Source: Pseudomonas silesiensis (GTDB lineage: Bacteria > Pseudomonadota > Gammaproteobacteria > Pseudomonadales > Pseudomonadaceae). Taken from it: a DNA stretch of 64,000 bases. The stretch covers positions 4,670,501 to 4,734,500 of the forward strand of contig NZ_CP014870.1 in assembly GCF_001661075.1 (NCBI RefSeq), written 5' to 3'. The translations under genes and the position numbers were made by a program. Position 1 is the first letter of the stretch; each line of letters starts with the position of its first letter. Positions 1 to 64,000 of this stretch are shown in pieces. Below the pieces are notes generated by a model that was not told the origin of the DNA, ran no database searches, and saw only the letters and a list, made by a program, of their open reading frames with translations.

Positions 1-658
1 GTTTGGAGGCGCCGATGTGGCGGCGCATCAACAACTCGGCCAGCTCACCGTCACGGTCGGCGATGGCGTCGAGAATCCGGTGGTGCTCGGCAAAGGCCTG
101 GCGCGGCCGATTGGGCGTGGTCGAAAACTGGATGCGGTACATGCGCACCAGTTGATAGAGCTCGCCGCAGAGCATCTGGGTCAGGGTGCGGTTGCCGCTG
201 CCCTGGATGATTCGGTAATGGAAGTCGAAATCGCCTTCCTGCTGGTAGTAGCCGACACCCGCCTGAAACGCCGCATCGCGCTCGTGGGTTTCGAGGACCC
301 GGCGCAGTTCGTCGATTTCTTCGAGGGTCATGCGTTCGGCCGCCAGACGGCAAGCCATGCCTTCGAGGGACTCGCGGATTTCGTAGAGCTCCAGCAGCTC
401 GGCATGGTTGAGCGACACCACCCGTGCGCCGACGTGCGGTATGCGCACCAACAGGCGCTGGCCTTCCAGGCGGTGGATTGCCTCACGCAACGGGCCGCGG
501 CTGATGCCGTAGGTGCGCGCCAGCTCCGGCTCGGAGATCTTGCTGCCCGGGGCGATTTCGCCTTTGACGATGGCCGCCTGAATGCGTCGGAAGACATTCT
601 CGGAAAGTGTTTCCGAATCGTCTTGCACAATGACCGGCGGATCGGGTTGGTCCAGCAT
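1..658 (-). CDS. GntR-family (FCD type) transcriptional regulator, 3' end outside the window
   Basis: The reading frame starts at the ATG at 658 (protein begins MLDQPDPPVIVQDD) and stays open to base 1, so about 218 residues are visible and the C-terminus is missing. Residues about 20-80 form the GntR winged helix, with the recognition segment EPELARTYGISRGPLREAIHRLEG. The rest is the all-helical FCD effector domain (YEIRESLEGMACRLAAERM, then a metal-site-like HHRIL near the end). The start lies 1 base from a GTCGAC-centred palindrome, suggesting autoregulation. In Pseudomonas a regulator of this type heads the methylcitrate (prpB-prpC-acnD) operon; that it does so here is an inference, because the downstream genes lie off the window. 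Confidence 0.85.
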   Translation of the reverse strand, partial: MLDQPDPPVIVQDDSETLSENVFRRIQAAIVKGEIAPGSKISEPELARTYGISRGPLREAIHRLEGQRLLVRIPHVGARVVSLNHAELLELYEIRESLEGMACRLAAERMTLEEIDELRRVLETHERDAAFQAGVGYYQQEGDFDFHYRIIQGSGNRTLTQMLCGELYQLVRMYRIQFSTTPNRPRQAFAEHHRILDAIADRDGELAELLMRRHIGASK

Positions 659-743
659 ATTGTCGACACCTTGATAACCAATGCCGCAAAAACTAACGAA
701 TACGGGCCGTATAGTCAAAGGATAATTAGGTATTGTCGACAAT
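659..743. promoter_or_regulatory. Two GTCGAC-centred palindromes upstream of the GntR gene (putative operators)
   Basis: A perfect 12-bp palindrome ATTGTCGACAAT lies at 732-743. A near copy, ATTGTCGACACC, lies at 659-670, directly against the GntR start codon. Their centres are 73 bp apart, close to seven helical turns, so a dimeric repressor could bind both on one face. FCD-type GntR regulators typically bind short palindromes of this form; binding here is inferred. Confidence 0.5.
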
Positions 744-953
744 CGTCTAATAACCGTCTGTATTCCATCAGCGCAGTCGCTGGGTTTATAGCCAGCCGCC
801 AGCGCTGGCGCCATAAAACCACCGTGCTAGAATGCCGGCCGCATTTGTTTGTGACATCTGCACGGCTTGTCATCGTTGATAGGCATACGAGGGAGCTTGC
901 GCAGCGATGCCAGGGCCTTGAACTGAAGTATGGACCGCCGCGCACCAGGATTT

Positions 954-1490
954 ATGAGACTCAAGCCCTTCCCCGCATTCCTCTTTATGCTCTGCCTGCC
1001 CGGTTATGCCGCGGCGGGGGAAAAAACCGTGTACGGCCTCAACGAGTACGCCTCGCTGAACGGCATCAACCTGGAAGTCGCCGCCAAACTCGACACCGGA
1101 GCGAAAACCGCCTCCCTGAGTGCCCGCGACATCAAACGCTTCAAACGCAATGGCGAGTCCTGGGTGCGCTTTTACCTGGCCATCGACGCCGCCCATTCGC
1201 ACCCGATCGAACGGCCGCTGGCCCGGGTCAGCAAGATCAAGCGCAGGGCCGGCGACTACGATCCGGAAGCAGGCAAGAAGTACACCGCCCGTCCGGTGAT
1301 CGAGCTCGATATCTGCATGGGTTCGGCTTTACGCAGCATCGAAGTGAACTTGACCGACCGAAGCGCCTTCCAATACCCGCTCTTGATCGGCTCCGAAGCC
1401 CTGAAACGCTTCGATGCGCTGGTCGACCCCAGCCTTAAATACGCTGCTGGCAAACCCGCCTGCGCCACCGACGCACATACCGCAGAGTAA
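954..1490 (+). CDS. Secreted retropepsin-like / RimK-associated protease (Zn_protease, RloA-type)
   Basis: Predicted small secreted protein of 178 residues. An ATG at 930 is also open, but the ATG at 954 gives a clean signal peptide (MRLKPFPAFLFMLCLPGYAAA) and is preferred. The mature part carries DTGAKTASLSA at about residues 37-47. This is the D-T/S-G-A signature of the family annotated both as ATP-dependent zinc protease (PF05618) and as retropepsin-like aspartic peptidase. It is followed by 5 bp and then an inactive-transglutaminase gene and an ATP-grasp gene, the usual three-gene neighbourhood of this family. I recall these being annotated as RloA/RloB osmotic-tolerance proteins. The substrate is unknown; processing of an ATP-grasp-made peptide tag is an inference. 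Confidence 0.8.
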   Translation: MRLKPFPAFLFMLCLPGYAAAGEKTVYGLNEYASLNGINLEVAAKLDTGAKTASLSARDIKRFKRNGESWVRFYLAIDAAHSHPIERPLARVSKIKRRAGDYDPEAGKKYTARPVIELDICMGSALRSIEVNLTDRSAFQYPLLIGSEALKRFDALVDPSLKYAAGKPACATDAHTAE

Positions 1491-1495
1491 TTCCA

Positions 1496-3031
1496 ATGCG
1501 CTCTCTTACCCTCCACCTGAAATTCCTGATCACCATCCTGGTGGTGCTGGGCATTTCAGTTACGGCCTACCAGATCTTTGTGCTCGGCATTCCCGTGACC
1601 GAAGACGCCACCGACGACCTGTGGAACATCGACGCCAAGGTCGAGTTCGTCGCCAGCACCAAGGACCCGGTCAAGATCCAGATGTTCGTGCCGCCGCTGA
1701 GCCGCGATTACGTCAGCCTGAACGAGAGTTTCATCTCCAATAACTATGGCGTGGCGGTGAATCGGGTTGACGGCAATCGCAAGGTCACCTGGTCGGCGCG
1801 TCGGGCCAAGGGCAACCAGACCCTCTATTACCGCCTGGTGCTGACCAAGCGTTACAGCGGCGAGAAATTGAAGATCAAGGGCCCGACTTTCCGCGACAGC
1901 ATTGCCGTAGAAGGCCCGGAAAAAATCGCCGCCGAAGCCCTGCTCGCGCCGATCCGCCAGCACTCGGCCGACGTCGAGACCTTCATCGGCGAAGCCATCA
2001 AGCGCGTCAATAACCTCAACGATGACAATGTGAAGTTGCTGCTGGGGGGCGATCCATCCGTCGGGCATAAAGCGAAAATCGTCGAATTGCTGCTGTCCAT
2101 CGCCCACGTGCCGGTGGAAAAGGTCCACACCATTCGCCTGGTGGCCGACCAGCCGCAAACCCCGGAACTCTGGCTGCGTAGCTTCAACGGCACCGACTGG
2201 CTGTACTTCAACCCGGAAACCGGCGAGCAGGGCCTGCCGACCGACCGCCTGCTGTGGTGGACCGGCGACGAAAACCTGATCACCGTCGACGGCGGCAAGA
2301 AGGCTACTGTGACCTTCAGCATGAACAACAGCGAAATGAACGCCATTCGCCTGGCCAAGCTGACGGACGAAAACACCGACGCCAACTTCCTCGAATACTC
2401 GTTGTACGGTCTGCCGCTGCAAACCCAGCAGACCTTCATGATCATGGTGATGATCCCGATCGGCGTCCTGGTGATCCTGATCCTGCGCAACCTGATCGGC
2501 ATCCAGACCCTGGGCACCTTCACCCCGGTACTGATCGCCCTGGCCTTCCGCGAAACCCAGCTGGGCTTCGGCATCGTGCTGTTTACCATCATCACGGCAT
2601 TGGGCCTGTCGCTGCGTTCCTACCTTGAACACCTGAAGCTGCAAATGCTGCCGAGGCTGTCGGTGGTGCTGACCTTCGTGGTGGTGCTGATCGCGACGAT
2701 CAGCCTGCTCAGCCATAAACTCGGCCTCGAACGCGGGTTGTCGGTCGCGCTGTTCCCGATGGTGATTCTGACCATGACCATCGAACGCCTGTCGATCACC
2801 TGGGAAGAGCGCGGCGGTGGCCATGCCATGAAAGTGGCGATCGGTACGTTGTTCGCCGCAGCCCTGGCGCACCTGATCATGAGCGTTCCGGAACTGGTGT
2901 ACTTCGTGTTCACCTTCCCGGCGATCCTGTTGATCCTGGTGGGTTTCATGCTGGCCATGGGTCGCTATCGCGGCTACCGCCTGACTGAACTGGTGCGCTT
3001 CAAGGCCTTCCTGAAGAAGGCTGACGCCTGA
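1496..3031 (+). CDS. Inactive transglutaminase fused to a seven-helix membrane domain (RloB-type)
   Basis: 511-residue membrane protein. An N-terminal signal anchor (FLITILVVLGISVTAYQIFVLGI) is followed by a periplasmic region of about 380 residues containing a transglutaminase-like fold. The C-terminal third, from about residue 312, has about seven hydrophobic helices (MIMVMIPIGVLVILILRNLI and following). The family is described as having lost the catalytic Cys-His-Asp triad. The gene starts 5 bp after the protease gene and overlaps the next gene by one base (TGATG at 3029-3033), which argues for one operon and coupled translation. In this family the protein is thought to work with the ATP-grasp ligase and the protease in peptide tagging or osmotic tolerance; the reaction is not established. 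Confidence 0.82.
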   Translation: MRSLTLHLKFLITILVVLGISVTAYQIFVLGIPVTEDATDDLWNIDAKVEFVASTKDPVKIQMFVPPLSRDYVSLNESFISNNYGVAVNRVDGNRKVTWSARRAKGNQTLYYRLVLTKRYSGEKLKIKGPTFRDSIAVEGPEKIAAEALLAPIRQHSADVETFIGEAIKRVNNLNDDNVKLLLGGDPSVGHKAKIVELLLSIAHVPVEKVHTIRLVADQPQTPELWLRSFNGTDWLYFNPETGEQGLPTDRLLWWTGDENLITVDGGKKATVTFSMNNSEMNAIRLAKLTDENTDANFLEYSLYGLPLQTQQTFMIMVMIPIGVLVILILRNLIGIQTLGTFTPVLIALAFRETQLGFGIVLFTIITALGLSLRSYLEHLKLQMLPRLSVVLTFVVVLIATISLLSHKLGLERGLSVALFPMVILTMTIERLSITWEERGGGHAMKVAIGTLFAAALAHLIMSVPELVYFVFTFPAILLILVGFMLAMGRYRGYRLTELVRFKAFLKKADA

Positions 3032-4017
3032 TGTTCGGCCTCTGGAAGACCTGGAAGGCCCTGGAAGCCCGGGGCATCATGGGGATCAATCGGCGCAACG
3101 CGGACTATGTGCTCAAGTACAACAAGCGCAGCCTGTACCCGATCGTCGATGACAAGATCATCACCAAGGAGCGCGCCATCGCCGCCGGCATTCATGTGCC
3201 GGAATTGTATGGCGTGATCTCCACCGAGAAGGAAATCGATAACCTCGACGAGATCATCGGCGGGCGCAACGACTTCGTGGTGAAACCGGCCCAGGGTGCC
3301 GGCGGTGACGGCATCCTGGTGATTGCCGACCGCTTCGAGGGGCGCTACCGCACGGTGTCCGGCAAGATCATCAGCCACGAGGAAATCGAGCACCAGATTT
3401 CCAGCATCCTGACCGGCCTTTATTCGCTGGGCGGTCATCGCGACCGGGCGCTGATCGAATACCGCGTGACCCCGGACCAGATCTTCAAGAGCATCAGCTA
3501 CGAAGGCGTGCCGGACATCCGCATCATCGTGCTGATGGGCTACCCGGTCATGGCCATGCTGCGCTTGCCGACCCGTCAGTCCGGCGGCAAGGCCAACCTG
3601 CACCAGGGCGCCATCGGCGTCGGCGTCGACCTCGCCACCGGCCTGACCCTGCGCGGCACCTGGCTGAACAACATCATCACCAAACACCCGGACACCACCA
3701 ACGCGGTGGACGGCGTGCAACTGCCCTATTGGGACGGCTTCATGAAACTGGCCGCCGGCTGTTATGAGCTGTGCGGGCTGGGCTACATCGGGGTCGACAT
3801 GGTGCTGGACCAGGAAAAAGGCCCACTGATCCTTGAGCTCAACGCCCGTCCCGGGTTGAACATTCAGATTGCCAATGATTGCGGCCTGACGTTGCGTACC
3901 CATGCCGTTGAAGCGCGGCTTGAATCATTGAAGGCCCGCGGGATCAGTGAAACGGTTGAAGAACGGGTGGAGTTTGTCCAGGAGATGTTCGGGCATATAC
4001 CCGGGGTCGAGGGCTGA
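3031..4017 (+). CDS. Alpha-L-glutamate ligase-like protein (RimK-type ATP-grasp)
   Basis: 328-residue cytoplasmic ATP-grasp enzyme. The ATP-binding lysine segment DFVVKPAQGAGGDGI lies at about residues 88-102 and the metal-binding LILELNARPGLNIQIAN at about 269-285, both typical of RimK and alpha-L-glutamate ligases, which add amino acids to a carboxylate through an acyl-phosphate. The start overlaps the stop of the transglutaminase gene by one base. The pairing of ligase, inactive transglutaminase and DTGA protease matches a conserved amidoligase operon type. The substrate cannot be read from the sequence. Confidence 0.82.
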   Translation: MFGLWKTWKALEARGIMGINRRNADYVLKYNKRSLYPIVDDKIITKERAIAAGIHVPELYGVISTEKEIDNLDEIIGGRNDFVVKPAQGAGGDGILVIADRFEGRYRTVSGKIISHEEIEHQISSILTGLYSLGGHRDRALIEYRVTPDQIFKSISYEGVPDIRIIVLMGYPVMAMLRLPTRQSGGKANLHQGAIGVGVDLATGLTLRGTWLNNIITKHPDTTNAVDGVQLPYWDGFMKLAAGCYELCGLGYIGVDMVLDQEKGPLILELNARPGLNIQIANDCGLTLRTHAVEARLESLKARGISETVEERVEFVQEMFGHIPGVEG

Positions 4018-4037
4018 TCCTGGACTGAGTCGCACCT

Positions 4038-4113
4038 TTCGCGAGCAAGCCCGCTCCCACATTTGATCTTCGGTGCGACAAAGATCAAGTGTGGGAGCGG
4101 GCTTGCTCGCGAA
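4038..4113. repeat. REP-type inverted pair
   Basis: Two copies of a palindromic element with core GAGCAAGCCCGCTCCCAC, in opposite orientation with a GATCTT-rich loop between them, between the ATP-grasp gene and pabB. It could fold into a long hairpin and act as a transcription barrier. Confidence 0.85.
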
Positions 4114-4243
4114 GACTGACTCCCTATCACTACAGCACCCAACCCTGCCGCCAATCTGCCAATCCCCGACATCCCCTCTAGGAGCAATTCCCCGAGCAGA
4201 CTACAATCGCCACCCCCGCCTCGATGGCTGATCCGCCCCGCCC

Positions 4244-5581
4244 ATGTTGACCTGTTCCGTACACCCGCTCCCCTATCGCGCCAATCCCGCCGACTACTTC
4301 GCGGCAATTCGTCATGCCCCCGGTGCCGTACTGCTCGACAGTGGCCGACCGACTGCCGATCGCGGTCGCTATGACCTGCTCAGCGCCTGGCCGCTGGAAC
4401 AACTGGCCGTATTGCCTGACGAAAGCGGTGGCGATTTCCTGCAGCGCCTGCGCGATAACCTGGCACGGCTGGGTGAAGCCACGCTGCCGCTTGATTTGCC
4501 TTTCGCCGGCGGCTTGATCGGCTACCTGAGCTATGACTTCGGTCGACACCTGGAGCATCTGCCAAGCCTGGCCCAGGACGACCTGCAACTGCCGGATGCG
4601 CGTTTCGGGCTCTATGACTGGGCCCTGATCAGCGATCATCAACTCAAGACCACTCAGTTGGTGTTTCACCCGACGCTGATCGACAGCGAGCAGCAACGCC
4701 TGATCGCCTTGTTCAGTCTGCCCGGGATCGATCCGGTCGAGCCTTTCAAACTGAAAGCTCCGATGAGCGCCGACTTGAGCGCTGACGAGTATCGCCACGC
4801 ACTGGAGCGCATTCAACACTATATCCAGGCCGGCGACTGCTATCAGGTCAACTTCGCCCAGCGTTTCCGCGCGCAATGCCAGGGCGACCCGTGGGCCGCC
4901 TACTGCGCCTTGCGCGCAGCATGCCCGACCCCGTTTTCCGGCTTCCAGAGCCTGCCCGATGGCGACGCGGTCCTGAGCCTGTCGCCGGAGCGCTTCGTCA
5001 AAGTCAGCGAGCGCCATGTGGAAACCCGTCCGATCAAGGGCACCCGCCCTCGCGGCCTGACCGCTGCCGAAGATGCGGCGAACGCCGCCGAACTGCTGGC
5101 CAGCCCCAAGGACCGCGCGGAAAACCTGATGATCGTCGATTTGCTGCGCAACGACCTCGGCCGCACTTGCCGCATCGGTTCGGTGCGGGTCCCGGAGTTG
5201 TTCAGCCTCGAAAGCTACCCGAACGTGCATCATCTGGTGAGCAGCGTCACCGGGGAACTGGCGGATGACCGCGACGCCCTGGACCTGATCGCCGGCAGCT
5301 TCCCGGGCGGATCGATTACCGGCGCGCCGAAAATTCGGGCGATGCAGATCATCGATGAACTGGAGCCGACCCGACGCGGGCTGTATTGCGGTTCGTTGCT
5401 GTACCTGGACGTGCGCGGCGAGATGGACAGCTCCATCGCCATTCGCAGTTTGCTGGTGAAGGATGGGCAGGTGTGTTGCTGGGGCGGTGGCGGGATCGTC
5501 GCCGATTCCGAGTGGCAGGCCGAGTATCAGGAATCGATTACCAAGGTGAAGGTGTTGCTCGATACCCTGCAAAATCTCTGA
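4244..5581 (+). CDS. pabB: Aminodeoxychorismate synthase component I
   Basis: 445-residue chorismate-binding enzyme that, with a PabA glutaminase, converts chorismate to 4-amino-4-deoxychorismate for folate synthesis. The C-terminal two thirds carry the family motifs: DCYQVNFAQRF, then PIKGTRPRG with the lysine that marks PabB and not TrpE, the magnesium-site segment AENLMIVDLLRNDLGR, the FPGGSITGAPK loop, and YCGSLLYLDVRGEMDSSIAIRSLL. Length is normal for stand-alone Pseudomonas PabB. The gene is followed by a short strong hairpin and then by thrH in the opposite orientation. Confidence 0.95.
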   Translation: MLTCSVHPLPYRANPADYFAAIRHAPGAVLLDSGRPTADRGRYDLLSAWPLEQLAVLPDESGGDFLQRLRDNLARLGEATLPLDLPFAGGLIGYLSYDFGRHLEHLPSLAQDDLQLPDARFGLYDWALISDHQLKTTQLVFHPTLIDSEQQRLIALFSLPGIDPVEPFKLKAPMSADLSADEYRHALERIQHYIQAGDCYQVNFAQRFRAQCQGDPWAAYCALRAACPTPFSGFQSLPDGDAVLSLSPERFVKVSERHVETRPIKGTRPRGLTAAEDAANAAELLASPKDRAENLMIVDLLRNDLGRTCRIGSVRVPELFSLESYPNVHHLVSSVTGELADDRDALDLIAGSFPGGSITGAPKIRAMQIIDELEPTRRGLYCGSLLYLDVRGEMDSSIAIRSLLVKDGQVCCWGGGGIVADSEWQAEYQESITKVKVLLDTLQNL

Positions 5582-5591
5582 CCAACACCGC

Positions 5592-5623
5592 CCCCTGTAG
5601 GAGCGAGCTTGCTCCTACAGGGG
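5592..5623. terminator. Hairpin between convergent pabB and thrH
   Basis: A 13-bp perfect stem (CCCCTGTAGGAGC with its complement) closed by a six-base loop lies 10 bp after the pabB stop and 8 bp from the thrH stop. It is a REP half-palindrome placed where a bidirectional terminator is expected. There is no long T-run, so termination is an inference. Confidence 0.5.
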
Positions 5624-5630
5624 ATCGGGT

Positions 5631-6248
5631 TTACAGGGACAGGGCCCGATTCGAAGCCTTGATGAACTCCTGCTTCAACTCCTCAAAGCTGTGCACCGCC
5701 GGGAACTGCGGAAACTCGCGAATCACATTGTCCGGCGCATGGAACAGAATCCCCGCATCCGCCTCGCCCAGCATCGTGGTGTCGTTGTAGGAATCCCCTG
5801 CCGCAATCACCCGATAATAGAGGCTCTTGAACGCCAATACCGACTGACGCTTGGGATCTCTCTGACGCAACTGATAGCTCGTCACCCGACCGGAGTCATC
5901 TGTTACCAGGCGGTGGCACAGCAACGTCGGGAAACCCAGTTGACGCATCAGCGGCTGGGAAAATTCGTAGAAGGTATCCGACAGAATCACCACCTGAAAC
6001 CGCTCGCGCAGCCAGTTGACGAACTCGACGGCGCCGTCCAGCGGCTTGAGCGAGGCGATCACTTCCTGGATGTCGGACAGCTTCAAGCCGTGTTCGTCGA
6101 GAATCCGCAGGCGCTGTTTCATCAGCACGTCGTAGTCGGGGATGTCCCGGGTGGTGGCCTTGAGGGATTCGATCCCGGTTTTTTCGGCGAAGGCGATCCA
6201 GATTTCCGGGACCAGCACACCTTCAAGATCCAGACAGGCAATTTCCAC
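5631..6248 (-). CDS. thrH: Phosphoserine phosphatase / homoserine phosphotransferase
   Basis: 205 residues when started at the GTG at 6246-6248, which has GGGAG upstream and matches the known ThrH N-terminus (VEIACLDLEGVLVPE). A longer frame from 6290 adds 14 unlikely residues. It is a HAD-superfamily enzyme: nucleophile motif DLEGVLVPE at residues about 6-14 (ThrH has this in place of DxDxT), motif II VILSDTFYEFSQPLMRQ, and motif III GDSYNDTTMLGEA. ThrH of P. aeruginosa hydrolyses phosphoserine and can transfer the phosphate to homoserine, linking serine and threonine synthesis. Near-identity of motifs and length makes the call firm. Confidence 0.95.
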   Translation of the reverse strand: MEIACLDLEGVLVPEIWIAFAEKTGIESLKATTRDIPDYDVLMKQRLRILDEHGLKLSDIQEVIASLKPLDGAVEFVNWLRERFQVVILSDTFYEFSQPLMRQLGFPTLLCHRLVTDDSGRVTSYQLRQRDPKRQSVLAFKSLYYRVIAAGDSYNDTTMLGEADAGILFHAPDNVIREFPQFPAVHSFEELKQEFIKASNRALSL

Positions 6249-6421
6249 GAGACACTCCCATTTGTAGTGATTATTGAGTCGAGCGAGCAAAAGGACTGCC
6301 GAACTCTAGCGACTCGGGCCGGCCCGTGCAACGCAGAGGGCGCGCCAGTCACTGCAGGATTTTGTTACCATCAGCCCCATATAGAGCGCCCAGCGCCGCC
6401 GACCTGTAGGAAACCGCCCTG

Positions 6422-7162
6422 ATGAGCCCATCGTTCGATGTCGTGGAACTCGCCACGACCTATGCCAACAAATCCGCCCAGGACATCCTGAAGCTCGCGT
6501 TCGCCGAGTTCGGCGATGACCTGTGGATATCTTTCAGCGGCGCCGAAGACGTGGTGCTGGTAGACATGGCCTGGAAGCTGAACAAAAACGTCAAGGTGTT
6601 CAGCCTCGACACCGGTCGCCTGCACCCCGAGACCTATCGTTTCATCGATCAGGTGCGCGAGCACTACAAGATCGAGATTGAACTGGTGTCGCCGGACCAC
6701 ACGAAACTGGAACCCTTCGTGAAGGAAAAAGGTCTGTTCAGTTTCTACAAGGACGGCCATGGCGAATGTTGCGGTATCCGCAAAATCGAGCCGCTGCGTC
6801 GCAAGCTCTCGAGCGTGAAAGCCTGGGCCACCGGCCAGCGTCGCGACCAGAGCCCGGGCACCCGCAGCGCCGTCGCGGTGATGGAAATCGACACCGCGTT
6901 TTCGACGCCGGAACGCACCCTGTACAAATTCAACCCGTTGGCACAGATGACCAGCGAAGAGATCTGGGGCTACATCCGCATGCTCGAGCTGCCGTACAAC
7001 AGCCTGCATGAACGCGGCTTCATCAGTATTGGCTGCGAGCCCTGCACCCGCCCTGTGCTGCCAAACCAGCACGAGCGTGAAGGTCGCTGGTGGTGGGAAG
7101 AAGCGACGCAGAAAGAATGCGGGTTGCATGCGGGGAATATCATCAGCAAATCAAAGGCATAA
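6422..7162 (+). CDS. cysH: Assimilatory adenylylsulfate (APS/PAPS) reductase
   Basis: 246-residue reductase that makes sulfite from adenylylsulfate in sulfate assimilation. The PP-loop-like [15 protein letters not shown] lies near residues 38-52. The paired cysteines [12 protein letters not shown] and the later CEPCTRPV coordinate a [4Fe-4S] cluster, so it belongs to the APS-reducing type. The C-terminal catalytic cysteine is in ECGLHAG. The gene is divergent from thrH with a 170-bp spacer, a conserved Pseudomonas order. Confidence 0.95.
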
Positions 7163-7183
7163 CCTCCAGCCTTGTGGAGTTCC

Positions 7184-7303
7184 CCCTGTAGGAGCGAGCT
7201 TGCTCCGGGCGGCGTTCCGACGAAGAACCTGAGAGCGCAGCGGGGTATCAGGATGGCCGTGTCATCGTTGACGACCATCGCGAGCAAGCTCGCTCCTACA
7301 GGG
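7184..7303. repeat. REP-type inverted pair
   Basis: GTAGGAGCGAGCTTGCTCC and its inverted partner GAGCAAGCTCGCTCCTAC flank about 80 bp including GGCGGCGTTCCGACGA. It lies just after the cysH stop. Confidence 0.85.
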
Positions 7304-7761
7304 TCAGCGGCCCGCCAATAAATGTGTACACATGAATGTCACTATCGGTGCCATTTGTGTGTGCACTTTTCGTTTATGCGCCCCAAAAAGTTACATCCAC
7401 CTCCCCTGACTTTCCCAAGCGACCCTTCTCAAAAATCACACCGAGAAATAAATACCTGTTCAATCGGTCAATTTATATCGCCTTGATTTCAGTCACTTAT
7501 CTCTTACAGATAACAAAACGAAATTAACCCCGCCACCGATAGATCCGCAACTGGCACAGATCTGGCTTTAGTGCATACATGTTTTGTATACAATCCAATC
7601 AAAACATAAAAACACTTTAGATCCGCAAGCCTGAAGCGCCCTATCCCGTACAGGCTGCAGATGCCCCGTAACCAATGATGCTTTCTACCCCGCGACGAAG
7701 ATTTGTCGAGCCCTCGCTCATGCACAGTCATCGCGGCGCCAAGCTTCAGGAGCCTGCCGGA
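7304..7761. promoter_or_regulatory. AT-rich upstream region of the transporter gene with two palindromes
   Basis: About 460 bp without a convincing gene and clearly more AT-rich than its surroundings. It contains the perfect palindromes ATGTGTACACAT (7322-7333) and TTGTATACAA (7584-7593), the latter about 170 bp before the transporter start and of a form often bound by GntR-family repressors. A possible ribosome site AGGAG lies at 7748-7752. Confidence 0.4.
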
Positions 7762-9303
7762 ATGCGTACTAGCCTGCCCAATAACAACATCGCGCTGGAT
7801 CTGCCCTCCTCTCACCCCGAACCCGCCTCATACGATCAATCGTTTCAAGCACCTGTCGTACTCAGCCCACGCCTGCACAACAAAGACCTGGCACCGACCA
7901 AGGCGGAAGGTCGGCGCTGGGGCCGCTACAGCATCTTTGCCCTGTGGACCAACGATGTTCACAACATCGCCAACTACTCCTTCGCCATCGGCCTGTATGC
8001 CTTGGGCCTGGGTGGCTGGCAGATCCTGCTGTCCCTGGGCATCGGCGCGGCGCTGGTGTACGGATTCATGAACCTGTCCGGCTACATGGGCCAGAAGACC
8101 GGCGTGCCGTTCCCGGTGATCAGCCGGATCAGTTTCGGTATTCACGGGGCGCAGATTCCTGCATTGATCCGCGCCGTGATCGCCATCGCCTGGTTCGGGA
8201 TTCAGACGTACCTGGCGTCCGTGGTCCTACGGGTATTGTTGACGGCGGTGCATCCCGGGTTCGCCGACTACGACCACGATTCGATCCTCGGCCTTTCAAG
8301 CCTGGGCTGGATCTGTTTCGTGGCGATCTGGCTGGTACAGCTGGCGATCCTCGCCTATGGCATGGAGATGGTGCGGCGCTACGAGGCGTTTGCCGGACCG
8401 GTGATCTTGCTGACCGTTGCCGCCCTCGCCGGGTGGATGTACTTCCAGGCCAATGCAACCATCGCCTGGTCGATCCGGGAACCGCTGACCGGCGGCGAGA
8501 TGTGGCGCAATATCTTTGCCGGCGGGGCGTTGTGGCTGTCGATCTATGGCACGTTGATTCTGAATTTCTGTGACTTCGCCCGTTCTTCGCCATGCCGCAA
8601 GACGATCAAGGTCGGCAATTTCTGGGGCTTGCCGGTGAATATCCTGGTGTTTGCCAGCATCACCGTGCTGCTCTGCGGTGCGCAATTCCAGATCAATGGC
8701 CGGATCATCGAAAGCCCGACTGAAATCATCGCTTCGATTCCCAACACCTTCTTCCTGGTGCTCGGCTGCCTGGCTTTCCTGATCGTCACCGTGGCGGTGA
8801 ACATCATGGCCAACTTTGTCGCCCCGGCGTTCGTGCTCAGCAACCTGGCGCCCAAATACCTGACGTTCCGTCGCGCCGGGCTGATCAGCGCGACCATTGC
8901 CGTGCTGATCCTGCCTTGGAATCTGTACAACAGTCCGCTGGTGATCGTGTATTTCCTGTCCGGGCTCGGTGCCCTGCTCGGCCCGTTATACGGGGTGATC
9001 ATGGTCGACTACTGGCTCGTGCGCAAAGGCCAAGTCAACGTACCGCAGCTGTATAGCGAAGACCCCAACGGCGCTTACTACTACAGCCGTGGCGTCAATC
9101 TGCGCGCCGTGGCGGCATTCATTCCTGCAGCGCTGATCGCCATTGTCCTGGCGCTGGTGCCGGGCTTCCACAGCGTATCGCCCTTCTCCTGGCTGATTGG
9201 CGCCGGTATCGCCGGGATGCTTTATCTGATCATTGCCCAACGCCAACCGCACTACGCCGATGTCAGCGGCGAATCCATCGCGGTCGACAACGTCAGCCAT
9301 TAA
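7762..9303 (+). CDS. NCS1-family nucleobase / allantoin / hydantoin permease
   Basis: 513 residues from the ATG at 7762, which has AGGAG about 9 bases upstream; the ATG at 7675 gives a poor N-terminal extension. About twelve membrane helices are visible. The early segment WGRYSIFALWTNDVHNIANYSFAIGLYALG is diagnostic of cytosine-purine/allantoin/hydantoin cation symporters (NCS1, Mhp1 and PucI type). It is followed after 56 bp by a hydantoin-racemase-like gene, so a hydantoin or allantoin substrate is the most economical inference. Exact specificity cannot be read. Confidence 0.85.
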   Translation: MRTSLPNNNIALDLPSSHPEPASYDQSFQAPVVLSPRLHNKDLAPTKAEGRRWGRYSIFALWTNDVHNIANYSFAIGLYALGLGGWQILLSLGIGAALVYGFMNLSGYMGQKTGVPFPVISRISFGIHGAQIPALIRAVIAIAWFGIQTYLASVVLRVLLTAVHPGFADYDHDSILGLSSLGWICFVAIWLVQLAILAYGMEMVRRYEAFAGPVILLTVAALAGWMYFQANATIAWSIREPLTGGEMWRNIFAGGALWLSIYGTLILNFCDFARSSPCRKTIKVGNFWGLPVNILVFASITVLLCGAQFQINGRIIESPTEIIASIPNTFFLVLGCLAFLIVTVAVNIMANFVAPAFVLSNLAPKYLTFRRAGLISATIAVLILPWNLYNSPLVIVYFLSGLGALLGPLYGVIMVDYWLVRKGQVNVPQLYSEDPNGAYYYSRGVNLRAVAAFIPAALIAIVLALVPGFHSVSPFSWLIGAGIAGMLYLIIAQRQPHYADVSGESIAVDNVSH

Positions 9304-9359
9304 CCCCGTGACGGCCCGGCGACGTCGGGCCGCAGTATCACCTGTCATAAGGACTTTCC

Positions 9360-10088
9360 ATGCGCATCCTCGTGGTCAACGTCAACACCACCGAATCCAT
9401 CACCCAGGCTATCGCACGTTCGGCGCAGTCCGTGGCCGCGCCCGGCACCGAAATCATCGGCCTGACGCCCTGGTTCGGCGCCGATTCCATCGAAGGCAAC
9501 TTCGAAAGCTACCTGGCCGCCATCGCCGTGATGGATCGGGTGATGGCCTACGACCAGCCCTTCGATGCGGTGATCCAGGCCGGTTACGGCGAGCACGGTC
9601 GTGAAGGGTTGCAGGAGTTGCTCAACGTGCCGGTGGTGGATATCACCGATGCAGCCGCCAGTACCGCGATGTTTCTCGGCCATGCCTATTCGGTGGTCAC
9701 GACGCTGGACCGCACCGTGCCGCTGATCGAGGATCGTCTCAAATTGTCGGGCCTCTGGGACCGCTGTGCGTCAGTGCGCGCCAGTGGCCTGGCCGTGCTG
9801 GAACTGGAGTCCGATCCGGAGCGCGCACTGGAGGCCATTGTCCGTCAGGCGGAATTGGCGGTGCTTGAGGACAAGGCCGAGGTGATTTGCCTGGGCTGCG
9901 GCGGCATGGCGGGGCTGGACGAGCAGATTCGCCAGCGTACCGGGGTGCCGGTGGTGGACGGGGTGACCGCGGCGGTGACGATTGCCGAGTCGTTGGTGCG
10001 GCTGGGGTTGTCGACGTCCAAGGTGCGGACTTATGCGACGCCGCGGCCGAAGAAAATTGTGGGTTGGCCGGGGCGGTTTGGCAGGTAG
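9360..10088 (+). CDS. Asp/Glu/hydantoin racemase family protein
   Basis: 242-residue protein of the family that includes hydantoin and allantoin racemases. The N-terminus MRILVVNVNTTESIT and the ICLGCGGMAGL segment, with the second catalytic cysteine, match the family. At the position of the first catalytic cysteine (family form A-C-F-G-D-x-G) the sequence reads AGYGEHG, so a glycine replaces the cysteine. That leaves a one-base racemase, an isomerase-like variant or a changed substrate as possibilities. It sits directly downstream of the NCS1 permease and is probably cotranscribed with it. Family call firm, reaction uncertain. Confidence 0.8.
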   Translation: MRILVVNVNTTESITQAIARSAQSVAAPGTEIIGLTPWFGADSIEGNFESYLAAIAVMDRVMAYDQPFDAVIQAGYGEHGREGLQELLNVPVVDITDAAASTAMFLGHAYSVVTTLDRTVPLIEDRLKLSGLWDRCASVRASGLAVLELESDPERALEAIVRQAELAVLEDKAEVICLGCGGMAGLDEQIRQRTGVPVVDGVTAAVTIAESLVRLGLSTSKVRTYATPRPKKIVGWPGRFGR

Positions 10089-10105
10089 ACCGCGTTATCG
10101 TTCTT

Positions 10106-10211
10106 CGTCGGAACGCCGCCCGGAGCAAGCCACGCTCCTACAGGGTTTTGTGTCTTGCCACGGTCATGTAAACGACACAAAACCCTGTGGGAGCGTGGCT
10201 TGCCCGCGATG
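10106..10211. repeat. REP-type inverted pair
   Basis: GGAGCAAGCCACGCTCCTACAG and its inverted partner CTGTGGGAGCGTGGCTTGCC enclose an inverted ACAAAACCCTG/CAGGGTTTTGTG pair. It lies between the racemase gene and the convergent LysR gene. Confidence 0.85.
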
Positions 10212-10236
10212 GCCTCACCCCGGTCCAGCGCCAAAT

Positions 10237-11160
10237 TCAAACCGCGCTGAACCGCCGCCCCAACCCCCGCTCCGCAAACTGCTCAATAATGAAATCGACA
10301 AACGCCCGGGTCTTGCCCGGCAGCAGTTTGTGCTCGGCGTAATAGATGGAAATATTGCCATCATCGACATACCACTCTGGCAATACCCGTTGCAACGTCC
10401 CGGCCTCCAGATAACCCACGGCGAACGGCATGCTCACCAGCGCGATGCCCAAGCCCTGGACTGCCGTGGCGCAGGCCGCCTCGGAATCACTCATCGTCAT
10501 CCGTGCCTTGAGCGTCAACGGACTGTGTTGCCGGGCGCGGCTGGTCAATTGCCAGGAGCGCACACGACCGGTTTGCGGTGATCGAATCAGGATACCGTCA
10601 TGATGTTTCAGATCATCGGGCTCGACGATAGCTTCACGCTCCGCCAGATAATCGACAGACGCCACCAATACCCGATGCGCCGGCGTCAGCTTGCGCGCCA
10701 CCACGCCCTGGGGCAGTTCGAATCCCCCGCCAATGGCCGCGTCGAAGCCTTGGGCGATCAGGTCGACCTGCCGGTTATCGAAATGCCAGTCCGGGTTGAT
10801 GGCCGGAAACCGTCGCAGGAACTCTCCGAGCAAGGGCACGATGTACAAGCGCCCGAACACGGTGCCCATGCTGACCTTCAATGTACCGGCCGGTCGCCCT
10901 TCGGCGCTAGCCAGGTTGGCCACGGCATTCTGGATCGTGAGCAGGCTGGCGCTGACCTCGCCGAGAAATAGATGACCGGCTTCGGTCAATGTCAGGCTGC
11001 GGGTGCTGCGCTGGAACAGACGCACCCCCAATCGAGCCTCAAGCTTGGCGACGCTCTTGCCCACCGCCGCCGGGGTCAGGCTCAGGCGCCGCGCAGCTTC
11101 GGCAAAGCTGCCGACTTCGGCGCTGCGCACGAAGCATTCGATACTGCTGAAGGTTTCCAT
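10237..11160 (-). CDS. LysR-family transcriptional regulator
   Basis: 307 residues from the ATG at 11160 (METFSSIECFVRSAEVGSF); a GTG at 11169 would add three residues. The N-terminal winged helix is clear (SFAEAARRLSLTPAAVGKSVAKLEARLGVRLFQRSTRSLTLTEAG), followed by a periplasmic-binding-protein-like effector domain. It is divergent from a short-chain dehydrogenase gene across a 124-bp spacer, the usual arrangement in which a LysR protein controls its neighbour. The inducer is unknown. Confidence 0.92.
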   Translation of the reverse strand: METFSSIECFVRSAEVGSFAEAARRLSLTPAAVGKSVAKLEARLGVRLFQRSTRSLTLTEAGHLFLGEVSASLLTIQNAVANLASAEGRPAGTLKVSMGTVFGRLYIVPLLGEFLRRFPAINPDWHFDNRQVDLIAQGFDAAIGGGFELPQGVVARKLTPAHRVLVASVDYLAEREAIVEPDDLKHHDGILIRSPQTGRVRSWQLTSRARQHSPLTLKARMTMSDSEAACATAVQGLGIALVSMPFAVGYLEAGTLQRVLPEWYVDDGNISIYYAEHKLLPGKTRAFVDFIIEQFAERGLGRRFSAV

Positions 11161-11284
11161 AAGCGCCACTATAAACTTCTGGTTTACACAGACTATCGCA
11201 ATTACCGTCTACACAGCTTGTAATCATGAATCGATACTAGGCTCCATCAACCGAGACACCTCGCCTCGGGACTTGGAGATCGAT

Positions 11285-12031
11285 ATGACTACTCAGAACC
11301 TCAGCGGCAAAGTGGCGTTGATTCAAGGCGGTTCCCGCGGCATCGGTGCAGCCATCGTCAAACGCCTGGCCGCTGAAGGCGCGACGGTCGCCTTCACCTA
11401 CGTCAGCTCCACGGCCAAGGCCGAAGAATTGCAGGACAGCATCACCGCCAATGGTGGCAAGGCTTTGGCCATCAAGGCTGACAGTGCCGACGCCGAAGCC
11501 ATCCGCAACGCCGTCACCGCCACGGTCGAAGCCTTCGGTCGCCTGGACATCCTGGTCAACAACGCTGGTGTATTGGCGGTCGCACCGCTCGAAGACTTCA
11601 CGCTCGAAGACTTCGACCAGACCCTGGCGATCAACGTGCGCAGTGTATTCATCGCCACCCAGGCCGCAGCCAGGCACATGACCGAAGGCGGTCGCATCAT
11701 CAACATCGGCAGCACCAACGCCGAGCGCATGCCCTTCGCTGGCGGCGGGCCATACGCCATGAGCAAATCGGCACTGGTCGGCCTGACCAAAGGCCTGTCT
11801 CGCGATCTTGGCCCACGGGGCATCACCATCAACAACGTGCAACCCGGTCCCGTCGACACCGACATGAACCCGGCCAGCGGCGACTTTGCCGAAAGCCTGA
11901 TTCCGTTGATGGCAGTAGGTCGCTACGGTCACGTGGAAGAAATCGCCAGTTTCGTCGCCTACCTGGTGGGCCCCGAAGCCGGCTACATCACCGGCGCCAG
12001 CCTGACCATCGACGGTGGTTTCGGCGCCTGA
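11285..12031 (+). CDS. Short-chain dehydrogenase/reductase (3-oxoacyl-ACP reductase-like)
   Basis: 248 residues from the ATG at 11285 (MTTQNLSGKVALIQGG); the frame is open further upstream but that part overlaps the LysR gene. It is a classical SDR: cofactor loop GGSRGIGAA near residues 15-23, NNAG near 90, catalytic serine in INIGSTNAER, YAMSK active-site Tyr-Lys, and the C-terminal YITGASLTIDGGFGA. Classical SDRs of this form reduce carbonyls with NAD(P)H. The substrate is unknown; control by the divergent LysR protein is inferred. Confidence 0.93.
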   Translation: MTTQNLSGKVALIQGGSRGIGAAIVKRLAAEGATVAFTYVSSTAKAEELQDSITANGGKALAIKADSADAEAIRNAVTATVEAFGRLDILVNNAGVLAVAPLEDFTLEDFDQTLAINVRSVFIATQAAARHMTEGGRIINIGSTNAERMPFAGGGPYAMSKSALVGLTKGLSRDLGPRGITINNVQPGPVDTDMNPASGDFAESLIPLMAVGRYGHVEEIASFVAYLVGPEAGYITGASLTIDGGFGA

Positions 12032-12056
12032 TACCGTTCAGCCAACCGTGATCCAT

Positions 12057-12156
12057 TGTGGGAGCGAGACCGGCTTGCCGGCGAAGACGCGCGATCAGCC
12101 AACTTTGATGTCGACTGACACTCCGTCTTCGCCGGCAAGCCGGTCTCGCTCCCACA
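12057..12156. repeat. REP-type inverted pair
   Basis: Long inverted arms containing GAGCGAGACCGGCTTGCCGG and the complement, separated by about 35 bp, between the convergent SDR and HAD genes. Confidence 0.85.
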
Positions 12157-12165
12157 TTTGCGTCG

Positions 12166-12861
12166 TCAAGCCCAGTCGAGATGCGGCAATCCACAAGCAC
12201 TCGGATTGAACGCCTTCAACGTACGAAGAATGCCATCGGCGTGTGCGTACTTTTCGTCGGCCATCGCCGCGTCCGGAATCGCAATCGCCGTCATCCCCGC
12301 CGCTTTCGCCGCCGTAACACCGAACGGCGAATCTTCGAACACCAGGCAGTCCCCGGGCAACACCCCCAGGCGCCGCGCAGCGGTGAGGAAAATATCCGGT
12401 GCCGGTTTGGCCGCGCCGACTTCCGGATCGTCAGCGGTGACGATGAAGTCGAACAACGCAAACCAATCTTGGTGCAAGGTGGTTTTCTGGCCAAACGACT
12501 GACGCGAAGAACTGGTGCCCACCGCGATCGGAATGTTGTTGGCCTTCAGGTGCCGAACCAGTTCCTGGGCGCCCGGCATCGCCAGCGCCGCTGGAAAACG
12601 CTCGCGCATCAGGGGTTCACGGATCTGCAGAAACTCTTCGGCAGTAATCGGCAGGTCCAGCGCCTCGACCACATACCGCGCAAGGTCACCCGCGCCACGG
12701 CCGATGATGTTCTGTTTGACGCTCCAGTCGAAGGTCCGCCCGTAACGCTCGGCAATGATGGAGGTGACTTCGGTGTAGATGCCCTCGGTGTCCAGCAGCA
12801 AGCCGTCCATATCGAAAATAACGGCCTTTATCGGGCCGAATTCATTCAGTGCAGCATTCAT
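12166..12861 (-). CDS. HAD-superfamily phosphatase (GS1 / beta-phosphoglucomutase-like)
   Basis: 231 residues from the ATG at 12861 (MNAALNEFGPIKAVIFDMDGLLLDTE); an upstream ATG at 12960 adds an unlikely stretch. HAD motif I FDMDGLLLDTE (nucleophile and general acid aspartates), motif II VGTSSSRQSF, and motif III/IV KPAPDIFLTAARRLG with VFEDSPFGVTAAKAAGM are all present, with a helical cap between motifs I and II. This is the subfamily of sugar-phosphate and nucleotide phosphatases; the substrate cannot be assigned. Confidence 0.88.
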   Translation of the reverse strand: MNAALNEFGPIKAVIFDMDGLLLDTEGIYTEVTSIIAERYGRTFDWSVKQNIIGRGAGDLARYVVEALDLPITAEEFLQIREPLMRERFPAALAMPGAQELVRHLKANNIPIAVGTSSSRQSFGQKTTLHQDWFALFDFIVTADDPEVGAAKPAPDIFLTAARRLGVLPGDCLVFEDSPFGVTAAKAAGMTAIAIPDAAMADEKYAHADGILRTLKAFNPSACGLPHLDWA

Positions 12862-13017
12862 CGCTTCTGATCCGTTTTTAATGACATCCCGGAAAACCCG
12901 GCCCAGGCCGGATCCGCGATTGATTAAAGGGTTCAGCAGCATAACGAGCGCGGCCGCCATAGAGCAACGGCAATACGCCGCTCGATCGACTGGCGGCGAG
13001 GAAGCCGTGGACGTGTG

Positions 13018-13236
13018 TCAAATCGGCTCGTTGGAGCGATCGTTGCCGTCGATGTCCGGATCATCAGGCGTAGCTTCAACATCAGTGTCAGTGCGCCGCA
13101 CATCATCGTTGGGCACCTGCTCCACACCGGCGTCATCAACCGGCGGGCGCTGGTCGCGTGGAAGCGGGTCAGTGGGGGAAGGCAGCGGGTATTCAGGGGT
13201 ATCGTCGACGTCGGAATCTTTTGGATCAGCGTTCAT
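13018..13236 (-). CDS. Small acidic hypothetical protein
   Basis: 72 residues, very rich in Asp, Pro and Asn, with no hydrophobic segment and no recognised domain (starts MNADPKDSDVDDTPEYPLPS). Upstream on its strand the start is preceded by a GAGAGGTG-like ribosome site. It is one of two small acidic genes in tandem. Its composition suggests a disordered cytoplasmic protein; the function is unknown. Confidence 0.65.
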   Translation of the reverse strand: MNADPKDSDVDDTPEYPLPSPTDPLPRDQRPPVDDAGVEQVPNDDVRRTDTDVEATPDDPDIDGNDRSNEPI

Positions 13237-13343
13237 AAAACACCTCTCAGGGGGCCTGGATACAGGTCCTGAAATTTCGATGACGGCACGATGGCCACGG
13301 TTCGATCAGGCGGACGATCGGTCAGCCTGGTCCCGGAGTCCGA

Positions 13344-13532
13344 TCATTGTTCGTCTTCGTCTTCATCCTCTTCTTCATATTCAGTGTTGCCAACGTCGCC
13401 GGCGTCGTCGGCATCGTTGAGCGGCACTGTTGCGTCATCCATCAATGAGCCCGGGTCTTCATTGCCGGGATCGTTGATGAACGGGAGCCCGCTCGGGCCT
13501 TTTTCTTCCTTGCCTTCGGTTTCAGGCGTCAT
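13344..13532 (-). CDS. Small highly acidic hypothetical protein
   Basis: 62 residues from the ATG at 13532 (MTPETEGKEEKGPSG), ending in a run of Glu and Asp (EYEEEDEDEDEQ). The upstream extension of the same frame overlaps another gene antisense and is discarded. The sequence is disordered, with a predicted strong negative charge. Located between the other small acidic gene and the glycine-zipper genes, all on the minus strand. Function unknown. Confidence 0.6.
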   Translation of the reverse strand: MTPETEGKEEKGPSGLPFINDPGNEDPGSLMDDATVPLNDADDAGDVGNTEYEEEDEDEDEQ

Positions 13533-13616
13533 GGCAGTCCTCACAACATTCAGGGAGTGTATGAAGTTCGAGGCGGCCGCCAGGTAATCGTTCCGCAACG
13601 GGACCACAGATACGAC

Positions 13617-13639
13617 AAACCCGGCACCAGGCCGGGTTT
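13617..13639 (-). terminator. Intrinsic terminator after the first glycine-zipper gene
   Basis: The stem AAACCCGGC / GCCGGGTTT with a five-base loop lies about 20 bp downstream of the stop at 13660. Confidence 0.6.
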
Positions 13640-13659
13640 GCGCGTTATTTGCGGTCGAA

Positions 13660-14094
13660 TCAGTGATGCTTGTTTTTGTTCTTGTGCTTGTTTTTGTGCT
13701 TGTGCTTGTGGCCGTTGCCGGAATGGGAGCTGCCGCTGTCGGTACCCAGGTTATTACCGATCGCACCACCCGCCGCACCGCCCAGGCCTGCGCCGATGGT
13801 AGAGCCGGTCGAGCCACCGAGACTGTTACCAATCACCGAGCCACCAGCCGAGCCCAAGCCACCGCCAATGGCAGCTTCGGTTCGACTGCCTTTCGGGGCG
13901 CCCACCGCACTGCCTGCCGCGCCGCCGACACCGGCACCAATCGCTGCCCCCGTGCTGCCGCCCATTTGCTGGCCGACCACGTTACCCAGCGCACCGCCAA
14001 TACCACCGCCAACGGCAGCAGTGCCGTCACCGGCAGCCATTGCACCTTGAGCGACCAAAAGTCCCAGAACCACTGTGGACAATGTCAAACGCAT
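13660..14094 (-). CDS. Glycine-zipper protein with Lys/His-rich tail
   Basis: 144 residues from the ATG at 14094 (MRLTLSTVVLGLLVAQGAMAAGDG, a signal peptide). The mature part is a long run of small-residue G-x-x-x-G patterns (GGGIGGALGNVVGQQMGG and similar), typical of glycine-zipper segments that insert into or associate with membranes. It ends with an unusual tail of alternating His, Lys and Asn (GHKHKHKNKHKNKNKHH). The tail is absent from the otherwise similar neighbour at 14286-14657. Likely envelope-located; the function is unknown, and the tail could bind metal or polyanions. Confidence 0.78.
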   Translation of the reverse strand: MRLTLSTVVLGLLVAQGAMAAGDGTAAVGGGIGGALGNVVGQQMGGSTGAAIGAGVGGAAGSAVGAPKGSRTEAAIGGGLGSAGGSVIGNSLGGSTGSTIGAGLGGAAGGAIGNNLGTDSGSSHSGNGHKHKHKNKHKNKNKHH

Positions 14095-14240
14095 GATATG
14101 AACCTCTAATTCCGCATCGGGGGAAGTGAACATGCTGCGGATGGGCAGGAGTCTAGCATCTGCGCCCGCTGAATCCGGCCAGCGTTGAGCGTTGGACCGC
14201 TGTCAATTCGAAGAGTGAGGGCGGGGAAACATCCGGATAC

Positions 14241-14266
14241 TAAAAGCCCGGCATCAAGCCGGGCTT
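14241..14266 (-). terminator. Intrinsic terminator after the second glycine-zipper gene
   Basis: Stem AAGCCCGGC / GCCGGGCTT with loop ATCAA and a short T-run on the minus strand, 20 bp downstream of the stop at 14286. Confidence 0.7.
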
Positions 14267-14285
14267 CAGGAGCGATCGCGAAGGA

Positions 14286-14657
14286 TCAGTGACGCTTGTG
14301 GCCTTTGGCCAGGTTGCTGCCCACGCCGCCGCCCAACGCACCGCCCAGGCCCGCGCCGATGGTCGAACCGGTCTTGCCGCCCAGGCTGTTGCCGATCACC
14401 GAACCGCCCGCCGCGCCGACACCGCCACCGATGGCGGCCTTGGTACGGCTGCCTTTGCGTGCAGCAACTGCACTGCCCGCTGCGCCAGCCACACCGGCAC
14501 CAATCGCTGCACCGGTACTGCCGCCCATTTTCTGACCGACCACATTACCCAGCGCGCCGCCCAAGCCGCCACCCAGCGCGGCAGTGCCGTCGCCGGCAGC
14601 CATTGCACCTTGAGCAACCAAAAGTCCCAGAACCAGAGCGGGCAGAGTCAAACGCAT
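14286..14657 (-). CDS. Glycine-zipper protein, paralogue of the neighbouring gene
   Basis: 123 residues from the ATG at 14657; signal peptide MRLTLPALVLGLLVAQGAMA, then G-x-x-x-G repeats. It is very similar along the signal peptide and zipper region to the product of 13660-14094, so the two arose by tandem duplication. It has its own terminator, and its C-terminus is a short basic GHKRH, not the long His/Lys tail. Predicted envelope protein; function unknown. Confidence 0.78.
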   Translation of the reverse strand: MRLTLPALVLGLLVAQGAMAAGDGTAALGGGLGGALGNVVGQKMGGSTGAAIGAGVAGAAGSAVAARKGSRTKAAIGGGVGAAGGSVIGNSLGGKTGSTIGAGLGGALGGGVGSNLAKGHKRH

Positions 14658-14956
14658 GACGAGAAACCTCAAAAAAAGGAAAACCGAAAGGAGAATAATT
14701 AAATGTACTTATCCAACGACGACCACAGACAAATCGCCGCAACCACACCGTTGGCGACGGTTTGACAGCGTTTTCGAGAAAGGTTTTATGACAGGCAAAA
14801 AAAAGCCCGCTGGGGAGACGGGCTGGAGTATTGCTTTCTAACGGATGAGCTGAGACTACGTCGATGGGTGTGAAAACTTTGTGAAAGATTTCGTGGGTAA
14901 CACTTTCCTGCAACTCGACGCCTGAAAAACCCCGTGCGATGGCGGGGCTGGGTGCA
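14658..14956. other. Intergenic stretch with two leftward hairpins
   Basis: About 300 bp without a gene. It holds an A-run plus AGCCCG/CGGGCT hairpin at 14797-14825 and a second A-run plus CCCCG/CGGGG hairpin at 14925-14947, the latter 9 bp after the stop of the gene at 14957. Both read as minus-strand terminators. Confidence 0.55.
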
Positions 14957-15145
14957 TCACTTCCTGGACGGTGTCGACACCTTGGGCAAAAATTTCGCCT
15001 TCGGTCCCGTGCGCGCCATGGATTTCATCTTGTCGTTCCGGGTCTGGTCTTCACCGAAGCCCGCCACATAATCGGTCTGCCCACATTGCACGCAGTTGTT
15101 GATCGGAAACTCTGCCCCGTCGTCTTCGATATACGGATCAGCCAT
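14957..15145 (-). CDS. Small CxxC hypothetical protein
   Basis: 62 residues from the ATG at 15145 (MADPYIEDDGAEFPINNCVQCGQTDYV), with an AGGGGCG ribosome site upstream. A single CVQC pair near residues 18-21 could be half of a zinc or redox site, possibly completed by dimerisation. The C-terminal half is basic (MKSMARTGPKAKFLPK). No recognised family; small cytoplasmic protein followed by its own terminator. Confidence 0.65.
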   Translation of the reverse strand: MADPYIEDDGAEFPINNCVQCGQTDYVAGFGEDQTRNDKMKSMARTGPKAKFLPKVSTPSRK

Positions 15146-15290
15146 AGCTACGCCCCTCTCGAAAAGCGGGATCGACACCGGCAAGCCCTTTTGCCTGAAA
15201 AAATATCGATCGCCAAGGCGTTTCAGACTAGCCGGTCATTACTGGACTTGTAGTTCAGATTAACCCGTGCCCGACGAATGGCCCCACAAC

Positions 15291-15611
15291 TTACCTCAGC
15301 TTGACCGCCGTCCCGGTCACAAATACCACCACCATCCCGCCCTTCCCGGCCGGCATGCTGATCTCGTAATCCAGTCCCACTACCGCATCCGCCTGCAACG
15401 CCCGCGCCCGTTCCTTGAGCTCATCGGTTGCCTGAATCCGTGCTTCCTTCAAGGCTCGTTCCAATGTCTGCGAGCGCCCGCCGAAAAAATCCCGCATCCC
15501 GGCGAACAGGTCACGGACGACATTGACGCCCTGCACCGACTCGGCGCTGACGATGTCCAGGTAGGCGATGATTTGCCGGCCTTCGATGGAGTGGGTCGTG
15601 GTGGTGATCAT
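15291..15611 (-). CDS. YbjQ/UPF0145 family protein
   Basis: 106 residues, full family length. The N-terminus MITTTTHSIEGRQIIAYLDIVSAESVQG, the central FGGRSQTLERALKEARIQATDELKERA and AVVGLDYEISM are the conserved blocks of YbjQ, a pentameric small protein sometimes called a heavy-metal-binding domain. Function not established. It is separated from the serine hydrolase gene by 27 bp and may be cotranscribed with it. Confidence 0.88.
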   Translation of the reverse strand: MITTTTHSIEGRQIIAYLDIVSAESVQGVNVVRDLFAGMRDFFGGRSQTLERALKEARIQATDELKERARALQADAVVGLDYEISMPAGKGGMVVVFVTGTAVKLR

Positions 15612-15638
15612 GGAGTTTCCTTGTTCGTGGCTATTTAG

Positions 15639-16976
15639 TCAGGGCAACCTGGACAAATACTGAGCCATCGCTTCAAACGCCGGCAACGTCACCGGATCAT
15701 TGGCCGAATTGGCGGCAACCGGATGGGACGCATAGCGAACAATCACCATTTCGGCGTTCGGGTCCACATATATACGCTGACCGTAGACTCCGCGCGCCAT
15801 GAAGGCGCCGCCTTCCTTATCTGTCACCCACCACATCGAGCGGTAGCTCCAGCCCTTGAGCAAGTCATAACCGGCCTTGGCAAATGCCTGCTTGTCGCCG
15901 CCATGGCGGATGTCGTCCACCACCGCTTTGGGCACGATCTGCTGACCGTTGAACGCGCCATCATTGCGCAGCATCTCGCCAAACCGCGCCAGGTCGCGCA
16001 AGCCGGTGTTCAAGCCGCCGCCGGCAAACGGGGTGCCGATGGAGTCCACTGTGAAATAGGCATCCTGCTCAGCCCCCAGCCGACTCCAGATCCGCTCGGA
16101 CAACAACTGTGCGACGTTACGACCGGTCACTCGAGCGATGACCCAGCCCAAGACGTCGGAGTTGACGGTTTTGTAGGCGAACGCGCGGCCATGCTCGCCT
16201 TGCAGCTGCACCGTCTGCAAAAACTCGTAGTAGCTGCGCGGCCCCGTGTAGTCCTTCGGCTTGGGTAAAGGGCTGCCGGCTTTGGCATGGGCCCACACTT
16301 CGGCGTTCGGATCGGCGTAATCCTCGCTGTATTTGAGCCCAGTTGTCATGTCGAGGACCTGGCGCACCGTGGCACTGCCAAACGCGGAGCTCGCCAGTTC
16401 GGGGACGTAATCGGCGACGTGCTTGGATGGGTCGATTAGCCCTTCGGCGATCAACATTGCTCCCAGCGTACCAACCACAGACTTGGTCACCGACATTGCT
16501 GCATGCTGACCTTCAGGTTTCAGCACGCCAAAGTAACGTTCGTAGACAACCTTGCCGCGATGCATCACCACAATCCCGTCGGTGTAGGTGGCCGCAAGGG
16601 ATTGATCCCAGGTCATCGAGGCCTTGGCGCCGAGCGGGACGAAGCTGATGGCGTCGATGTCATTGCGCAACGCGGATTGCAAGGGAACCGGTGCGCCAAG
16701 CCCTCGCGAGACGTTGATGGTCGGCATGAGTTGGCGGAAGTTTGAAACACTCCAGCGCATCGCCGGGAACTGGAAATAGCTGCCGTCCTCGAAGCGCACG
16801 GTGCGATCGGCGGGCGGCGGGGAGCCGATCATCCAGCCGAGTTTTGCGGGGTCGCTGGCGGCGGCGTCGGGGAAGGATGTGGAGGTGGACGCGGTGGCGA
16901 GGGATGACAGGGCGCCCATCAACATAGCTGTGATGGAAACTGCCAAGTGCCGGGGGGTGATGCGAGGGCAAGACAT
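15639..16976 (-). CDS. Secreted beta-lactamase-fold serine hydrolase (class C / EstB type)
   Basis: 445 residues from the ATG at 16976, which gives a signal peptide (MSCPRITPRHLAVSITAMLMGALSSLATA); an open upstream extension to 17162 has no support. The catalytic S-x-x-K is SVTK in AAMSVTKSVVGTLGAMLIAEG near residue 180, and the Y-x-N/S-type motif is in FAYKTVNSDVLGWVIA. Predicted periplasmic or secreted esterase or peptidase of the class C beta-lactamase superfamily. The substrate is unknown, and nothing indicates true beta-lactamase activity. Confidence 0.85.
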   Translation of the reverse strand: MSCPRITPRHLAVSITAMLMGALSSLATASTSTSFPDAAASDPAKLGWMIGSPPPADRTVRFEDGSYFQFPAMRWSVSNFRQLMPTINVSRGLGAPVPLQSALRNDIDAISFVPLGAKASMTWDQSLAATYTDGIVVMHRGKVVYERYFGVLKPEGQHAAMSVTKSVVGTLGAMLIAEGLIDPSKHVADYVPELASSAFGSATVRQVLDMTTGLKYSEDYADPNAEVWAHAKAGSPLPKPKDYTGPRSYYEFLQTVQLQGEHGRAFAYKTVNSDVLGWVIARVTGRNVAQLLSERIWSRLGAEQDAYFTVDSIGTPFAGGGLNTGLRDLARFGEMLRNDGAFNGQQIVPKAVVDDIRHGGDKQAFAKAGYDLLKGWSYRSMWWVTDKEGGAFMARGVYGQRIYVDPNAEMVIVRYASHPVAANSANDPVTLPAFEAMAQYLSRLP

Positions 16977-17323
16977 GGTGTCGATTCCGTTCGAGGGGTT
17001 CGAGCAGTCTAACAGGCGGAGGGAGAGGCTGAAGACCGGGCTTTTAGTGGGATTGAACGGGTCATACCAACGCCAAGCGATGCAAGGTCGTCGAGCGCTT
17101 TCCAGCCTTGCTTCCCACAGGACCATCATTCGTCCTACAGAATTTTCGGAAAGCAACTTCACCGGTTAGCCTGGGTTTTCAGCAAAGCTGAAAACGGCGA
17201 TTTGGGTACGTACTCGAATTGAACGGGTGCTTGATGCCGCTAAAGCACGGGACTGCAGGCAAGGCTGCTGGTTCGGTCGTTAGCCGAAAATGGCCCGATC
17301 TCGGTATTTTTACCTACAGAAAG

Positions 17324-17356
17324 CAAAAAGCCCCAGCGCATGGCTGAGGCTTTTTG
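17324..17356. terminator. tRNA-Phe terminator
   Basis: CAAAAAGCC ... GGCTTTTTG with an inner CAGC/GCTG stem, 11 bp past the 3' end of tRNA-Phe on the minus strand. It is symmetric and could work in both directions. Confidence 0.7.
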
Positions 17357-17367
17357 TTCGGTATTAG

Positions 17368-17443
17368 TGGTGCCCAGAGACGGAATCGAACCGCCGACAC
17401 GGGGATTTTCAATCCCCTGCTCTACCGACTGAGCTATCTGGGC
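17368..17443 (-). tRNA. tRNA-Phe (anticodon GAA)
   Basis: 76 nt on the minus strand. Acceptor stem GCCCAGA/TCTGGGC, D-arm AGCTCAGTCGGTAGAGC, anticodon loop TTGAAAA with GAA, T-loop GGTTCGATTCC and an encoded CCA end are all visible. Confidence 0.97.
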
Positions 17444-17452
17444 CGCAGCAGG

Positions 17453-17481
17453 ATTAAACGTTTTTACGGCTGGGGCGTCAA
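17453..17481 (-). promoter_or_regulatory. Promoter of tRNA-Phe
   Basis: On the minus strand, TTGACG, a 17-bp spacer and TTTAAT lie just upstream of the tRNA, a good sigma-70 match. Confidence 0.7.
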
Positions 17482-17671
17482 GCACGAAATCAAAAAAAAC
17501 CAGTGAATACCTATACTTACGATCAGTCCCGATTACAACGATGCAAGCCAGATCTATCGACGGATCGCTGCTGGCCTACACCGCTTGGAAACTGCCGGAA
17601 CAGTTAGCCTTTGGTCGCAAAGCACTGAGCCATCCAGGGTATGGGCTGGGACTTTTTCAGAAACGCAGAAA

Positions 17672-17703
17672 CGAAAAAGCCCTGAATGATCAGGGCTTTT
17701 TCG
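17672..17703. terminator. Terminator left of the island (original tRNA-Ser terminator)
   Basis: Perfect inverted repeat CGAAAAAGCCCTGA / TCAGGGCTTTTTCG around ATGA. It lies just outside the left copy of the tRNA-Ser 3' end, so before integration it would have terminated tRNA-Ser. Confidence 0.75.
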
Positions 17704-17708
17704 TATAT

Positions 17709-17734
17709 ATGTGGCGGTGAAGGAGAGATTCGAA
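17709..17734. repeat. Left attachment site (displaced tRNA-Ser 3' end)
   Basis: 26 bp identical to 30291-30316, including GTGGCGGTGAAGGAGAGATT. Sequence identity stops at 17735. Confidence 0.92.
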
Positions 17735-17788
17735 TTAAACCACCTTTTCGACCAACAACCGCCGTATTACGGGGCTTTCAGCGTGCAT

Positions 17789-17811
17789 AGTAGTACAATT
17801 GAGTAGTACAA
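17789..17811 (+). repeat. Left arm repeat (putative integrase arm-type site)
   Basis: 23 bp made of two direct copies of AGTAGTACAA 13 bp apart. The same 23 bp occur at 30219-30241 in the same orientation. The left copy starts 54 bp inside the left attachment repeat. Confidence 0.75.
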
Positions 17812-17845
17812 TCCGCTGTACCACTCCCCACTTCGCGGCGCTGAC

Positions 17846-19357
17846 ATGGCAGACAACCTCATCCAGAAGGCAGGCGAATCCACATGGTATGTTCGCCTGG
17901 CGGTCCCGGCAGATGTACAGCACAAGCTTGGCGCCAAGGTGTTGATCCAGTCGCTGAAAACTGGGCTGCGTAAAGTAGCCATGGATGCCCGTCTGCCCAT
18001 CCTCGCTGAATGGAAAGCACTGATTGCCTCGACACGAGCTGCGAAAGCAGCGGCACGTGAGCAATGGCGTCAGGAACTCGCTGACAAGAGCCTGGCATTG
18101 GACCCGCGAGTGGATGCAAGTTTGCTACAAGCTATCAAGAACCCACCGAAAGGTCTCGGAGGTACTGAATCCGAAATCATGGCTCGAAGCGAGCAACTGG
18201 AGCACAAGAAAGCTGCACTGCGATTAGAGCTTCAGGCACTGGAGGAGGAAGGTGCGAAAGGGCTGACAGATGAAGTATTCCACCTGTTCGAAACAGACCC
18301 TCCCACATCCATGGTGGAGGCGGTACAACGCATTGCCGGTCTTACTCGGAACGTAACCGTGCAACTGGCCCAGCATCGTTATGGCCTCAGTTCCACCGAG
18401 CTAGCTGAAGCCATCACCATCACGAACGAGCCTACCAGTTACAAACCAGCCTCTCCAATCACCACAGCTCGACTGAAGACCTACCGCGAATTCAGGGAGA
18501 GTCGTGGCGGCGCCGCGAAACACGTCGATCAGCAAGTGGGCAAGATGGAACGGTTGTCGGAATTCCTGAAGAAAGAGGGACTGCCCCTCACCTTCGACAC
18601 GGTAGATGCATGGCTGAAGTCGTTGGATCGCGCACCAGCGACGCTAGGTCAGTACCTCATGGCTGGCACTGCGTTCTGGAAGTGGGCAACGAAGTACGAT
18701 GCCGCGTGGCGCGAAGAGTACAAGGACAAGATCAATCCATTCACAGGGCATGAGCTACCCCAGGGCGGTGGTTCCGAATTAGCGGGACAAAAGAGGGAGA
18801 TGTACACACTAGATGACACCCTCAAGCTGCATCAAGCTGCCCTGGATAACAAAGACAAACCGCTTGCCGACCTCATCAAATTGGGCTGGTACACCGGGGC
18901 CAGGATCGAAGAGCTATGTCGGCTCAACAAAGACAGCGTGATCACTGTCGATGGCATCAGGTGCTTCAGCTTCCCGAAGAGTAAAAATCCATCGAGCAAG
19001 CGTGTGCTGCCGATCCATCCTAGTCTACTACCTGCTATTGATCGCCTCCTTGAAGACACCACAGACACCTTCCTCATCCCTATCAAGGCAGACGGCCCTT
19101 ACGGCAAACGCTCGCATGCAGCTTCCAAGGCGTTCAGCAGATTGCGATTAGCAGCAGGATTCGGCAGGCTCCACGTCTTCCACAGCTTCCGTAACACCGT
19201 AATCACTGGGCTTGTAAGGGCAGATGTGCCAGATGCTCTAGCAAAAGAGATGGTCGGGCATAAAGAAGGCTCGGTCACGCATGACGTTTACTCGAAAGGC
19301 GCGAGCACCGCTCAGAAGCTTGCTGCGATCTCCAAGCTACCAGCGCTACCCATCTAA
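17846..19357 (+). CDS. Tyrosine site-specific integrase of the island
   Basis: 503 residues. The N-terminus (MADNLIQKAGESTWYVRLAVPADVQHKLG) has the form of a DUF6538-type arm-binding domain. A core-binding helical domain lies around residues 210-300. The catalytic domain carries GWYTGARIEELCRL (first Arg), FPKSKN (Lys), HSFRNT (His-x-x-Arg), the second His in GHKEG and the nucleophile Tyr in DVYSKGAS. All catalytic residues are present, so it should be active. It reads inward from the left attachment site, 111 bp away, and presumably catalyses recombination at the tRNA-Ser repeats. Confidence 0.93.
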   Translation: MADNLIQKAGESTWYVRLAVPADVQHKLGAKVLIQSLKTGLRKVAMDARLPILAEWKALIASTRAAKAAAREQWRQELADKSLALDPRVDASLLQAIKNPPKGLGGTESEIMARSEQLEHKKAALRLELQALEEEGAKGLTDEVFHLFETDPPTSMVEAVQRIAGLTRNVTVQLAQHRYGLSSTELAEAITITNEPTSYKPASPITTARLKTYREFRESRGGAAKHVDQQVGKMERLSEFLKKEGLPLTFDTVDAWLKSLDRAPATLGQYLMAGTAFWKWATKYDAAWREEYKDKINPFTGHELPQGGGSELAGQKREMYTLDDTLKLHQAALDNKDKPLADLIKLGWYTGARIEELCRLNKDSVITVDGIRCFSFPKSKNPSSKRVLPIHPSLLPAIDRLLEDTTDTFLIPIKADGPYGKRSHAASKAFSRLRLAAGFGRLHVFHSFRNTVITGLVRADVPDALAKEMVGHKEGSVTHDVYSKGASTAQKLAAISKLPALPI

Positions 19358-19730
19358 CCCTCGCCACAGCCCGTCAGTGACTCAGTGCACAGGGCGGGCC
19401 TGGAAGGCTGCACAGGACATCTGCCAGGGTGTCCACTTCCACCGAGTACTACCGTCAGCCCGGCTGACCAGGGATTGCACGAAAGCGGTCAGCTTTGCGC
19501 AGTAACCCTAGGTAGTGGCGACACCACTTATCTTCCGGTCGAACGCATCACAATCATAATGATTCCACAATCCAGCCCTTGCCCTTGCCTTCTCTTTCTA
19601 TTTCTATCTGATTAAAATCTATCTAACTAAGGTGCCAAACTGACCTATGCCACAGGTGTCAACTTGACCTACGGGCACGGGTCAAACTGAGCTACAGGCA
19701 ATGCACTCACTTGAAGTAGCCAACCACAGG
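19358..19730. other. Non-coding stretch downstream of the integrase
   Basis: About 370 bp without a gene. The left half shows only short hairpins (for example GGACAT ... GTGTCC). The right half contains the first part of the iteron-like array. Confidence 0.5.
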
Positions 19731-19854
19731 TCAACTTGACCTACGGACTTCCCAAACTGGATCGTTCCCGGTAGGAATATCACAGGGCAAATTGACCCTA
19801 GGCACTACCGGCGCCACTTCCCGAACTACCGGGCCAGGGGTCAAACTGACCTTA
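19634..19854. repeat. Iteron-like repeats (GTCAAxCTGACCTA family)
   Basis: Copies related to GTCAACTTGACCTA begin at 19634, 19658, 19681, 19730, 19786 and 19840, with weaker ones near 19705 and 19751. The first three are 24 and 23 bp apart and the others fall near multiples of that step. The array straddles the 3' end of the gene at 19731-20303, so part of it is coding. It resembles replication-origin iterons or a repressor operator array. Confidence 0.6.
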
Positions 19855-20303
19855 GGTGCAGGCGCAGTAAACACTATGGGTGCATAGTCCGGTATGCGTT
19901 CTTCGGGCTCATCCAGTGTAGGCACAGGGACTGGTGTGGACACAGACGCTGACTTGCACTCAGAGGCGGGAGACCACAACACAAGGTCACTGAGGATCGT
20001 GTAACTGTTGGACTGGATAAAACCCTGGCGCCGCCGCGTCTCGACGGTGATGTAACCGTGCGTCTTCAAGAGCGCCATGAACCGCTTCACAGTGGACTCA
20101 CTGGTGCCGGTAGCAGCAACGATGTCCGCCTGGTTATCGAACCATTCACGGCCTTTGGATTTGAAGTGTTCGAAGCGCTGGAACATCCAAACCCACATGA
20201 TCTTTTGGTCGCCAGTGAAGCTGATTTTCTCGCCGGTGTGGGCGCTGATCCAGTGCGTGGCAGCCATGATCAGATAGGTCATTTTGCAGAATTGTGCGGT
20301 CAT
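19731..20303 (-). CDS. Winged-helix protein, possible replication or regulatory protein of the island
   Basis: 190 residues. Residues about 5-60 (YLIMAATHWISAHTGEKISFTGDQKIMWVWMFQRFEHFKSKG) lead into a helix-turn-helix segment NQADIVAATGTSESTVKRFMALLKTHGYITVETRRRQGF near 55-95, the layout of a winged-helix DNA-binding domain. The C-terminal 80 residues are Pro/Val-rich and look disordered; this part is encoded by DNA that contains iteron-like repeats. Position beside the repeats suggests that the protein binds them, as plasmid Rep proteins and phage regulators do. I recall similar proteins under DUF6945 but cannot confirm it. Confidence 0.7.
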   Translation of the reverse strand: MTAQFCKMTYLIMAATHWISAHTGEKISFTGDQKIMWVWMFQRFEHFKSKGREWFDNQADIVAATGTSESTVKRFMALLKTHGYITVETRRRQGFIQSNSYTILSDLVLWSPASECKSASVSTPVPVPTLDEPEERIPDYAPIVFTAPAPKVSLTPGPVVREVAPVVPRVNLPCDIPTGNDPVWEVRRSS

Positions 20304-20822
20304 ACGTTTCTCCTTATATTGTGTGTGGGCATCTCCGAATTTGTTAAATCGTACGCATGCAAAAAACTCAGTGCCAGTTCTCCATATAGTTGCGGAGGGG
20401 CAATGAGTATTGGTGGAACATGTGGCCTAACGTGGGCCTGATCATCTCGCCATCGTAGCTCGACGTGTAGGAGAACCCCTACCGGGTGCCGCTGGGTGCA
20501 TCACCTGTCGTGTCAGGACAGGAGGCGGATTATGCACATGGGATATGAGCGATGCAAGTTTTTATTGCGAAATGAGTGGAACAATCCCATATCGATCCGG
20601 GAAGGCATCTGAGAGGCCACAGGATAGGCGATAGACTCAAATCCATATCTTTCACAGGGTGTGTAGCCTATGACGCCTCAGGCGAACCTATGGAAGGCTT
20701 AGTTCTACAGCCTATGCCTCTTCAAACTGTTTATCCGCCCACCAGGGCGAACGTGTGACGTAGCGGCAAAGTGCCAACAACCACGCTAAGCTGACACGAT
20801 CACACATGCTGGAGACGCGGCG
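20304..20822. other. Non-coding stretch with a motif shared with the far end of the island
   Basis: About 520 bp without a convincing gene. A 16-bp segment ATTTGTTAAATCGTAC at 20339-20354 matches 29911-29926 with one difference and lies about 36 bp before the gene at 19731-20303. Two hairpins, GTAGG/CCTAC near 20467-20482 and CCTGTC/GACAGG near 20504-20522, are visible. A 60-codon frame at 20576-20758 lacks a ribosome site. Confidence 0.5.
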
Positions 20823-21098
20823 ATGGCAATGGAAATTCAATGCTCTGGGTGCGGCAAGAGAATACCTTTCGCTGGCGAAGTTTGCCCGTACTGCCAGCGC
20901 GACAAGTCCGACGATCAGATGAAAGAGACGGAGTTGCAGTTATCGTCTTTTATGGCTGCCATCGTGGCATTGATCGGAGGAGTCATTGTGTATCAATTCA
21001 GCACGCTCAAAGCGGCCTTGATCACTGGCGCTGTCCTGGGGGTGATCGTTCTCGTGGTGATGAACTGGGCGATTAATATGACCAAGCCGAAAACTTGA
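20823..21098 (+). CDS. Zinc-ribbon membrane protein
   Basis: 91 residues starting MAMEIQCSGCGKRIPFAGEVCPYCQRDK: two CxxC pairs (CSGC and CPYC) form an N-terminal zinc ribbon. Two hydrophobic helices follow (SSFMAAIVALIGGVIVYQF and ALITGAVLGVIVLVVMNWAI). GGAG is present upstream of the ATG at 20823. Probably an inner-membrane protein with the ribbon in the cytoplasm. No recognised named family; island cargo of unknown function. Confidence 0.72.
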   Translation: MAMEIQCSGCGKRIPFAGEVCPYCQRDKSDDQMKETELQLSSFMAAIVALIGGVIVYQFSTLKAALITGAVLGVIVLVVMNWAINMTKPKT

Positions 21099-21212
21099 CC
21101 AAGGCCGCTTTCCACAGACTCAGGGCGCACCTCCAGGCTACGATGTGACTTGATGGCAGGGAGCCACTGCGTCCGCTAACATGCTGATATCCCATCGCAC
21201 CGGAACGCTACC

Positions 21213-21668
21213 ATGAAGACGGTTATTGCTATTAGCGCCTGCTTGATGGCACTCGCAGGTTGCCAGGACTCAGAAGAGCAACGCTTGATGAAGGTGGCGA
21301 ATGCTGCGAAAAAAAGCATTGCTGCACGGTACAAAGACCCAGAAGCAGTGGTCTTCAAAGACCTCAGCCTCGATTGGCAACAACAACACATCTGTGGAGA
21401 GCTGAACGCCAAGAACGGATACGGTGGGTATATCGGGTATGAAATGTTTCGAGCTGACCTAAAAGGGACCGGTGGCAGTACGGTAGTAACCAATGTTCGA
21501 ACTAAAACAGAGATGCTTGAGCGATTCGAAGCAGACAGTGCGGCAGGACGACTCACAGCCTCCGATGCCGAGACAGCTCGAATAATTGCCATAGAGCTTC
21601 TGTGTATGGATGATGAGCTAATCAAGGGATCAACCAAGACATCTATTAAAATCCCTGATCCAAGTTGA
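21213..21668 (+). CDS. Hypothetical lipoprotein
   Basis: 151 residues with a lipoprotein signal (MKTVIAISACLMALAGCQDSEE; lipobox LAGC with Cys 17). Asp follows closely after the Cys but is not at +2. The mature part begins with helical MKVANAAKKSIAARYKDPEAVVFKDLSLD, a form seen in small phage or island lipoproteins, and then has NAKNGYGGYIGYE. Predicted outer-membrane or periplasm-facing lipoprotein. Stand-alone gene in the island; function unknown. Confidence 0.72.
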   Translation: MKTVIAISACLMALAGCQDSEEQRLMKVANAAKKSIAARYKDPEAVVFKDLSLDWQQQHICGELNAKNGYGGYIGYEMFRADLKGTGGSTVVTNVRTKTEMLERFEADSAAGRLTASDAETARIIAIELLCMDDELIKGSTKTSIKIPDPS

Positions 21669-21848
21669 CAAAACCCGCTTTCCACAGAACCGCATTTCGT
21701 AGCACGGCGAATGGCTGCTGATTACGATGGAACGTGAGGTGGTTGCCGACGTACCATCGTCACTCGCACCACCATGCTAAGGATGCAGCCAAGCGCCCTC
21801 AGCCTGGACACGCCCCATCAACATATAAAAGCAAGCACAGGTGTCTAC

Positions 21849-22037
21849 ATGACCAATGATGGAAGACAGGTGATGATTCGTCTAAACGACGAGGAAAACA
21901 AATTGCTGGAAGATGCAGCTGAGATCGTAGGCAAAACAAAAACCGCTCTAGCTCGCGAAAGCGTTCAATCTGCAATCCGTGAATTTAACGAGACTGGTAA
22001 GGTGCCGGAGTGGTTGGAACGCCGGCTCGCCCCGTAA
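21849..22037 (+). CDS. Small ribbon-helix-helix-like protein
   Basis: 62 residues from the ATG at 21849; the frame is open further upstream but those residues are unlike a protein start. The sequence VMIRLNDEENKLLEDAAEIVGKTKTALARESVQSAIREF fits a ribbon-helix-helix fold (one strand, two helices), as in small repressors and antitoxins. No partner toxin gene is adjacent. Possibly a regulator of the island. Confidence 0.65.
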   Translation: MTNDGRQVMIRLNDEENKLLEDAAEIVGKTKTALARESVQSAIREFNETGKVPEWLERRLAP

Positions 22038-22386
22038 TCAAGGAAGGTTGAGCCGCCGCTCTGGCAGACTCTGCACAGGGTGGGGCTCTTTCCACAGAAT
22101 CCCCTTTTCGCCGCCGAAAAAGGGGTGCAACTCTTCGGACGATCCAGACTCGGGCCAGGAAAATAATGATGGACTTGTCCCTGGAAACCTCTCGGTTCTA
22201 TTCCATGGGCTGAGTGCGATGAACCGGGCCTCACTGTGAAAGCTCGAAAGGGCACCAAAAATAAGTTGAGCGCCCTTCGCGATCAGTCTATGAGGCTGTT
22301 ACAGACGACCAGTTCACCCAGGTATACATCCACCAAAGACAACGAAGCCCGCTCTGTGGCGGGCATTCAACGAGGCTTGCTCGACG

Positions 22387-22941
22387 TCAAATCACAAACT
22401 CATGGTATGTGGCGTCAACTTGATCTTGAGTGATACCGATGTACGCCATGGTGATAGCTGGGCTGCTGTGGTTCAACACCCTGCAAATCATTTCGATGGA
22501 CACGCCACTGCTGTGCATCAGCCAGCCCCGAGTCTTTCGCATTGAGTGTGTGCCAAGGCTGATACCCAGCTCATCACCAACAGCCTTGAATGCTGTAGCC
22601 ACGGCAATACGGCTAACAGGTTTGTCCTTCGCCCGGTTGCTCTGTACTTCAAACAGGTAGGTGTGATGAGGGTTAGCATCCCTACGCTTCTTGACGATGG
22701 CGACAGCCTTTGTGTTCAGGGTGATGTTCCGCACCTTGCCCGTCTTCGACTCCTTGATCATGACACGACCCTGCAAAGCCTCTTCGTAGGTGATCGTCAG
22801 CAGGTCGGAGATGCGGAGTGCCACTTGCAGACCGAACATCCACAGGTCGGCATATAGAGGATTGCCACGGGCATTCAATGTCAGCTTGTGGGCGACCTGG
22901 TCAACTTCTGCTGATGTCTTCACCGCTTCGACTAACTGCAT
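22387..22941 (-). CDS. Catalytic-domain-only tyrosine recombinase
   Basis: 184 residues, about the size of FimB-type recombinases and lacking a separate arm- or core-binding domain. All catalytic residues are visible: Arg in ALRISDLLTI, Lys in KESKTGKVR, His-x-x-Arg in HSMRKTRG, His in LNHSSP and nucleophile Tyr in AYIGIT. Transcribed opposite to the integrase. A 27-bp dif-like palindrome lies about 100 bp upstream of its start. It could invert or resolve DNA in the island or act at a chromosomal site; this is inferred. Confidence 0.88.
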   Translation of the reverse strand: MQLVEAVKTSAEVDQVAHKLTLNARGNPLYADLWMFGLQVALRISDLLTITYEEALQGRVMIKESKTGKVRNITLNTKAVAIVKKRRDANPHHTYLFEVQSNRAKDKPVSRIAVATAFKAVGDELGISLGTHSMRKTRGWLMHSSGVSIEMICRVLNHSSPAITMAYIGITQDQVDATYHEFVI

Positions 22942-23043
22942 GACAACCCCCGGTGTTTACTGGCTTGGCTAATTAACAAAATGTTCTCCTGGGGTGGAGA
23001 TTACCCGAAAGCAGTAGGAAGTCAACAGTCATGCGGGTTGGCT

Positions 23044-23070
23044 AATTTACACAATCCTATTGTGTTAAGT
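23044..23070. promoter_or_regulatory. Dif-like palindrome upstream of the small recombinase
   Basis: Arms AATTTACACAA and TTGTGTTAAGT (9 of 11 positions complementary) around a 5-bp centre TCCTA. The right arm matches the XerD half of dif (TTATGTTAAAT) at 9 of 11 positions. A related half-site AATTAACAAAA lies at 22971-22981, and AGTAGGAAGTC follows both copies. It may be the recombination site or an operator. Confidence 0.4.
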
Positions 23071-23085
23071 AGGAAGTCGTCCCTC

Positions 23086-23304
23086 TCAGGACTGGCGTAG
23101 TCGATTGATGGCGTTCGTGATGGCCTGGGCGTTGGTGTCCAGCACCTGAAGCGAGCCCACTACGTTTTCCGCCACATGAGGCCCTCCCTGGCGAGTCGCC
23201 CAGTTGGCAAGCTCTTCCAAGGCAGCAGCGATCCCATGCTGGTTGTGCAGCAAGAGAGTCAGCACGTCGGCTGTAGCGATGTTGGCGTCTGGGTTGTTGG
23301 GCAT
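23086..23304 (-). CDS. Small helical hypothetical protein
   Basis: 72 residues from the ATG at 23304, with an AAGGACGA ribosome site 9 bases upstream. The sequence (MPNNPDANIATADVLTLLLHNQHGIAAALEELANWATRQGG) is helical, with no membrane segment and no cysteines. No named family recognised. It is read in the same direction as the recombinase gene but separated from it by the dif-like region. Function unknown. Confidence 0.65.
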   Translation of the reverse strand: MPNNPDANIATADVLTLLLHNQHGIAAALEELANWATRQGGPHVAENVVGSLQVLDTNAQAITNAINRLRQS

Positions 23305-23638
23305 GTCATTCGTCCTTGATGGTGGGAACGGCCATCCTAGCCCATTCCTGGGTACATGCCGACATCCGGTAGTTGACACTGATCGAGAACAGGTCATTCC
23401 TTGCAGCAATTCGACGATTACCGACGAAATATTCCATTCCCGTGCAAAATACTCAACTTCAGCACTACTAACGCACCTTGCTCCGCAACTATTCACCATG
23501 GCCTATATGGAATGCGGCTTCCAGGGACGGCACCCAGGATGGCCCCGGTTGAACGTGTGATGGTTGTTGAGGTTTCCCTGGGTTAATCGAGGTTGATTGA
23601 GGGTATTCTTCACGCCCCCTCAGAGAACGGATTCCATC
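23305..23638. other. Divergent intergenic region
   Basis: About 330 bp between the leftward 72-aa gene and the rightward 221-aa gene. No gene, repeat or strong promoter match seen. Confidence 0.4.
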
Positions 23639-24304
23639 GTGACCTACAAACTAATCGATATCGGCAAATTGCCAGACGAACCATTCAACTATCGTTTAAT
23701 GCTCCCGCTTCCAGCCAGCACACCATTTGGGAACTTCCAGCTCAAGTGGATGGACATGATGTCCAGACTCAATGAAGTAAACCGCCAAATCATCATCAGT
23801 CATGAAACATGGGAAGCCACCATCCAGGGAGACATCGAGGACAGCATGAAAGATGTGTTCAACACGCACCGATTCTCAACCGAATACGCAGTGACTGGAA
23901 TGCGAAGGGTTGCGGATGAACTTGTGGGCTTAGTCTGGTGCCTGGAGCGATTAGAAGTCACTGGCGAATACCCCAAGAAAATCAAGATGGACAGTATCGG
24001 CGAAGTAAAAGAGTCGTATAACGGGCCAAACGGCCTCATCAAGAGTCACCACGGGCTCATCAAGTTATTGAACGACCTCTCCAACACATTCAAGCACTCC
24101 TTCATTCAATCTGATCTGGCACGAGTGGGACAAGATGAGCCATTAGTGTTGGCACTGAACCTCAAGGGTGCAGACCACAGGAATGAGCCAACATTCTACA
24201 CAGTGAGGATGTCAGAACTAGTTCACCACTACACTCAGTTCTTCCATGATTGTCGTGAATGGCTTGACCAACACTGTAAGACCCGAAACCAGCAACACCA
24301 ATGA
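23639..24304 (+). CDS. Hypothetical helical cytoplasmic protein
   Basis: 221 residues if started at the GTG at 23639 (protein MTYKLIDIGKLPDEPFNY); a TTG at 23597 adds 14 residues. No signal peptide, membrane segment or cysteine-rich site. The middle and C-terminal parts are helical, with LLNDLSNTFKHSF near residue 155 and a final amphipathic helix VHHYTQFFHDCREWLD. It stands alone between two non-coding gaps, in the way many island cargo or defence genes do. I do not recognise the family and no catalytic motif is evident. Confidence 0.65.
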   Translation: MTYKLIDIGKLPDEPFNYRLMLPLPASTPFGNFQLKWMDMMSRLNEVNRQIIISHETWEATIQGDIEDSMKDVFNTHRFSTEYAVTGMRRVADELVGLVWCLERLEVTGEYPKKIKMDSIGEVKESYNGPNGLIKSHHGLIKLLNDLSNTFKHSFIQSDLARVGQDEPLVLALNLKGADHRNEPTFYTVRMSELVHHYTQFFHDCREWLDQHCKTRNQQHQ

Positions 24305-24526
24305 CATGACCCTTCCAGGGCTTTCGCCCTGAGAAGGTATAACGCGCCAGGGCAACTATCAGGTAACACGAATGAAACAGGTGTAAAGGAAATGGACGTT
24401 TTTGGGGAATCACTGGGGTAAATATTTTCATCCATTCGACGAACTGCCCTATCTTTGACACGTCAATGGTCTAGCCTCAAAGCCATTGCCTGTCTTAGGA
24501 CACTACTTGAGGAGCTGAATATCGAC

Positions 24527-24697
24527 ATGAAACCTTACCAGATTGTCATATTCCTCTTAGTTGTCTGTGTAGCGTGGTTTGCGTTAGTAATGGGGGTAAC
24601 GGTGATCTCCACATCGAGACCTTCACGTCTACCTGTAATGCCCGCTGCTAGCGAAGAGTCGGGCAGTCATGATGACCACCGGAAACATGCCCCATGA
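24527..24697 (+). CDS. Small single-span membrane protein
   Basis: 56 residues from the ATG at 24527, with GAGGAG about 12 bases upstream. One hydrophobic helix (YQIVIFLLVVCVAWFALVMGV) near the N-terminus is followed by a polar tail rich in Ser, Arg and His. Its stop overlaps the start of the next gene (ATGA at 24694), so translation of the two is coupled. Function unknown; a two-component small membrane unit such as a holin-like or toxin-like pair is possible but not shown. Confidence 0.6.
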   Translation: MKPYQIVIFLLVVCVAWFALVMGVTVISTSRPSRLPVMPAASEESGSHDDHRKHAP

Positions 24698-24837
24698 ACC
24701 TTCCGAAGTTCATCATGCTGTTGATCACGATTGCCATCGTTTGGTTACTGTTGGTCTATGGTGTCACCAAGTGGTATGAGCCGGATGAAGAGACACCGCC
24801 TACCAGTGAACGTGAAGTGTTCAAGCACACTGAGTGA
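24694..24837 (+). CDS. Small single-span membrane protein, coupled to the preceding gene
   Basis: 47 residues (MNLPKFIMLLITIAIVWLLLVYG, then an acidic tail with DEETPPTSE). One transmembrane helix at residues about 5-23. Its ATG overlaps the preceding stop in ATGA. The topology matches its neighbour (short N-terminus, one helix, soluble tail), but the tail charge is opposite: the first tail contains Arg and His, the second is acidic. The pair may interact. Function unknown. Confidence 0.55.
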   Translation: MNLPKFIMLLITIAIVWLLLVYGVTKWYEPDEETPPTSEREVFKHTE

Positions 24838-25254
24838 ATCGCCCATGGAACTACGCTCCTACACACACTCAACAAACATTAACACAATCCAGCTTCGCTG
24901 CTGGCTCTTGATCTTCTTTACAGTGCAAGACCGAATACGTGAGTATTCATGTGACCACCTATCAGCGTAGCGGAAGACTGTACACTTCAAGCGAGAGCGC
25001 AAAGACTCACATGCTGGTGATACGAATGTATCAATGTTCCAGCCACTACTTCAGGCTATCGCCTCTTCACCAGGTATACAGTCGTGAAGTGCCCTTCACT
25101 GAATCACACTTGAAAGCTGACGCTTACCGTGCAATTCCTTCGACGAAGGTCGTCAAAGTAACTCCTTTTAATAATAGGACTTTCTTGACCCCCTTGTACT
25201 TCGGGGCCTGCAGACGAATTCTCGCGTAACTTTTTTAAAATACCTACGGAAGAA
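24838..25254. other. Stretch without a supported gene
   Basis: About 415 bp. A 96-codon frame from a GTG at 24939 lacks a ribosome site and its composition is not protein-like. A weak CCCC ... GGGG hairpin near 25190 may end the leftward genes. Confidence 0.4.
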
Positions 25255-25896
25255 CTACGCGACCATGGCGAGACATTCGTCCGCATTGCCTGGGTGAAAT
25301 ACCCCAGTGTGCAGGCAGCCAACCGGGCGATACCACTCTTCAATGTATTTTCTGCGGCGGTAGTCATCACCTCTGAAGACCATGCGGGGATTGACGACCA
25401 ACTTGATCTCCCCCGTACGAATATTGCTATTCCGTGAGGTGCTGACCCTGAGCATATTGGCGTCTATCAACACCCGTAGCTTCTTCATCAGATTCGATTC
25501 AACAGTGCATAGTGATACTGCCAAGTCCGCCTGGATCATGATGATAACGTTGCGGTAGAGAACAAGCCCATGCAGCTTCTCAAGTAAGCGTTGCTGGGGC
25601 AATGTGATACGACAGTCAATACCAGTACGACGCCACTTTCCAAAAGCATGGTCGACTTCATCACGCAACGTATGCAGCTCGTGAGCCGGTAGCTTGCGTC
25701 GATCTACGAAGCCCAGGTGATACTGGAAATCATCGACGCTTCGGCACTTGCCGAGTTCAAGCATATAATCGTAGCGGCCACTCCACGGAGACAACTTTCC
25801 ATCATGGCCATGGATTTCACCAGTGTGTTTGTCGAGGATCAGTCCATCGACACTGATAAGGGCGTCAGTCTTCGTGCTATTTGCGGCTGTGTTCAT
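25255..25896 (-). CDS. Hypothetical winged-helix / RepL-like protein
   Basis: 213 residues from the ATG at 25896, with CAGGAG 8 bases upstream. The middle (SLCTVESNLMKKLRVLIDANMLRVSTSRNSNIRTGEIKLVVNPRMVFRGDDYRRRKYIEEWY) reads as recognition helix, wing and a VNPxMVFRGDDYRRRKY segment similar in layout to RepL-type replication proteins. It overlaps by 20 bp the small zinc-finger gene upstream and is the last gene of the leftward run. A role in element replication is an inference; the family was not verified. Confidence 0.55.
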   Translation of the reverse strand: MNTAANSTKTDALISVDGLILDKHTGEIHGHDGKLSPWSGRYDYMLELGKCRSVDDFQYHLGFVDRRKLPAHELHTLRDEVDHAFGKWRRTGIDCRITLPQQRLLEKLHGLVLYRNVIIMIQADLAVSLCTVESNLMKKLRVLIDANMLRVSTSRNSNIRTGEIKLVVNPRMVFRGDDYRRRKYIEEWYRPVGCLHTGVFHPGNADECLAMVA

Positions 25897-26047
25897 GTGT
25901 AGCTCCTGGCAGGATAGCGGGATTGGATGAATGGATATTGTTGTCTCGGTTGTATTCGTTGCGGCACTCACTAGAACAGAACGGATTTACTCGCTTCTTG
26001 TAAGTAACGTGACCACAATTCCTGCACGTACATAGTTTGAGAATCAT
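25877..26047 (-). CDS. Small zinc-finger protein
   Basis: 56 residues, starting MILKLCTCRNCGHVTYKKRV and continuing NPFCSSECRNEYNR. Cysteines in a C-x-C-x2-C ... C-x3-C pattern suggest one treble-clef or zinc-ribbon site. Its ATG overlaps the stop of the upstream interrupted gene (ATGA at 26044-26047), and its 3' end overlaps the next gene. A second small protein with a similar C-x2-C ... C-x3-C layout is encoded at 29422-29598, at the head of the same run. Confidence 0.6.
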   Translation of the reverse strand: MILKLCTCRNCGHVTYKKRVNPFCSSECRNEYNRDNNIHSSNPAILPGATHEHSRK

Positions 26048-26217
26048 GCTGTAAGCTCCTGTGCGGCTACTGAGGCGTCTTTATTGAATGAGATGATGTA
26101 GCAGGTGACTCCATACTTACTTTCAACTGCGTGACGCCATACACGCCTTCCTGTTGACTTGGCTAACTCCTATGCCGCATGCATAGCTTCGCTTGCTGTC
26201 GTGTAGAATTGACTCAT
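26044..26217 (-). pseudogene. Small gene interrupted by an in-frame amber codon
   Basis: A 57-codon frame begins MSQFYTTASEAMHAA after an AAGGAG ribosome site, meets TAG at codon 16 (26170-26172), and continues in frame as ELAKSTGRRVWRHAVESKYG to a TGA that overlaps the next start. The segment after the stop is protein-like, so a CAG (Gln) to TAG change is the simplest explanation; the family copy would read AAQELA. Either a recent nonsense mutation or a suppressed amber. Confidence 0.6.
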
Positions 26218-26246
26218 GATTACTCCTTGTTGTGTGGTGACGCTCT

Positions 26247-26651
26247 CTATGCGAGAGCTGCGACGGTAAACACTGCATCCAGGGGAAGTGTTGTTACACC
26301 AGCCCCAAATGCGTTCTGACGGACGATATAATCAACGCTGGTAGCCGTGACACTCAGGAAGTTGTAGTGGAATGTGTGGTCAGCAGAGATGCCTTCTAAG
26401 AGACCCAGGAGCTTCGGTGGAGCTGTTAGCAGTTGGTCGCTATAGTCGATAGTGCCTCTGGCGTAGCTCGGCCCGTACGGCTGCTCTGGAGCGCCTGCGA
26501 CTGAGACAGTGATTCGGAATAGAATCGGGATACTGTCTGCATGTGTCAGTGCGTGGAAGTATCCAAGCTCTGCCGCTCCCCTTGTTCCAAACTGCGATAG
26601 TGCTGTGGTGAGGTCGTCAATACTGACGTCTGTTACTATTTCAAATGACAT
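26247..26651 (-). CDS. Hypothetical protein
   Basis: 134 residues (MSFEIVTDVSIDDLTTALSQFG). Mixed alpha/beta composition with no cysteine, signal or membrane segment. The pattern HADSIPILFRITVSVAG ... DYSDQLLTAPPKLLGLLEG and the small-residue C-terminus (PLDAVFTVAALA) do not match a family I know. It is 24 bp downstream of a small membrane-protein gene and 29 bp upstream of the amber-interrupted gene, so all three are probably cotranscribed. Confidence 0.65.
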   Translation of the reverse strand: MSFEIVTDVSIDDLTTALSQFGTRGAAELGYFHALTHADSIPILFRITVSVAGAPEQPYGPSYARGTIDYSDQLLTAPPKLLGLLEGISADHTFHYNFLSVTATSVDYIVRQNAFGAGVTTLPLDAVFTVAALA

Positions 26652-26675
26652 GTGTAATTCCTTGTGTGTGTGGGG

Positions 26676-26942
26676 TTATTTGGTTTGTTTGTGAACAGCT
26701 CGCTCAACTGTTCTATCGACATACGACTTCATCGATTCACGCTCATCGGCAAACTGCTGCTGTACTTCGTTGCGGTGATGTAGCACCAGTTCAGCCGCTG
26801 CCATCCTGGCATTGCTCTCTGCCACTGCGGCAAAGAACCTGGCTTCGTGATTAGATCGTTCGTAGATATATGCAAATAGGCCAACTGTGGCGAGGATTTC
26901 AAGTGTGCAGGCGATTACCACCGCCTGGATAACGGAATTCAT
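26676..26942 (-). CDS. Small membrane-anchored coiled protein
   Basis: 88 residues: an N-terminal hydrophobic helix (VIQAVVIACTLEILATVGLFAYIY, residues about 4-27) followed by a long charged helix (SNARMAAAELVLHHRNEVQQQFADERESMKSYVDRTVERAV) likely to form a coiled coil. The topology resembles small phage spanin-like or membrane-anchor proteins, but no such function can be claimed. It appears to start the left half of the leftward run. Confidence 0.62.
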   Translation of the reverse strand: MNSVIQAVVIACTLEILATVGLFAYIYERSNHEARFFAAVAESNARMAAAELVLHHRNEVQQQFADERESMKSYVDRTVERAVHKQTK

Positions 26943-27134
26943 ATAACTCCTTGGTTAATCCTGGAAAGTCTGCCCTAGTGATCACCAATCCTTAGTCTAT
27001 GCTGAAATATTCACTCAACTGCTGCATCTCTACCGCTAAAGCGGCCGAATGGAATTATATGGTTGAGTGGATTGCGAAGCGGACCTTCAAACCTGTACGA
27101 TTGGGCTCAGGTAGCTTCTTGATAAGGAAACAGG

Positions 27135-27599
27135 ATGAACGCTAGGATTGCACTTGCTGTTACTGCGTTGGCCAGCCTTGTGGGCTGTGTTGCCACACCC
27201 AAGCCGGAACTTGCGGAAGAGGGGTACAAGATATTTGCGGCATGGTTTGTTGGCGGGGACCGGTGTGTACTTAAAGGCAGTATCCAACCGGAACTAGTGG
27301 CCTTTGGTAAAATGGGGCTGAATCAACAGTTAAGTACGTTCTCGTACAGTCCTGAGCGGTTGAACACTGCAATCAGTAGAACTGATGCAGAGACGCCAAG
27401 TTCAGAGCCTACACAGGAAGCCTGTAATGCAATGGCATTGCGAATTGCTGAGTTAAAACAACAACAGGAAGCAAACGCTGCTAACTTCGCCATGCAACAG
27501 CAGTCAATTAATCAATCACTGGAAGTGCTACGCAGTAACACACCTACGATGACGTCCTGCAACCGCTACGGTACACAAGTCATCTGCAATACTTATTGA
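27135..27599 (+). CDS. Hypothetical lipoprotein
   Basis: 154 residues with a lipoprotein signal (MNARIALAVTALASLVGCVATPKPE; lipobox LVGC). The mature part ends in a Gln-rich helix (ELKQQQEANAANFAMQQQ) and a terminal region with CNRYGTQVICNTY that could form a disulfide. It is the only rightward gene within the leftward block. It is followed by an inverted repeat (ACGGCTA/TAGCCGT, 27608-27633) that may stop transcription from both sides. Function unknown. Confidence 0.7.
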   Translation: MNARIALAVTALASLVGCVATPKPELAEEGYKIFAAWFVGGDRCVLKGSIQPELVAFGKMGLNQQLSTFSYSPERLNTAISRTDAETPSSEPTQEACNAMALRIAELKQQQEANAANFAMQQQSINQSLEVLRSNTPTMTSCNRYGTQVICNTY

Positions 27600-27699
27600 T
27601 GGGTGCAACGGCTATAGTTATTCACTGTAGCCGTGCTCCTTGTGGTTGTGCATCTTTTGTAGGACAGCTTCAGCCCAGTTCATTTCATCATCGACGGCT

Positions 27700-28089
27700 T
27701 CACTCCTTACTGCTCGTTGAAGTGCGGGACGCTCCGAAACTTCTGCCAAACTGCACGTAATCGGCCAGCTCAACATTCACTGTTTGCTCAAAGACTTTCG
27801 ACCCTGTACCTGCGTATCGAACCTGGAATTCTTGAAACGCTCCTTCATAACCAGCCAAGAACCTTTCAACAACTTCAGTGACAACACGACTGCCTGACAC
27901 CATCAGAACTAGCCCCTGGGTCGTTTTAAACCAGGCAATCATGTGTTGATGCATACCGACGTAATCTTGAATTCTCATTTTCAAGGCTTTGCACAGTGGC
28001 TTAACTGGAATCTTGTCGCCTACCAGGGTTGCAACTGTCCTGTGTGTCCCGTGTTGCGATAGCGTGTTGATGTAATCTTGTAGACTCAT
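27700..28089 (-). CDS. Hypothetical protein
   Basis: 129 residues (MSLQDYINTLSQHGTHRTVATLVGDK), mixed alpha/beta, no cysteine-rich site or membrane helix. The C-terminus is Ser/Thr-rich. The start overlaps the preceding stop by four bases (ATGA), indicating coupled translation with the 88-aa protein gene. No family recognised. Confidence 0.65.
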   Translation of the reverse strand: MSLQDYINTLSQHGTHRTVATLVGDKIPVKPLCKALKMRIQDYVGMHQHMIAWFKTTQGLVLMVSGSRVVTEVVERFLAGYEGAFQEFQVRYAGTGSKVFEQTVNVELADYVQFGRSFGASRTSTSSKE

Positions 28090-28352
28090 TGTGTTTGTCC
28101 TCCTGGCATGTCGGTTACGTTGTATTCACTAAACTTCTGTAGAACTTGACTCTCGACGATACTGTCAGCAAATGCATGGCGACCTTTTGCATCGAGCCCA
28201 TACGAACACAACACTTCACTTCGTACTTGCAACCACAGCTCTTCCAGGGTGATTGATGTCTTCTGCACTTCTATTGGGTGACTCTCCTGCACTTCCACCA
28301 ACGGGCTACTGGCGTACTTGGCTTTCAAGATTTCGTAGGTGAGGTCAGTCAT
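28086..28352 (-). CDS. Hypothetical protein
   Basis: 88 residues (MTDLTYEILKAKYASSPLVEVQE), soluble, with one cysteine. It starts one base into the preceding stop (TAATG) and ends in a four-base overlap with the next gene, so it is the middle of a translationally coupled trio. No family recognised. Confidence 0.65.
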   Translation of the reverse strand: MTDLTYEILKAKYASSPLVEVQESHPIEVQKTSITLEELWLQVRSEVLCSYGLDAKGRHAFADSIVESQVLQKFSEYNVTDMPGGQTQ

Positions 28353-28912
28353 TAGTTTGCTCCCAACTGTGCACGTACAGCTTTCCGGGCAACACCAAGG
28401 GCTTGCTCGACTTCTTTACGAACACGATCAGCCTCAGCCTCTGCGTCTTTAGCAGCCTGCTCTTCTTTCAAACGTGCTGCGTTGGCAAGCAACAACTGCA
28501 CTTCACGCTCTACGATAGCGTTGTTCTCGGCTTCAATCTCAGCGTTGTAGTCCTGGGCAACTCTCTGGTAAATCTTCTCCAGGTTGGCGTCCAACTCTGC
28601 TTGAGGACGGTAGAAGTAGATGTACATCGACTGGCCCTGGAACGGGACGATTTCCAGTTCGTGCAGAGTAAACCCTTCTGCTAGTTTCTCCTTGTACACT
28701 TTCAGAATCTCGGTTGGGTAGACAACCAAGACGGGAACGTATGCACCATCTACATGCCCGGCGATTGCACGCCCTGTCTTTGGATCAGTAAAGGCGAAGG
28801 CGTCATGTCCATGTTGGGTGGAATAGAACTTCTCACGTGCAGCTTCTTTCAATGCTTCCAGCTCGGCCTTGCTGGCTTTACGTAGAACGGTGGTTTGTGT
28901 TGTTGCGGTCAT
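28352..28912 (-). CDS. Hypothetical coiled-coil protein
   Basis: 186 residues. The N-terminal 110 residues are a globular alpha/beta part (HDAFAFTDPKTGRAIAGHVDGAYVPVLVVYPTEIL). The C-terminal 75 residues are a continuous charged helix (EIEAENNAIVEREVQLLLANAARLKEEQAAKDAEAEADRVRKEVEQA), a strong coiled-coil candidate. First gene of the coupled trio. No domain recognised. Confidence 0.68.
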   Translation of the reverse strand: MTATTQTTVLRKASKAELEALKEAAREKFYSTQHGHDAFAFTDPKTGRAIAGHVDGAYVPVLVVYPTEILKVYKEKLAEGFTLHELEIVPFQGQSMYIYFYRPQAELDANLEKIYQRVAQDYNAEIEAENNAIVEREVQLLLANAARLKEEQAAKDAEAEADRVRKEVEQALGVARKAVRAQLGAN

Positions 28913-29018
28913 TATGTGTTTCCTCTTAGATGTATACTTGCCCGGACTTTCGGGCGTAGGTGTTCGCTGATCGAACTTGATCAGTCGTTACGATTGGTTG
29001 TTGGTGTTGCGAAGGGTG

Positions 29019-29174
29019 TTACCTGGCGGGATTGGGCCAATGTAGCTTAACGGCAAATAGTGGCACCTGGAGCTCTTCGCTGATCATCTCAGGCGTCATA
29101 TGATGCATGTGGCGGGCGATGTACGATTTAAGATATTCAAGCGTGTCGCGTTTCTTTTGTTCATCCTTGAGCAT
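29019..29174 (-). CDS. Very small hypothetical protein
   Basis: 51 residues (MLKDEQKKRDTLEYLKSYIARHMHHMTPEM) with a perfect GGGAGGA ribosome site 9 bases upstream. Its start lies inside the 3' end of the preceding gene (14-base overlap). The composition is helical, with a His/Met-rich centre. Function unknown. Confidence 0.55.
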   Translation of the reverse strand: MLKDEQKKRDTLEYLKSYIARHMHHMTPEMISEELQVPLFAVKLHWPNPAR

Positions 29175-29337
29175 CTGGTTGTTCCTCCCTAGCCCTGCTC
29201 AAGTAACTGTGAATGAATGCGGCATCGGCGGAATTATACGTGTGGAACGTATAGCCATGATGCTCAGGACGGCGATCAGACGCTGTGGCATCTAGAAGCT
29301 TCTGTTGTAGTTCCCTGATCGTCTCACTCTGTGCCAT
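29161..29337 (-). CDS. Very small hypothetical protein
   Basis: 58 residues from the ATG at 29337 (MAQSETIRELQQKLLDATASDRRPEHHGY). The first half is a charged amphipathic helix and the second is Ala/Ser-rich. It overlaps the next gene by 14 bases. Function unknown. Confidence 0.5.
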   Translation of the reverse strand: MAQSETIRELQQKLLDATASDRRPEHHGYTFHTYNSADAAFIHSYLSRAREEQPDAQG

Positions 29338-29348
29338 CACTATCGAGT

Positions 29349-29429
29349 TCAATACTTTACAGCTTCGATGTGAAGCTCCATCAGTCTGTCAACTTGGCTT
29401 GTCTCGTGTTGCTGTTGTACATCAGTCAT
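29349..29429 (-). CDS. Possible 26-residue peptide
   Basis: An ATG overlapping the end of the zinc-finger gene opens a 26-codon frame (MTDVQQQHETSQVDRLMELH), 11 bases before the next gene. The tight packing suggests a coupled reading frame or a translational bridge. Length alone gives little support. Confidence 0.3.
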   Translation of the reverse strand: MTDVQQQHETSQVDRLMELHIEAVKY

Positions 29430-29598
29430 TTTGTTTTTCCTCTGGTCCTGGTGGGCTGATCGTATCGAGGTTGATAAGTTTGCGTTTCTTCAACCGGTGG
29501 AATTCTTTGTTGCATGTCTGCGAACAGTACACTGCTCGCTGGGTCTTGCTCGGGAACGGCCTGTTGCAGTGATTACACAGGCGTACGACTACGGCCAT
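29422..29598 (-). CDS. Small zinc-finger protein at the head of the leftward run
   Basis: 58 residues starting MAVVVRLCNHCNRPFPSKTQ and containing VYCSQTCNKEFHRLKKRKL. The C-x2-C ... C-x3-C arrangement followed by basic residues is typical of small treble-clef, DUF2116-like zinc proteins. An AGGAG-like site lies upstream. It is the first gene after the structured leader and terminator, so its expression would depend on read-through. Confidence 0.6.
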   Translation of the reverse strand: MAVVVRLCNHCNRPFPSKTQRAVYCSQTCNKEFHRLKKRKLINLDTISPPGPEEKQND

Positions 29599-29657
29599 AA
29601 GTTCTCCTATGGAATATGAGTGGTTGGGTATGTGGGGTGGAACGGAACTGCGAATGT

Positions 29658-29693
29658 AAAAAACGGGCAGGAAGATGATGGTCTTCTACCCGT
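29658..29693 (-). terminator. Intrinsic terminator ending the structured leader
   Basis: A 12-bp stem (ACGGGUAGAAGA pairing with UCUUC-UGCCCGU around one bulged C), a six-base loop and six U residues. It lies 60 bp upstream of the first gene of the leftward run. Confidence 0.85.
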
Positions 29694-29912
29694 CTCAAGT
29701 ACATCGATGTGTGTTGCGAATTTGTTGCTGCCTGGGTCGAAAGCATTAACCCTAACGTTGGCGGCGGGAACGTTCGACGGGGATCAGTCCGTCTACCGAG
29801 TGTGTAGCCTGTGATGCCCGGTGGATCACGGGAGACCCTGTAGAGGGCGGCTGTTCGGCCTGGATGGAAACGCCAGCACCGAACGAAGAGACGAGAAATT
29901 TCCCTTATCTAT
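29658..29912 (-). ncRNA. Candidate structured leader or small RNA, about 255 nt
   Basis: Begins just after a consensus promoter and ends at an intrinsic terminator, with no start codon followed by a plausible gene between. Many hairpins follow one another on this strand: CUGG/CCAG; AGCC ... GGCU enclosing CCCU/AGGG and GUGAU/AUCAC; GACGG/CCGUC; AACGUU/AACGUU; and GGGU/ACCC. It precedes a run of small genes. It could be an independent small RNA, an attenuator or a P4-like immunity RNA. No Rfam family could be assigned from sight. Confidence 0.6.
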
Positions 29913-29919
29913 TTGTTAA

Positions 29920-29948
29920 ATTGTACCATGACATATGCATCCTGTCAA
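29920..29948 (-). promoter_or_regulatory. Consensus sigma-70 promoter
   Basis: TTGACA, a 17-bp spacer and TACAAT on the minus strand. The -10 and start region lie in a 16-bp segment (29911-29926) that recurs at 20339-20354 with one mismatch. Confidence 0.85.
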
Positions 29949-30218
29949 CACATTCCACACCAAAGCGCAACTCTTTTTTCGCTATAAAAAGATCAACCTT
30001 CCTCTCCTATCGCCTACAACCCAGTATAACCAACGGCTACAGGGCACTCATCGCTGACTACCGTTCGTCTGATCGTACGCAAAGGGCTGCCTATGGCTGA
30101 GTGACGCTATCGGACTAGCGGCAGGTGTCTTGGGGGGTGGGTTTGAATCGAGTGCGCAGCGAGGGGATTGTAGGCGAGTGCTCAGCCTGGAGCGGATGAT
30201 CCAGGGACTCTGGGGACG

Positions 30219-30241
30219 AGTAGTACAATTGAGTAGTACAA
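30219..30241 (+). repeat. Right arm repeat (putative integrase arm-type site)
   Basis: The same 23 bp as 17789-17811, with two AGTAGTACAA copies 13 bp apart, ending 49 bp before the right attachment repeat. Confidence 0.75.
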
Positions 30242-30251
30242 CTGAAAAAGA

Positions 30252-30286
30252 AAAACCCCCGCAAACCATTGATTTGCGGGGGTTTT
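30252..30286. terminator. Terminator now serving tRNA-Ser
   Basis: Stem AAAACCCCCGCAAA / TTTGCGGGGGTTTT with a seven-base loop, just beyond the tRNA 3' end on the minus strand. It lies inside the island, so the element supplied a replacement terminator. Confidence 0.8.
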
Positions 30287-30290
30287 CAGA

Positions 30291-30316
30291 ATGTGGCGGT
30301 GAAGGAGAGATTCGAA
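30291..30316. repeat. Right attachment site
   Basis: 26 bp identical to 17709-17734. It includes the last 23 nt of tRNA-Ser (CCA end and T-arm). Confidence 0.92.
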
Positions 30317-30383
30317 CTCTCGATACAATTTCTTGTATACACACTTTCCAGGCGTGCTCCTTAAGCCACTCGGACACTTCACC
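30294..30383 (-). tRNA. tRNA-Ser (anticodon GGA)
   Basis: 90 nt, minus strand, with acceptor stem GGTGAAG/CTTCACC, anticodon loop containing CTGGAAA (GGA), a long variable arm, T-arm GAGAGTTCGAATCTCTC and encoded CCA. It is the integration target of the island and remains intact. Confidence 0.95.
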
Positions 30384-30421
30384 GTATCTCTTCAAACAAG
30401 TTCTGTCTGTCGAGGCGCGCT

Positions 30422-30450
30422 AATGTAGTCGAAAGCTTTTCCGATGGCAA
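30422..30450 (-). promoter_or_regulatory. Promoter of tRNA-Ser
   Basis: TTGCCA, 17 bp, TACATT on the minus strand, followed by a GC-rich discriminator (GCGCGCC) typical of stable-RNA promoters. Confidence 0.6.
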
Positions 30451-30690
30451 ACTTTTTTTGCAGAATTTTCATGCGGTTAGCAATTTAGTCGTGGCGACGG
30501 GATTCGAGCCATGGCAAATCTGCCAATCTCCGGCTTGCCGTCCCCTTCCTTATAGAGGGCAGTACCCTGCCAGCATGGCGGGCTACGCGCGTCGGACGGG
30601 GAAAGGGTGACTGGCGGGTCAGTCATAGCGCTTTACCTGGCCTATGGCGGTGGGTAACGTCTGGCCTACTTTATTGAAAGGAATAGCGTC
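30451..30690. other. Spacer between tRNA-Ser and the crotonase gene
   Basis: No gene found. It contains GC-rich imperfect palindromes (around 30537-30600) that do not fold as a tRNA. Confidence 0.4.
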
Positions 30691-31380
30691 ATGAGTGAGT
30701 TGATTTCCTACCATCTCGAAGACGGTATCGCGACCCTGACCTTGAGCAATGGCAAGGTCAATGCGATTTCGCCAGACGTGATTGCTGCATTTAATGCTGC
30801 GCTGGATCAGGCGGTGACTGATCGCGCGGTGGTGATCATTACCGGTACGCCCGGGATTCTGTCCGGCGGTTACGACTTGAAGGTGATGACGTCCGGTCCT
30901 GAAGCAGCCGTGGCGCTGGTGACGGCCGGTTCGACCCTGGCCCGTCGTCTGTTGTCGCACCCGTTCCCGGTGATCGTGGCGTGCCCTGGGCATGCCGTGG
31001 CCAAGGGGGCGTTTCTGTTGTTGTCGGCGGACTATCGCATTGGTGTCGACGGCCCGTTCAGCATTGGTCTGAACGAGGTGCAGATCGGCATGACCATGCA
31101 CCACGCCGGCATCGAGATCGCCCGTGATCGTCTGCGCAAATCGGCGTTTCATCGTTCAGTGATCAATGGCGAGATGTTCAATCCGCAGAGCGCGGTGGAT
31201 GCCGGTTTCCTTGATCTGGTGGTGTCGGTCGAAGAGTTGCAAGGTGCGGCGCTGGCAGCGGCGCGTCAGTTGAAGAAGATCAATATGACGGCGCACAAGA
31301 ACACCAAGCTCAAAGTGCGCAAGGCGCTGTTGGAGACGCTGGATAACGCGATCATCCTGGATCAGGAGCATTTGGGTTGA
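30691..31380 (+). CDS. Crotonase / enoyl-CoA hydratase family protein
   Basis: 229 residues, short but complete for this family. The oxyanion-hole segments are ILSGGYDLKVM near residues 57-67 and CPGHAVAKGAFLLLSADYRIG near 98-118. The usual catalytic glutamates at the second active-site helix are not obvious (LNEVQIGMTMHHAGIEIA). It belongs to the low-similarity group with isomerase or hydrolase variants as well as hydratases. Stand-alone gene with AAGG ribosome site 11 bases before the ATG. The CoA substrate is unknown. Confidence 0.88.
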   Translation: MSELISYHLEDGIATLTLSNGKVNAISPDVIAAFNAALDQAVTDRAVVIITGTPGILSGGYDLKVMTSGPEAAVALVTAGSTLARRLLSHPFPVIVACPGHAVAKGAFLLLSADYRIGVDGPFSIGLNEVQIGMTMHHAGIEIARDRLRKSAFHRSVINGEMFNPQSAVDAGFLDLVVSVEELQGAALAAARQLKKINMTAHKNTKLKVRKALLETLDNAIILDQEHLG

Positions 31381-31474
31381 GTCCAATGCTGCACTATTGA
31401 ATGGCCTGACTATCGTGGCGTGATGCTGTTTATGGTGATGGCGATTTTTGTGGTTGGGTTGGGTTGGGGTACAT

Positions 31475-32268
<794 letters not shown>

Positions 32269-32456
32269 ACACACACAATCCACATCGATCATCTCGCTCC
32301 TGTTTAAAAGCCTGTTAGCAGCCCTAAACCGCACCTGACCGACAAGCCAGAAACATGCACTCAAACATCGGCCATCTCCTGACTCTATAGCTGCAATTGC
32401 CGAAATCAGTGCACATCCTTACACTGCGCCACCTTTTGTCCCGGTGGGGCCTGTAA

Positions 32457-33179
32457 ATGCTGTTTGTATTTCGTATGTTATTGATGGGCCTGCATTTTAT
32501 TTTAGCCGGTGTGCTTGGCGTACTGCTGGGCCTGTGCCGCCCCTTCAACCCGGATAACAGCCGTTTGTGCGCGCGACTGTATGCGTTGCCGGCGATGTGC
32601 ATCTTGCGCTTGCGGGTGAAAGCCGAGGTCGGGCCGCTGATGGATAAACCCGACAGCTGCGTGATCATTGCCAACCACCAGTCCAACTACGACCTGTTCG
32701 TGTTCGGCAATGTAGTGCCGCGCCGCACCGTGTGCATCGGCAAAAAAAGCCTGAAGTGGGTGCCGCTGTTCGGCCAGCTGTTCTGGTTGGCGGGCAATGT
32801 ATTGATTGATCGTGGCAATGCACAGAAGGCGCGGCAGTCGATGCTGACCACCACCCATACCCTGCAAAATGAAGACACTTCGATCTGGGTGTTTCCGGAA
32901 GGCACGCGTAATCTCGGTGAAGAATTGTTGCCGTTCAAGAAAGGCGCATTTCAGATGGCGATTGCCGCGGGCGTGCCGATCGTGCCGGTGTGTGTCAGCA
33001 CTTACGTCAAACACATGCGTTTGAACCGTTGGCGCAGTGGGAAAATCCTGATCCGCTCGCTGCCGGCGATTCCTACGGCGGGGTTGAGCCTGGAGGACAT
33101 GCCGCTGCTGATTGAGCAGTGCCGCGAGCAGATGCGCGAGTGCATCGCCTCGATGGACCGGCAGTTGCAAGCCGCTTGA
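32457..33179 (+). CDS. plsC: 1-acyl-sn-glycerol-3-phosphate acyltransferase
   Basis: 240 residues. An N-terminal membrane helix (MLLMGLHFILAGVLGVLLGLC) is followed by the acyltransferase motifs: NHQSNYD (NHx4D) near residue 70, the FIDRGNA-like VLIDRGNAQKA, PEGTRN near 140 and GVPIVPV near 165. It acylates lysophosphatidate to phosphatidate at the inner membrane. It is followed by a clear terminator and by corA. Confidence 0.94.
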   Translation: MLFVFRMLLMGLHFILAGVLGVLLGLCRPFNPDNSRLCARLYALPAMCILRLRVKAEVGPLMDKPDSCVIIANHQSNYDLFVFGNVVPRRTVCIGKKSLKWVPLFGQLFWLAGNVLIDRGNAQKARQSMLTTTHTLQNEDTSIWVFPEGTRNLGEELLPFKKGAFQMAIAAGVPIVPVCVSTYVKHMRLNRWRSGKILIRSLPAIPTAGLSLEDMPLLIEQCREQMRECIASMDRQLQAA

Positions 33180-33182
33180 AAG

Positions 33183-33206
33183 AAACCCGCCTGGCGCGGG
33201 TTTTCT
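33183..33206 (+). terminator. plsC terminator
   Basis: Stem AAACCCGC / GCGGGTTT followed by TTCTTTT, directly after the plsC stop. Confidence 0.8.
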
Positions 33207-33325
33207 TTTGCCCGCGAACTTTTGCCTACGAACTCTGCAGACTTTGCTGACTCTCAAGCAGCAGACAAGGCTAAGCTGAACATTGCCTGCCACTGCCATC
33301 TGCTTATAAGAAGTGAACCACCATC

Positions 33326-34297
33326 ATGGGTAGAGTTGTTGCTGCTGCGGTTTACAGCGCCGGTAAGAAAGTCACCAATATCACCCTCGACGAAGGCGCG
33401 GCCTGGGCGGCAAAGCCGGGCCACTTTGTCTGGATCGGCCTGGAAGAGCCGAACGCCCAGGAGCTGTTCAATCTGCAGCGCCAGTTCAACCTGCACGAAC
33501 TGGCCATCGAAGACGCGCTTGAAAAACACAGCCGACCGAAACTCGAGACCTTCGGCGACGCCCTGTTTATCGTCACCTATTCGCCCATCCGCAACGAAGG
33601 CAAACTGGAGTTCATCGAGACTCACATCTTTGCCGGCAACGGCTACATCATCACCGCACGCAATGGTCACTCGGCGTCCTACGCCTATGTGCGCCAGCGC
33701 TGCGAGGCGCGGCCGCTGTTGCTGGAGCACGGCGAAGACTTCGTGCTCTATGCCATCCTCGACTTCGTGATTGAAAACTACCAGCCCATGGGCGAAGCGA
33801 TCCACGCCGAAATCGACGAGCTGGAACGCAATGTCATGTGCGGCTCCCTGAACGAGCGCGACATTCAAAAACTCCACAGCCTGCGCCGTGACGTCCTGCG
33901 TCTGCGCCGTTACGCGGCACCGATGGTGGAAATCGGCGAGGAACTGCAGAAACTGAGTTTCCCGTTCATCGACAAGAACATGCGCCCGTATTTTCGCGAT
34001 GTGCAGATCCACGTGACACGGCAGATGGAAGACCTGACGACCCTGGCGGACATTGCCAGTCAGACGATCGAGGTCGGGGTGTTGCTGGAGGCGTCACGGC
34101 AGAGCGTGGTGCAGCGCAAGTTTGCCGCATGGGCCGCGATCCTGGCGTTTCCGACGGCGGTGGCTGGCATCTACGGGATGAACTTCCAGAACATGCCGGA
34201 GTTGACCTGGCACTACGGGTATTTCGCGGTGCTGGGGTTTATTGCGGTGGGGTGTGTGAGTTTGTGGGCGAGTTTCAAGAGGTCGGGGTGGTTGTAG
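33326..34297 (+). CDS. corA: CorA-type magnesium/cobalt transporter
   Basis: 323 residues. A long cytoplasmic N-terminal alpha/beta and helical domain is followed by two C-terminal transmembrane helices. The signature YGMNFQNMPEL (GMN) lies at about residues 287-297 in the loop after the first helix (FAAWAAILAFPTAVAGI). The short basic C-terminus FKRSGWL is typical. It forms a homopentameric inner-membrane channel for divalent cations. Confidence 0.95.
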   Translation: MGRVVAAAVYSAGKKVTNITLDEGAAWAAKPGHFVWIGLEEPNAQELFNLQRQFNLHELAIEDALEKHSRPKLETFGDALFIVTYSPIRNEGKLEFIETHIFAGNGYIITARNGHSASYAYVRQRCEARPLLLEHGEDFVLYAILDFVIENYQPMGEAIHAEIDELERNVMCGSLNERDIQKLHSLRRDVLRLRRYAAPMVEIGEELQKLSFPFIDKNMRPYFRDVQIHVTRQMEDLTTLADIASQTIEVGVLLEASRQSVVQRKFAAWAAILAFPTAVAGIYGMNFQNMPELTWHYGYFAVLGFIAVGCVSLWASFKRSGWL

Positions 34298-34320
34298 CCG
34301 ACACCGGGGCGTCTGCCAGA

Positions 34321-34415
34321 TTCGCGGGCAAGCCGGATCGCCGCACCGCTCGCTCCTACAGGCACACCGAAATCCCGTAGGAGCGAGCGGTGCGGCGATC
34401 CGACTTGCCCGCGAA
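34321..34415. repeat. REP-type inverted pair
   Basis: Arms containing GGATCGCCGCACCGCTCGCT and its complement with a 16-bp gap, between convergent corA and the amidotransferase gene. Confidence 0.85.
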
Positions 34416-34419
34416 GCTC

Positions 34420-35154
34420 TTAGCTTTTAGCTGCTTCAGCATCCGGCTTATGCGCCACAAACCGCATCATCCACTCCGCAACCGTAGCGCCATGATGCTC
34501 ATGCTCGAGGCTCGCCATGCCTTTGCTGTAGACCTGCTCGCCCAGCGCTTCCTGGCGAATATCCAGCAACGCCCGGGAATAATCGTGGATGAATTCAGGA
34601 TGCCCCTGGAAGCACAGCACCTGATCGTTGATGTGATACGCGGCGAACGGGCAGAAATCGCTCGAGGCAATGACGGTGGCGTTTTCCGGTAGCGACGTCA
34701 CCTGGTCCTGGTGACTGATCAACAACGTCAGCTCTTCCCGCACGGGGCTCATCCACGGCGCCTTGGCGGCGAGCTTGTAGTTATGCGTGCCGACGCCCCA
34801 GCCTTGGGTCGCGCGCTCGCTCTTGCCGCCCAGCAGCAACGCCAGCAATTGATGGCCGAAGCACACGCCCAGCAATTTGTCGCCGCGCTCATAGCGCTTG
34901 AGCAGGTAAGCCCGGAGGGTTTCGATCCAGGGGTCGGTACCGAAGGAATCGGCCTTGCTGCCCGTGACCAGGTAAGCGTCAAAGGTCAGTTCATCGCCGG
35001 GATATTCGCCTTGCATCACGTTGTAGACGGTGAACTCGGCCGCGATGGGTTGCTGCGAAAACAGACGCTGGAACATCTGCCCGTAACCCTGATACTGATC
35101 GACCAGTTCTGGACGCAGAATGTCGGTTTCCAGAATGCAGATGCGTAACGACAT
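34420..35154 (-). CDS. Class I glutamine amidotransferase-like protein
   Basis: 244 residues from the ATG at 35154 (MSLRICILETDILRPELVDQYQGYG). The nucleophile elbow is GVCFGHQLLALLLGG near residues 95-109, and the His-Glu pair is in CFQGHPEFIHDY near 178-189. Stand-alone GATase of the GMP-synthase-like group, possibly a gamma-glutamyl hydrolase or a glutaminase for an unlinked synthase. Acceptor unknown. Confidence 0.88.
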   Translation of the reverse strand: MSLRICILETDILRPELVDQYQGYGQMFQRLFSQQPIAAEFTVYNVMQGEYPGDELTFDAYLVTGSKADSFGTDPWIETLRAYLLKRYERGDKLLGVCFGHQLLALLLGGKSERATQGWGVGTHNYKLAAKAPWMSPVREELTLLISHQDQVTSLPENATVIASSDFCPFAAYHINDQVLCFQGHPEFIHDYSRALLDIRQEALGEQVYSKGMASLEHEHHGATVAEWMMRFVAHKPDAEAAKS

Positions 35155-35247
35155 AAAAAATACCTGACACGTGATGGGAATAATGCACACCCAGAGCGTG
35201 CCTCGAAACAGGGTGGCGAGGCAAGTCCGGAATGCGTCATCGGCCCC

Positions 35248-37392
35248 TTAGAACGTCAGCCCTTTTGCGGCTTTCTCCAGCAATAGCGCAGGTGGATTGA
35301 ATCGCTCGCCATATTGCCCGGCCAGGTACTGGGCGCGGGCGACGAAATCCTTCACACCGTACTGGTTGATGAACTGCAGTGCGCCGCCGGTCCAGGCCGC
35401 GAAGCCGATCCCGAAGATCGAGCCGACGTTGGCATCCGCCGTCGAGGTCAGCACGCCCTCTTCCAGGCAGCGCACGGTTTCGATGGCTTGCACGAACAAC
35501 AGCCGGTCTCGCACGTCCTTCGGCGAAATCTGCCGGTCGGCTTTTTCGAAACGGGATTTCAGCCCTGGCCACAGCTGTTTCTGGCCACCGGCCGGATACT
35601 CATAGAAACCGCCGCCAGCGGCCTTGCCCGGACGCTTGTATTCGTTGAGCAGCAAGTCAATCACGGCGAACGCCGGATGCTCGATCAGCGGTTTCCCTTC
35701 CCCTTGCAGGTCTTTTGCCGTTTGCTGGCGGATATGGCTCATGAGGCTGAGGGAAACTTCGTCGGAGATTGCCAGAGGGCCGATCGGCATGCCGGCCTTG
35801 CGCGCTTCGGTCTCGATCATCGGCGCGCTCACGCCTTCGCCGAGCATGGCGATGCCTTCGTTGGTGAAGGTGCCAAACACCCGCGACGTGAAGAAACCGC
35901 GACTGTCGTTGACCACAATCGGGGTTTTCCTGATTTGCAGGACGAAATCAAAACCGCGGGCCAGGGTTTCGTCGCTGGTTTGTGCGCCTTTGATGATTTC
36001 CACCAGGGGCATTTTTTCCACGGGACTGAAGAAATGCAGGCCGATGAACTTCGTCGGGTCCGGCACTGCAGTGGCGAGGCCGCTGATGGGCAGGGTCGAG
36101 GTATTGGAGGCGATCACTGCCTCCGGCCCGACAACTTTTTGCGCGGCCGAGGAGACCTTGGCTTTCAACTCCCGGTCTTCGAATACCGCCTCGATGATCA
36201 GGTCGCACCCGGCCAGGTCCGCATCGCTTTGCGTGGCATGGATCCGCGCCAGAATGTCATCGCGCTGTTCTGTACTCATCTGGCCCCGCGCGACTTTCTT
36301 GTCCAGCAGCGCCGCCGAATGCGCCTTGCCCTTCTGCGCGGCGGCGAGGCTGATGTCCTTGAGCACCACTTCGATGCCGGCCGATGCGCTGACGAAAGCG
36401 ATACCAGCGCCCATCATCCCGGCGCCGAGCACCCCGACTTTCTGCGTCGCATAGGGCGCAAAACCCTGGGGCCGCGAACCGCCGGCATTGATTTCGTTGA
36501 GTTGAAACCAGAAGGTGCCGATCAGATTCTTCGCAACCTGGCCGGTGGTCAGTTCGGTGAAGTATCGGGTTTCGATCAGGTGCGCGGTGTCGAAATCCAC
36601 TTGGGCGCCTTCAACCGCAGCGCAGAGGATCTTCTCCGGCGCGGGCAGGCAGCCCTGGGTCTTGCTGCGCAGGATCGACGGCGCGATGGCAAGCATTTGC
36701 GCGACTTTCAGGTTCGAAGGTGTACCACCGGGGATCTGGTACCCCTTCACGTCCCAGCGTTGAACCGCCGTCGGGTTAGCCAGAATCCAGGCGCGCGCCT
36801 TGCTCAGCAACTCGTCGCGATCTTTTGCCAATTCATCGATCAAACCCGCCTGCAACGCCTGTTGCGGGCGGATTTTCTTGCCTTCAAGCAGGTATGGCAG
36901 GGCTTGCTCGATACCCAGCATGCGCACCATACGCACCACTCCGCCTCCACCCGGTAGCAGACCCAGGGTCACTTCGGGCAGGCCGAGTTGTATGGACGGA
37001 TCGTCCAGCGCCACGCGATGATGACAGGCCAGGCAGATTTCCCAACCACCGCCCAACGCTGCGCCGTTGATCGCGGCAACCACCGGTTTGCCGAAGGTTT
37101 CCAGGGTGCGCAGTTGCCCCTTGAGGTTCAGCACCATGGTGTAGAAGGCTTTGGCTTCTGGCTTGCCCACCTTGATCAACTCATTGAGGTCGCCCCCGGC
37201 GAAGAAGGTTTTCTTGGCCGAGGTAATGATGACGCCGGCAATCGTGTCCTTCTCCGCAATCAGGCGGGCGACGCAGGCGGCCATGGCTTCGCGGTACACC
37301 GCGTTCATGGTATTGGCGCTCTGGCCTGGCATGTCGATGGTCAGGATGACGATCTGGTCCTGCCCCTTTTCGTAACGAATGGCTTCGCTCAT
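35248..37392 (-). CDS. Bifunctional enoyl-CoA hydratase / 3-hydroxyacyl-CoA dehydrogenase (FadB-like)
   Basis: 714 residues. The N-terminal crotonase domain has FFAGGDLNELI and AINGAALGGGWEICLACHHRVA with the catalytic glutamate in LGLPEVTLGLLPGGGG. The central NAD-binding domain starts VGVLGAGMMGAGIAFVSA near residue 320, and the dehydrogenase catalytic region has SNTSTLPI and GLHFFSPVEKMPLVEII. It performs two steps of fatty-acid beta-oxidation. A thiolase gene lies 24 bp upstream in the same operon. It is a secondary fad set distinct in sequence layout from the main fadBA; chain-length range unknown. Confidence 0.92.
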   Translation of the reverse strand: MSEAIRYEKGQDQIVILTIDMPGQSANTMNAVYREAMAACVARLIAEKDTIAGVIITSAKKTFFAGGDLNELIKVGKPEAKAFYTMVLNLKGQLRTLETFGKPVVAAINGAALGGGWEICLACHHRVALDDPSIQLGLPEVTLGLLPGGGGVVRMVRMLGIEQALPYLLEGKKIRPQQALQAGLIDELAKDRDELLSKARAWILANPTAVQRWDVKGYQIPGGTPSNLKVAQMLAIAPSILRSKTQGCLPAPEKILCAAVEGAQVDFDTAHLIETRYFTELTTGQVAKNLIGTFWFQLNEINAGGSRPQGFAPYATQKVGVLGAGMMGAGIAFVSASAGIEVVLKDISLAAAQKGKAHSAALLDKKVARGQMSTEQRDDILARIHATQSDADLAGCDLIIEAVFEDRELKAKVSSAAQKVVGPEAVIASNTSTLPISGLATAVPDPTKFIGLHFFSPVEKMPLVEIIKGAQTSDETLARGFDFVLQIRKTPIVVNDSRGFFTSRVFGTFTNEGIAMLGEGVSAPMIETEARKAGMPIGPLAISDEVSLSLMSHIRQQTAKDLQGEGKPLIEHPAFAVIDLLLNEYKRPGKAAGGGFYEYPAGGQKQLWPGLKSRFEKADRQISPKDVRDRLLFVQAIETVRCLEEGVLTSTADANVGSIFGIGFAAWTGGALQFINQYGVKDFVARAQYLAGQYGERFNPPALLLEKAAKGLTF

Positions 37393-37416
37393 ACGGTATT
37401 TCCTTGAAGTCGGGGC

Positions 37417-38622
37417 TCAGAGGCGTTCGATAATGGTGGCAATGCCCATGCCGCCGCCGACGCACAGGGTCGCGAGGCCATAACGCAGGCGCCGGGTTTC
37501 CAGTTCATCGAGCAGCGTGCCGAGGATCGCGCACCCGGTTGCACCGAGTGGGTGGCCCATGGCGATGGAGCCGCCATTGACGTTGACCTTGTCCGGGTCG
37601 ATGGCCATGTCCTTGATGAATTTGAGCACCACGGAGGCGAAGGCTTCGTTGACTTCGAACAGGTCGATGTCTTCGACCCGCAACCCGGCCTTGGCCAGCG
37701 CCTTGCGCGTGGCCGGCGCAGGGCCGGTGAGCATGATGGTCGGATCGGTGCTGGTGACTGCCGCGGCGACTATCCGTGCCCGTGGTTGCAGGCCCAACGC
37801 CCGGCCCTTGGCTTCGGAACCGATCAGCATCAAGGCCGCGCCATCGACGATCCCGGAACTGTTGCCCGGGGTGTGCACGTGATTGATTCGTTCCACGTGG
37901 CTGTAGACCCGTAGCGCGGTGGCGTCGAAGCCCATTTGCCCGATCGTTTCGAAGCTCGGCTTGAGCTTGCCCAGGCCTTCCAGGGTCGACTCGGCGCGGA
38001 TGAACTCATCGTGATCTAGCAGGATAATGCCGTTCTGATCCTGCACCGGCACCAATGACTTGTTGAACGAACCGTCGGCGCGCGCCCGTGCTGCCTTCTG
38101 CTGGGAGTGCAGCGCGTATGCATCGACGTCGTCCCGGCTGAAGCCTTCAAGGGTGGCGATCAGGTCGGCGCCCACGCCTTGGGGGGTGAAATGACTATGC
38201 AGATTGGTTTCCGGGTCCAATGCCCAGGCTCCGCCGTCGCTGCCCATTGGCACGCGGGACATGGATTCGACGCCGCCGACCACGACCAGGTCTTCGAAGC
38301 CGGAACGGACTTTCATCGCACCAAGGTTCACGGCTTCCAGCCCCGAGGCGCAGAAGCGGTTGATCTGCACGCCTGCCACGCTGACATCCCAAGCGGCCAC
38401 TTGGGTCGCGGTTTTGGCGATGTCGGCGCCTTGATCGCCGATCGGCGTCACGCAGCCGAGCACCACGTCATCGACCTGGCTGGTGTCGAGGGAGGTGCGC
38501 TGTTGCAACGCCGTGAGCAGCCCGGCCACCAGATTCACCGGTTTGACGCTGTGCAAGGCCCCGTCAGCCTTGCCCTTGCCCCGGGGCGTGCGTAACGTGT
38601 CGAAAATCAAAGCTTGGGTCAT
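37417..38622 (-). CDS. Acetyl-CoA C-acyltransferase (thiolase)
   Basis: 401 residues, normal thiolase length. The nucleophilic cysteine is in [18 protein letters not shown] near residue 91, with the C-terminal [20 protein letters not shown] (His) and [14 protein letters not shown] (Cys). Start [18 protein letters not shown]. First gene of the operon with the FadB-like protein, together forming a beta-oxidation unit. Four 11-bp tandem repeats sit immediately upstream, where the promoter would be. Confidence 0.93.
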
Positions 38623-38645
38623 GACGTTCTCGAACCTGATGGTGA

Positions 38646-38689
38646 GTAGGTACTTGGTAGGTACTTGGTAGGTACTTGGTAGGTACTTA
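38646..38689. repeat. Four tandem copies of an 11-bp unit
   Basis: GTAGGTACTTG is repeated four times without gap (last base differs), 24-67 bp upstream of the thiolase start. The period is close to one helical turn. Confidence 0.9.
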
Positions 38690-39055
38690 GAATCTTTGCT
38701 CTCTCACCTTATGCCGAGCCGCAACCGATTCAATGACCGCAACGCTCAGCCGCATTGACGCTCACGCTCAGACGAACGGTAGTCAGCTATGGGATTAACC
38801 GATTCAGGACGCGAAGTGTCTAGCAAACGGGCGCCCAACAAGCTGGCAATAGGCCTCATATCGTTTTAAGAGCATTTAATATCAACTCCAGATGAAATGG
38901 ATCTAAAGCAAGGGTGACGCGGGCTCTAATGTGAAGTTGTACGAAGTTGTCGTCGGGTTTTGCCGAGGCGCTCGTTCTACAGGAAGTGCAACGCCTTGCC
39001 GTCATGGAGCTATGCAGGCAGGCATCAGGAAATAACAAAAAAAAGGCGGTCAGCC
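38690..39055. other. Intergenic stretch
   Basis: About 365 bp between the thiolase operon and a small peptide gene. No gene or strong repeat seen. Confidence 0.4.
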
Positions 39056-39151
39056 ATGTTCAAACAATCGAAAGTTCGTCAAGCCGGGCTCATTCTATTC
39101 GCCACCACGCTGTTGTTGATTTTGCCGAACCTGACCAAGGTGATCGGCTAG
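39056..39151 (+). CDS. 31-residue single-span membrane peptide
   Basis: Starts MFKQSKVRQAGLILF and is almost entirely one hydrophobic helix (GLILFATTLLLILPNL) with a basic N-terminus, which favours N-in topology. AAGGCGG lies about 6-12 bases upstream. I recall very similar short peptides in other pseudomonads, but no function is known to me. Confidence 0.6.
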   Translation: MFKQSKVRQAGLILFATTLLLILPNLTKVIG

Positions 39152-39263
39152 TCGGTCTTTAGTAAATACGGCGTCGGGTTTTTTATATCGCCTCAATAAA
39201 AATGTGACTGGCTCGCTACCCGGGCCAGCGTGGGTGTGCCAACCTTTATGGCACTCCTACGAC

Positions 39264-40085
39264 ATGGACGGCGATCACTTGAAAACACTCATTCTGTTCG
39301 GGGCCCTGCTGCTGAGCACGCCCCTCCTTGCCGCACAGCTGGACCTGGAGCTGGGCGCGAACAGTCGCACCTGGCAGACCGAGGAATTGCTCAAGCATCC
39401 TCAGGTACAGACCATTACCATCACCAACGACGTTTCCTACAAACGGGACATGAGCTATCGCGCTGTTCCCGTGGCGGCATTGTTGACGGGTATCAAACCT
39501 GAGGATCACCTGCAAGCCGTGGCGCTGGACGGGTTTGCGGCAGAGTTGTCGGCGGCGCCGCTGCTCAATGCCAAGGGTGCGCGGGCCTGGCTGGCGATTG
39601 AAGACCCGGCCAAACCCTGGCCGGCACTGTCCGAAGGCAAGCACAGTGCGGGGCCGTTCTATCTGGTCTGGACCGATCCGCAGGCGGGCAATATCAGTCC
39701 CGAGCAATGGCCGTTCGAAGTGGCGAGCATCAAGCGCATGGCACCGGTGGCGCAGCGCTTCCCTGCCCTGCTGCCAGACCCTGCGCTGGCGGCGGATGAC
39801 CCGGTGAACAAGGGCTTTGCGCTGTTCCAGAAGAACTGCCTGGCCTGTCATCGGCTCAATGGCGCCGGGGATGCGCAGTTCGGGCCGGATTTGAATATTC
39901 CGTACAACCCGACCGAGTACTTCGGGGCGGATTTCCTCACGCGTTACATTCGTGACCCGCAGGGTTTGCGGCAGTGGCCGCAGGCGAAGATGCCCGGGTT
40001 TACGGCGGCTGTGTTGCCTGACGGGGACCTGGAGATGTTGGTGGGGTATTTGAAGCATATGGCGGGGCGCAAAGTTAAGCCCTGA
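39264..40085 (+). CDS. Periplasmic c-type cytochrome with N-terminal molybdopterin-like domain
   Basis: 273 residues from the ATG at 39264; a signal peptide follows (LKTLILFGALLLSTPLLAAQ). The first 170 mature residues are a non-heme domain (TWQTEELLKHPQVQTITITNDVSYKRDMSYRAVPVAALL), similar in layout to small oxidoreductase-associated domains. The C-terminal cytochrome c domain has CLACH near residue 193, with a methionine ligand likely in KMPGF. Probably a periplasmic electron carrier; partner unknown. Confidence 0.82.
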   Translation: MDGDHLKTLILFGALLLSTPLLAAQLDLELGANSRTWQTEELLKHPQVQTITITNDVSYKRDMSYRAVPVAALLTGIKPEDHLQAVALDGFAAELSAAPLLNAKGARAWLAIEDPAKPWPALSEGKHSAGPFYLVWTDPQAGNISPEQWPFEVASIKRMAPVAQRFPALLPDPALAADDPVNKGFALFQKNCLACHRLNGAGDAQFGPDLNIPYNPTEYFGADFLTRYIRDPQGLRQWPQAKMPGFTAAVLPDGDLEMLVGYLKHMAGRKVKP

Positions 40086-40092
40086 CACATAC

Positions 40093-40214
40093 CCCTGTAG
40101 GAGCCAGCGGTGCGGCGATCCGACTTGCCGGCGAAGGCGTCTTCATGGGCGGTGCAAGGCTTGAGGCCGCCTTCGCCGGCAAATCGGATCGCCGCACCGC
40201 TGGCTCCTACAGGG
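40093..40214. repeat. REP-type inverted pair
   Basis: GTAGGAGCCAGCGGTGCGGC and its complement flank about 40 bp between convergent genes. Confidence 0.85.
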
Positions 40215-40230
40215 CTATGCTGTGATCAGA

Positions 40231-41040
40231 TTATTGTTGTTGGACTGAGATAATCGGCATCGGCGTCGGCGAAACAAACACCTTCGCATGCATCTGCTCA
40301 GACCCTCCGCCCCGACGCATGCCGCGCACCGGGCAGGCGTCCAGGTAATCCAGGCCCACCGCCAGTTTCAGGTGGCGCTCGGGCCGGGCCAGTTCATTGG
40401 TCACATCGAAGCTGTACCAGGCATCATCGAGCCAGGCTTCAGCCCAGGCGTGGCTGGCCAGGTGCTCGCAGTCCTCGCTGTACAGATAGCCCGACACATA
40501 ACGCGACGCAATTCCCAGGCTGCGGGCGCAGGCGAGGAACGCATGGGTGTGGTCCTGGCATACACCCGAACGCCCGGCGAAGGCTTGGGCGGCGCTGGTG
40601 TCCACGACGGTAGAGCCCGGGGTGTAGGTCATGTGCTGGTTCAAGCCATGCATCAAGTCGATCAGCGCCGTGCGATCCCGGCGTTGCTTGCAGTGCTTGC
40701 GGGCAAACGCGCGCAGGGCTTCGTCGGCTTCGGTCAGCCGGGTGAAACGCAGGAACGGCAGCGCCGACTGGCTCTCGTGCTCGGCTTCGCGCAACTCATC
40801 GATGTCCACCTGGCCCCGGGCACCGATGATGATGGCTTCATGGGGCTCGTCCATGGTCAATACATGCAGGATGTTGCCAAACGGATCCAGTTGCGCGCGC
40901 ACCGGGCGCGGCAGGTCGAGCTGCCAGCTGAGCACGTGCTGGCGCTCGCTGTCGTGGGGGGTCAGTCGCAAGTACTGGATGCTCGCCCGCACCTGATCTT
41001 CGTAGTGATAGGTGGTCTCGTGGCTAATGGAAAGTCTCAT
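40231..41040 (-). CDS. Transglutaminase-like family protein
   Basis: 269 residues from the ATG at 41040 (MRLSISHETTYHYEDQVRASIQ). The Cys-His-Asp triad is intact: Cys in GRSGVCQDHTHAFLACARSLGIASRYVSGYL, His in SHAWAEAWLDDAWYSFDVTN and Asp in the same segment. The start overlaps the stop of the alpha-E gene by four bases (ATGA). Last gene of a trio with an alpha-E protein and an ATP-grasp protein, a conserved predicted peptide-modification cluster. The substrate is unknown. Confidence 0.9.
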   Translation of the reverse strand: MRLSISHETTYHYEDQVRASIQYLRLTPHDSERQHVLSWQLDLPRPVRAQLDPFGNILHVLTMDEPHEAIIIGARGQVDIDELREAEHESQSALPFLRFTRLTEADEALRAFARKHCKQRRDRTALIDLMHGLNQHMTYTPGSTVVDTSAAQAFAGRSGVCQDHTHAFLACARSLGIASRYVSGYLYSEDCEHLASHAWAEAWLDDAWYSFDVTNELARPERHLKLAVGLDYLDACPVRGMRRGGGSEQMHAKVFVSPTPMPIISVQQQ

Positions 41041-41987
41041 GCAGCCTCCAGGTAAGAACTGTGAATGGCGTTGCCCAATTGGCGCACCAGCGGGATGAAC
41101 TCGGTCAGCCAGGTGTGCAGGCCTTCGTCGAGAATTTCGCTGATGCCGGTGTAGCGCAGGCGCGCGTCCATTTCCGCCGCCAGGCGTTGCGCGGGGCGGC
41201 CGTTGGCGCCCGGCAGCTGAGCGAGAATCTGGTCGATCTCTTCGGTACAGGCCCGCAACGAACGCGGGACGTCGGCACGTAGTAGCAACAGTTCGGCGAC
41301 ATGCCGGGCACCGGGCGCGTCGCGGTAGATCTCGGTGTAGGCCTCGAACGAGGACAAGGCCCTCAACAAGGCACTCCACTGGTAATAGGCGTGGGCCGTG
41401 CCGTCGCTGACCGCTTCGGCCTGGTCGCCGGCCATTTCGTAGCGTGCATCGAGCAGGCGCAAGGTGTTGTCAGCCCGTTCGATAAAGGTACCCAGACGAA
41501 TGAAGCGGAACGCGTCGTTACGCATGATCGTGCCGTAGGACGCGCCGCGGAACAGGTGGGAACGTTCCTTGATCCACTCGCAGAAACGGCTCATGCCATA
41601 GCGACTCAAGCCCTGGTTGGCGATCCCGCGAATTTCCAGCCAGGTGGCGTTGATGTTTTCCCACATGTCGGCGGTGATTCGCCCACGTACCGCATGGGCG
41701 CTGGCCCGCGCCGCGCCGAGGCAGCTGTAGATGCTGGCCGGGTTGGCGGCGTCCAGGGCGAAGAAATGCAGCAGCCGCTCGGCATGCAGCTCGCCATGAC
41801 GCTCCAGGTAATCGTCCAGGGTGCCGGTAATCAGCAACGGCATGGCGAGTTCGTGCAAACCGTCTCCGCGACCATCCTGTGGCATCAGCGACAGCGAATA
41901 ACTGATGTCGAGCATCCGTGCGAGGTTTTCCGCCCGCTCCAGGTAACGCGACATCCAATACAAATCCGAGGCAGTTCTACTTAACAT
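41037..41987 (-). CDS. Alpha-E domain protein
   Basis: 316 residues, nearly all helical. It begins MLSRTASDLYWMSRYLERAENLARMLD, the hallmark start of the alpha-E (DUF403) family, and contains RFIRLGTFIERADNTLRLLDARY. The family is found almost always with circularly permuted ATP-grasp and transglutaminase genes, as here. It overlaps the transglutaminase gene by four bases and starts 12 bp after the ATP-grasp gene. Biochemical role unknown. Confidence 0.92.
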   Translation of the reverse strand: MLSRTASDLYWMSRYLERAENLARMLDISYSLSLMPQDGRGDGLHELAMPLLITGTLDDYLERHGELHAERLLHFFALDAANPASIYSCLGAARASAHAVRGRITADMWENINATWLEIRGIANQGLSRYGMSRFCEWIKERSHLFRGASYGTIMRNDAFRFIRLGTFIERADNTLRLLDARYEMAGDQAEAVSDGTAHAYYQWSALLRALSSFEAYTEIYRDAPGARHVAELLLLRADVPRSLRACTEEIDQILAQLPGANGRPAQRLAAEMDARLRYTGISEILDEGLHTWLTEFIPLVRQLGNAIHSSYLEAA

Positions 41988-41999
41988 GGCAGGCTTCCT

Positions 42000-43409
42000 T
42001 CAATCCTCGACCACCCAGGTGTCCTTGGTGCCGCCGCCCTGGGAGGAGTTCACCACCAGGGAGCCTTCACGCAGGGCGACACGGGTCAAACCGCCGGGCA
42101 CGACCCGGGTTTCGCGGCCAGACAATACAAACGGACGCAGGTCGATATGGCGTGGGGCGATGCCGTTTTCGACAAAGGTCGGACAGGTTGATAAAGACAA
42201 GGTCGGTTGCGCGATGTACGCGTGGGGTTTGGCCTTGATCCGCGCGCGGAAGGCTTCGATTTCCGCCGCCGTCGCCGCCGGCCCCACCAGCATTCCATAG
42301 CCGCCCGACCCCTGGGTCTCCTTGACTACCAGCTCTGGAAGATTGGCCAGGACGTGGGACAGTTCAGAGGGATTACGACACTGCCACGTCGGCACATTCT
42401 TCAGGATCGGCTCTTCATCCAGATAGAAACGGATCATGTCGGTGACGAATGGATACACCGACTTGTCGTCCGCCACCCCGGTACCAATGGCATTCGCCAG
42501 CACCACGTTGCCGGAGCGGTACGACGACAACAGCCCCGGAACGCCGAGCATCGAGTCCGGGTTGAACGCCAGCGGATCGAGGAAGGCATCGTCGAGGCGC
42601 CGGTAAATCACGTCGACGGCTTTCGGCCCGTCCGTGGTGCGCATGAACACCTTGTCGTCACGCACGAACAGGTCCGCGCCTTCCACCAGTTCAACACCCA
42701 TTTCCCGGGCGAGAAATGCATGTTCGAAAAACGCACTGTTGAAGCGGCCCGGCGTCAGCACCACCACGCTGGGGTTATCGATCGGGCTTGAGCTTTTCAA
42801 GGTATCGAGCAACAGGTTCGGATAATGATCGATCGGTGCAATGCGTTGCGCCGCGAACAGTTCGGGGAACAGGCGCATCATCATCTTGCGGTCTTCGAGC
42901 ATGTAGCTCACGCCGCTCGGTGTACGAAGGTTGTCTTCGAGCACGTAGTACGTGCCGTCGCCATCGCGTACCAGGTCGACACCGGAAATGTGCGAATAGA
43001 TATCCCGGTGCAGATCCAGCCCTTGCATCGCCAGCTGGTATTGCTCGTTGGCCAGCACTTGCTCGGCCGGGATGATGCCGGCCTTGATGATGCGCTGTTC
43101 GTGATAGAGGTCGGCGAGGAACATGTTCAGCGCCTTGACCCGCTGGATACAGCCCCGTTCGACCACCCGCCATTCACTGGCGGGTATGCTGCGGGGAATG
43201 GTGTCGAAGGGAATCAGGCGCTCTGTCCCTTGCTCGTCACCGTAGAGCGTGAAGGTAATCCCGGCGCGATGAAACAGCAGATCGGCCTCGCGTCGCCGTT
43301 GGGCCAGAAGCTCATCAGGCGTTTCAGCCAGCCAACGGGCAAACTCCCGGTAATGCGGGCGGACCTGGCCGCCGGCATCGTACATTTCATCAAAATAGGT
43401 GCGGATCAT
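42000..43409 (-). CDS. Circularly permuted ATP-grasp type 2 protein
   Basis: 469 residues from the ATG at 43409 (MIRTYFDEMYDAGGQVRPHYREFARWL). Conserved segments include YYVLEDNLRTPSGVSYMLEDR (metal-binding Glu/Asn placed before the lysine region, the permuted order), VYRRLDD-like VIYRRLDDAFLDPL and VVKETQGSGGYGMLVGP. Predicted peptide or amino-acid ligase of the DUF404/407 type. First gene of the trio with alpha-E and transglutaminase. Together these are predicted to make or edit a small peptide tag, which is unproven. Confidence 0.92.
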   Translation of the reverse strand: MIRTYFDEMYDAGGQVRPHYREFARWLAETPDELLAQRRREADLLFHRAGITFTLYGDEQGTERLIPFDTIPRSIPASEWRVVERGCIQRVKALNMFLADLYHEQRIIKAGIIPAEQVLANEQYQLAMQGLDLHRDIYSHISGVDLVRDGDGTYYVLEDNLRTPSGVSYMLEDRKMMMRLFPELFAAQRIAPIDHYPNLLLDTLKSSSPIDNPSVVVLTPGRFNSAFFEHAFLAREMGVELVEGADLFVRDDKVFMRTTDGPKAVDVIYRRLDDAFLDPLAFNPDSMLGVPGLLSSYRSGNVVLANAIGTGVADDKSVYPFVTDMIRFYLDEEPILKNVPTWQCRNPSELSHVLANLPELVVKETQGSGGYGMLVGPAATAAEIEAFRARIKAKPHAYIAQPTLSLSTCPTFVENGIAPRHIDLRPFVLSGRETRVVPGGLTRVALREGSLVVNSSQGGGTKDTWVVED

Positions 43410-43673
43410 GCCGTACTCCTTGTCACCCGGACTTACAGGCCTTCGCAAGGCCCGTGCCATCGGCATAAACGCTTAAATATCAATCAGTTGGATAATAACG
43501 CCGCAACCACCGCACCAATCCTGTGCGGTAAATGCCCCAAGCTGATCGCCCCCGCTTCATTGCGAAGCAATGTGTTCGCCTATCAGCAGCATAGTCAGAG
43601 TTGATTTCACTGCCCGGGAGTCGATGCGGATAATTTGCGCATTCGCTGGAAATGCTCACTTGACTTCCCTTTT

Positions 43674-43700
43674 AGCCGCCCGCTCAGGCGGCTTTTTTTT
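43674..43700 (+). terminator. Orphan rightward terminator
   Basis: Perfect stem AGCCGCC / GGCGGCT with a six-base loop and eight T residues. No gene on the plus strand precedes it within 3 kb. Confidence 0.75.
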
Positions 43701-43710
43701 GTTTCCAAAC

Positions 43711-43839
43711 CTGTAGGAGCGAGCTTGCTCCGGGCGGCGTTCCGACGATGGTCGTTAACGATAACGCGTGTTCGCTGGTTAAACGCGGCGCTATTGAGTC
43801 CATCGTCGGAACGCCGCCCGGAGCAAGCTCGCTCCTACA
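43711..43839. repeat. REP-type inverted pair
   Basis: GTAGGAGCGAGCTTGCTCCG followed by GGCGGCGTTCCGACGATGG and the inverted partner, with about 60 bp between arms. Confidence 0.85.
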
Positions 43840-43899
43840 CAAACGAAAACGGCCAACCCGAAGGTCAGCCGTTAGTGGATGTTGTCGCTGTTCATAGTG

Positions 43900-44241
43900 T
43901 TATGCGAGTCGCCCTCGTACCTCCTGCTTGACGCCCCAGCCTTCGATGATCCCGCCCAGAGGCTCGACCACGGCTTCGAAGTCCTGCTCGAAGTCGCCGA
44001 TACCGTCGTAGGTGGCGTACATCACTTTACTCAGTTCCAGATACCACGCGCCGTCATCGCGCACGCTGATCTGGGCATTCAAGGATTCACCACAGTAATG
44101 CCCTGCCGCCCTGCGTGCCCGCTCCTCGTCCGGGAAAATGGCGTAGAACTCGATGGGATGGAATCGTGAAAAGTCGAAACCGCCTTCTTTCATGCGGCGC
44201 AGCACGCTGCTGCTGATGTCTTCTTGATAGGCTGTGCTCAT
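43900..44241 (-). CDS. RraB-family ribonuclease E inhibitor-like protein
   Basis: 113 residues (MSTAYQEDISSSVLRRMKEGGFDFSRFHPIEFYAIFPDEERARRAAGHY). The pattern of an N-terminal helix, FYAIFPDEE strand and the later DGIGDFEQDFEAVVEPLGGIIEGWG matches the RraB (PF06877) fold. In enterobacteria RraB inhibits RNase E; a role here is by analogy. Stand-alone gene. Confidence 0.75.
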   Translation of the reverse strand: MSTAYQEDISSSVLRRMKEGGFDFSRFHPIEFYAIFPDEERARRAAGHYCGESLNAQISVRDDGAWYLELSKVMYATYDGIGDFEQDFEAVVEPLGGIIEGWGVKQEVRGRLA

Positions 44242-44460
44242 GAAACGTCCCCCTCAACTTGATGGATAGACTTTCCGTTTTCCCGGCACACGCAATCGAA
44301 TGGTGCGAGTGATGCGGCAACACTATTGCCGGTGGGAAGCAAGCATGTAGCTGACAAGACCAGACCTTAGCGATCCGTTCGCTGATCTCGCTTGCAGAGT
44401 AGCCCCAAGAGAGAGGCGCTGCCAAGGTCTGGTTGTTTCACGAATGTGCCAGGAAGTATT
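44242..44460. other. Intergenic stretch
   Basis: About 220 bp with no gene or repeat recognised. Confidence 0.4.
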
Positions 44461-44694
44461 TCAGACGGGAGTAATGCCGAGGATTTGTATGCTGTTCTGA
44501 GCCTTGAGACTTTTGACGCTCGCATCAGCGGTTCGCCCTTCCAGATCATTCAGATCCAGTTCGGCAGCGACAGGAAGGAGACGGGCCTTGATCAGTTTGG
44601 CGGCGTGCTCGTTGTCCGGGCATTCGTCGCACTCGAAGACTTCGTCGACTGTTTCACCGTGATCATCCACGAAAGTGATTTTCCACTTTTGCAT
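44461..44694 (-). CDS. Small hypothetical protein with CxxC-like pair
   Basis: 77 residues from the ATG at 44694, with GAGGAGG 7 bases upstream; the longer frame from 44835 overlaps a REP element and is discarded. Begins MQKWKITFVDDHGETVDEVFECDECPDNEHA, a beta-rich start with CDEC. No family recognised. Confidence 0.68.
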   Translation of the reverse strand: MQKWKITFVDDHGETVDEVFECDECPDNEHAAKLIKARLLPVAAELDLNDLEGRTADASVKSLKAQNSIQILGITPV

Positions 44695-44790
44695 CAGTGC
44701 CTCCTCGAACAAACCCGCAAGTGGGCTTACATGTATCTGGACTTTTGCCCTGCCTGTTCGTTCAACAGGTTTACAGCGCGCCAGATGAAA

Positions 44791-44897
44791 AAACCCGGAT
44801 CCTGTGGGAGCGTGGCTTGCCCGCGATGGGGTCACTGCGGCGTATCAGACAGACCGCGGCGTATGCATCGCGGGCAAGCCACGCTCCCACAGGGTTT
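44791..44897. repeat. REP-type inverted pair
   Basis: CTGTGGGAGCGTGGCTTGCC and its complement with about 50 bp between, flanked by inverted AAACCC/GGGTTT. Confidence 0.85.
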
Positions 44898-44918
44898 GAT
44901 GTCGGTTGTGGGGACCGG

Positions 44919-45110
44919 TCAGACCCGCACATTACCCCGTGGTCCGGCGATGGCCCATATGATCAGACCCAGGACCGGCAGCAGCAGGATCAACAGCACC
45001 CAGACGATCTTCATCCCGGTGTCGGTGCCACTTTTGAGCACGTTGATGATTGCCCAGATGTCCAGGGCAAGAATGATCAGGCCAACCAGACCATTGAACG
45101 TGGAACCCAT
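44919..45110 (-). CDS. PLDc N-terminal-domain small membrane protein
   Basis: 63 residues with two hydrophobic helices (FNGLVGLIILALDIWAIINVLKSG and MKIVWVLLILLLPVLGLIIWAIAG) separated by a short polar loop; the second helix plus GP is the signature of PF13396 small membrane proteins. It is preceded by GGGAGCGA before the ATG. Function unknown. Confidence 0.85.
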   Translation of the reverse strand: MGSTFNGLVGLIILALDIWAIINVLKSGTDTGMKIVWVLLILLLPVLGLIIWAIAGPRGNVRV

Positions 45111-45189
45111 GGTGTCGCTCCCGAAGAGTGGTGTGCACTCTTAGGATAGCTCGCCCAGAGGGTTCCGTTTTATTCGGCCCAGGGTGGCG

Positions 45190-45720
45190 TCAGACGTGGA
45201 TCGCCACTTTCAGGGCTTCCAGCGAAGGCGCGGCAGCGATGCCGACTTCAGCGCACAACTCGAGCACCCGCGGCACGTCATTGCCGTAGACCAGCACCAC
45301 TTGCAACTCGTCGTCGAGCAACTGGCTGAAGTTCATCAGCACGTAGCCGCCGTTTTCCTTGTTCATGCTGCTCATCTGCACCTGAATGCGATTGAGCGCG
45401 GTCAGGGCTTCGGTCTTGGCCAGCTGCTTGGGTTTGATGTTGAAATCAACCCCAGGGCCGAACGAAGCAACGATCCGGGCGAACAGATCCATGTAGGTGT
45501 CGGCCTGGAACAGCACGGTCTCCGGCAGGCTGCCGACGACCACCCACTCGCCCAGCGGTATCGGGAAGGTGTCGTCGTAGTTGATATCCGGATTGGCCGT
45601 CAGGAAAGCCTCGGGATCGGCATAGGCCTGGGCCGCCTCGTCAGCGATTTTCAGGATTTCGTCATCGCTCATGCACCCGGAGCTGATTTTGCTGATGAGT
45701 TCGACGAGTGCGGCTTTCAT
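45190..45720 (-). CDS. Conserved hypothetical protein
   Basis: 176 residues from the ATG at 45720 (MKAALVELISKISSGCMSDDEILKIADEAAQAYADPEAFLTANPDINYDDTFPIPLGEWVVVGSLPETVLFQ); the frame continues upstream but without a plausible start. Soluble alpha/beta protein ending LEALKVAIHV. I recall close copies in other pseudomonads but no name or function. Confidence 0.8.
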   Translation of the reverse strand: MKAALVELISKISSGCMSDDEILKIADEAAQAYADPEAFLTANPDINYDDTFPIPLGEWVVVGSLPETVLFQADTYMDLFARIVASFGPGVDFNIKPKQLAKTEALTALNRIQVQMSSMNKENGGYVLMNFSQLLDDELQVVLVYGNDVPRVLELCAEVGIAAAPSLEALKVAIHV

Positions 45721-45898
45721 GGGGCGGAATCCTGTAGCGAGGGAATTTTGAAGGCGCGAAGGATAGCGCATTCCGCCTCGCCGTGGCTGCACGGGAGCAT
45801 TGCCGGGAATGTTGACGCATATCAAGGACCGGCAGACTCGGTAGCGGCACAATGCTGGCACCTTGCCAAAACTGTTTCCGCTATCAGAGAAGACCTCC

Positions 45899-47380
45899 AT
45901 GGGTGCCTGGCTTAGCAATATCTCGTTGAAGTACAAATTCTGGGCGGTCAACGCCGTCGCTTTCGTGACCACCCTGTTGTTGGTGGTGTATGCCGTACAG
46001 CTAGAACAACAGTCGCGCAGCCATGATGCCCGCGCGTCCGCCCAGGCCCAGGCACGACTGCTCACGGCGTGGCCTGCCGGGCAACCGTTGCCTCAGGCCG
46101 ATAACCTGCTGACCTTCAATCACGGGCAGGCGCCGCTGCTCAAGGGGCAACCGGTGCTGGAGCTGGCCGATGCCAACGGTTGGGTCGAGATCAATTCCAT
46201 GCCGTTGTTCGGCGACAATCCTTTGCTTGGTGCCGAGGTGTTCACCCGTGCCGATGGTCAGCAGGTCGCGGCCATTGCCTATGGGCCGAGCCTGACCCAG
46301 GTGTTCGGCGAACGTTTTGCGCACTATGCGGTGGCGGTGTTCGTCCTGATGCTGGCGATGCTCGGGGCTTCGCAATTGCTGATCCGCTTCCTGCTCAGTC
46401 AGCTCAACACCTTGAAAGACGTCATGCTCCACGTCGAGAAAACCGGCGATCTCTCAGCCCGTGTCCCGCTGGCCTGCAAAGACGAAGTCGGGCAAATGGC
46501 CAACGCGTTCAACGCGATGCAGGCGGGTTACCAACGGGTGGTCGGCACCGTGGCCAGCACCGCCCGGCAACTGGATGTCGGCGCGGCGCGACTGGCGTCG
46601 AGCATGAACGAGGTGCGCCTGGGCATGCTTGGCCAGCAAAGCGAAACCGATCAGGCCGCCACCGCGATCAACGAAATGACCGCCACCGTCTATCACATCG
46701 CCCAGCATGCCGGCGCGACCCGCGATCTCTCGCAAACCGCCGATACCCTCGCCGGCAGCGGCCAGGCAGTGGTCAGCCGGGTGCAGGAGTCGATCAGCGG
46801 GTTGTCCACCGGGGTGCAGCAAACGGCCGAGATGATTCAGCGGCTGGCCGAGGACAGTCAGAAGATCAACGGCGTGGTCGGTGTTATCCACAGCATCGCC
46901 GAGCAAACCAATCTGCTGGCGCTGAACGCCGCGATCGAAGCGGCCCGGGCCGGTGAAATGGGACGCGGCTTTGCGGTGGTTGCCGATGAAGTGCGCAACC
47001 TGGCCAAACGCGTGCAGACCTCCACCGACGAAATCACGCTCATGGTAACCGCGTTGCAGGCCGGGACCCGGGACGCGGTGGATTTCATGCAGGAAAGCTC
47101 GTTCAAGGCCGATGATTGCGTGCGCCAGGCACAAGAGGCCGGTGCAGCCTTGGCCGAAATCACCGATGCGGTGGCCCGGATGCGCGAAAGCAACACGCAG
47201 ATCGCGGTGGCGGCCGAGCAGCAGAGTCAGGTGGCGGAGGAGATGAATCGGGCGGTGGTGAGTATTCGGGATGTGACCGAGAACACGGTGCAGCAGACGG
47301 TGGGTTCGGCGACTACCAGTAATGAACTGGCGGCGTTGGCGGGGGAATTGAACAAGGCTATAGGGCAGCTAAAACTGTGA
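45899..47380 (+). CDS. Methyl-accepting chemotaxis protein
   Basis: 493 residues from the ATG at 45899. First membrane helix at about residues 12-30 ([20 protein letters not shown]). A short periplasmic part of about 110 residues follows, then a second helix ([21 protein letters not shown]), HAMP near 165-215 and the signalling hairpin with the conserved tip [46 protein letters not shown]. The small ligand-binding part does not match a known sensor domain. Ligand unknown. Confidence 0.94.
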
Positions 47381-47388
47381 GGGCCTCA

Positions 47389-47504
47389 TCGTCGGAACGC
47401 CGCCCGGAGCTGGCTCGCTCCCACAATGGTTTCTCTTTGCCAGTTTTCGGGTATGACACCGGTCTCCTGTGGGAGCGAGCCAGCTCCGGGCGGCGATCCG
47501 ACGA
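47389..47504. repeat. REP-type inverted pair
   Basis: TCGTCGGAACGCCGCCCGGA with GCTGGCTCGCTCCCACA and the inverted partner. It follows the chemoreceptor gene. Confidence 0.85.
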
Positions 47505-47635
47505 AAGCGCCCGCCCGGTCACCATCGATATCGCGCATGATCCCTATCACTTCGATAGCCACCTTTGATTCGCCGCCCGCAGGCGCCGGGCCTATTCTTC
47601 AATCATGTGTTGAACACGGATAGAGGATCGGCATC

Positions 47636-48001
47636 ATGGGCAAACGTCACCCCAACCTTCCCGCCTGGCAATGGCGAGCCTACCCGAACAATCATCAGCA
47701 CCCGGCCAATCTGGTGTTGCACCTGATTGCCGTGCCGCTGTTCATCGTGGGTGTCCTGCTGATGATTTGCGGGGTGTTCAGTCTGAACCTGGGCAATTTC
47801 GCCATCGGAATCATTGGCCTGTTGGCTGCGCTGGGCCTGCAACGCCATGGTCACAGCCTCGAGGCGCAGGCCGCCGAGCCGTTCAGTGATCGCAAGGATG
47901 CGGTATCACGCTTGCTGGTCGAACAATTCCTGACCTTTCCCCGGTTCTTCCTGAGCGGCGGCTGGTGGCGCGCCTGGCGTGAGCGCCACCGTCGTCATTG
48001 A
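47636..48001 (+). CDS. Mpo1-like (DUF962) membrane protein
   Basis: 121 residues. Two hydrophobic helices (NLVLHLIAVPLFIVGVLLMICGVF and NFAIGIIGLLAALGLQ). Histidines are placed as in the Mpo1 2-hydroxy fatty acid dioxygenase family: NNHQHPANLVLH before the helices and QRHGHSLEA after them. Iron-dependent lipid dioxygenase activity is known for the yeast member; bacterial activity is inferred. It ends one base before the convergent thioesterase stop. Confidence 0.78.
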   Translation: MGKRHPNLPAWQWRAYPNNHQHPANLVLHLIAVPLFIVGVLLMICGVFSLNLGNFAIGIIGLLAALGLQRHGHSLEAQAAEPFSDRKDAVSRLLVEQFLTFPRFFLSGGWWRAWRERHRRH

Positions 48002-48002
48002 T

Positions 48003-48800
48003 TCAGGCAAAAATCGTCACGGTCTGTCGGCTCATGGCGATCAACTGCCCGTCTGCATTCCACAGCTTCGCGGCGGCATGACCGTAACCGTCAGTGGCGT
48101 GTTCGATTTCAACCAGGTATTTGCACCAATCCAGCGTGCTCAGTTCAAGCAACGGCTGAACGAATTCGATGGTCCAGGTCAGCGTACTGCCCATCGCCGG
48201 TTTGCTCAGGTGCGGTAGCAGCGCCGGCGGCCAGGCATCCACCAGTGCCAGAATATGCGACTCACTGACCGCCTCTTCTTTCACATCCCCACGCAAACGC
48301 ACCCAACCGCCCATCTCGCGGGATTTATTACCGGTAAACGGCAGCCCGCCGACACTCCAGCGCATCGCCAGATGACGCATGAACTCTGGTGTCACACCTT
48401 TGATATAGGGCAATTCCTGGCAGTCGTCCCAGTGTTTCATCTGCGGTGCCGGGTCGGCCGTCACAGCCACTTCGGATGGACGCGAGGCACCGAAACTGCC
48501 CTGGATCAAGGTCACGACCTGGCCCTTCTGCATCGCCCGGCCCAATAGCTGGCTGACGGCTTTGCCTTCACGTAACACATCGACTTCAAAGCTGACCGGC
48601 ACTTCGGGCTCGACCGGCCCGACAAAGGTGATCGCCAGCGAACGCACCGGCCGATCCGCCGGCACCTTCGCGCGCATGGCTTCATATTGCAAAGCAGCGA
48701 CCAGGCCGCCAAAGCTGGCCCGGCCTTGAGCCCATTCGGCCGGGATAGACAGCTCGCGCGGCTGGCTGCGGACGGTGTCGAGCAGATCGGAAAAGCGCAT
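48003..48800 (-). CDS. TesB-like acyl-CoA thioesterase
   Basis: 265 residues, double hotdog fold. The N-terminal hotdog has ASFGGLVAALQYEAMRAKVP and VRSLAITFVGPVEPEVPV. The C-terminal hotdog has DAWPPALLPHLSKPAMGSTLTWTIEF and DGYGHAAAKLWNADGQLIAMSRQTVTIF, the closing segment typical of TesB-type thioesterases. It hydrolyses acyl-CoA; chain length unknown. Single gene. Confidence 0.88.
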   Translation of the reverse strand: MRFSDLLDTVRSQPRELSIPAEWAQGRASFGGLVAALQYEAMRAKVPADRPVRSLAITFVGPVEPEVPVSFEVDVLREGKAVSQLLGRAMQKGQVVTLIQGSFGASRPSEVAVTADPAPQMKHWDDCQELPYIKGVTPEFMRHLAMRWSVGGLPFTGNKSREMGGWVRLRGDVKEEAVSESHILALVDAWPPALLPHLSKPAMGSTLTWTIEFVQPLLELSTLDWCKYLVEIEHATDGYGHAAAKLWNADGQLIAMSRQTVTIFA

Positions 48801-49012
48801 GGAAACCTCAAAGGCGGGAAAAGGATGCAGGGATCTTAACCAGCCCGCGAGGACGGCACAGGGCTTATTCTGGCCAAATTGACTGACAGATAAGCCGCGT
48901 TCGGTTTGAACACTGATTCCAAACCCGACACAAACCCCAATGTGGGAGCGGGCTTGCTCGCGAAGAGGGCGTGTCAGTCGATATTAATGTCGCTGACACA
49001 CCGCCTTCGCGA

Positions 49013-50293
49013 TGTAGAAACGGACACATCCTTTACGACTGAAACCGGGGACATCCTTTACGTTTCTGTTGGCTTGAAAGGCGGCTCTCGCCGCTTTTCA
49101 GTCTGCCTAAAAGGTAGTTGCAAAGGTAAATATCCCACACATCATCGTCCACTTCCTTCAGTCCTAGCGCCTCACCTGCCAAAGATTCACTGACGAAAAT
49201 CATTTTGCCTTTCCATTTCATCGATCCATTTTGTCGGATCATGCGGATCCTCATATCCGAAGCGTAATCAGCCTCAGGCACGCGTCCGTCGTACTGCCTT
49301 GGCGAAGGCTTATACAGATCCGCAGGAACCTTCATCTCTAAAGCCTTATGAGGTCTTACGTAATTGAACTCCTGTCGAAACTGTTCAAATGCCAACTGTT
49401 GTTCCACCAGATTACGTTCAGGCGCATGAAGTAATGCAGCCTTGAGCGTTCGATGCATGCGCTCATGACGGCCATTCTGGTCAGGCCGCCCCGGCTGGAT
49501 TCGCTCAGGGTAGATCCCTAGGCGTATCCACCAAGCCGCCAGGCTGGATATGCGCGAAATGCCGGTGGAGGCAAAGGGGGAGCCGTTGTCTGTGCGAATC
49601 ACATTAGGCAACCCGTACTCCCGAAACGCCCAGTCGAACCCTTCGCGAGCCCCGGCAACGCTGCTTTGCGCTCTGCACAGCAATAGAAATCGGCTGACGT
49701 GATCAGTAATGGTCAGTGGGTAACAACGTTGGCCGTTCTGAAGCGCGAAGTCACCTTTGAAATCCGCCGCCCATGTCTGATTAGGCGCAGTAGCGTCGCG
49801 CAGCGGATTTTTCCCCGCTGGCGGGCGATTGAGGAAACGACGTTTTTGCACCAGACCTGCTCGCTTAAGCCATTCGCCTGCCGTGCTGACTGTTGGCCAA
49901 GACAACTCTGGATGATCAATCTTAAGGTTATGCACCAGCTTCTCAGGTCCCCAGCTGTGATGCTCGCGCTTGTACGCGACTAGCAGCTCAAGCACCTCAT
50001 CGCTGATTTTGAAAGGGCTCGTATGCGGACGCCGTGACAGTTCCTTGAGCCCATCAATGCCCTGTGTTTCGTAGCGCGCAAGCCATTTATCCAAAGTGGG
50101 TCGGCTGAGCCCGTAGTGACGGGCCAACTCGCTTTTGGAATAGCTGCCTTGCAGCCAGTCGCCTATGAGTTTGATTCGTTGATCCATTGGGGACTCTCGA
50201 TTCCAGGGCATGGTCAGGCACCTCCTGACCGTATTTCATACCTGTAAACGATGTCTCCGGTTTAAAACGTAAAGGATGTCTCCGGTTTCTACC
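49013..50293 (-). mobile_element. IS481-family insertion sequence
   Basis: 1281 bp between a 3-bp CGA duplication. Ends are imperfect inverted repeats of about 24 bp (left TGTAGAAACGGACACATCC, right complement GGTAGAAACCGGAGACATCC). A second tandem copy of the same 24-bp unit lies just inside each end. It encodes one transposase and interrupts a REP element. Confidence 0.85.
49033..50211 (-). CDS. IS481-family transposase
   Basis: 392 residues. An N-terminal helix-turn-helix (KSELARHYGLSRPTLDKWLARYETQGIDGL) is followed by an integrase-like DDE core: first Asp in TWAADFKGDFAL, second Asp in VIRTDNGSPFAS and Glu in GRHERMHRTLK. No internal stop or frameshift, so the element may still be able to move. 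Confidence 0.93.
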   Translation of the reverse strand: MPWNRESPMDQRIKLIGDWLQGSYSKSELARHYGLSRPTLDKWLARYETQGIDGLKELSRRPHTSPFKISDEVLELLVAYKREHHSWGPEKLVHNLKIDHPELSWPTVSTAGEWLKRAGLVQKRRFLNRPPAGKNPLRDATAPNQTWAADFKGDFALQNGQRCYPLTITDHVSRFLLLCRAQSSVAGAREGFDWAFREYGLPNVIRTDNGSPFASTGISRISSLAAWWIRLGIYPERIQPGRPDQNGRHERMHRTLKAALLHAPERNLVEQQLAFEQFRQEFNYVRPHKALEMKVPADLYKPSPRQYDGRVPEADYASDMRIRMIRQNGSMKWKGKMIFVSESLAGEALGLKEVDDDVWDIYLCNYLLGRLKSGESRLSSQQKRKGCPRFQS

Positions 50294-50369
50294 CGAGCAA
50301 GCCCGCTCCCACAGGGGTTTGTGTGTGCCTGCACCTATTGTGGCAAGGCCCTTTTGCTCCGCAGGGTTT

Positions 50370-51140
50370 TCAGGATTTGAAACAGGTGGCGTCGAGTTTA
50401 TCGAGGACACGATCGGCGCATTTTTCGGTCTTGACCAGGTCGGTTTTCCAACCGGCCACGCAAGGCTGCAAATCCGCTTCTTCTTCGGCCCTGGCCAGCC
50501 ATTGCCAGCAATCGTGCCAATCGCCCAAGGCACCTTGGGCGGCCTTCAATCCGGGCATGGCGGCCTTCGGTAAACGGTCCAGCTCGGGATACGCTTCGAT
50601 GCCGTAACGCACGCGCTTGATCAGCAGGCGCAGACGGTGGCGATCATGGGCCGGGTCATGCAGAGTCTTATCGAGTTTTTTCCATTGTTTGGCCAGGCGC
50701 TTTTCTATGTGTTTGCGCAAGCCCTTGAGCAAGCCTTGGCGCTGGGAAGCCCGCAAAAACCGCGGGAAAGCGTCGACGATCATCAGCAATTGCGCCAGCT
50801 CGGGACTGGCCGCCACTGCCGGATAGGCCTCGGCCATTTGCGCCATGCGCCGGTGCGCGGCCTCGGGTTGATCATGCTCGAGCAAATACGCCGCCAACAC
50901 TTCGCGATCACGCAATGGCGTGGACAGATCACCGACTGCGGACGCCGCCGCTTCCAGCTGTTCGACGCCGGGCAAGCCGCGCAATGGCCGCAGCAGACTG
51001 CGCAAACGGCGAACCGTGGTGCGCAGGTCATGCAAGGCTTCAGGGTCGGTGCGGGCACTCAGGCGCGCCTGGCAAGCCAGCAAACGAACGTCCAGGCCCA
51101 GGATCCGAGCCACCAACCGATCAACCAAGGCAGACATCAT
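50370..51140 (-). CDS. CHAD domain protein
   Basis: 256 residues, helical. Conserved His/Arg patches typical of CHAD are HDLRTTVRRLRSLLRPLR near residue 37 and HRLRLLIKRVRYGIEAYPEL near 170. CHAD domains bind polyphosphate and often sit near CYTH or polyphosphate genes; none is adjacent here. Starts MMSALVDRLVARILG. Possible polyphosphate-granule association, inferred from family. Confidence 0.9.
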   Translation of the reverse strand: MMSALVDRLVARILGLDVRLLACQARLSARTDPEALHDLRTTVRRLRSLLRPLRGLPGVEQLEAAASAVGDLSTPLRDREVLAAYLLEHDQPEAAHRRMAQMAEAYPAVAASPELAQLLMIVDAFPRFLRASQRQGLLKGLRKHIEKRLAKQWKKLDKTLHDPAHDRHRLRLLIKRVRYGIEAYPELDRLPKAAMPGLKAAQGALGDWHDCWQWLARAEEEADLQPCVAGWKTDLVKTEKCADRVLDKLDATCFKS

Positions 51141-51181
51141 TTACCTCCCTGAATCGAAATTCCCCAGTGGCTCATCATGCC

Positions 51182-51460
51182 TCAACGGCCGGCGCGAGAC
51201 TCACGAATATAGAAACGCGCCTTCTCGGCCTTCTTGGAGCAGCCTTCGAACGCTTCGAATTGCTGCTGGGTCTTGGCGCCGGTCAACAGCGACAGCGCCT
51301 TGGAGTAACTGACGGTCCCGGCAAACCCTTCAGCCTTGGCCAGGTCCAGTTCGCGCCACGCGGCATCGATCCCGCTGGCGCAGCTGTCGCGATAGGCGGT
51401 TTTGCCGGCGCATCCGGCGAGTGCCAGGGCAATCAGGGGCACACAAATCCAGGCTTTCAT
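51182..51460 (-). CDS. Small hypothetical lipoprotein
   Basis: 92 residues from the ATG at 51460 (a GTG at 51463 is also possible). Lipoprotein signal MKAWICVPLIALALAGCAGKTAYRD with lipobox LAGC. The mature protein is helical with two further cysteines (SCASGID and FEGCSKK) that could pair. Function unknown. It lies 41 bp downstream of no other leftward gene and is probably monocistronic. Confidence 0.78.
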   Translation of the reverse strand: MKAWICVPLIALALAGCAGKTAYRDSCASGIDAAWRELDLAKAEGFAGTVSYSKALSLLTGAKTQQQFEAFEGCSKKAEKARFYIRESRAGR

Positions 51461-51683
51461 CACTCACACCTCAAAGATAGGTAAACAGTCGTGCTCGTAA
51501 GACGGTCAGGCGCGTGAAAAGTGCCTTGGCCCCACCGCGCAAACTCTGGCGGTCGGGAAGAATACCCATCTGCCGCCATGGAGTGTCGAAAAAACGACGC
51601 GAATGCCCCGCCGAGCGACCTTGGCGATTGAAGCGCGGCCCTCGATGGGTGCATTGTTGAACCTTGTCAGACGAGGACGGTTC

Positions 51684-52730
51684 ATGAAAAAACGTGTCGC
51701 ACTGGTGCTGGGCTCGGGAGGAGCCCGGGGCTATGCCCATATCGGGGTCATCGAAGAGATCGAGCGACGTGGTTACGACATCGCCTGCATTGCCGGTTGC
51801 TCGATGGGGGCCGTGGTGGGCGGGATCTACGCCGCCGGCAAACTCGAGGATTATCGCAACTGGATCGAGAGCCTCGATTACCTGGATGTGTTGCGCCTGG
51901 TCGACGTCAGTTTTCGCCTGGGTGCGATTCGTGGAGAGAAGGTCTTTGGGCAAATCCGCAAGATCGTCGGCGAAATCAATATCGAAGACCTGCGCATCCC
52001 CTACACCGCGGTGGCCACCGACCTGACCAACCAACAGGAAATATGGTTCCAGGAAGGTTGCCTGCACCAGGCCATGCGCGCCTCGGCGGCGATCCCCAGC
52101 CTGTTCACCCCGGTGATGCAAGGCAATCGCATGCTGGTGGACGGCGGCATCCTCAACCCTTTGCCGATCGTGCCGGTGGTGTCGAGTCATTGCGACCTGA
52201 TCATTGCGGTCAACCTCAACTCTACCAACCAGCGCCACTATCAACTGCCGGTGATCCAGCGCCCGGCCGCGTTCAAGACCCGTTTCGACAGCCTGATCAA
52301 CTCGCTCGGATCGAAACTGCCCTTTCGCCGCAAACAGGCGGAACAATTGCTGTTGCTGGAAAAGGAAGCGTTGCTGGCCGAAGGCGCCGACATCAACCCC
52401 TGGATCGAATCCGCCGAGCCCGAAGCGCAGCAACCGGCGGCCGCGCCTGAACGTGCCGGCGCGCCGAAGTCCGCCACCGGTTCGTTCATCATCGACAATG
52501 TGGGCCCGGCCTCGTTGCTGGATTTGATCAACCAGAGTTTCGAGGTGATGCAGACGTCGTTGGCGCAGTACAAGATTGCCGGTTATCCGCCGGATATTCT
52601 GATCAACGTACCGAAGCGGGTGTGCCGGTTTTTCGAGTTCTACAAGGCGCCGGAGCTGATCGCGCTGGGGCGGGAGATTGCGCGGGATACGCTGGACCGG
52701 TATGAGAATGAGCAGAAGCGTGATTCTTGA
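51684..52730 (+). CDS. Patatin-like phospholipase (RssA group)
   Basis: 348 residues from the ATG at 51684, with GAGGACGG upstream. The oxyanion loop GSGGARGYAHIGVIEEIERRG opens the protein, followed by the nucleophile GCSMGAVVGGIYAAG (G-x-S-x-G, near residues 38-52) and the catalytic aspartate in MLVDGGILNPLPI. Cytoplasmic serine hydrolase of the bacterial RssA/NTE type with an extra C-terminal region of about 120 residues; lipid substrate unknown. Confidence 0.9.
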   Translation: MKKRVALVLGSGGARGYAHIGVIEEIERRGYDIACIAGCSMGAVVGGIYAAGKLEDYRNWIESLDYLDVLRLVDVSFRLGAIRGEKVFGQIRKIVGEINIEDLRIPYTAVATDLTNQQEIWFQEGCLHQAMRASAAIPSLFTPVMQGNRMLVDGGILNPLPIVPVVSSHCDLIIAVNLNSTNQRHYQLPVIQRPAAFKTRFDSLINSLGSKLPFRRKQAEQLLLLEKEALLAEGADINPWIESAEPEAQQPAAAPERAGAPKSATGSFIIDNVGPASLLDLINQSFEVMQTSLAQYKIAGYPPDILINVPKRVCRFFEFYKAPELIALGREIARDTLDRYENEQKRDS

Positions 52731-52755
52731 AGTTCTCGGTTGACCGTAAGGGCCT

Positions 52756-52855
52756 CATCGTCGGAACGCCGCCCGGGGCAAGCCCGCTTCCACAGGGGCG
52801 GTGGTGTATCGACAAACGCTTACCCTTGTTGGAGCGGGCTTGCCCGCGATGGGGC
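52756..52855. repeat. REP-type inverted pair
   Basis: GGGGCAAGCCCGCTTCCACA and the inverted partner TTGGAGCGGGCTTGCCCGC between convergent genes. Confidence 0.8.
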
Positions 52856-52875
52856 CGGATCTTTCAACGCTAAAA

Positions 52876-53574
52876 CTAAAGGCTTTCCTCACTCAAAAGC
52901 CGATACCCCACCCCCGCCTCGGTCACGATAAACCGCGGCCGGGTCGGATCATCCGCCAGCTTCTGCCGCAGATGCCCCACCACAATCCGCAAATAGTGAC
53001 TGTCTTCGGCATGGGTCGGCCCCCAGATATCCTTGAGCAATTGCTGCTGGGTAATGACCCGCCCCGGATGCCTGGCCAATTGCGCCAGCACCGCGTATTC
53101 CTTGCGGGTCAACGCCACTTCGACGCCATCGAGCAGCACCCGGCGATACGCCAGGTCGACGGTCAACGGGCCGAATGTCAGAGCCACCTGCCGGGCTTCA
53201 CCGGCCGGGGCCTGACGTAACAAGGCACGTACCCGCGCCAGAAATTCCTGAATACCAAACGGCTTGGTCACATAGTCGTTGGCACCGCCATCGAGGGCCT
53301 CGACTTTCTGCCCTTCAGCGGCACGCACCGACAGCACCAGCACCGGCACCGTCGACCATTCACGAAACTCGCGCAGCACGTGCTGACCGTCCATGTCCGG
53401 CAAACCGAGGTCGAGCACCAGCAGGTCCGGCTTGTTCAACGCAGCCTGCGCCAGACCTTCGGTGCCGGTGCCGGCCTCCAGCACTTTGTAGCCTTGGGAA
53501 GCGAGGCTGATGCGCAGGAATTTACGGATTTGCGGTTCGTCATCGATGACCAAAATGGTTGCGGTCTGGCTCAT
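52876..53574 (-). CDS. kdpE: Potassium-responsive response regulator KdpE
   Basis: 232 residues, OmpR family. The receiver domain has ILVIDDEPQIRKFLRISL at the N-terminus, phospho-acceptor Asp in LLVLDLGLPDMDG (about residue 52) and the conserved Lys in DYVTKPFG. The C-terminal winged helix includes LTRKEYAVLAQLARHPGRVITQQQLL and HYLRIVVGHLRQKL. It lies 48 bp downstream of kdpD. It activates kdpFABC, and a matching box is seen upstream of kdpF. Confidence 0.95.
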   Translation of the reverse strand: MSQTATILVIDDEPQIRKFLRISLASQGYKVLEAGTGTEGLAQAALNKPDLLVLDLGLPDMDGQHVLREFREWSTVPVLVLSVRAAEGQKVEALDGGANDYVTKPFGIQEFLARVRALLRQAPAGEARQVALTFGPLTVDLAYRRVLLDGVEVALTRKEYAVLAQLARHPGRVITQQQLLKDIWGPTHAEDSHYLRIVVGHLRQKLADDPTRPRFIVTEAGVGYRLLSEESL

Positions 53575-53622
53575 GAATTCACATCAACAAATAGAATGGG
53601 CAAGAGAGTAGCGCATGCACGA

Positions 53623-56274
53623 TCAAGCTTCACTTTCAAAACCCGGTTGTTCCTGCAATGGCAAGTGCAATGTGATGCAGGTGCCGTGCCCCTCGATACC
53701 ATCGGCAACGCTGATCCGCCCGCCATGGGCGCCGACCATGCCTTGACAGATCGCCAGCCCCAGGCCGGTGCCCTGCCCGCCCCGATCACCGCGCGCGGCG
53801 GTGTAGAACATGTCGAAAATCTTCGCCCGCTCCTCTTCCGGAATCCCCGGCCCCTCGTCGCTCACCGAAAAAAACACTTCACTGTCATCGGCCCCCGCCT
53901 TCAACTGCAAACGCCCATGCGACGGCGAGAAACGCGCCGCGTTTTCCATCACGTTGATCAGCGCTTGCTCGATCAGCGCGGCATGGACGTACAGCAGCGG
54001 CAGTTGCGCCGGCACGTCGGTGCTGACTTCAAGCGGCGCCAGCACCGCGCGCAAGCGATTGAGCGCACTGCCGACGATGTCCGCCGGCGACACCCAATCC
54101 CGCGCCAGCTTCAGGGCGCCGTGCCCGAGGCGGGTCATGTCCAGCAGGTTTTGAATGTAGCGGTCGAGACGTTCGGCTTCATCGCGGGTGCCTTCGAGCA
54201 ATTCGCGGCGGTCCTCCAGCGGAATCGCCTCGCCGAGGGCCAACAAGCTGTCGATGCTGCCGCGCATGGAAGTCAGCGGAGTGCGCAAATCGTGGGACAC
54301 GGAGGCCAGCAAGGCGCTGCGCAGTTGCTCGGTTTCGCCGTGCAGCCGCGCCGCTTCCAGGTCGTCGGCCAACTGTGCGCGGGCCAGCGCCTGGGCCAGC
54401 GGCTGGCTCAACGCGGTCAACAAGCGTCGGCGCTGACCGCTCAGGGTCTGACCCTCCTTGGCACACACGCCGAGCAGCGCCAGCGGGCCGTCCTCCACGG
54501 ACAATGGCCACCACCACCAGCGCCCGAAAGGCAGCGTACCGGTGCCCGCTCCCGCCGGCTGATCGTGTTGCCAGGCCCAATCGGCGGCGGCGCGCTCGGC
54601 TTCGGTAAACTCCAGCGGGCCACCGGTTTCGACTTTCCAGCCGCTCTGACCGTCCCGATTGAGCAGGCACAACTGCAGATCGCTCCAGCCTTCCAGGTGA
54701 TGGGATGCAGCATTGATCACGGCCTGACGATCGGTGGCGGCGGTGAGTTTGCGCGACAGGTCGAGCAGTTCGGTGGTTTCTTCCTGAGTGTCGCGCAAGG
54801 CCTGCAACTGCCGGCGCTGGCGCGCTGCGAGGTTGCCGGTGAGAGCCGCCATCAGCAGGAAAAACAGCAGGGTCAGCACGTCTTCTTCGCGCTGGATGCT
54901 GAAAGAAAAATTCGGTGGAATGAACAAAAAGTCGTAAGTCAGAAACGACAGCGCGGCACAGGCCAGCGCAGGGCCGAGGCTGCTGCGCACCGCCACCAGC
55001 AACACCGCAGCGAGGAACACCAGCGAGATATTGGGCAGCGGAAGGACACTCGATACCGCCCAGGACAGGGCACTGGCAAGCACCGTCGCGACCAGCGCCA
55101 GTGCGTAGTCGAACCACACCGGCGACTGCATCGAGCGCTGGCGTGGCTGATGCTGCTCGTGATCACCGTCAATGACGTTGATTTCCAGGCCGCGAGCATG
55201 GCGCAGCAGGCGCGCCGCCAGCCCCCCACCAAACAACCGACGGCGCAAACGCTGCCGGGACTGGCCGACCAGTACCAGGCTGGCGCGGCGTTCGGCGGCA
55301 TGCTGGATCAGGGTTTTCGCCACCTCGCCGGCGCGAAGCAACACCACCTCGCCGCCAAGCCGTTCGGCCAGTTGCTGGGCACTTTGCAGGCGCAAGCGCG
55401 ATTGCTCGTCACGCACGCCGCCGTTGTCCACATGCACCAGGCTCCACGGCAAATGCCGACGCTGGGCGACGCGACTGGCGTGACGGACCAGGCGCTCGGC
55501 CTGGGCATCGCCATCGACACCGACCAACAGGCGACCGCGCACGGTCGGCGCATCCTGGCCGAGCTGGCGATAACCCTGGGTCAGGTCGTTATCGACCTGG
55601 GCCGCCGCAGTTTGCATCGCCAGCTCGCGCAGGGCGGAGAGGTTGGTCTGGGTGAAGAATGCGTCGATGGCTGCCCGCGCCTGCTCCGGTACATAGACCT
55701 TGCCCTCGCGCAGACGCTCGAGCAGCTCGCGCGGCGGCAGATCGACCAGCAGCAATTCGTAGGCCTCTTGCAGTACCCAGTCCGGAAGGGTTTCGCGAAC
55801 CTGCACGCCAGTGATGCCGCGCACCTGGTCGTTGAGGCTTTCCAGGTGCTGGACGTTGACCGTGGTGAACACGTCGATGCCGGCGGCGAGCAGCTCCTGA
55901 ATATCCTGCCAGCGCTTGGCGTGACGACTGCCGGGGGCGTTGGTGTGGGCCAGTTCGTCCACCAGAACCAATTTCGGTTTGGCATGGAGCAGACCGTCCA
56001 GGTCCATTTCCTCCAATATCACGCCACGGTATTCCGAGCGCACCAACGGCAGCTGCGGCAAGCCGCCGAGCAAGGCTTCGGTTTCGGCGCGGCCATGGGT
56101 TTCGACGACGCCGGCAATGATTTTCACCCCTTGACGCAGTTGGGTGTGAGCTGCTTGCAGCATGGCGTAGGTCTTGCCGACCCCGGGCGCGGCGCCGAGA
56201 AAAACCTTGAGCCGACCACGGCCATCGCGGGGCAGGTCTGCTAACAGCGCGTCGGCGCGGCCGGAGTCACTCAT
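53623..56274 (-). CDS. kdpD: Sensor histidine kinase KdpD
   Basis: 883 residues, full length. The N-terminal KdpD domain has Walker A GAAPGVGKTYAMLQAAH near residues 28-44, followed by a universal-stress-protein-like domain (VRGRLLVGVDGDAQAERLVRHASRVA). Four membrane helices lie around 405-500, then a GAF-like region. The kinase core has SVSHDLRTPLTSMRGSI (phospho-His) and ATPase boxes NVMENAARFSP and DEGPGIPEEERAKIFDMFY. Upstream of kdpE and downstream of kdpC with a REP element between. Confidence 0.95.
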   Translation of the reverse strand: MSDSGRADALLADLPRDGRGRLKVFLGAAPGVGKTYAMLQAAHTQLRQGVKIIAGVVETHGRAETEALLGGLPQLPLVRSEYRGVILEEMDLDGLLHAKPKLVLVDELAHTNAPGSRHAKRWQDIQELLAAGIDVFTTVNVQHLESLNDQVRGITGVQVRETLPDWVLQEAYELLLVDLPPRELLERLREGKVYVPEQARAAIDAFFTQTNLSALRELAMQTAAAQVDNDLTQGYRQLGQDAPTVRGRLLVGVDGDAQAERLVRHASRVAQRRHLPWSLVHVDNGGVRDEQSRLRLQSAQQLAERLGGEVVLLRAGEVAKTLIQHAAERRASLVLVGQSRQRLRRRLFGGGLAARLLRHARGLEINVIDGDHEQHQPRQRSMQSPVWFDYALALVATVLASALSWAVSSVLPLPNISLVFLAAVLLVAVRSSLGPALACAALSFLTYDFLFIPPNFSFSIQREEDVLTLLFFLLMAALTGNLAARQRRQLQALRDTQEETTELLDLSRKLTAATDRQAVINAASHHLEGWSDLQLCLLNRDGQSGWKVETGGPLEFTEAERAAADWAWQHDQPAGAGTGTLPFGRWWWWPLSVEDGPLALLGVCAKEGQTLSGQRRRLLTALSQPLAQALARAQLADDLEAARLHGETEQLRSALLASVSHDLRTPLTSMRGSIDSLLALGEAIPLEDRRELLEGTRDEAERLDRYIQNLLDMTRLGHGALKLARDWVSPADIVGSALNRLRAVLAPLEVSTDVPAQLPLLYVHAALIEQALINVMENAARFSPSHGRLQLKAGADDSEVFFSVSDEGPGIPEEERAKIFDMFYTAARGDRGGQGTGLGLAICQGMVGAHGGRISVADGIEGHGTCITLHLPLQEQPGFESEA

Positions 56275-56323
56275 GCTTTCGGATCTCTTTTTTCAGAGGT
56301 TGATGTGGTGATTGTTCTATTGC

Positions 56324-56427
56324 CATCGACGGAACGCCGCCCGGAGCAAGCCCGCTCCCACAGGATTATGTGAACGCTGAAGATCCCTATGGGAGCGGGC
56401 TTGCTCCGGGCGGCGTTCCGACGATGG
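56324..56427. repeat. REP-type inverted pair between kdpC and kdpD
   Basis: CGGAACGCCGCCCGGAGCAA with GCCCGCTCCCACAG and the inverted partner. It may lower read-through from kdpFABC into kdpDE. Confidence 0.85.
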
Positions 56428-56440
56428 CGGCGCCACTGAT

Positions 56441-56986
56441 TTACAGGTTTTCCAGCGCCATGTTCAACGCCAACACATTCACCACCGGCGGCCCTACCAA
56501 CGGCTGCTCGGTGTGCGCGTCCAGCAGGTTTTGCAGCGTCGCTACCGGCAGGTTGCGCGCAGCCGCGACACGCGTCAGTTGATAGCTAATCGCTGCCGGT
56601 GGCAAGTGTGGATCGAGGCCGCTGCCGGAGGTGGTGACCAGCGCCAATGGCACCGGGCCCTGGCCGGGCACCAGCTGTTTGTTGGCATCGTCGATAACAC
56701 GGGTGGCCAGCGCCGGGTTGCTCGGCGAGAGGTTACTGGCGCTGCTCGACACGGTGGCAAATGCACCCGCCGACGGCCGAGGATGGAACCAGGCGTCACC
56801 GACGAAATCCTGGGCGATCAACGCCGAACCACGGACCTTGCCGTCGGCGTCGCGCACCAGGCTGCCATTGGCCTGATCCGGGAACGCGACCTGGGCGACA
56901 CCGGTGACCGCAAGGGGGTAGGCGACGCCGGTGATCAGCATCATCAGGACCAACAGGCTCAGGGCCGGACGTATCAGAGTGGACAT
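56441..56986 (-). CDS. kdpC: Potassium-transporting ATPase subunit C
   Basis: 181 residues from the ATG at 56986, with GAGGAATTT upstream; the frame's upstream extension crosses a REP pair. One N-terminal membrane helix ([23 protein letters not shown]), then the KdpC body with [30 protein letters not shown] and [25 protein letters not shown]. It stabilises the KdpFABC complex at the inner membrane. Confidence 0.95.
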
Positions 56987-57014
56987 TTCAAATTCCTCGA
57001 AATTCATGGATACC

Positions 57015-57117
57015 CCTGTAGGAGCGAGCTTGCTCGCGAAGAACCAGAGGGCGCCGCGTTCATCCAGACAGTACGCGTTATCGTTAACGCCCATCGCGAG
57101 CAAGCTCGCTCCTACAA
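57015..57117. repeat. REP-type inverted pair between kdpB and kdpC
   Basis: GTAGGAGCGAGCTTGCTCGC and its complement around about 60 bp. It lies inside the kdp operon. Confidence 0.85.
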
Positions 57118-57131
57118 AGGGGGGTGTTCGG

Positions 57132-59201
57132 TCAAACCAGATGCAACGCCGTCAACAGCATATCGATCGCCTTGATCCCCACGAACGGCACCACAATCCC
57201 GCCCAGCCCGTAGATCAGCAGATTGCGACGCAGCAACGCCGCCGCACTCGCCGCCTGCACCCGCACACCGCGCAATGCCAATGGGATCAGCACCACAATG
57301 ATCAAGGCGTTGAACACGATCGCCGAGAGGATCGCGCTCTGCGGACTGCTCAGGTGCATGACGTTGAGCACGCCGAGTTGCGGGTAGATCGAGGCGAACA
57401 GCGCCGGCAGGATCGCGAAATACTTGGCCACGTCGTTGGCGATGGAAAAGGTCGTCAAGGCGCCGCGGGTCACCAGCAATTCCTTGCCGATCTGCACCAC
57501 GTCCAGCAGCTTGGTCGGGTCGCTGTCGAGGTCGACCATGTTGGCCGCCTCGCGCGCGGCTTGCGTGCCATCGTTCATCGCCATGCCGACATCCGCCTGG
57601 GCCAGGGCCGGAGCATCGTTGGCGCCGTCACCGCACATGGCGACCAGGCGACCGTCGTTCTGTTCATGGCGAATCCGCGCCAGTTTCTTCTCCGGCGTGG
57701 CTTCGGCCAATACGTCATCCACGCCTGCCTCGGCCGCAATCGCCGCCGCCGTCAGCGGATTGTCGCCGGTCACCATGACGGTGCGGATCCCCAGCTTGCG
57801 CAGCTCGGCGAAACGCTCGCGGATACCTGGCTTGACCACGTCCTTGAGGTGAATCGCACCGAGCAGTTTGCCGTCGACGCAGACCAGTAACGGTGTACCC
57901 CCGCTCTGGGCGATCTTGTCGATTTCCCGGGACAGGGCCGGCGCCAGATCGGCGCGTTTCAGGCCGACGAAGGCCAGCAGCGAATCCACCGCGCCCTTGC
58001 GATAGACACGACCCTGGTAGTCGACACCGGACAGCCGAGTCTCGGCGCTGAAAGGCACGGCAGTCAGCAGATCCGGGGCCGGTTCAGGTTGCGGCTGCGT
58101 TCCGCGCAGGTATTCGACAATGGACTTACCTTCAGCCGTATCATCGGCCAGCGAAGCGAATAACGCGCCTTCGGCCAACTCCTTGGCGGCCACACCCGGT
58201 GCGGCAACAACCGCCGTGCAACGCCGATTACCGAACGTGATGGTGCCGGTCTTGTCCAGCAGCAGGACATGCACGTCCCCCGCCGCTTCCACCGCGCGAC
58301 CGGATTTGGCAATCACGTTCAGACGCACCAGACGATCCATCCCGGCAATCCCGATGGCGGACAGCAACCCGCCGATGGTGGTCGGAATCAGCGTGACCAA
58401 TAACGCCACCAGGAACACCAGCGGCAGGCTGCCGTTGGCGAAGTGGGCGAAGGGTTGCAGGGTGACGACCACCAGCAGGAATATCAGCGTCAGACCGATC
58501 AGCAGGATGTCGAGCGCCACTTCGTTCGGGGTCTTCTGGCGCTTGGCACCCTCGACCAGGGCGATCATGCGATCCAGTGTCGACTCACCCGGGTTGGCGG
58601 TGATGCGCACCAGCAGCCAGTCGGAGACCAGGCGGGTGTTGCCGGTGACAGCCGAACGGTCGCCGCCGGACTCACGGATCACCGGCGCGGATTCACCGGT
58701 GATCGCCGCTTCGTTGACCGCTGCAATACCTTCAATCACCTCGCCGTCACCGGGGATCATTTCCCCCGCTTCAACGCGAACCACATCGCCCTTGCGCAGG
58801 CTGGTGGCCGGCACGATTTGAAAGGCGCCGTCGCTGGTTTTGCGACGAGCGCTCATGCCTTCGCTGCCGGCCTTGAGGCTGTCGGCACGGGCCTTGCCGC
58901 GACCTTCGGCCAACGCTTCGGCGAAGTTGGCGAACAGCACGGTGAACCACAGCCACAAGGCGATTTGCGCCGCGACAAAGGTCGATACCGCTGCGTCGGG
59001 AATGAAGCACAGCACGGTGGTCAGCACCGCGGTCAGTTCGACCACCAACATCACTGGTGCGCGCTTCAATTGCCTTGGGTCGAGCTTGACGAAGGCTTGT
59101 ACCAGCGCCGGACGCCAGAGGGCCGACAGTGCGGTTTTCGATGCTCCGGCCGACTTGGTCGGCGAGGCTTTTTTTGAAGCTGGAACGTGCATATTCATCA
59201 T
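57132..59201 (-). CDS. kdpB: Potassium-transporting P-type ATPase subunit B
   Basis: 689 residues. P-type ATPase with phosphorylation motif [13 protein letters not shown] near residue 310, actuator [16 protein letters not shown] in [10 protein letters not shown] and hinge [21 protein letters not shown] followed by [21 protein letters not shown]. About seven membrane helices. Catalytic subunit of the high-affinity K+ pump. Start at the first of two adjacent ATGs, with AAGGGG 6 bases upstream; 7 bp after kdpA. Confidence 0.96.
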
Positions 59202-59208
59202 TGACCCC

Positions 59209-60903
59209 TTAGAAGCCCATGCTCAAATGTTCAGCAATCGGGCCCAATGCCAGTGCCGGCAAAAACGTCAAACCACCCACCAGCAAAATGGTCACTGTCA
59301 GTAACGTGACGAACAGCGGGCCATGGGTCGGGAAGCTGTTCTGGCCGATCGGTGCGGTTTTCTTCATCGCCAGGCTGCCGGCCAGGGCCAGCACCGGGAG
59401 GATGTAGCCGAAGCGACCGATCAACATGCCCAGCCCCAGCATCAGGTTGTGGAACGGCGTGTTGGCACCGAAGCCGCCAAACGCAGAGCCGTTGTTGGCA
59501 CCGGCCGAGGTGTAGGCGTAAAGCAACTGACTGAAACCATGGGCGCCGGGATTGCTCACCGCCGCGACAGGGCCGGGCAAACTGGCCGCAATGGCGCCAA
59601 GCACCAGCACACCGACCGGCATCACCAGCAAGGTCACCACCAGCAGCTGCACTTCCCTGGCCTGCAGTTTCTTGCCGAGGTATTCCGGCGTGCGACCGAT
59701 CATCAGCCCGGCGAGGAACACCGCGATCAGCACGTTGAGCAACATGCCGTACATCCCCGCGCCGACGCCGCCGAAAATCACTTCGCCGACCATCATGTTG
59801 ACCAGTGCAACCATGCCGCTCAACGGGCTCAGGCTGTCGTGCATGCCGTTGACCGAACCGTTGGACGCCGCGGTGGTGGTCACCGACCAGAGCACCGTGG
59901 CGGTGGTGCCGAAACGCGCTTCCTTGCCTTCCAGCGGCGCGGTCTGCTCGACGGCGACGTTATTCAGGGTCGGGTTCGGCTGGTACTCGGCCCACAGCGA
60001 AGTCGCGCCGCCGATCAGGAACAGCGCCAGCATGCAGGCGATGATCGCGCGGCTCTGACGCAGGTCCTTGACGTAGTGACCGAAAGTGAACACCAGCGCC
60101 ACCGGGATCAGGATGATCGAAGTCACCTCGAACAGGTTGCTCCAGGCCGTCGGGTTCTCGAACGGATGCGCCGAGTTGACCCCGAAGAAGCCACCACCGT
60201 TGGTGCCCAGTTGCTTGATCGCAATCTGGCTCGCCGCCGGGCCGAGCGGGATCACCTGATCGACGCCCTGCATCGTCACCGCATTCACATACTGAGCGAA
60301 GGTTTGCGGCACGCCCTGCCACACCAGAAACAGCGCCAGCAGCAGGCACAGCGGCAGGAGGCCATAGAGGGTGGCACGGGTCATGTCGACCCAGAAGTTG
60401 CCCAGGGTTGCGGTCGACTTGCGCCCGATACCGCGACACAGCGCCACCAATACCGCCAGGCCGGTAGCGGCGCTGACGAAGTTCTGCACGGTGAGGCCGA
60501 CCATCTGGCTCAGGTAGCTGAGGGAGGCTTCACCGCTGTAGGCCTGCCAGTTGGTATTGGTCATGAAACTGATGGCGGTATTGAACGCCAGGGTCCATTC
60601 CTGACCCGGCAACTGCTGCGGATTGAGCGGCAAATGGCCCTGGAACAACAGGATCATGAACAACAGCAAAAAGCCCGCGAGGTTGAAGGTGAGCAAGGCC
60701 AGGGTGTATCGCTGCCAGCTCTGTTCGGCCTGCGGATCAATGCCGGCCACTTTGTAGCACCCGCGCTCGACCGGTCCGAGGATCGGCGTCAGCCAGGTGC
60801 GCTGCCCCTCCATGACCTTGTAAAAGAACCGCCCGAGAAACGGCGCCGGGATCAGCACCACGGCCAGGAAGGCGAGGATCAGCCAATAGTCATAACTGTG
60901 CAT
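59209..60903 (-). CDS. kdpA: Potassium-transporting ATPase subunit A
   Basis: 564 residues with about ten membrane helices. The pore loops of the K+ channel-like fold are visible ([45 protein letters not shown] and [16 protein letters not shown]). It binds and conducts K+ for the Kdp pump. Begins [24 protein letters not shown]; 8 bp after kdpF. Confidence 0.96.
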
Positions 60904-60911
60904 GGCCGCCC

Positions 60912-61001
60912 CTAGTTCCGATCCGCGCGCAACAGCGCAACCAACAGATAAATGAACAGCCCCACTGCCAGCAGCAGTGACACTCCATCCAGAATGCTCA
61001 T
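60912..61001 (-). CDS. kdpF: Small subunit KdpF
   Basis: 29 residues (MSILDGVSLLLAVGLFIYLL, then VALLRADRN), one transmembrane helix, identical in size and layout to known KdpF. It stabilises the KdpFABC complex. First gene of the operon; its ATG has GGAGAATTTCC upstream. It is too short for ordinary gene finding. Confidence 0.92.
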   Translation of the reverse strand: MSILDGVSLLLAVGLFIYLLVALLRADRN

Positions 61002-61083
61002 GGAAATTCTCCGTGTTACGGCGTATTGCCGCGTGCAGTCATTGTCGGCAGGGAGGCTGTAAAGGAGCGAGATCGAGGGGGGT

Positions 61084-61107
61084 GGCGGGGGATAAAGAAA
61101 GTGTAAA
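61084..61107 (-). promoter_or_regulatory. KdpE-box-like site
   Basis: On the minus strand the site starts TTTACACTTTCTTTA and ends in CCCCCGCC, 83 bp upstream of kdpF. It matches the layout of the E. coli KdpE site (TTTATA, CTTTTTTTA, CCCCGCC). Activation by KdpE is inferred. Confidence 0.65.
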
Positions 61108-61145
61108 GAATGGGGTTACAGCTTGATTACAGCGCTGTCTGAATC

Positions 61146-61240
61146 GGCCTTATCGCAGGCAAGCCCGCGTTCAAAGCGGAGGACTGTATATCTAAAACAC
61201 ATATCTTTGTGGAAGCGGACTTGCCCGCGATGGCGGGAGA
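61146..61240. repeat. Degenerate REP-type inverted pair
   Basis: CGCAGGCAAGCCCGCGTTC and GGAAGCGGACTTGCCCGCGA face each other upstream of kdpF. Confidence 0.6.
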
Positions 61241-61412
61241 ACAGACATCGCGATCATTGGCGCAACATAAGTGCAAGTTTCGAAGACGCGGCGCATATGC
61301 AGGGGACAGATCAGGCATAGAATGGAACCACCGCGAAAATAAATCGCTCAAAGTGGTATGCACGATCGATTGGCGAAACCCGCCAACCGGCCTGCCCTCA
61401 AGGAGAGCCCCT

Positions 61413-61580
61413 ATGCCCTGGTATGCCTGGTTGATTCTGGTCGTTGCAATCGGCTCGATCGTTGGCGGTTTGATGATGCTGCGCGACACTGCCAACAAGG
61501 TCGAATTGACCGAAGAGCAACGTAAACGCGTCGCGGAACGCAATGCGCAAGCGGATGCCAAGGATGCGCAGGACCGCTAG
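61413..61580 (+). CDS. DUF2897 family small membrane protein
   Basis: 55 residues from the ATG at 61413, with AAGGAGAG 8 bases upstream; the frame's upstream extension lacks support. One membrane helix (AWLILVVAIGSIVGGLMML) is followed by a charged helix ending in NAQADAKDAQDR. Matches DUF2897 in size and layout. Function unknown. Confidence 0.8.
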   Translation: MPWYAWLILVVAIGSIVGGLMMLRDTANKVELTEEQRKRVAERNAQADAKDAQDR

Positions 61581-61691
61581 ATTCAGACATCAAACGATCA
61601 AACGATCGTCCGAACGTGGCCGGAACCTTCGGCAGCTCTTACAGGTACGCACATTCCGTGCAGGGGCTGCCGCAGGCTTTGATCTATTTGC

Positions 61692-62543
61692 TTATTTTTC
61701 CCAATCGGCCTTGGCAATGTGCAACCCGTGCATTCCCTTGTACGCCGCACGCTCCGGCTGGCTCCACCCTGCAAGCAACGAATCCTCCAACCGATAAATC
61801 TCCACCCCAAGCGGTCGACACACGCTCAGCGGATCCTGCGCATCCGGCCCCCACATGGCCAGCGAAAGATCGCCGCCCGGACAGGTTGACAACGCACACA
61901 GCAGATCGATTTCGGCAAAGAACTCCAGGTAGTCCCCCTTCTGTGCCGGACAAGCCTTCATGAAGTACATATCGTCGTGATTCAGGCCGGTGCACTGGAA
62001 AATATTCAACACGTCATGCACGTCGAACTCGGTCAAACCATGGGGCAACACCGCACGAGTCAGGTTTGAATGACAGTGATGATGGAAGTCTTCACCGGTG
62101 AGCATTTTGTTCACGTAGGGATCGCAACGGGTGCCGAGCAAATCGTGCAAGCGCCCACCGTGCTCGTCGATCCCGTAACCGGCCAGGCTGTCATCGGTGA
62201 TGGTCACCAGCGGCCGCAGAAACGGCAGGTTCGACCAGAGCCGGTCATGGGTACTGACATGCGCGCCTTGCAGCTGTCGGGTCCGGGCCGCCCACAAGCG
62301 TTCGCGCGGATCATTGGCATTCCACACATTGAAATCCCCGACTTGCGGGCCAACGGGCGTCGTGACCCGGAACACGTGTCCGGCCGGCACCTTCCACGCA
62401 CGACCAGTGCGGATCGGCACCTCAAAGGCTTCAATCAGCGTGCGCCCATCCTTCGTGTCGCGGATCCGTTCGTAAAAGACTGTGTCCACCTGCAAGGCCG
62501 AACCTTTGCTGACTTGGTAGGCCGCCGGATAGTCTTTGTACAT
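61692..62543 (-). CDS. DUF1989 (urea carboxylase-associated family) protein
   Basis: 283 residues. Family blocks: WKVPAGHVFRVTTPVGPQVGDFNVWNANDPRERLWAARTRQ near 50-90, SNLPFLRPLVTITDDS, and metal-ligand-rich GEDFHHHCHSNLTRAV. The C-terminal region includes CPAQKGDYLEFFAEIDLLCALSTCPGGD. DUF1989 proteins are linked to urea/guanidine carboxylase systems, but no such genes are adjacent, so a stand-alone role is likely and unknown. A broken GntR gene lies directly upstream. Confidence 0.88.
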   Translation of the reverse strand: MYKDYPAAYQVSKGSALQVDTVFYERIRDTKDGRTLIEAFEVPIRTGRAWKVPAGHVFRVTTPVGPQVGDFNVWNANDPRERLWAARTRQLQGAHVSTHDRLWSNLPFLRPLVTITDDSLAGYGIDEHGGRLHDLLGTRCDPYVNKMLTGEDFHHHCHSNLTRAVLPHGLTEFDVHDVLNIFQCTGLNHDDMYFMKACPAQKGDYLEFFAEIDLLCALSTCPGGDLSLAMWGPDAQDPLSVCRPLGVEIYRLEDSLLAGWSQPERAAYKGMHGLHIAKADWEK

Positions 62544-62558
62544 GGCACGAATCCTTGA

Positions 62559-62729
62559 TCAGTGATGGGAGATTGGGGCAAGCATCTGCAGCAGGAGCTG
62601 TTCGGAATCGTCGAGATACAGGCCCATGGCGTCCTCGGCGGCGCGTTTTCCCGGCAGCAAACGACCGCCAATAATATCGGCGCGCAACTCTAAAGTGATG
62701 TGATCAGCCAGGGACAAACCGCTGTTCAT
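62559..62729 (-). pseudogene. Internally deleted GntR-family regulator remnant
   Basis: The 56-residue frame begins MNSGLSLADHITLELRADI, as GntR/FCD regulators begin just before the winged helix (IIGGRLLPG). It then jumps at about residue 27 to a typical FCD C-terminal helix (AAEDAMGLYLDDSEQLLLQML). The roughly 150 residues expected between are missing, so an in-frame deletion is likely. Located between the DUF1989 gene and the divergent TetR gene; it probably once regulated DUF1989. Confidence 0.65.
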
Positions 62730-62906
62730 ACTTGTTACCTCCCGATTGTTCAACAATCGTCGATTAACAAGTAATCACTATTCGTGCCAGCTCAACCGAT
62801 ATAGCAAAGACCAAGTTGGACGCATCTGCATGCTTTTTAGCAATAAAAGTACAGTCACCATCTAATTTTCATTGGTTAAGATGGTGCATTGTTGCGGAGA
62901 TTCGAA

Positions 62907-63464
62907 ATGCGTTACTCGCAGGACCATAAAGCTCAGACCCACCAACGTATCATCAAGGAAGCATCAGCGCGTTTCCGTCGCGATGGGATTGGCGCGACCG
63001 GCCTGCAGCCGCTGATGAAAGCGTTGGGTTTGACTCACGGCGGCTTCTACTCGCATTTCAAGTCCAAGGACGAACTGGTAGAAAAAGCCCTGCAAGCGGC
63101 GGGAGATCAGGTAGACGTTATTTGCGCCGAACTGTTTGCCCAGGATCAACCGCTGGAAACATTCATTGATGCCTATTTGTCCGAATGGCACCAGACTTCA
63201 CCGGACGAAGGTTGTCCGCTGCCGACCATGTCGTCGGAACTCGGCCTGCGCGGACAGCCAAGCCCGACCTCTGACGCGGTGCTCAATGCACGGCTCGACC
63301 AAGTGCAAGCCACACTCGAAAGCGAGGACGCTGCCGACCGCGCCATCGTCATCATGTCGACCCTGGTCGGGGCGCTGCTGCTATCGCGCAGTGTCGAAAA
63401 TCCGCAGTTCGCCCAGCGGATTCTCGACATCACCCGCGCCTATCTCAAACGAACCGGGGATTAA
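62907..63464 (+). CDS. TetR/AcrR-family transcriptional regulator
   Basis: 185 residues from the ATG at 62907 (MRYSQDHKAQTHQRIIKEASARFRRDG). The helix-turn-helix is GATGLQPLMKALGLTHGGFYSHFKSKDELVEKAL near residues 29-62, with the TetR hallmark GGFYSHFKSKDEL. The C-terminal ligand domain is helical. Its stop overlaps the stop of the convergent ketoacyl synthase gene by two bases. Target unknown; candidates are its own gene or the divergent locus. Confidence 0.92.
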   Translation: MRYSQDHKAQTHQRIIKEASARFRRDGIGATGLQPLMKALGLTHGGFYSHFKSKDELVEKALQAAGDQVDVICAELFAQDQPLETFIDAYLSEWHQTSPDEGCPLPTMSSELGLRGQPSPTSDAVLNARLDQVQATLESEDAADRAIVIMSTLVGALLLSRSVENPQFAQRILDITRAYLKRTGD

Positions 63465-64000
63465 CCCTGCCAGCGCTTGAACAGCACACTGGCATTGACC
63501 CCGCCAAAGCCGAAACCATTGGACAATGCATATTCAATGGCCATCGGCCGAGCCTGACCATGGACGATGTCCACGCCTTCGCTGGCAGGGTCCGGGTTAT
63601 CGAAATTGAGGGTCGCCGGCACGACTTGATCACGAATCGCCAACAACGTGAAGATCGCCTCGATACCGCCTGCCGCACCGAGCAAATGTCCGGTGGCGGA
63701 TTTGGTCGAGGTCACAGCAAGGGTGTTATCCGTGCCGAACACGGCCTTGATGGCGGCCAGTTCTCCCAGGTCGCCGATAGGTGTCGAGGTCGCGTGGGCG
63801 TTGAGATGCTGCACCTGCGCAGGTGAAATACCCGCCTGGGCCAACGCCAGCAACATGGATCGCTGTGCACCGCTGCCATCTTCAGGCCCTGCGGTCAGGT
63901 GATAGGCATCGGCGCTGGTGCCGTAACCCACCAGCTCGGCCAACGGTTGCGCGCCGCGAGCCAAGGCATGCTCCAGGGATTCGATCACCAGCAGACCGGA
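63461..64000 (-). CDS. Beta-ketoacyl-ACP synthase (FabF-like), C-terminal part, cut by the window edge
   Basis: About 180 residues visible, open to the right edge, so the N-terminus with the catalytic cysteine lies outside. Visible catalytic histidines are in HLNAHATSTPIGDLGEL and TSTKSATGHLLGAAGGIEAIFTLLA, with the closing NGFGFGGVNASVLFKRW, all typical of KAS II. The function in fatty-acid or secondary-metabolite chain elongation cannot be told from this part. Confidence 0.93.
   Translation of the reverse strand, partial: SGLLVIESLEHALARGAQPLAELVGYGTSADAYHLTAGPEDGSGAQRSMLLALAQAGISPAQVQHLNAHATSTPIGDLGELAAIKAVFGTDNTLAVTSTKSATGHLLGAAGGIEAIFTLLAIRDQVVPATLNFDNPDPASEGVDIVHGQARPMAIEYALSNGFGFGGVNASVLFKRWQG

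Follow-up and report, generated by a model that had tools for sequence, protein, structure and literature searches.

P4 offers the best-known case of premature termination that depends on a leader RNA. In two accounts, the P4 leader (CI RNA) is an untranslated and structured leader that lies ahead of the early genes and acts through premature termination (PMC4825925, PMC7567579). The first of these also outlines IsrK of Gifsy-1, where one promoter and a terminator give rise to either a short RNA or a read-through mRNA, with a very small ORF downstream (PMC4825925). The put RNA of HK022 is a structured RNA of about 70 nt with two stem-loops, which acts in cis; it follows an early promoter and precedes terminators through which early transcripts have to proceed (PMC9378689). 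For the PLE, which are phage satellites of Vibrio, abundant transcription of 5' untranslated regions is reported in each one, and the sequence of these regions is not conserved (PMC7567579). We compared with these systems a locus in the window (the whole stretch of 64,000 nucleotides of Pseudomonas silesiensis that was analysed), for which a promoter, a structured untranslated RNA and a terminator had been predicted upstream of a run of small genes and likened to the leader of P4-type satellites.

The integrative element and its leader unit

The host genome is a single contig of 6.82 Mb, and the window carries an integrative element of 12.6 kb (17709..30316), which has a lower G+C inside and is bounded by a perfect pair of 26-nt direct repeats (17709-17734 and 30291-30316). 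The right copy of the repeat overlaps the 3' end of a tRNA-Ser(GGA) gene (30294-30383). A 23-nt repeat, AGTAGTACAATTGAGTAGTACAA, itself a repeated unit, is present just inside both ends (17789-17811 and 30219-30241), and its copies are candidate arm sites for the integrase. A tyrosine integrase is encoded just inside the left end, opposite the leader end (17846..19357, plus strand), and a resolvase-like tyrosine recombinase consisting of the catalytic domain only at 22387..22941 (minus strand). Copies of this recombinase, 66-73% identical, are found in 13 other genomes among 398 genomes of the genus. The 3.8-kb plasmid pPGSB8459, which also encodes an inovirus-type Gp2 protein, has a copy that is 84.6% identical over 71% of the length and is cut by the start of the record. 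The element further encodes a protein with a weak similarity to RepL (25255..25896, minus strand; E 0.0042, 17 bits, below the Pfam cut-off of 20.3), a DUF6945 protein, a second Cys4 mini-protein besides that of the first gene (25877-26047, minus strand), whose family is present in 15 loci, and many small unknown genes; no phage tail genes were recognised in it. A conserved 186-aa protein of the small-gene run (28352..28912, minus strand) has a well-modelled structure (mean pLDDT 89.6), and a fold search with the model did not return any match at E<=0.001. Outside the element, two matches to the Rfam family TwoAYGGAY (RF01731), scoring just over the gathering threshold, lie in opposite orientation at 31617-31681 (minus strand) and 32061-32125 (plus strand).

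The unit of promoter, leader and terminator sits at the right end of the element and reads leftwards. The near-perfect sigma-70 promoter of the original prediction could be recovered at 29920..29948 (minus strand) as TTGACA and TACAAT with a spacing of 17 and a TG before the -10 (extended -10); it scores 11/12 and recurs in relatives. The weight of this assignment comes from its score and recurrence and not from the number of sites, since promoter-like sites of at least 9/12 in 28500-31000 are no more frequent than chance predicts (2 found, 1.9 expected). No other promoter of at least 9/12 was found on the minus strand between 28500 and 29920. From a start placed 7 nt past the -10, a putative structured and untranslated leader RNA of ~255 nt extends over 29658..29912 (minus strand). 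It ends with a strong predicted intrinsic terminator, GACGGGUAGAAG...CUUCCUGCCCGU-UUUUUU (29658..29694, minus strand), which folds, and the pairing of its stem is kept in the relative L030 (L-numbers are labels of relative loci) with three two-sided changes. A simple terminator scan, which found 3 sites against 2.7 expected, did not include this terminator, probably on account of a bulge in its stem. The first gene, zn1, encodes a 58-aa Cys4 zinc-ribbon-like protein (29422..29598, minus strand), and its start codon (ATG at 29598) lies ~60 nt past the T-run of the terminator, the distance that had been predicted.

Recurrence of the layout in related elements

Comparison of related loci shows that the promoter, fold, terminator and gene order, as predicted from sequence, recur. 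The leader DNA itself matched only its own genome (1 of 57 genomes; 1 of 398 genomes of the genus) and did not match any of the phage and plasmid records searched, and relatives were therefore sought through the 186-aa gene and the recombinase. The 186-aa gene has 25 homologous clusters, itself included; its alignment matches at 24 places (one of them in the window) in 21 of the 398 genus genomes, and of 341 genomes of the order it matches just the one that holds the window. Viral contigs scanned with three proteins and one alignment did not yield a relative. At each of the 23 loci to which the 186-aa gene led besides the window, the same order could be marked upstream of that gene by scans and by eye: a site resembling a promoter, then untranslated sequence, a hairpin that runs into a T-rich tail, and the Cys4 mini-gene; L028 and L036 are near-identical copies within one genome. 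Four extra leaders came from the recombinase search (L063, L064, L066) and from Stutzerimonas (L003). Seven loci were reached through the recombinase only, and four of them are not in the leader set: L065, which ends at a contig edge, and L067, L068 and L069.

A strict rule, which asks for a promoter of at least 10/12 at -180 to -560 and a terminator at -35 to -110, was passed by 23 of 27 Cys4 genes (L036 left out) and by 0 of 368 control ORFs, the former rate being an upper one because the leaders were located partly by their promoters, which does not affect the control rate. The controls were ORFs of at least 150 aa from the same loci and the window, 58 of which had a terminator-like site and 1 a promoter. 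Among the Cys4 genes found through the 186-aa gene and tested, 20 of 23 pass. The failures are due to the promoter in L032 (a poor -35) and to the terminator in L039, L041 and L066, yet in L041 a hairpin of -16.0 kcal/mol folds at this place. A T-run is present 48-96 nt ahead of the start codon in 26 of 27 leaders (the search covered 35-110 nt). The leaders vary in length from 143 to 436 nt and differ strongly in sequence. A coding leader found no support, as the longest ORF has a mean of 40.5 aa, which is below the 44.0 aa of shuffled sequences (25 leaders).

The relatives have a tyrosine or large serine integrase together with a tyrosine or small serine resolvase. Integrase and resolvase are likewise present in the window element; relatives in addition carry a tape-measure-like protein, and one of them further tail genes. 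A protein of ~740 aa is present in nine relative loci; its copy in L030 has no Pfam hit, and many homologues of this copy have PF20155 or are named tape measure protein. An unannotated contig of 12,681 bp, deposited as phage from human faecal samples (MT836130.1, labelled L077), encodes a tape-measure-like protein, recombinases and a Cys4 gene with a leader of the L032/L033 type and a terminator; its promoter has a TATAAT and no -35 by the rule. The element of P. aeruginosa HPA0698 (L080; NZ_CP137508.1, 44000-75000) lies between vacJ and patatin/minC genes, in a record that is filed as a plasmid and holds chromosomal genes. It has a promoter 602 nt before the start codon, a leader at about 53.5-54.1 kb, a terminator and the Cys4 gene, with Dit-like, chaperone-like, tape-measure, baseplate-hub and spike genes downstream, and it carries recombinases. 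The tail genes suggest that the related elements are tail-carrying phage satellites or defective phages, and from their gene content they look like an undescribed family of tail-carrying satellites. The family was found in 20 sampled genomes of the genus besides that of the window, and also in the record of one P. aeruginosa isolate and in one faecal phage contig.

Predicted structure of the leader RNA

Folded by itself, the window leader has a minimum-energy structure with the named hairpin and the AGCC..GGCU multibranch, in agreement with the hairpin-packed RNA of ~250 nt described originally. Its energy is not exceptional (z -1.04, with 38 of 200 shuffles as good; z -1.63 in a second run with 30 shuffles and the terminator included), and it is for this reason that the structure is argued from comparison with relatives. 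The minimum free energy lies under the shuffled mean in 27 of 27 leaders, with z < -2 in 18 of them (30 shuffles each, terminator included). The best DNA match of the window leader among the loci is L032 (E 0.010), and L037 matched a different piece (0.035). With L030, the window leader aligns best over the first 110 nt and at the terminator.

Helix 1, a hairpin of the form GUUCGG-UG-CUGG...CCAG-G-CCGAAC at 29853..29884 (minus strand), is found in the window fold and in the comparison with L030, where its ten counted pairs have one two-sided and one one-sided change and none is broken; the fourth pair, C-G, which lies outside the counted pairs, is not kept. It is followed by a predicted three-way junction at 29806..29852 (minus strand), in which P1 (AGCC/GGCU) closes P2 (CCCU/AGGG) and P3 (GUGAU/AUCAC), with a UCUCCC linker. 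Next to it, at 29772..29805 (minus strand), are the linker ACACACUCG, GUA, the hairpin P4 (GACGG/CCGUC) and GAAC. RNAalifold with the window and L030 leaders gave 49 pairs, 12 of them changed on both sides, in a fold that includes the named hairpin, the multibranch and the terminator. Loss of pairing in homologues had been named as what would speak against the stems, and in L030, the one close relative, all 33 of the 33 pairs of the named stems are kept with seven two-sided changes, in a test that compares two sequences and a structure fitted to both, helices 1 to 4 being predicted from the window alone as well. This score (seven two-sided changes, all paired) was reached by 5 of 500 shuffles, and in slid controls 27-42% of positions were paired, with 0 or 1 two-sided change.

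The junction could be recognised by hand in L032, L033, L039, L044 and L077, and less clearly in L035. P1 appears as AGCC/GGCU, GGCC/GGCC, GGCC/GGUC or GGCU/GGCC. The sequences of P2 and P3 vary, and a linker (AACUACU, for example) leads to GUA or GUUA, a P4 hairpin with a varied stem, and then GAA, GAC or GG. In seven leaders, the window included, 127 of 128 hand-set pairs are standard though most stems differ, in an alignment that was made by hand and leans towards the structure, and in which P3 of L030 can be drawn in two ways; the blocks were set by hand because MAFFT misaligned the variable stems. All listed positions of P2 and P3 and 5 of 6 positions of P4 show two to five standard pair types, and P1 varies little. 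A strict descriptor of the junction matched 6 of 29 leaders against 1 of 580 shuffles, and a relaxed one 8 of 29 against 3 of 1160, both having been drawn up after the cases were seen. The eight relaxed matches are the seven of the junction group and L038; the other 21 leaders are unmatched and share the order and composition, not the junction fold.

Searches of Rfam 15 with the whole window and eight relative loci did not give any leader match above the gathering threshold, and searches with the window leader (E<=10) and the L077 and L044 leaders (E<=5) gave none or matches far below threshold. By the Rfam test the predicted leader represents a new structural class among leader RNAs, placed in a known kind of arrangement. 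No description of such an RNA or element was found in the literature searched, which comprised titles and the starts of abstracts and covered subscription journals thinly.

A second recurring unit is the pentamer AAUUC placed right after a hairpin (stem of at least 5 bp, loop of 9-16), which is seen at 12 of 27 sites in 11 leaders against 14.9% of positions (P 2e-4, with some leaders related to each other). The loops of this module often have GAA at or near the 3' end and the stems differ; CUAAUUC occurs 9 times against 0.6 in shuffles. The L073 leader (8802-9237, minus strand) has the module in two copies, and hence the module can be repeated. In the window leader the related segment AACAAAUUCGCAACACAC (29709..29726, minus strand), which is common to L032, L039, L044 and L077 and more distantly to L030, is present with no such short hairpin ahead of it. 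The leaders of L042 and L043 have an identical loop, CACGCUGUCGAA, on stems that differ (GUCGUC/GACGAC and GUUGCA/UGCAAC).

Proposed conditional read-through and its alternatives

We lean, with moderate confidence, towards a reading in which the conserved leader RNA gates the small-gene (early) operon of the element by conditional read-through. The strong extended -10 promoter would drive a single transcript, and the nascent RNA would fold into the three-way junction, the GUA-hairpin-GAA unit and more hairpins. By default the polymerase would stop at the intrinsic terminator ahead of the Cys4 gene and an RNA of ~255 nt would be released, and the operon would be expressed only when the polymerase reads through. 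The folded RNA would be the receptor that decides on read-through, either through a direct effect on RNA polymerase like that of HK022 put or by binding a factor of the element, of a helper phage or of the host. We infer transcription, default termination, read-through and its trigger. A strong promoter is followed by a recurring fold and then by a terminator, which transcripts from that promoter must pass, and this combination points to conditional read-through. Points against gating are that the junction was matched in only 8 of the 29 leaders, and that by the strict rule L039 and L066 have no canonical terminator and L032 no good -35. We offer more tentatively the proposal that the new RNA class is the regulatory switch of undescribed Pseudomonas integrative elements with phage tail genes, probably phage satellites, and times read-through of the early operon, for example on infection by the helper phage.

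A helix competing for the 5' arm of the terminator does not stand out in the window (z -0.02) or over 27 leaders (mean z 0.17), so that no classical RNA-only switch is seen, and pairing to the ribosome site of the first gene is not strong (mean z -0.41). Leader type and Cys4 type are largely uncoupled (Spearman 0.10, p 0.07): closely similar leaders lie ahead of unrelated Cys4 genes (L029/L031, L034/L041), and some pairs are alike in both leader and Cys4 (for example, L029/L037 and L040/L041). This uncoupling argues against the Cys4 protein as a specific, co-evolving ligand of the RNA, a candidate that we set aside.

It is unlikely that the leader is an immunity RNA like that of P4 or IsrK. 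In such a system the RNA that ends at the terminator, whole or as a fragment cut out of it, would pair in trans with the element's own transcript and cause premature termination or altered translation, a resident copy thereby silencing an incoming one. The anatomy is close (a promoter, an untranslated structured RNA, a terminator and small genes), and at the level of sequence an untranslated leader runs from the promoter ahead of presumably early genes, as in P4-type systems. The loop CUGUCGA, conserved in L042 and L043 on a stem changed on both sides, matches an upstream UCGACAG (P 0.04 and 0.00) and possibly forms a pseudoknot or a seqA/seqB-like pair. However, the test over the whole leader is not significant for these two (P 0.23 in L042, 0.29 in L043) and the other listed hairpins are not above shuffles (P at least 0.19). 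A 15-nt internal complement in L003 and one at P 0.04 in L028 both lie inside predicted hairpins. The longest self-complement of the window leader, with segments at least 25 nt apart, is 6 nt (shuffled mean 6.6, P 0.92), in a test of low power, since the P4 leader as control gave only 10 nt (P 0.13). The complement of the leaders to their own operon is no longer than that to others (mean 10.21 nt against 10.23 nt, 24 leaders), and the window leader has 10 nt against a mean of 9.8 and a maximum of 12 with the operons of 23 other elements. What stands of the P4-type reading put forward originally is that a structured RNA ends at a terminator ahead of a mobile element's run of small genes. The immunity function itself did not find support, the self-complement and the operon complement being ordinary and no Rfam family reaching its threshold, where the P4 control itself came to no more than P 0.13 for self-complement.

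Quite unlikely, too, is a stand-alone trans-acting sRNA whose pyrimidine loops (UCCUCC, CCUUCC) would pair with Shine-Dalgarno sequences in mRNAs of the element, of phages or of the host; in that case the sRNA would plainly end at the terminator and the operon would live on leak-through. Such a role would accord with the enrichment of UCCUCC in the 27 leaders (16 against 4.2 in shuffles), its being unpaired more than in shuffles (0.745 against 0.563), the lack of such a strand bias in the operons (TCC 226, GGA 262) and the largely independent exchange of leader and Cys4 types. In the same leaders CCUCC occurs 29 times and GGAGG once. On the other hand, the gene that directly follows the leader is of one type throughout the loci seen, a target was not identified, and the excess of TCC is modest (227 against 198.7, z 2.9) and may reflect contact with Rho or avoidance of GGA, which is depleted in the leaders (47 against 89.5 in shuffles, 29 leaders). 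An ordinary insulated 5' region, with a real promoter and terminator and an RNA of no specific function between them, is very unlikely, for although the fold of the window leader has ordinary stability when taken alone, 9 of 27 leaders have z > -2 and the leaders diverge strongly in length and sequence, it would leave the compensated three-way junction and P4, the recurring hairpin-AAUUC module and the low fold energies across all 27 leaders without a reason.

If conditional read-through is the correct reading, it would add a structural class of regulatory RNA that has no Rfam match and is tied to a family of mobile elements. It would also be another solution by premature termination in a satellite-like family, and how these elements detect a helper, or remain silent, could then be tested directly.

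The locus resembles P4 in having an untranslated structured leader before the genes of an integrated element. It differs in that pairing of the seqA/seqB/seqC type is not above controls in the window (the P4 control being weak), in the absence of an Rfam match, in the intrinsic terminator that ends the leader and in a first gene that encodes a Cys4 mini-protein. With IsrK of Gifsy-1 it shares a layout of a single promoter, a terminator in the leader and a very small downstream ORF; IsrK belongs to a Salmonella prophage, and the pairing in trans between short and long RNA was not detected in the present leaders. The 5' untranslated regions and IIR RNA of PLE are a comparable case of 5' untranslated regions that vary in sequence, and both host and element differ from the Pseudomonas case. 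Cuckoo RNAs and LhrC-type sRNAs have C-rich loops and unpaired UCCUCC-like motifs; these unpaired motifs are shared by the present RNA, which is the leader of an operon. By description, the leader of the window shares with HK022 put the place of a structured RNA after a promoter and ahead of a terminator, and it differs from put in size and form, with ~255 nt (143-436 nt in relatives) and a three-way junction with more hairpins in place of about 70 nt and two stem-loops.
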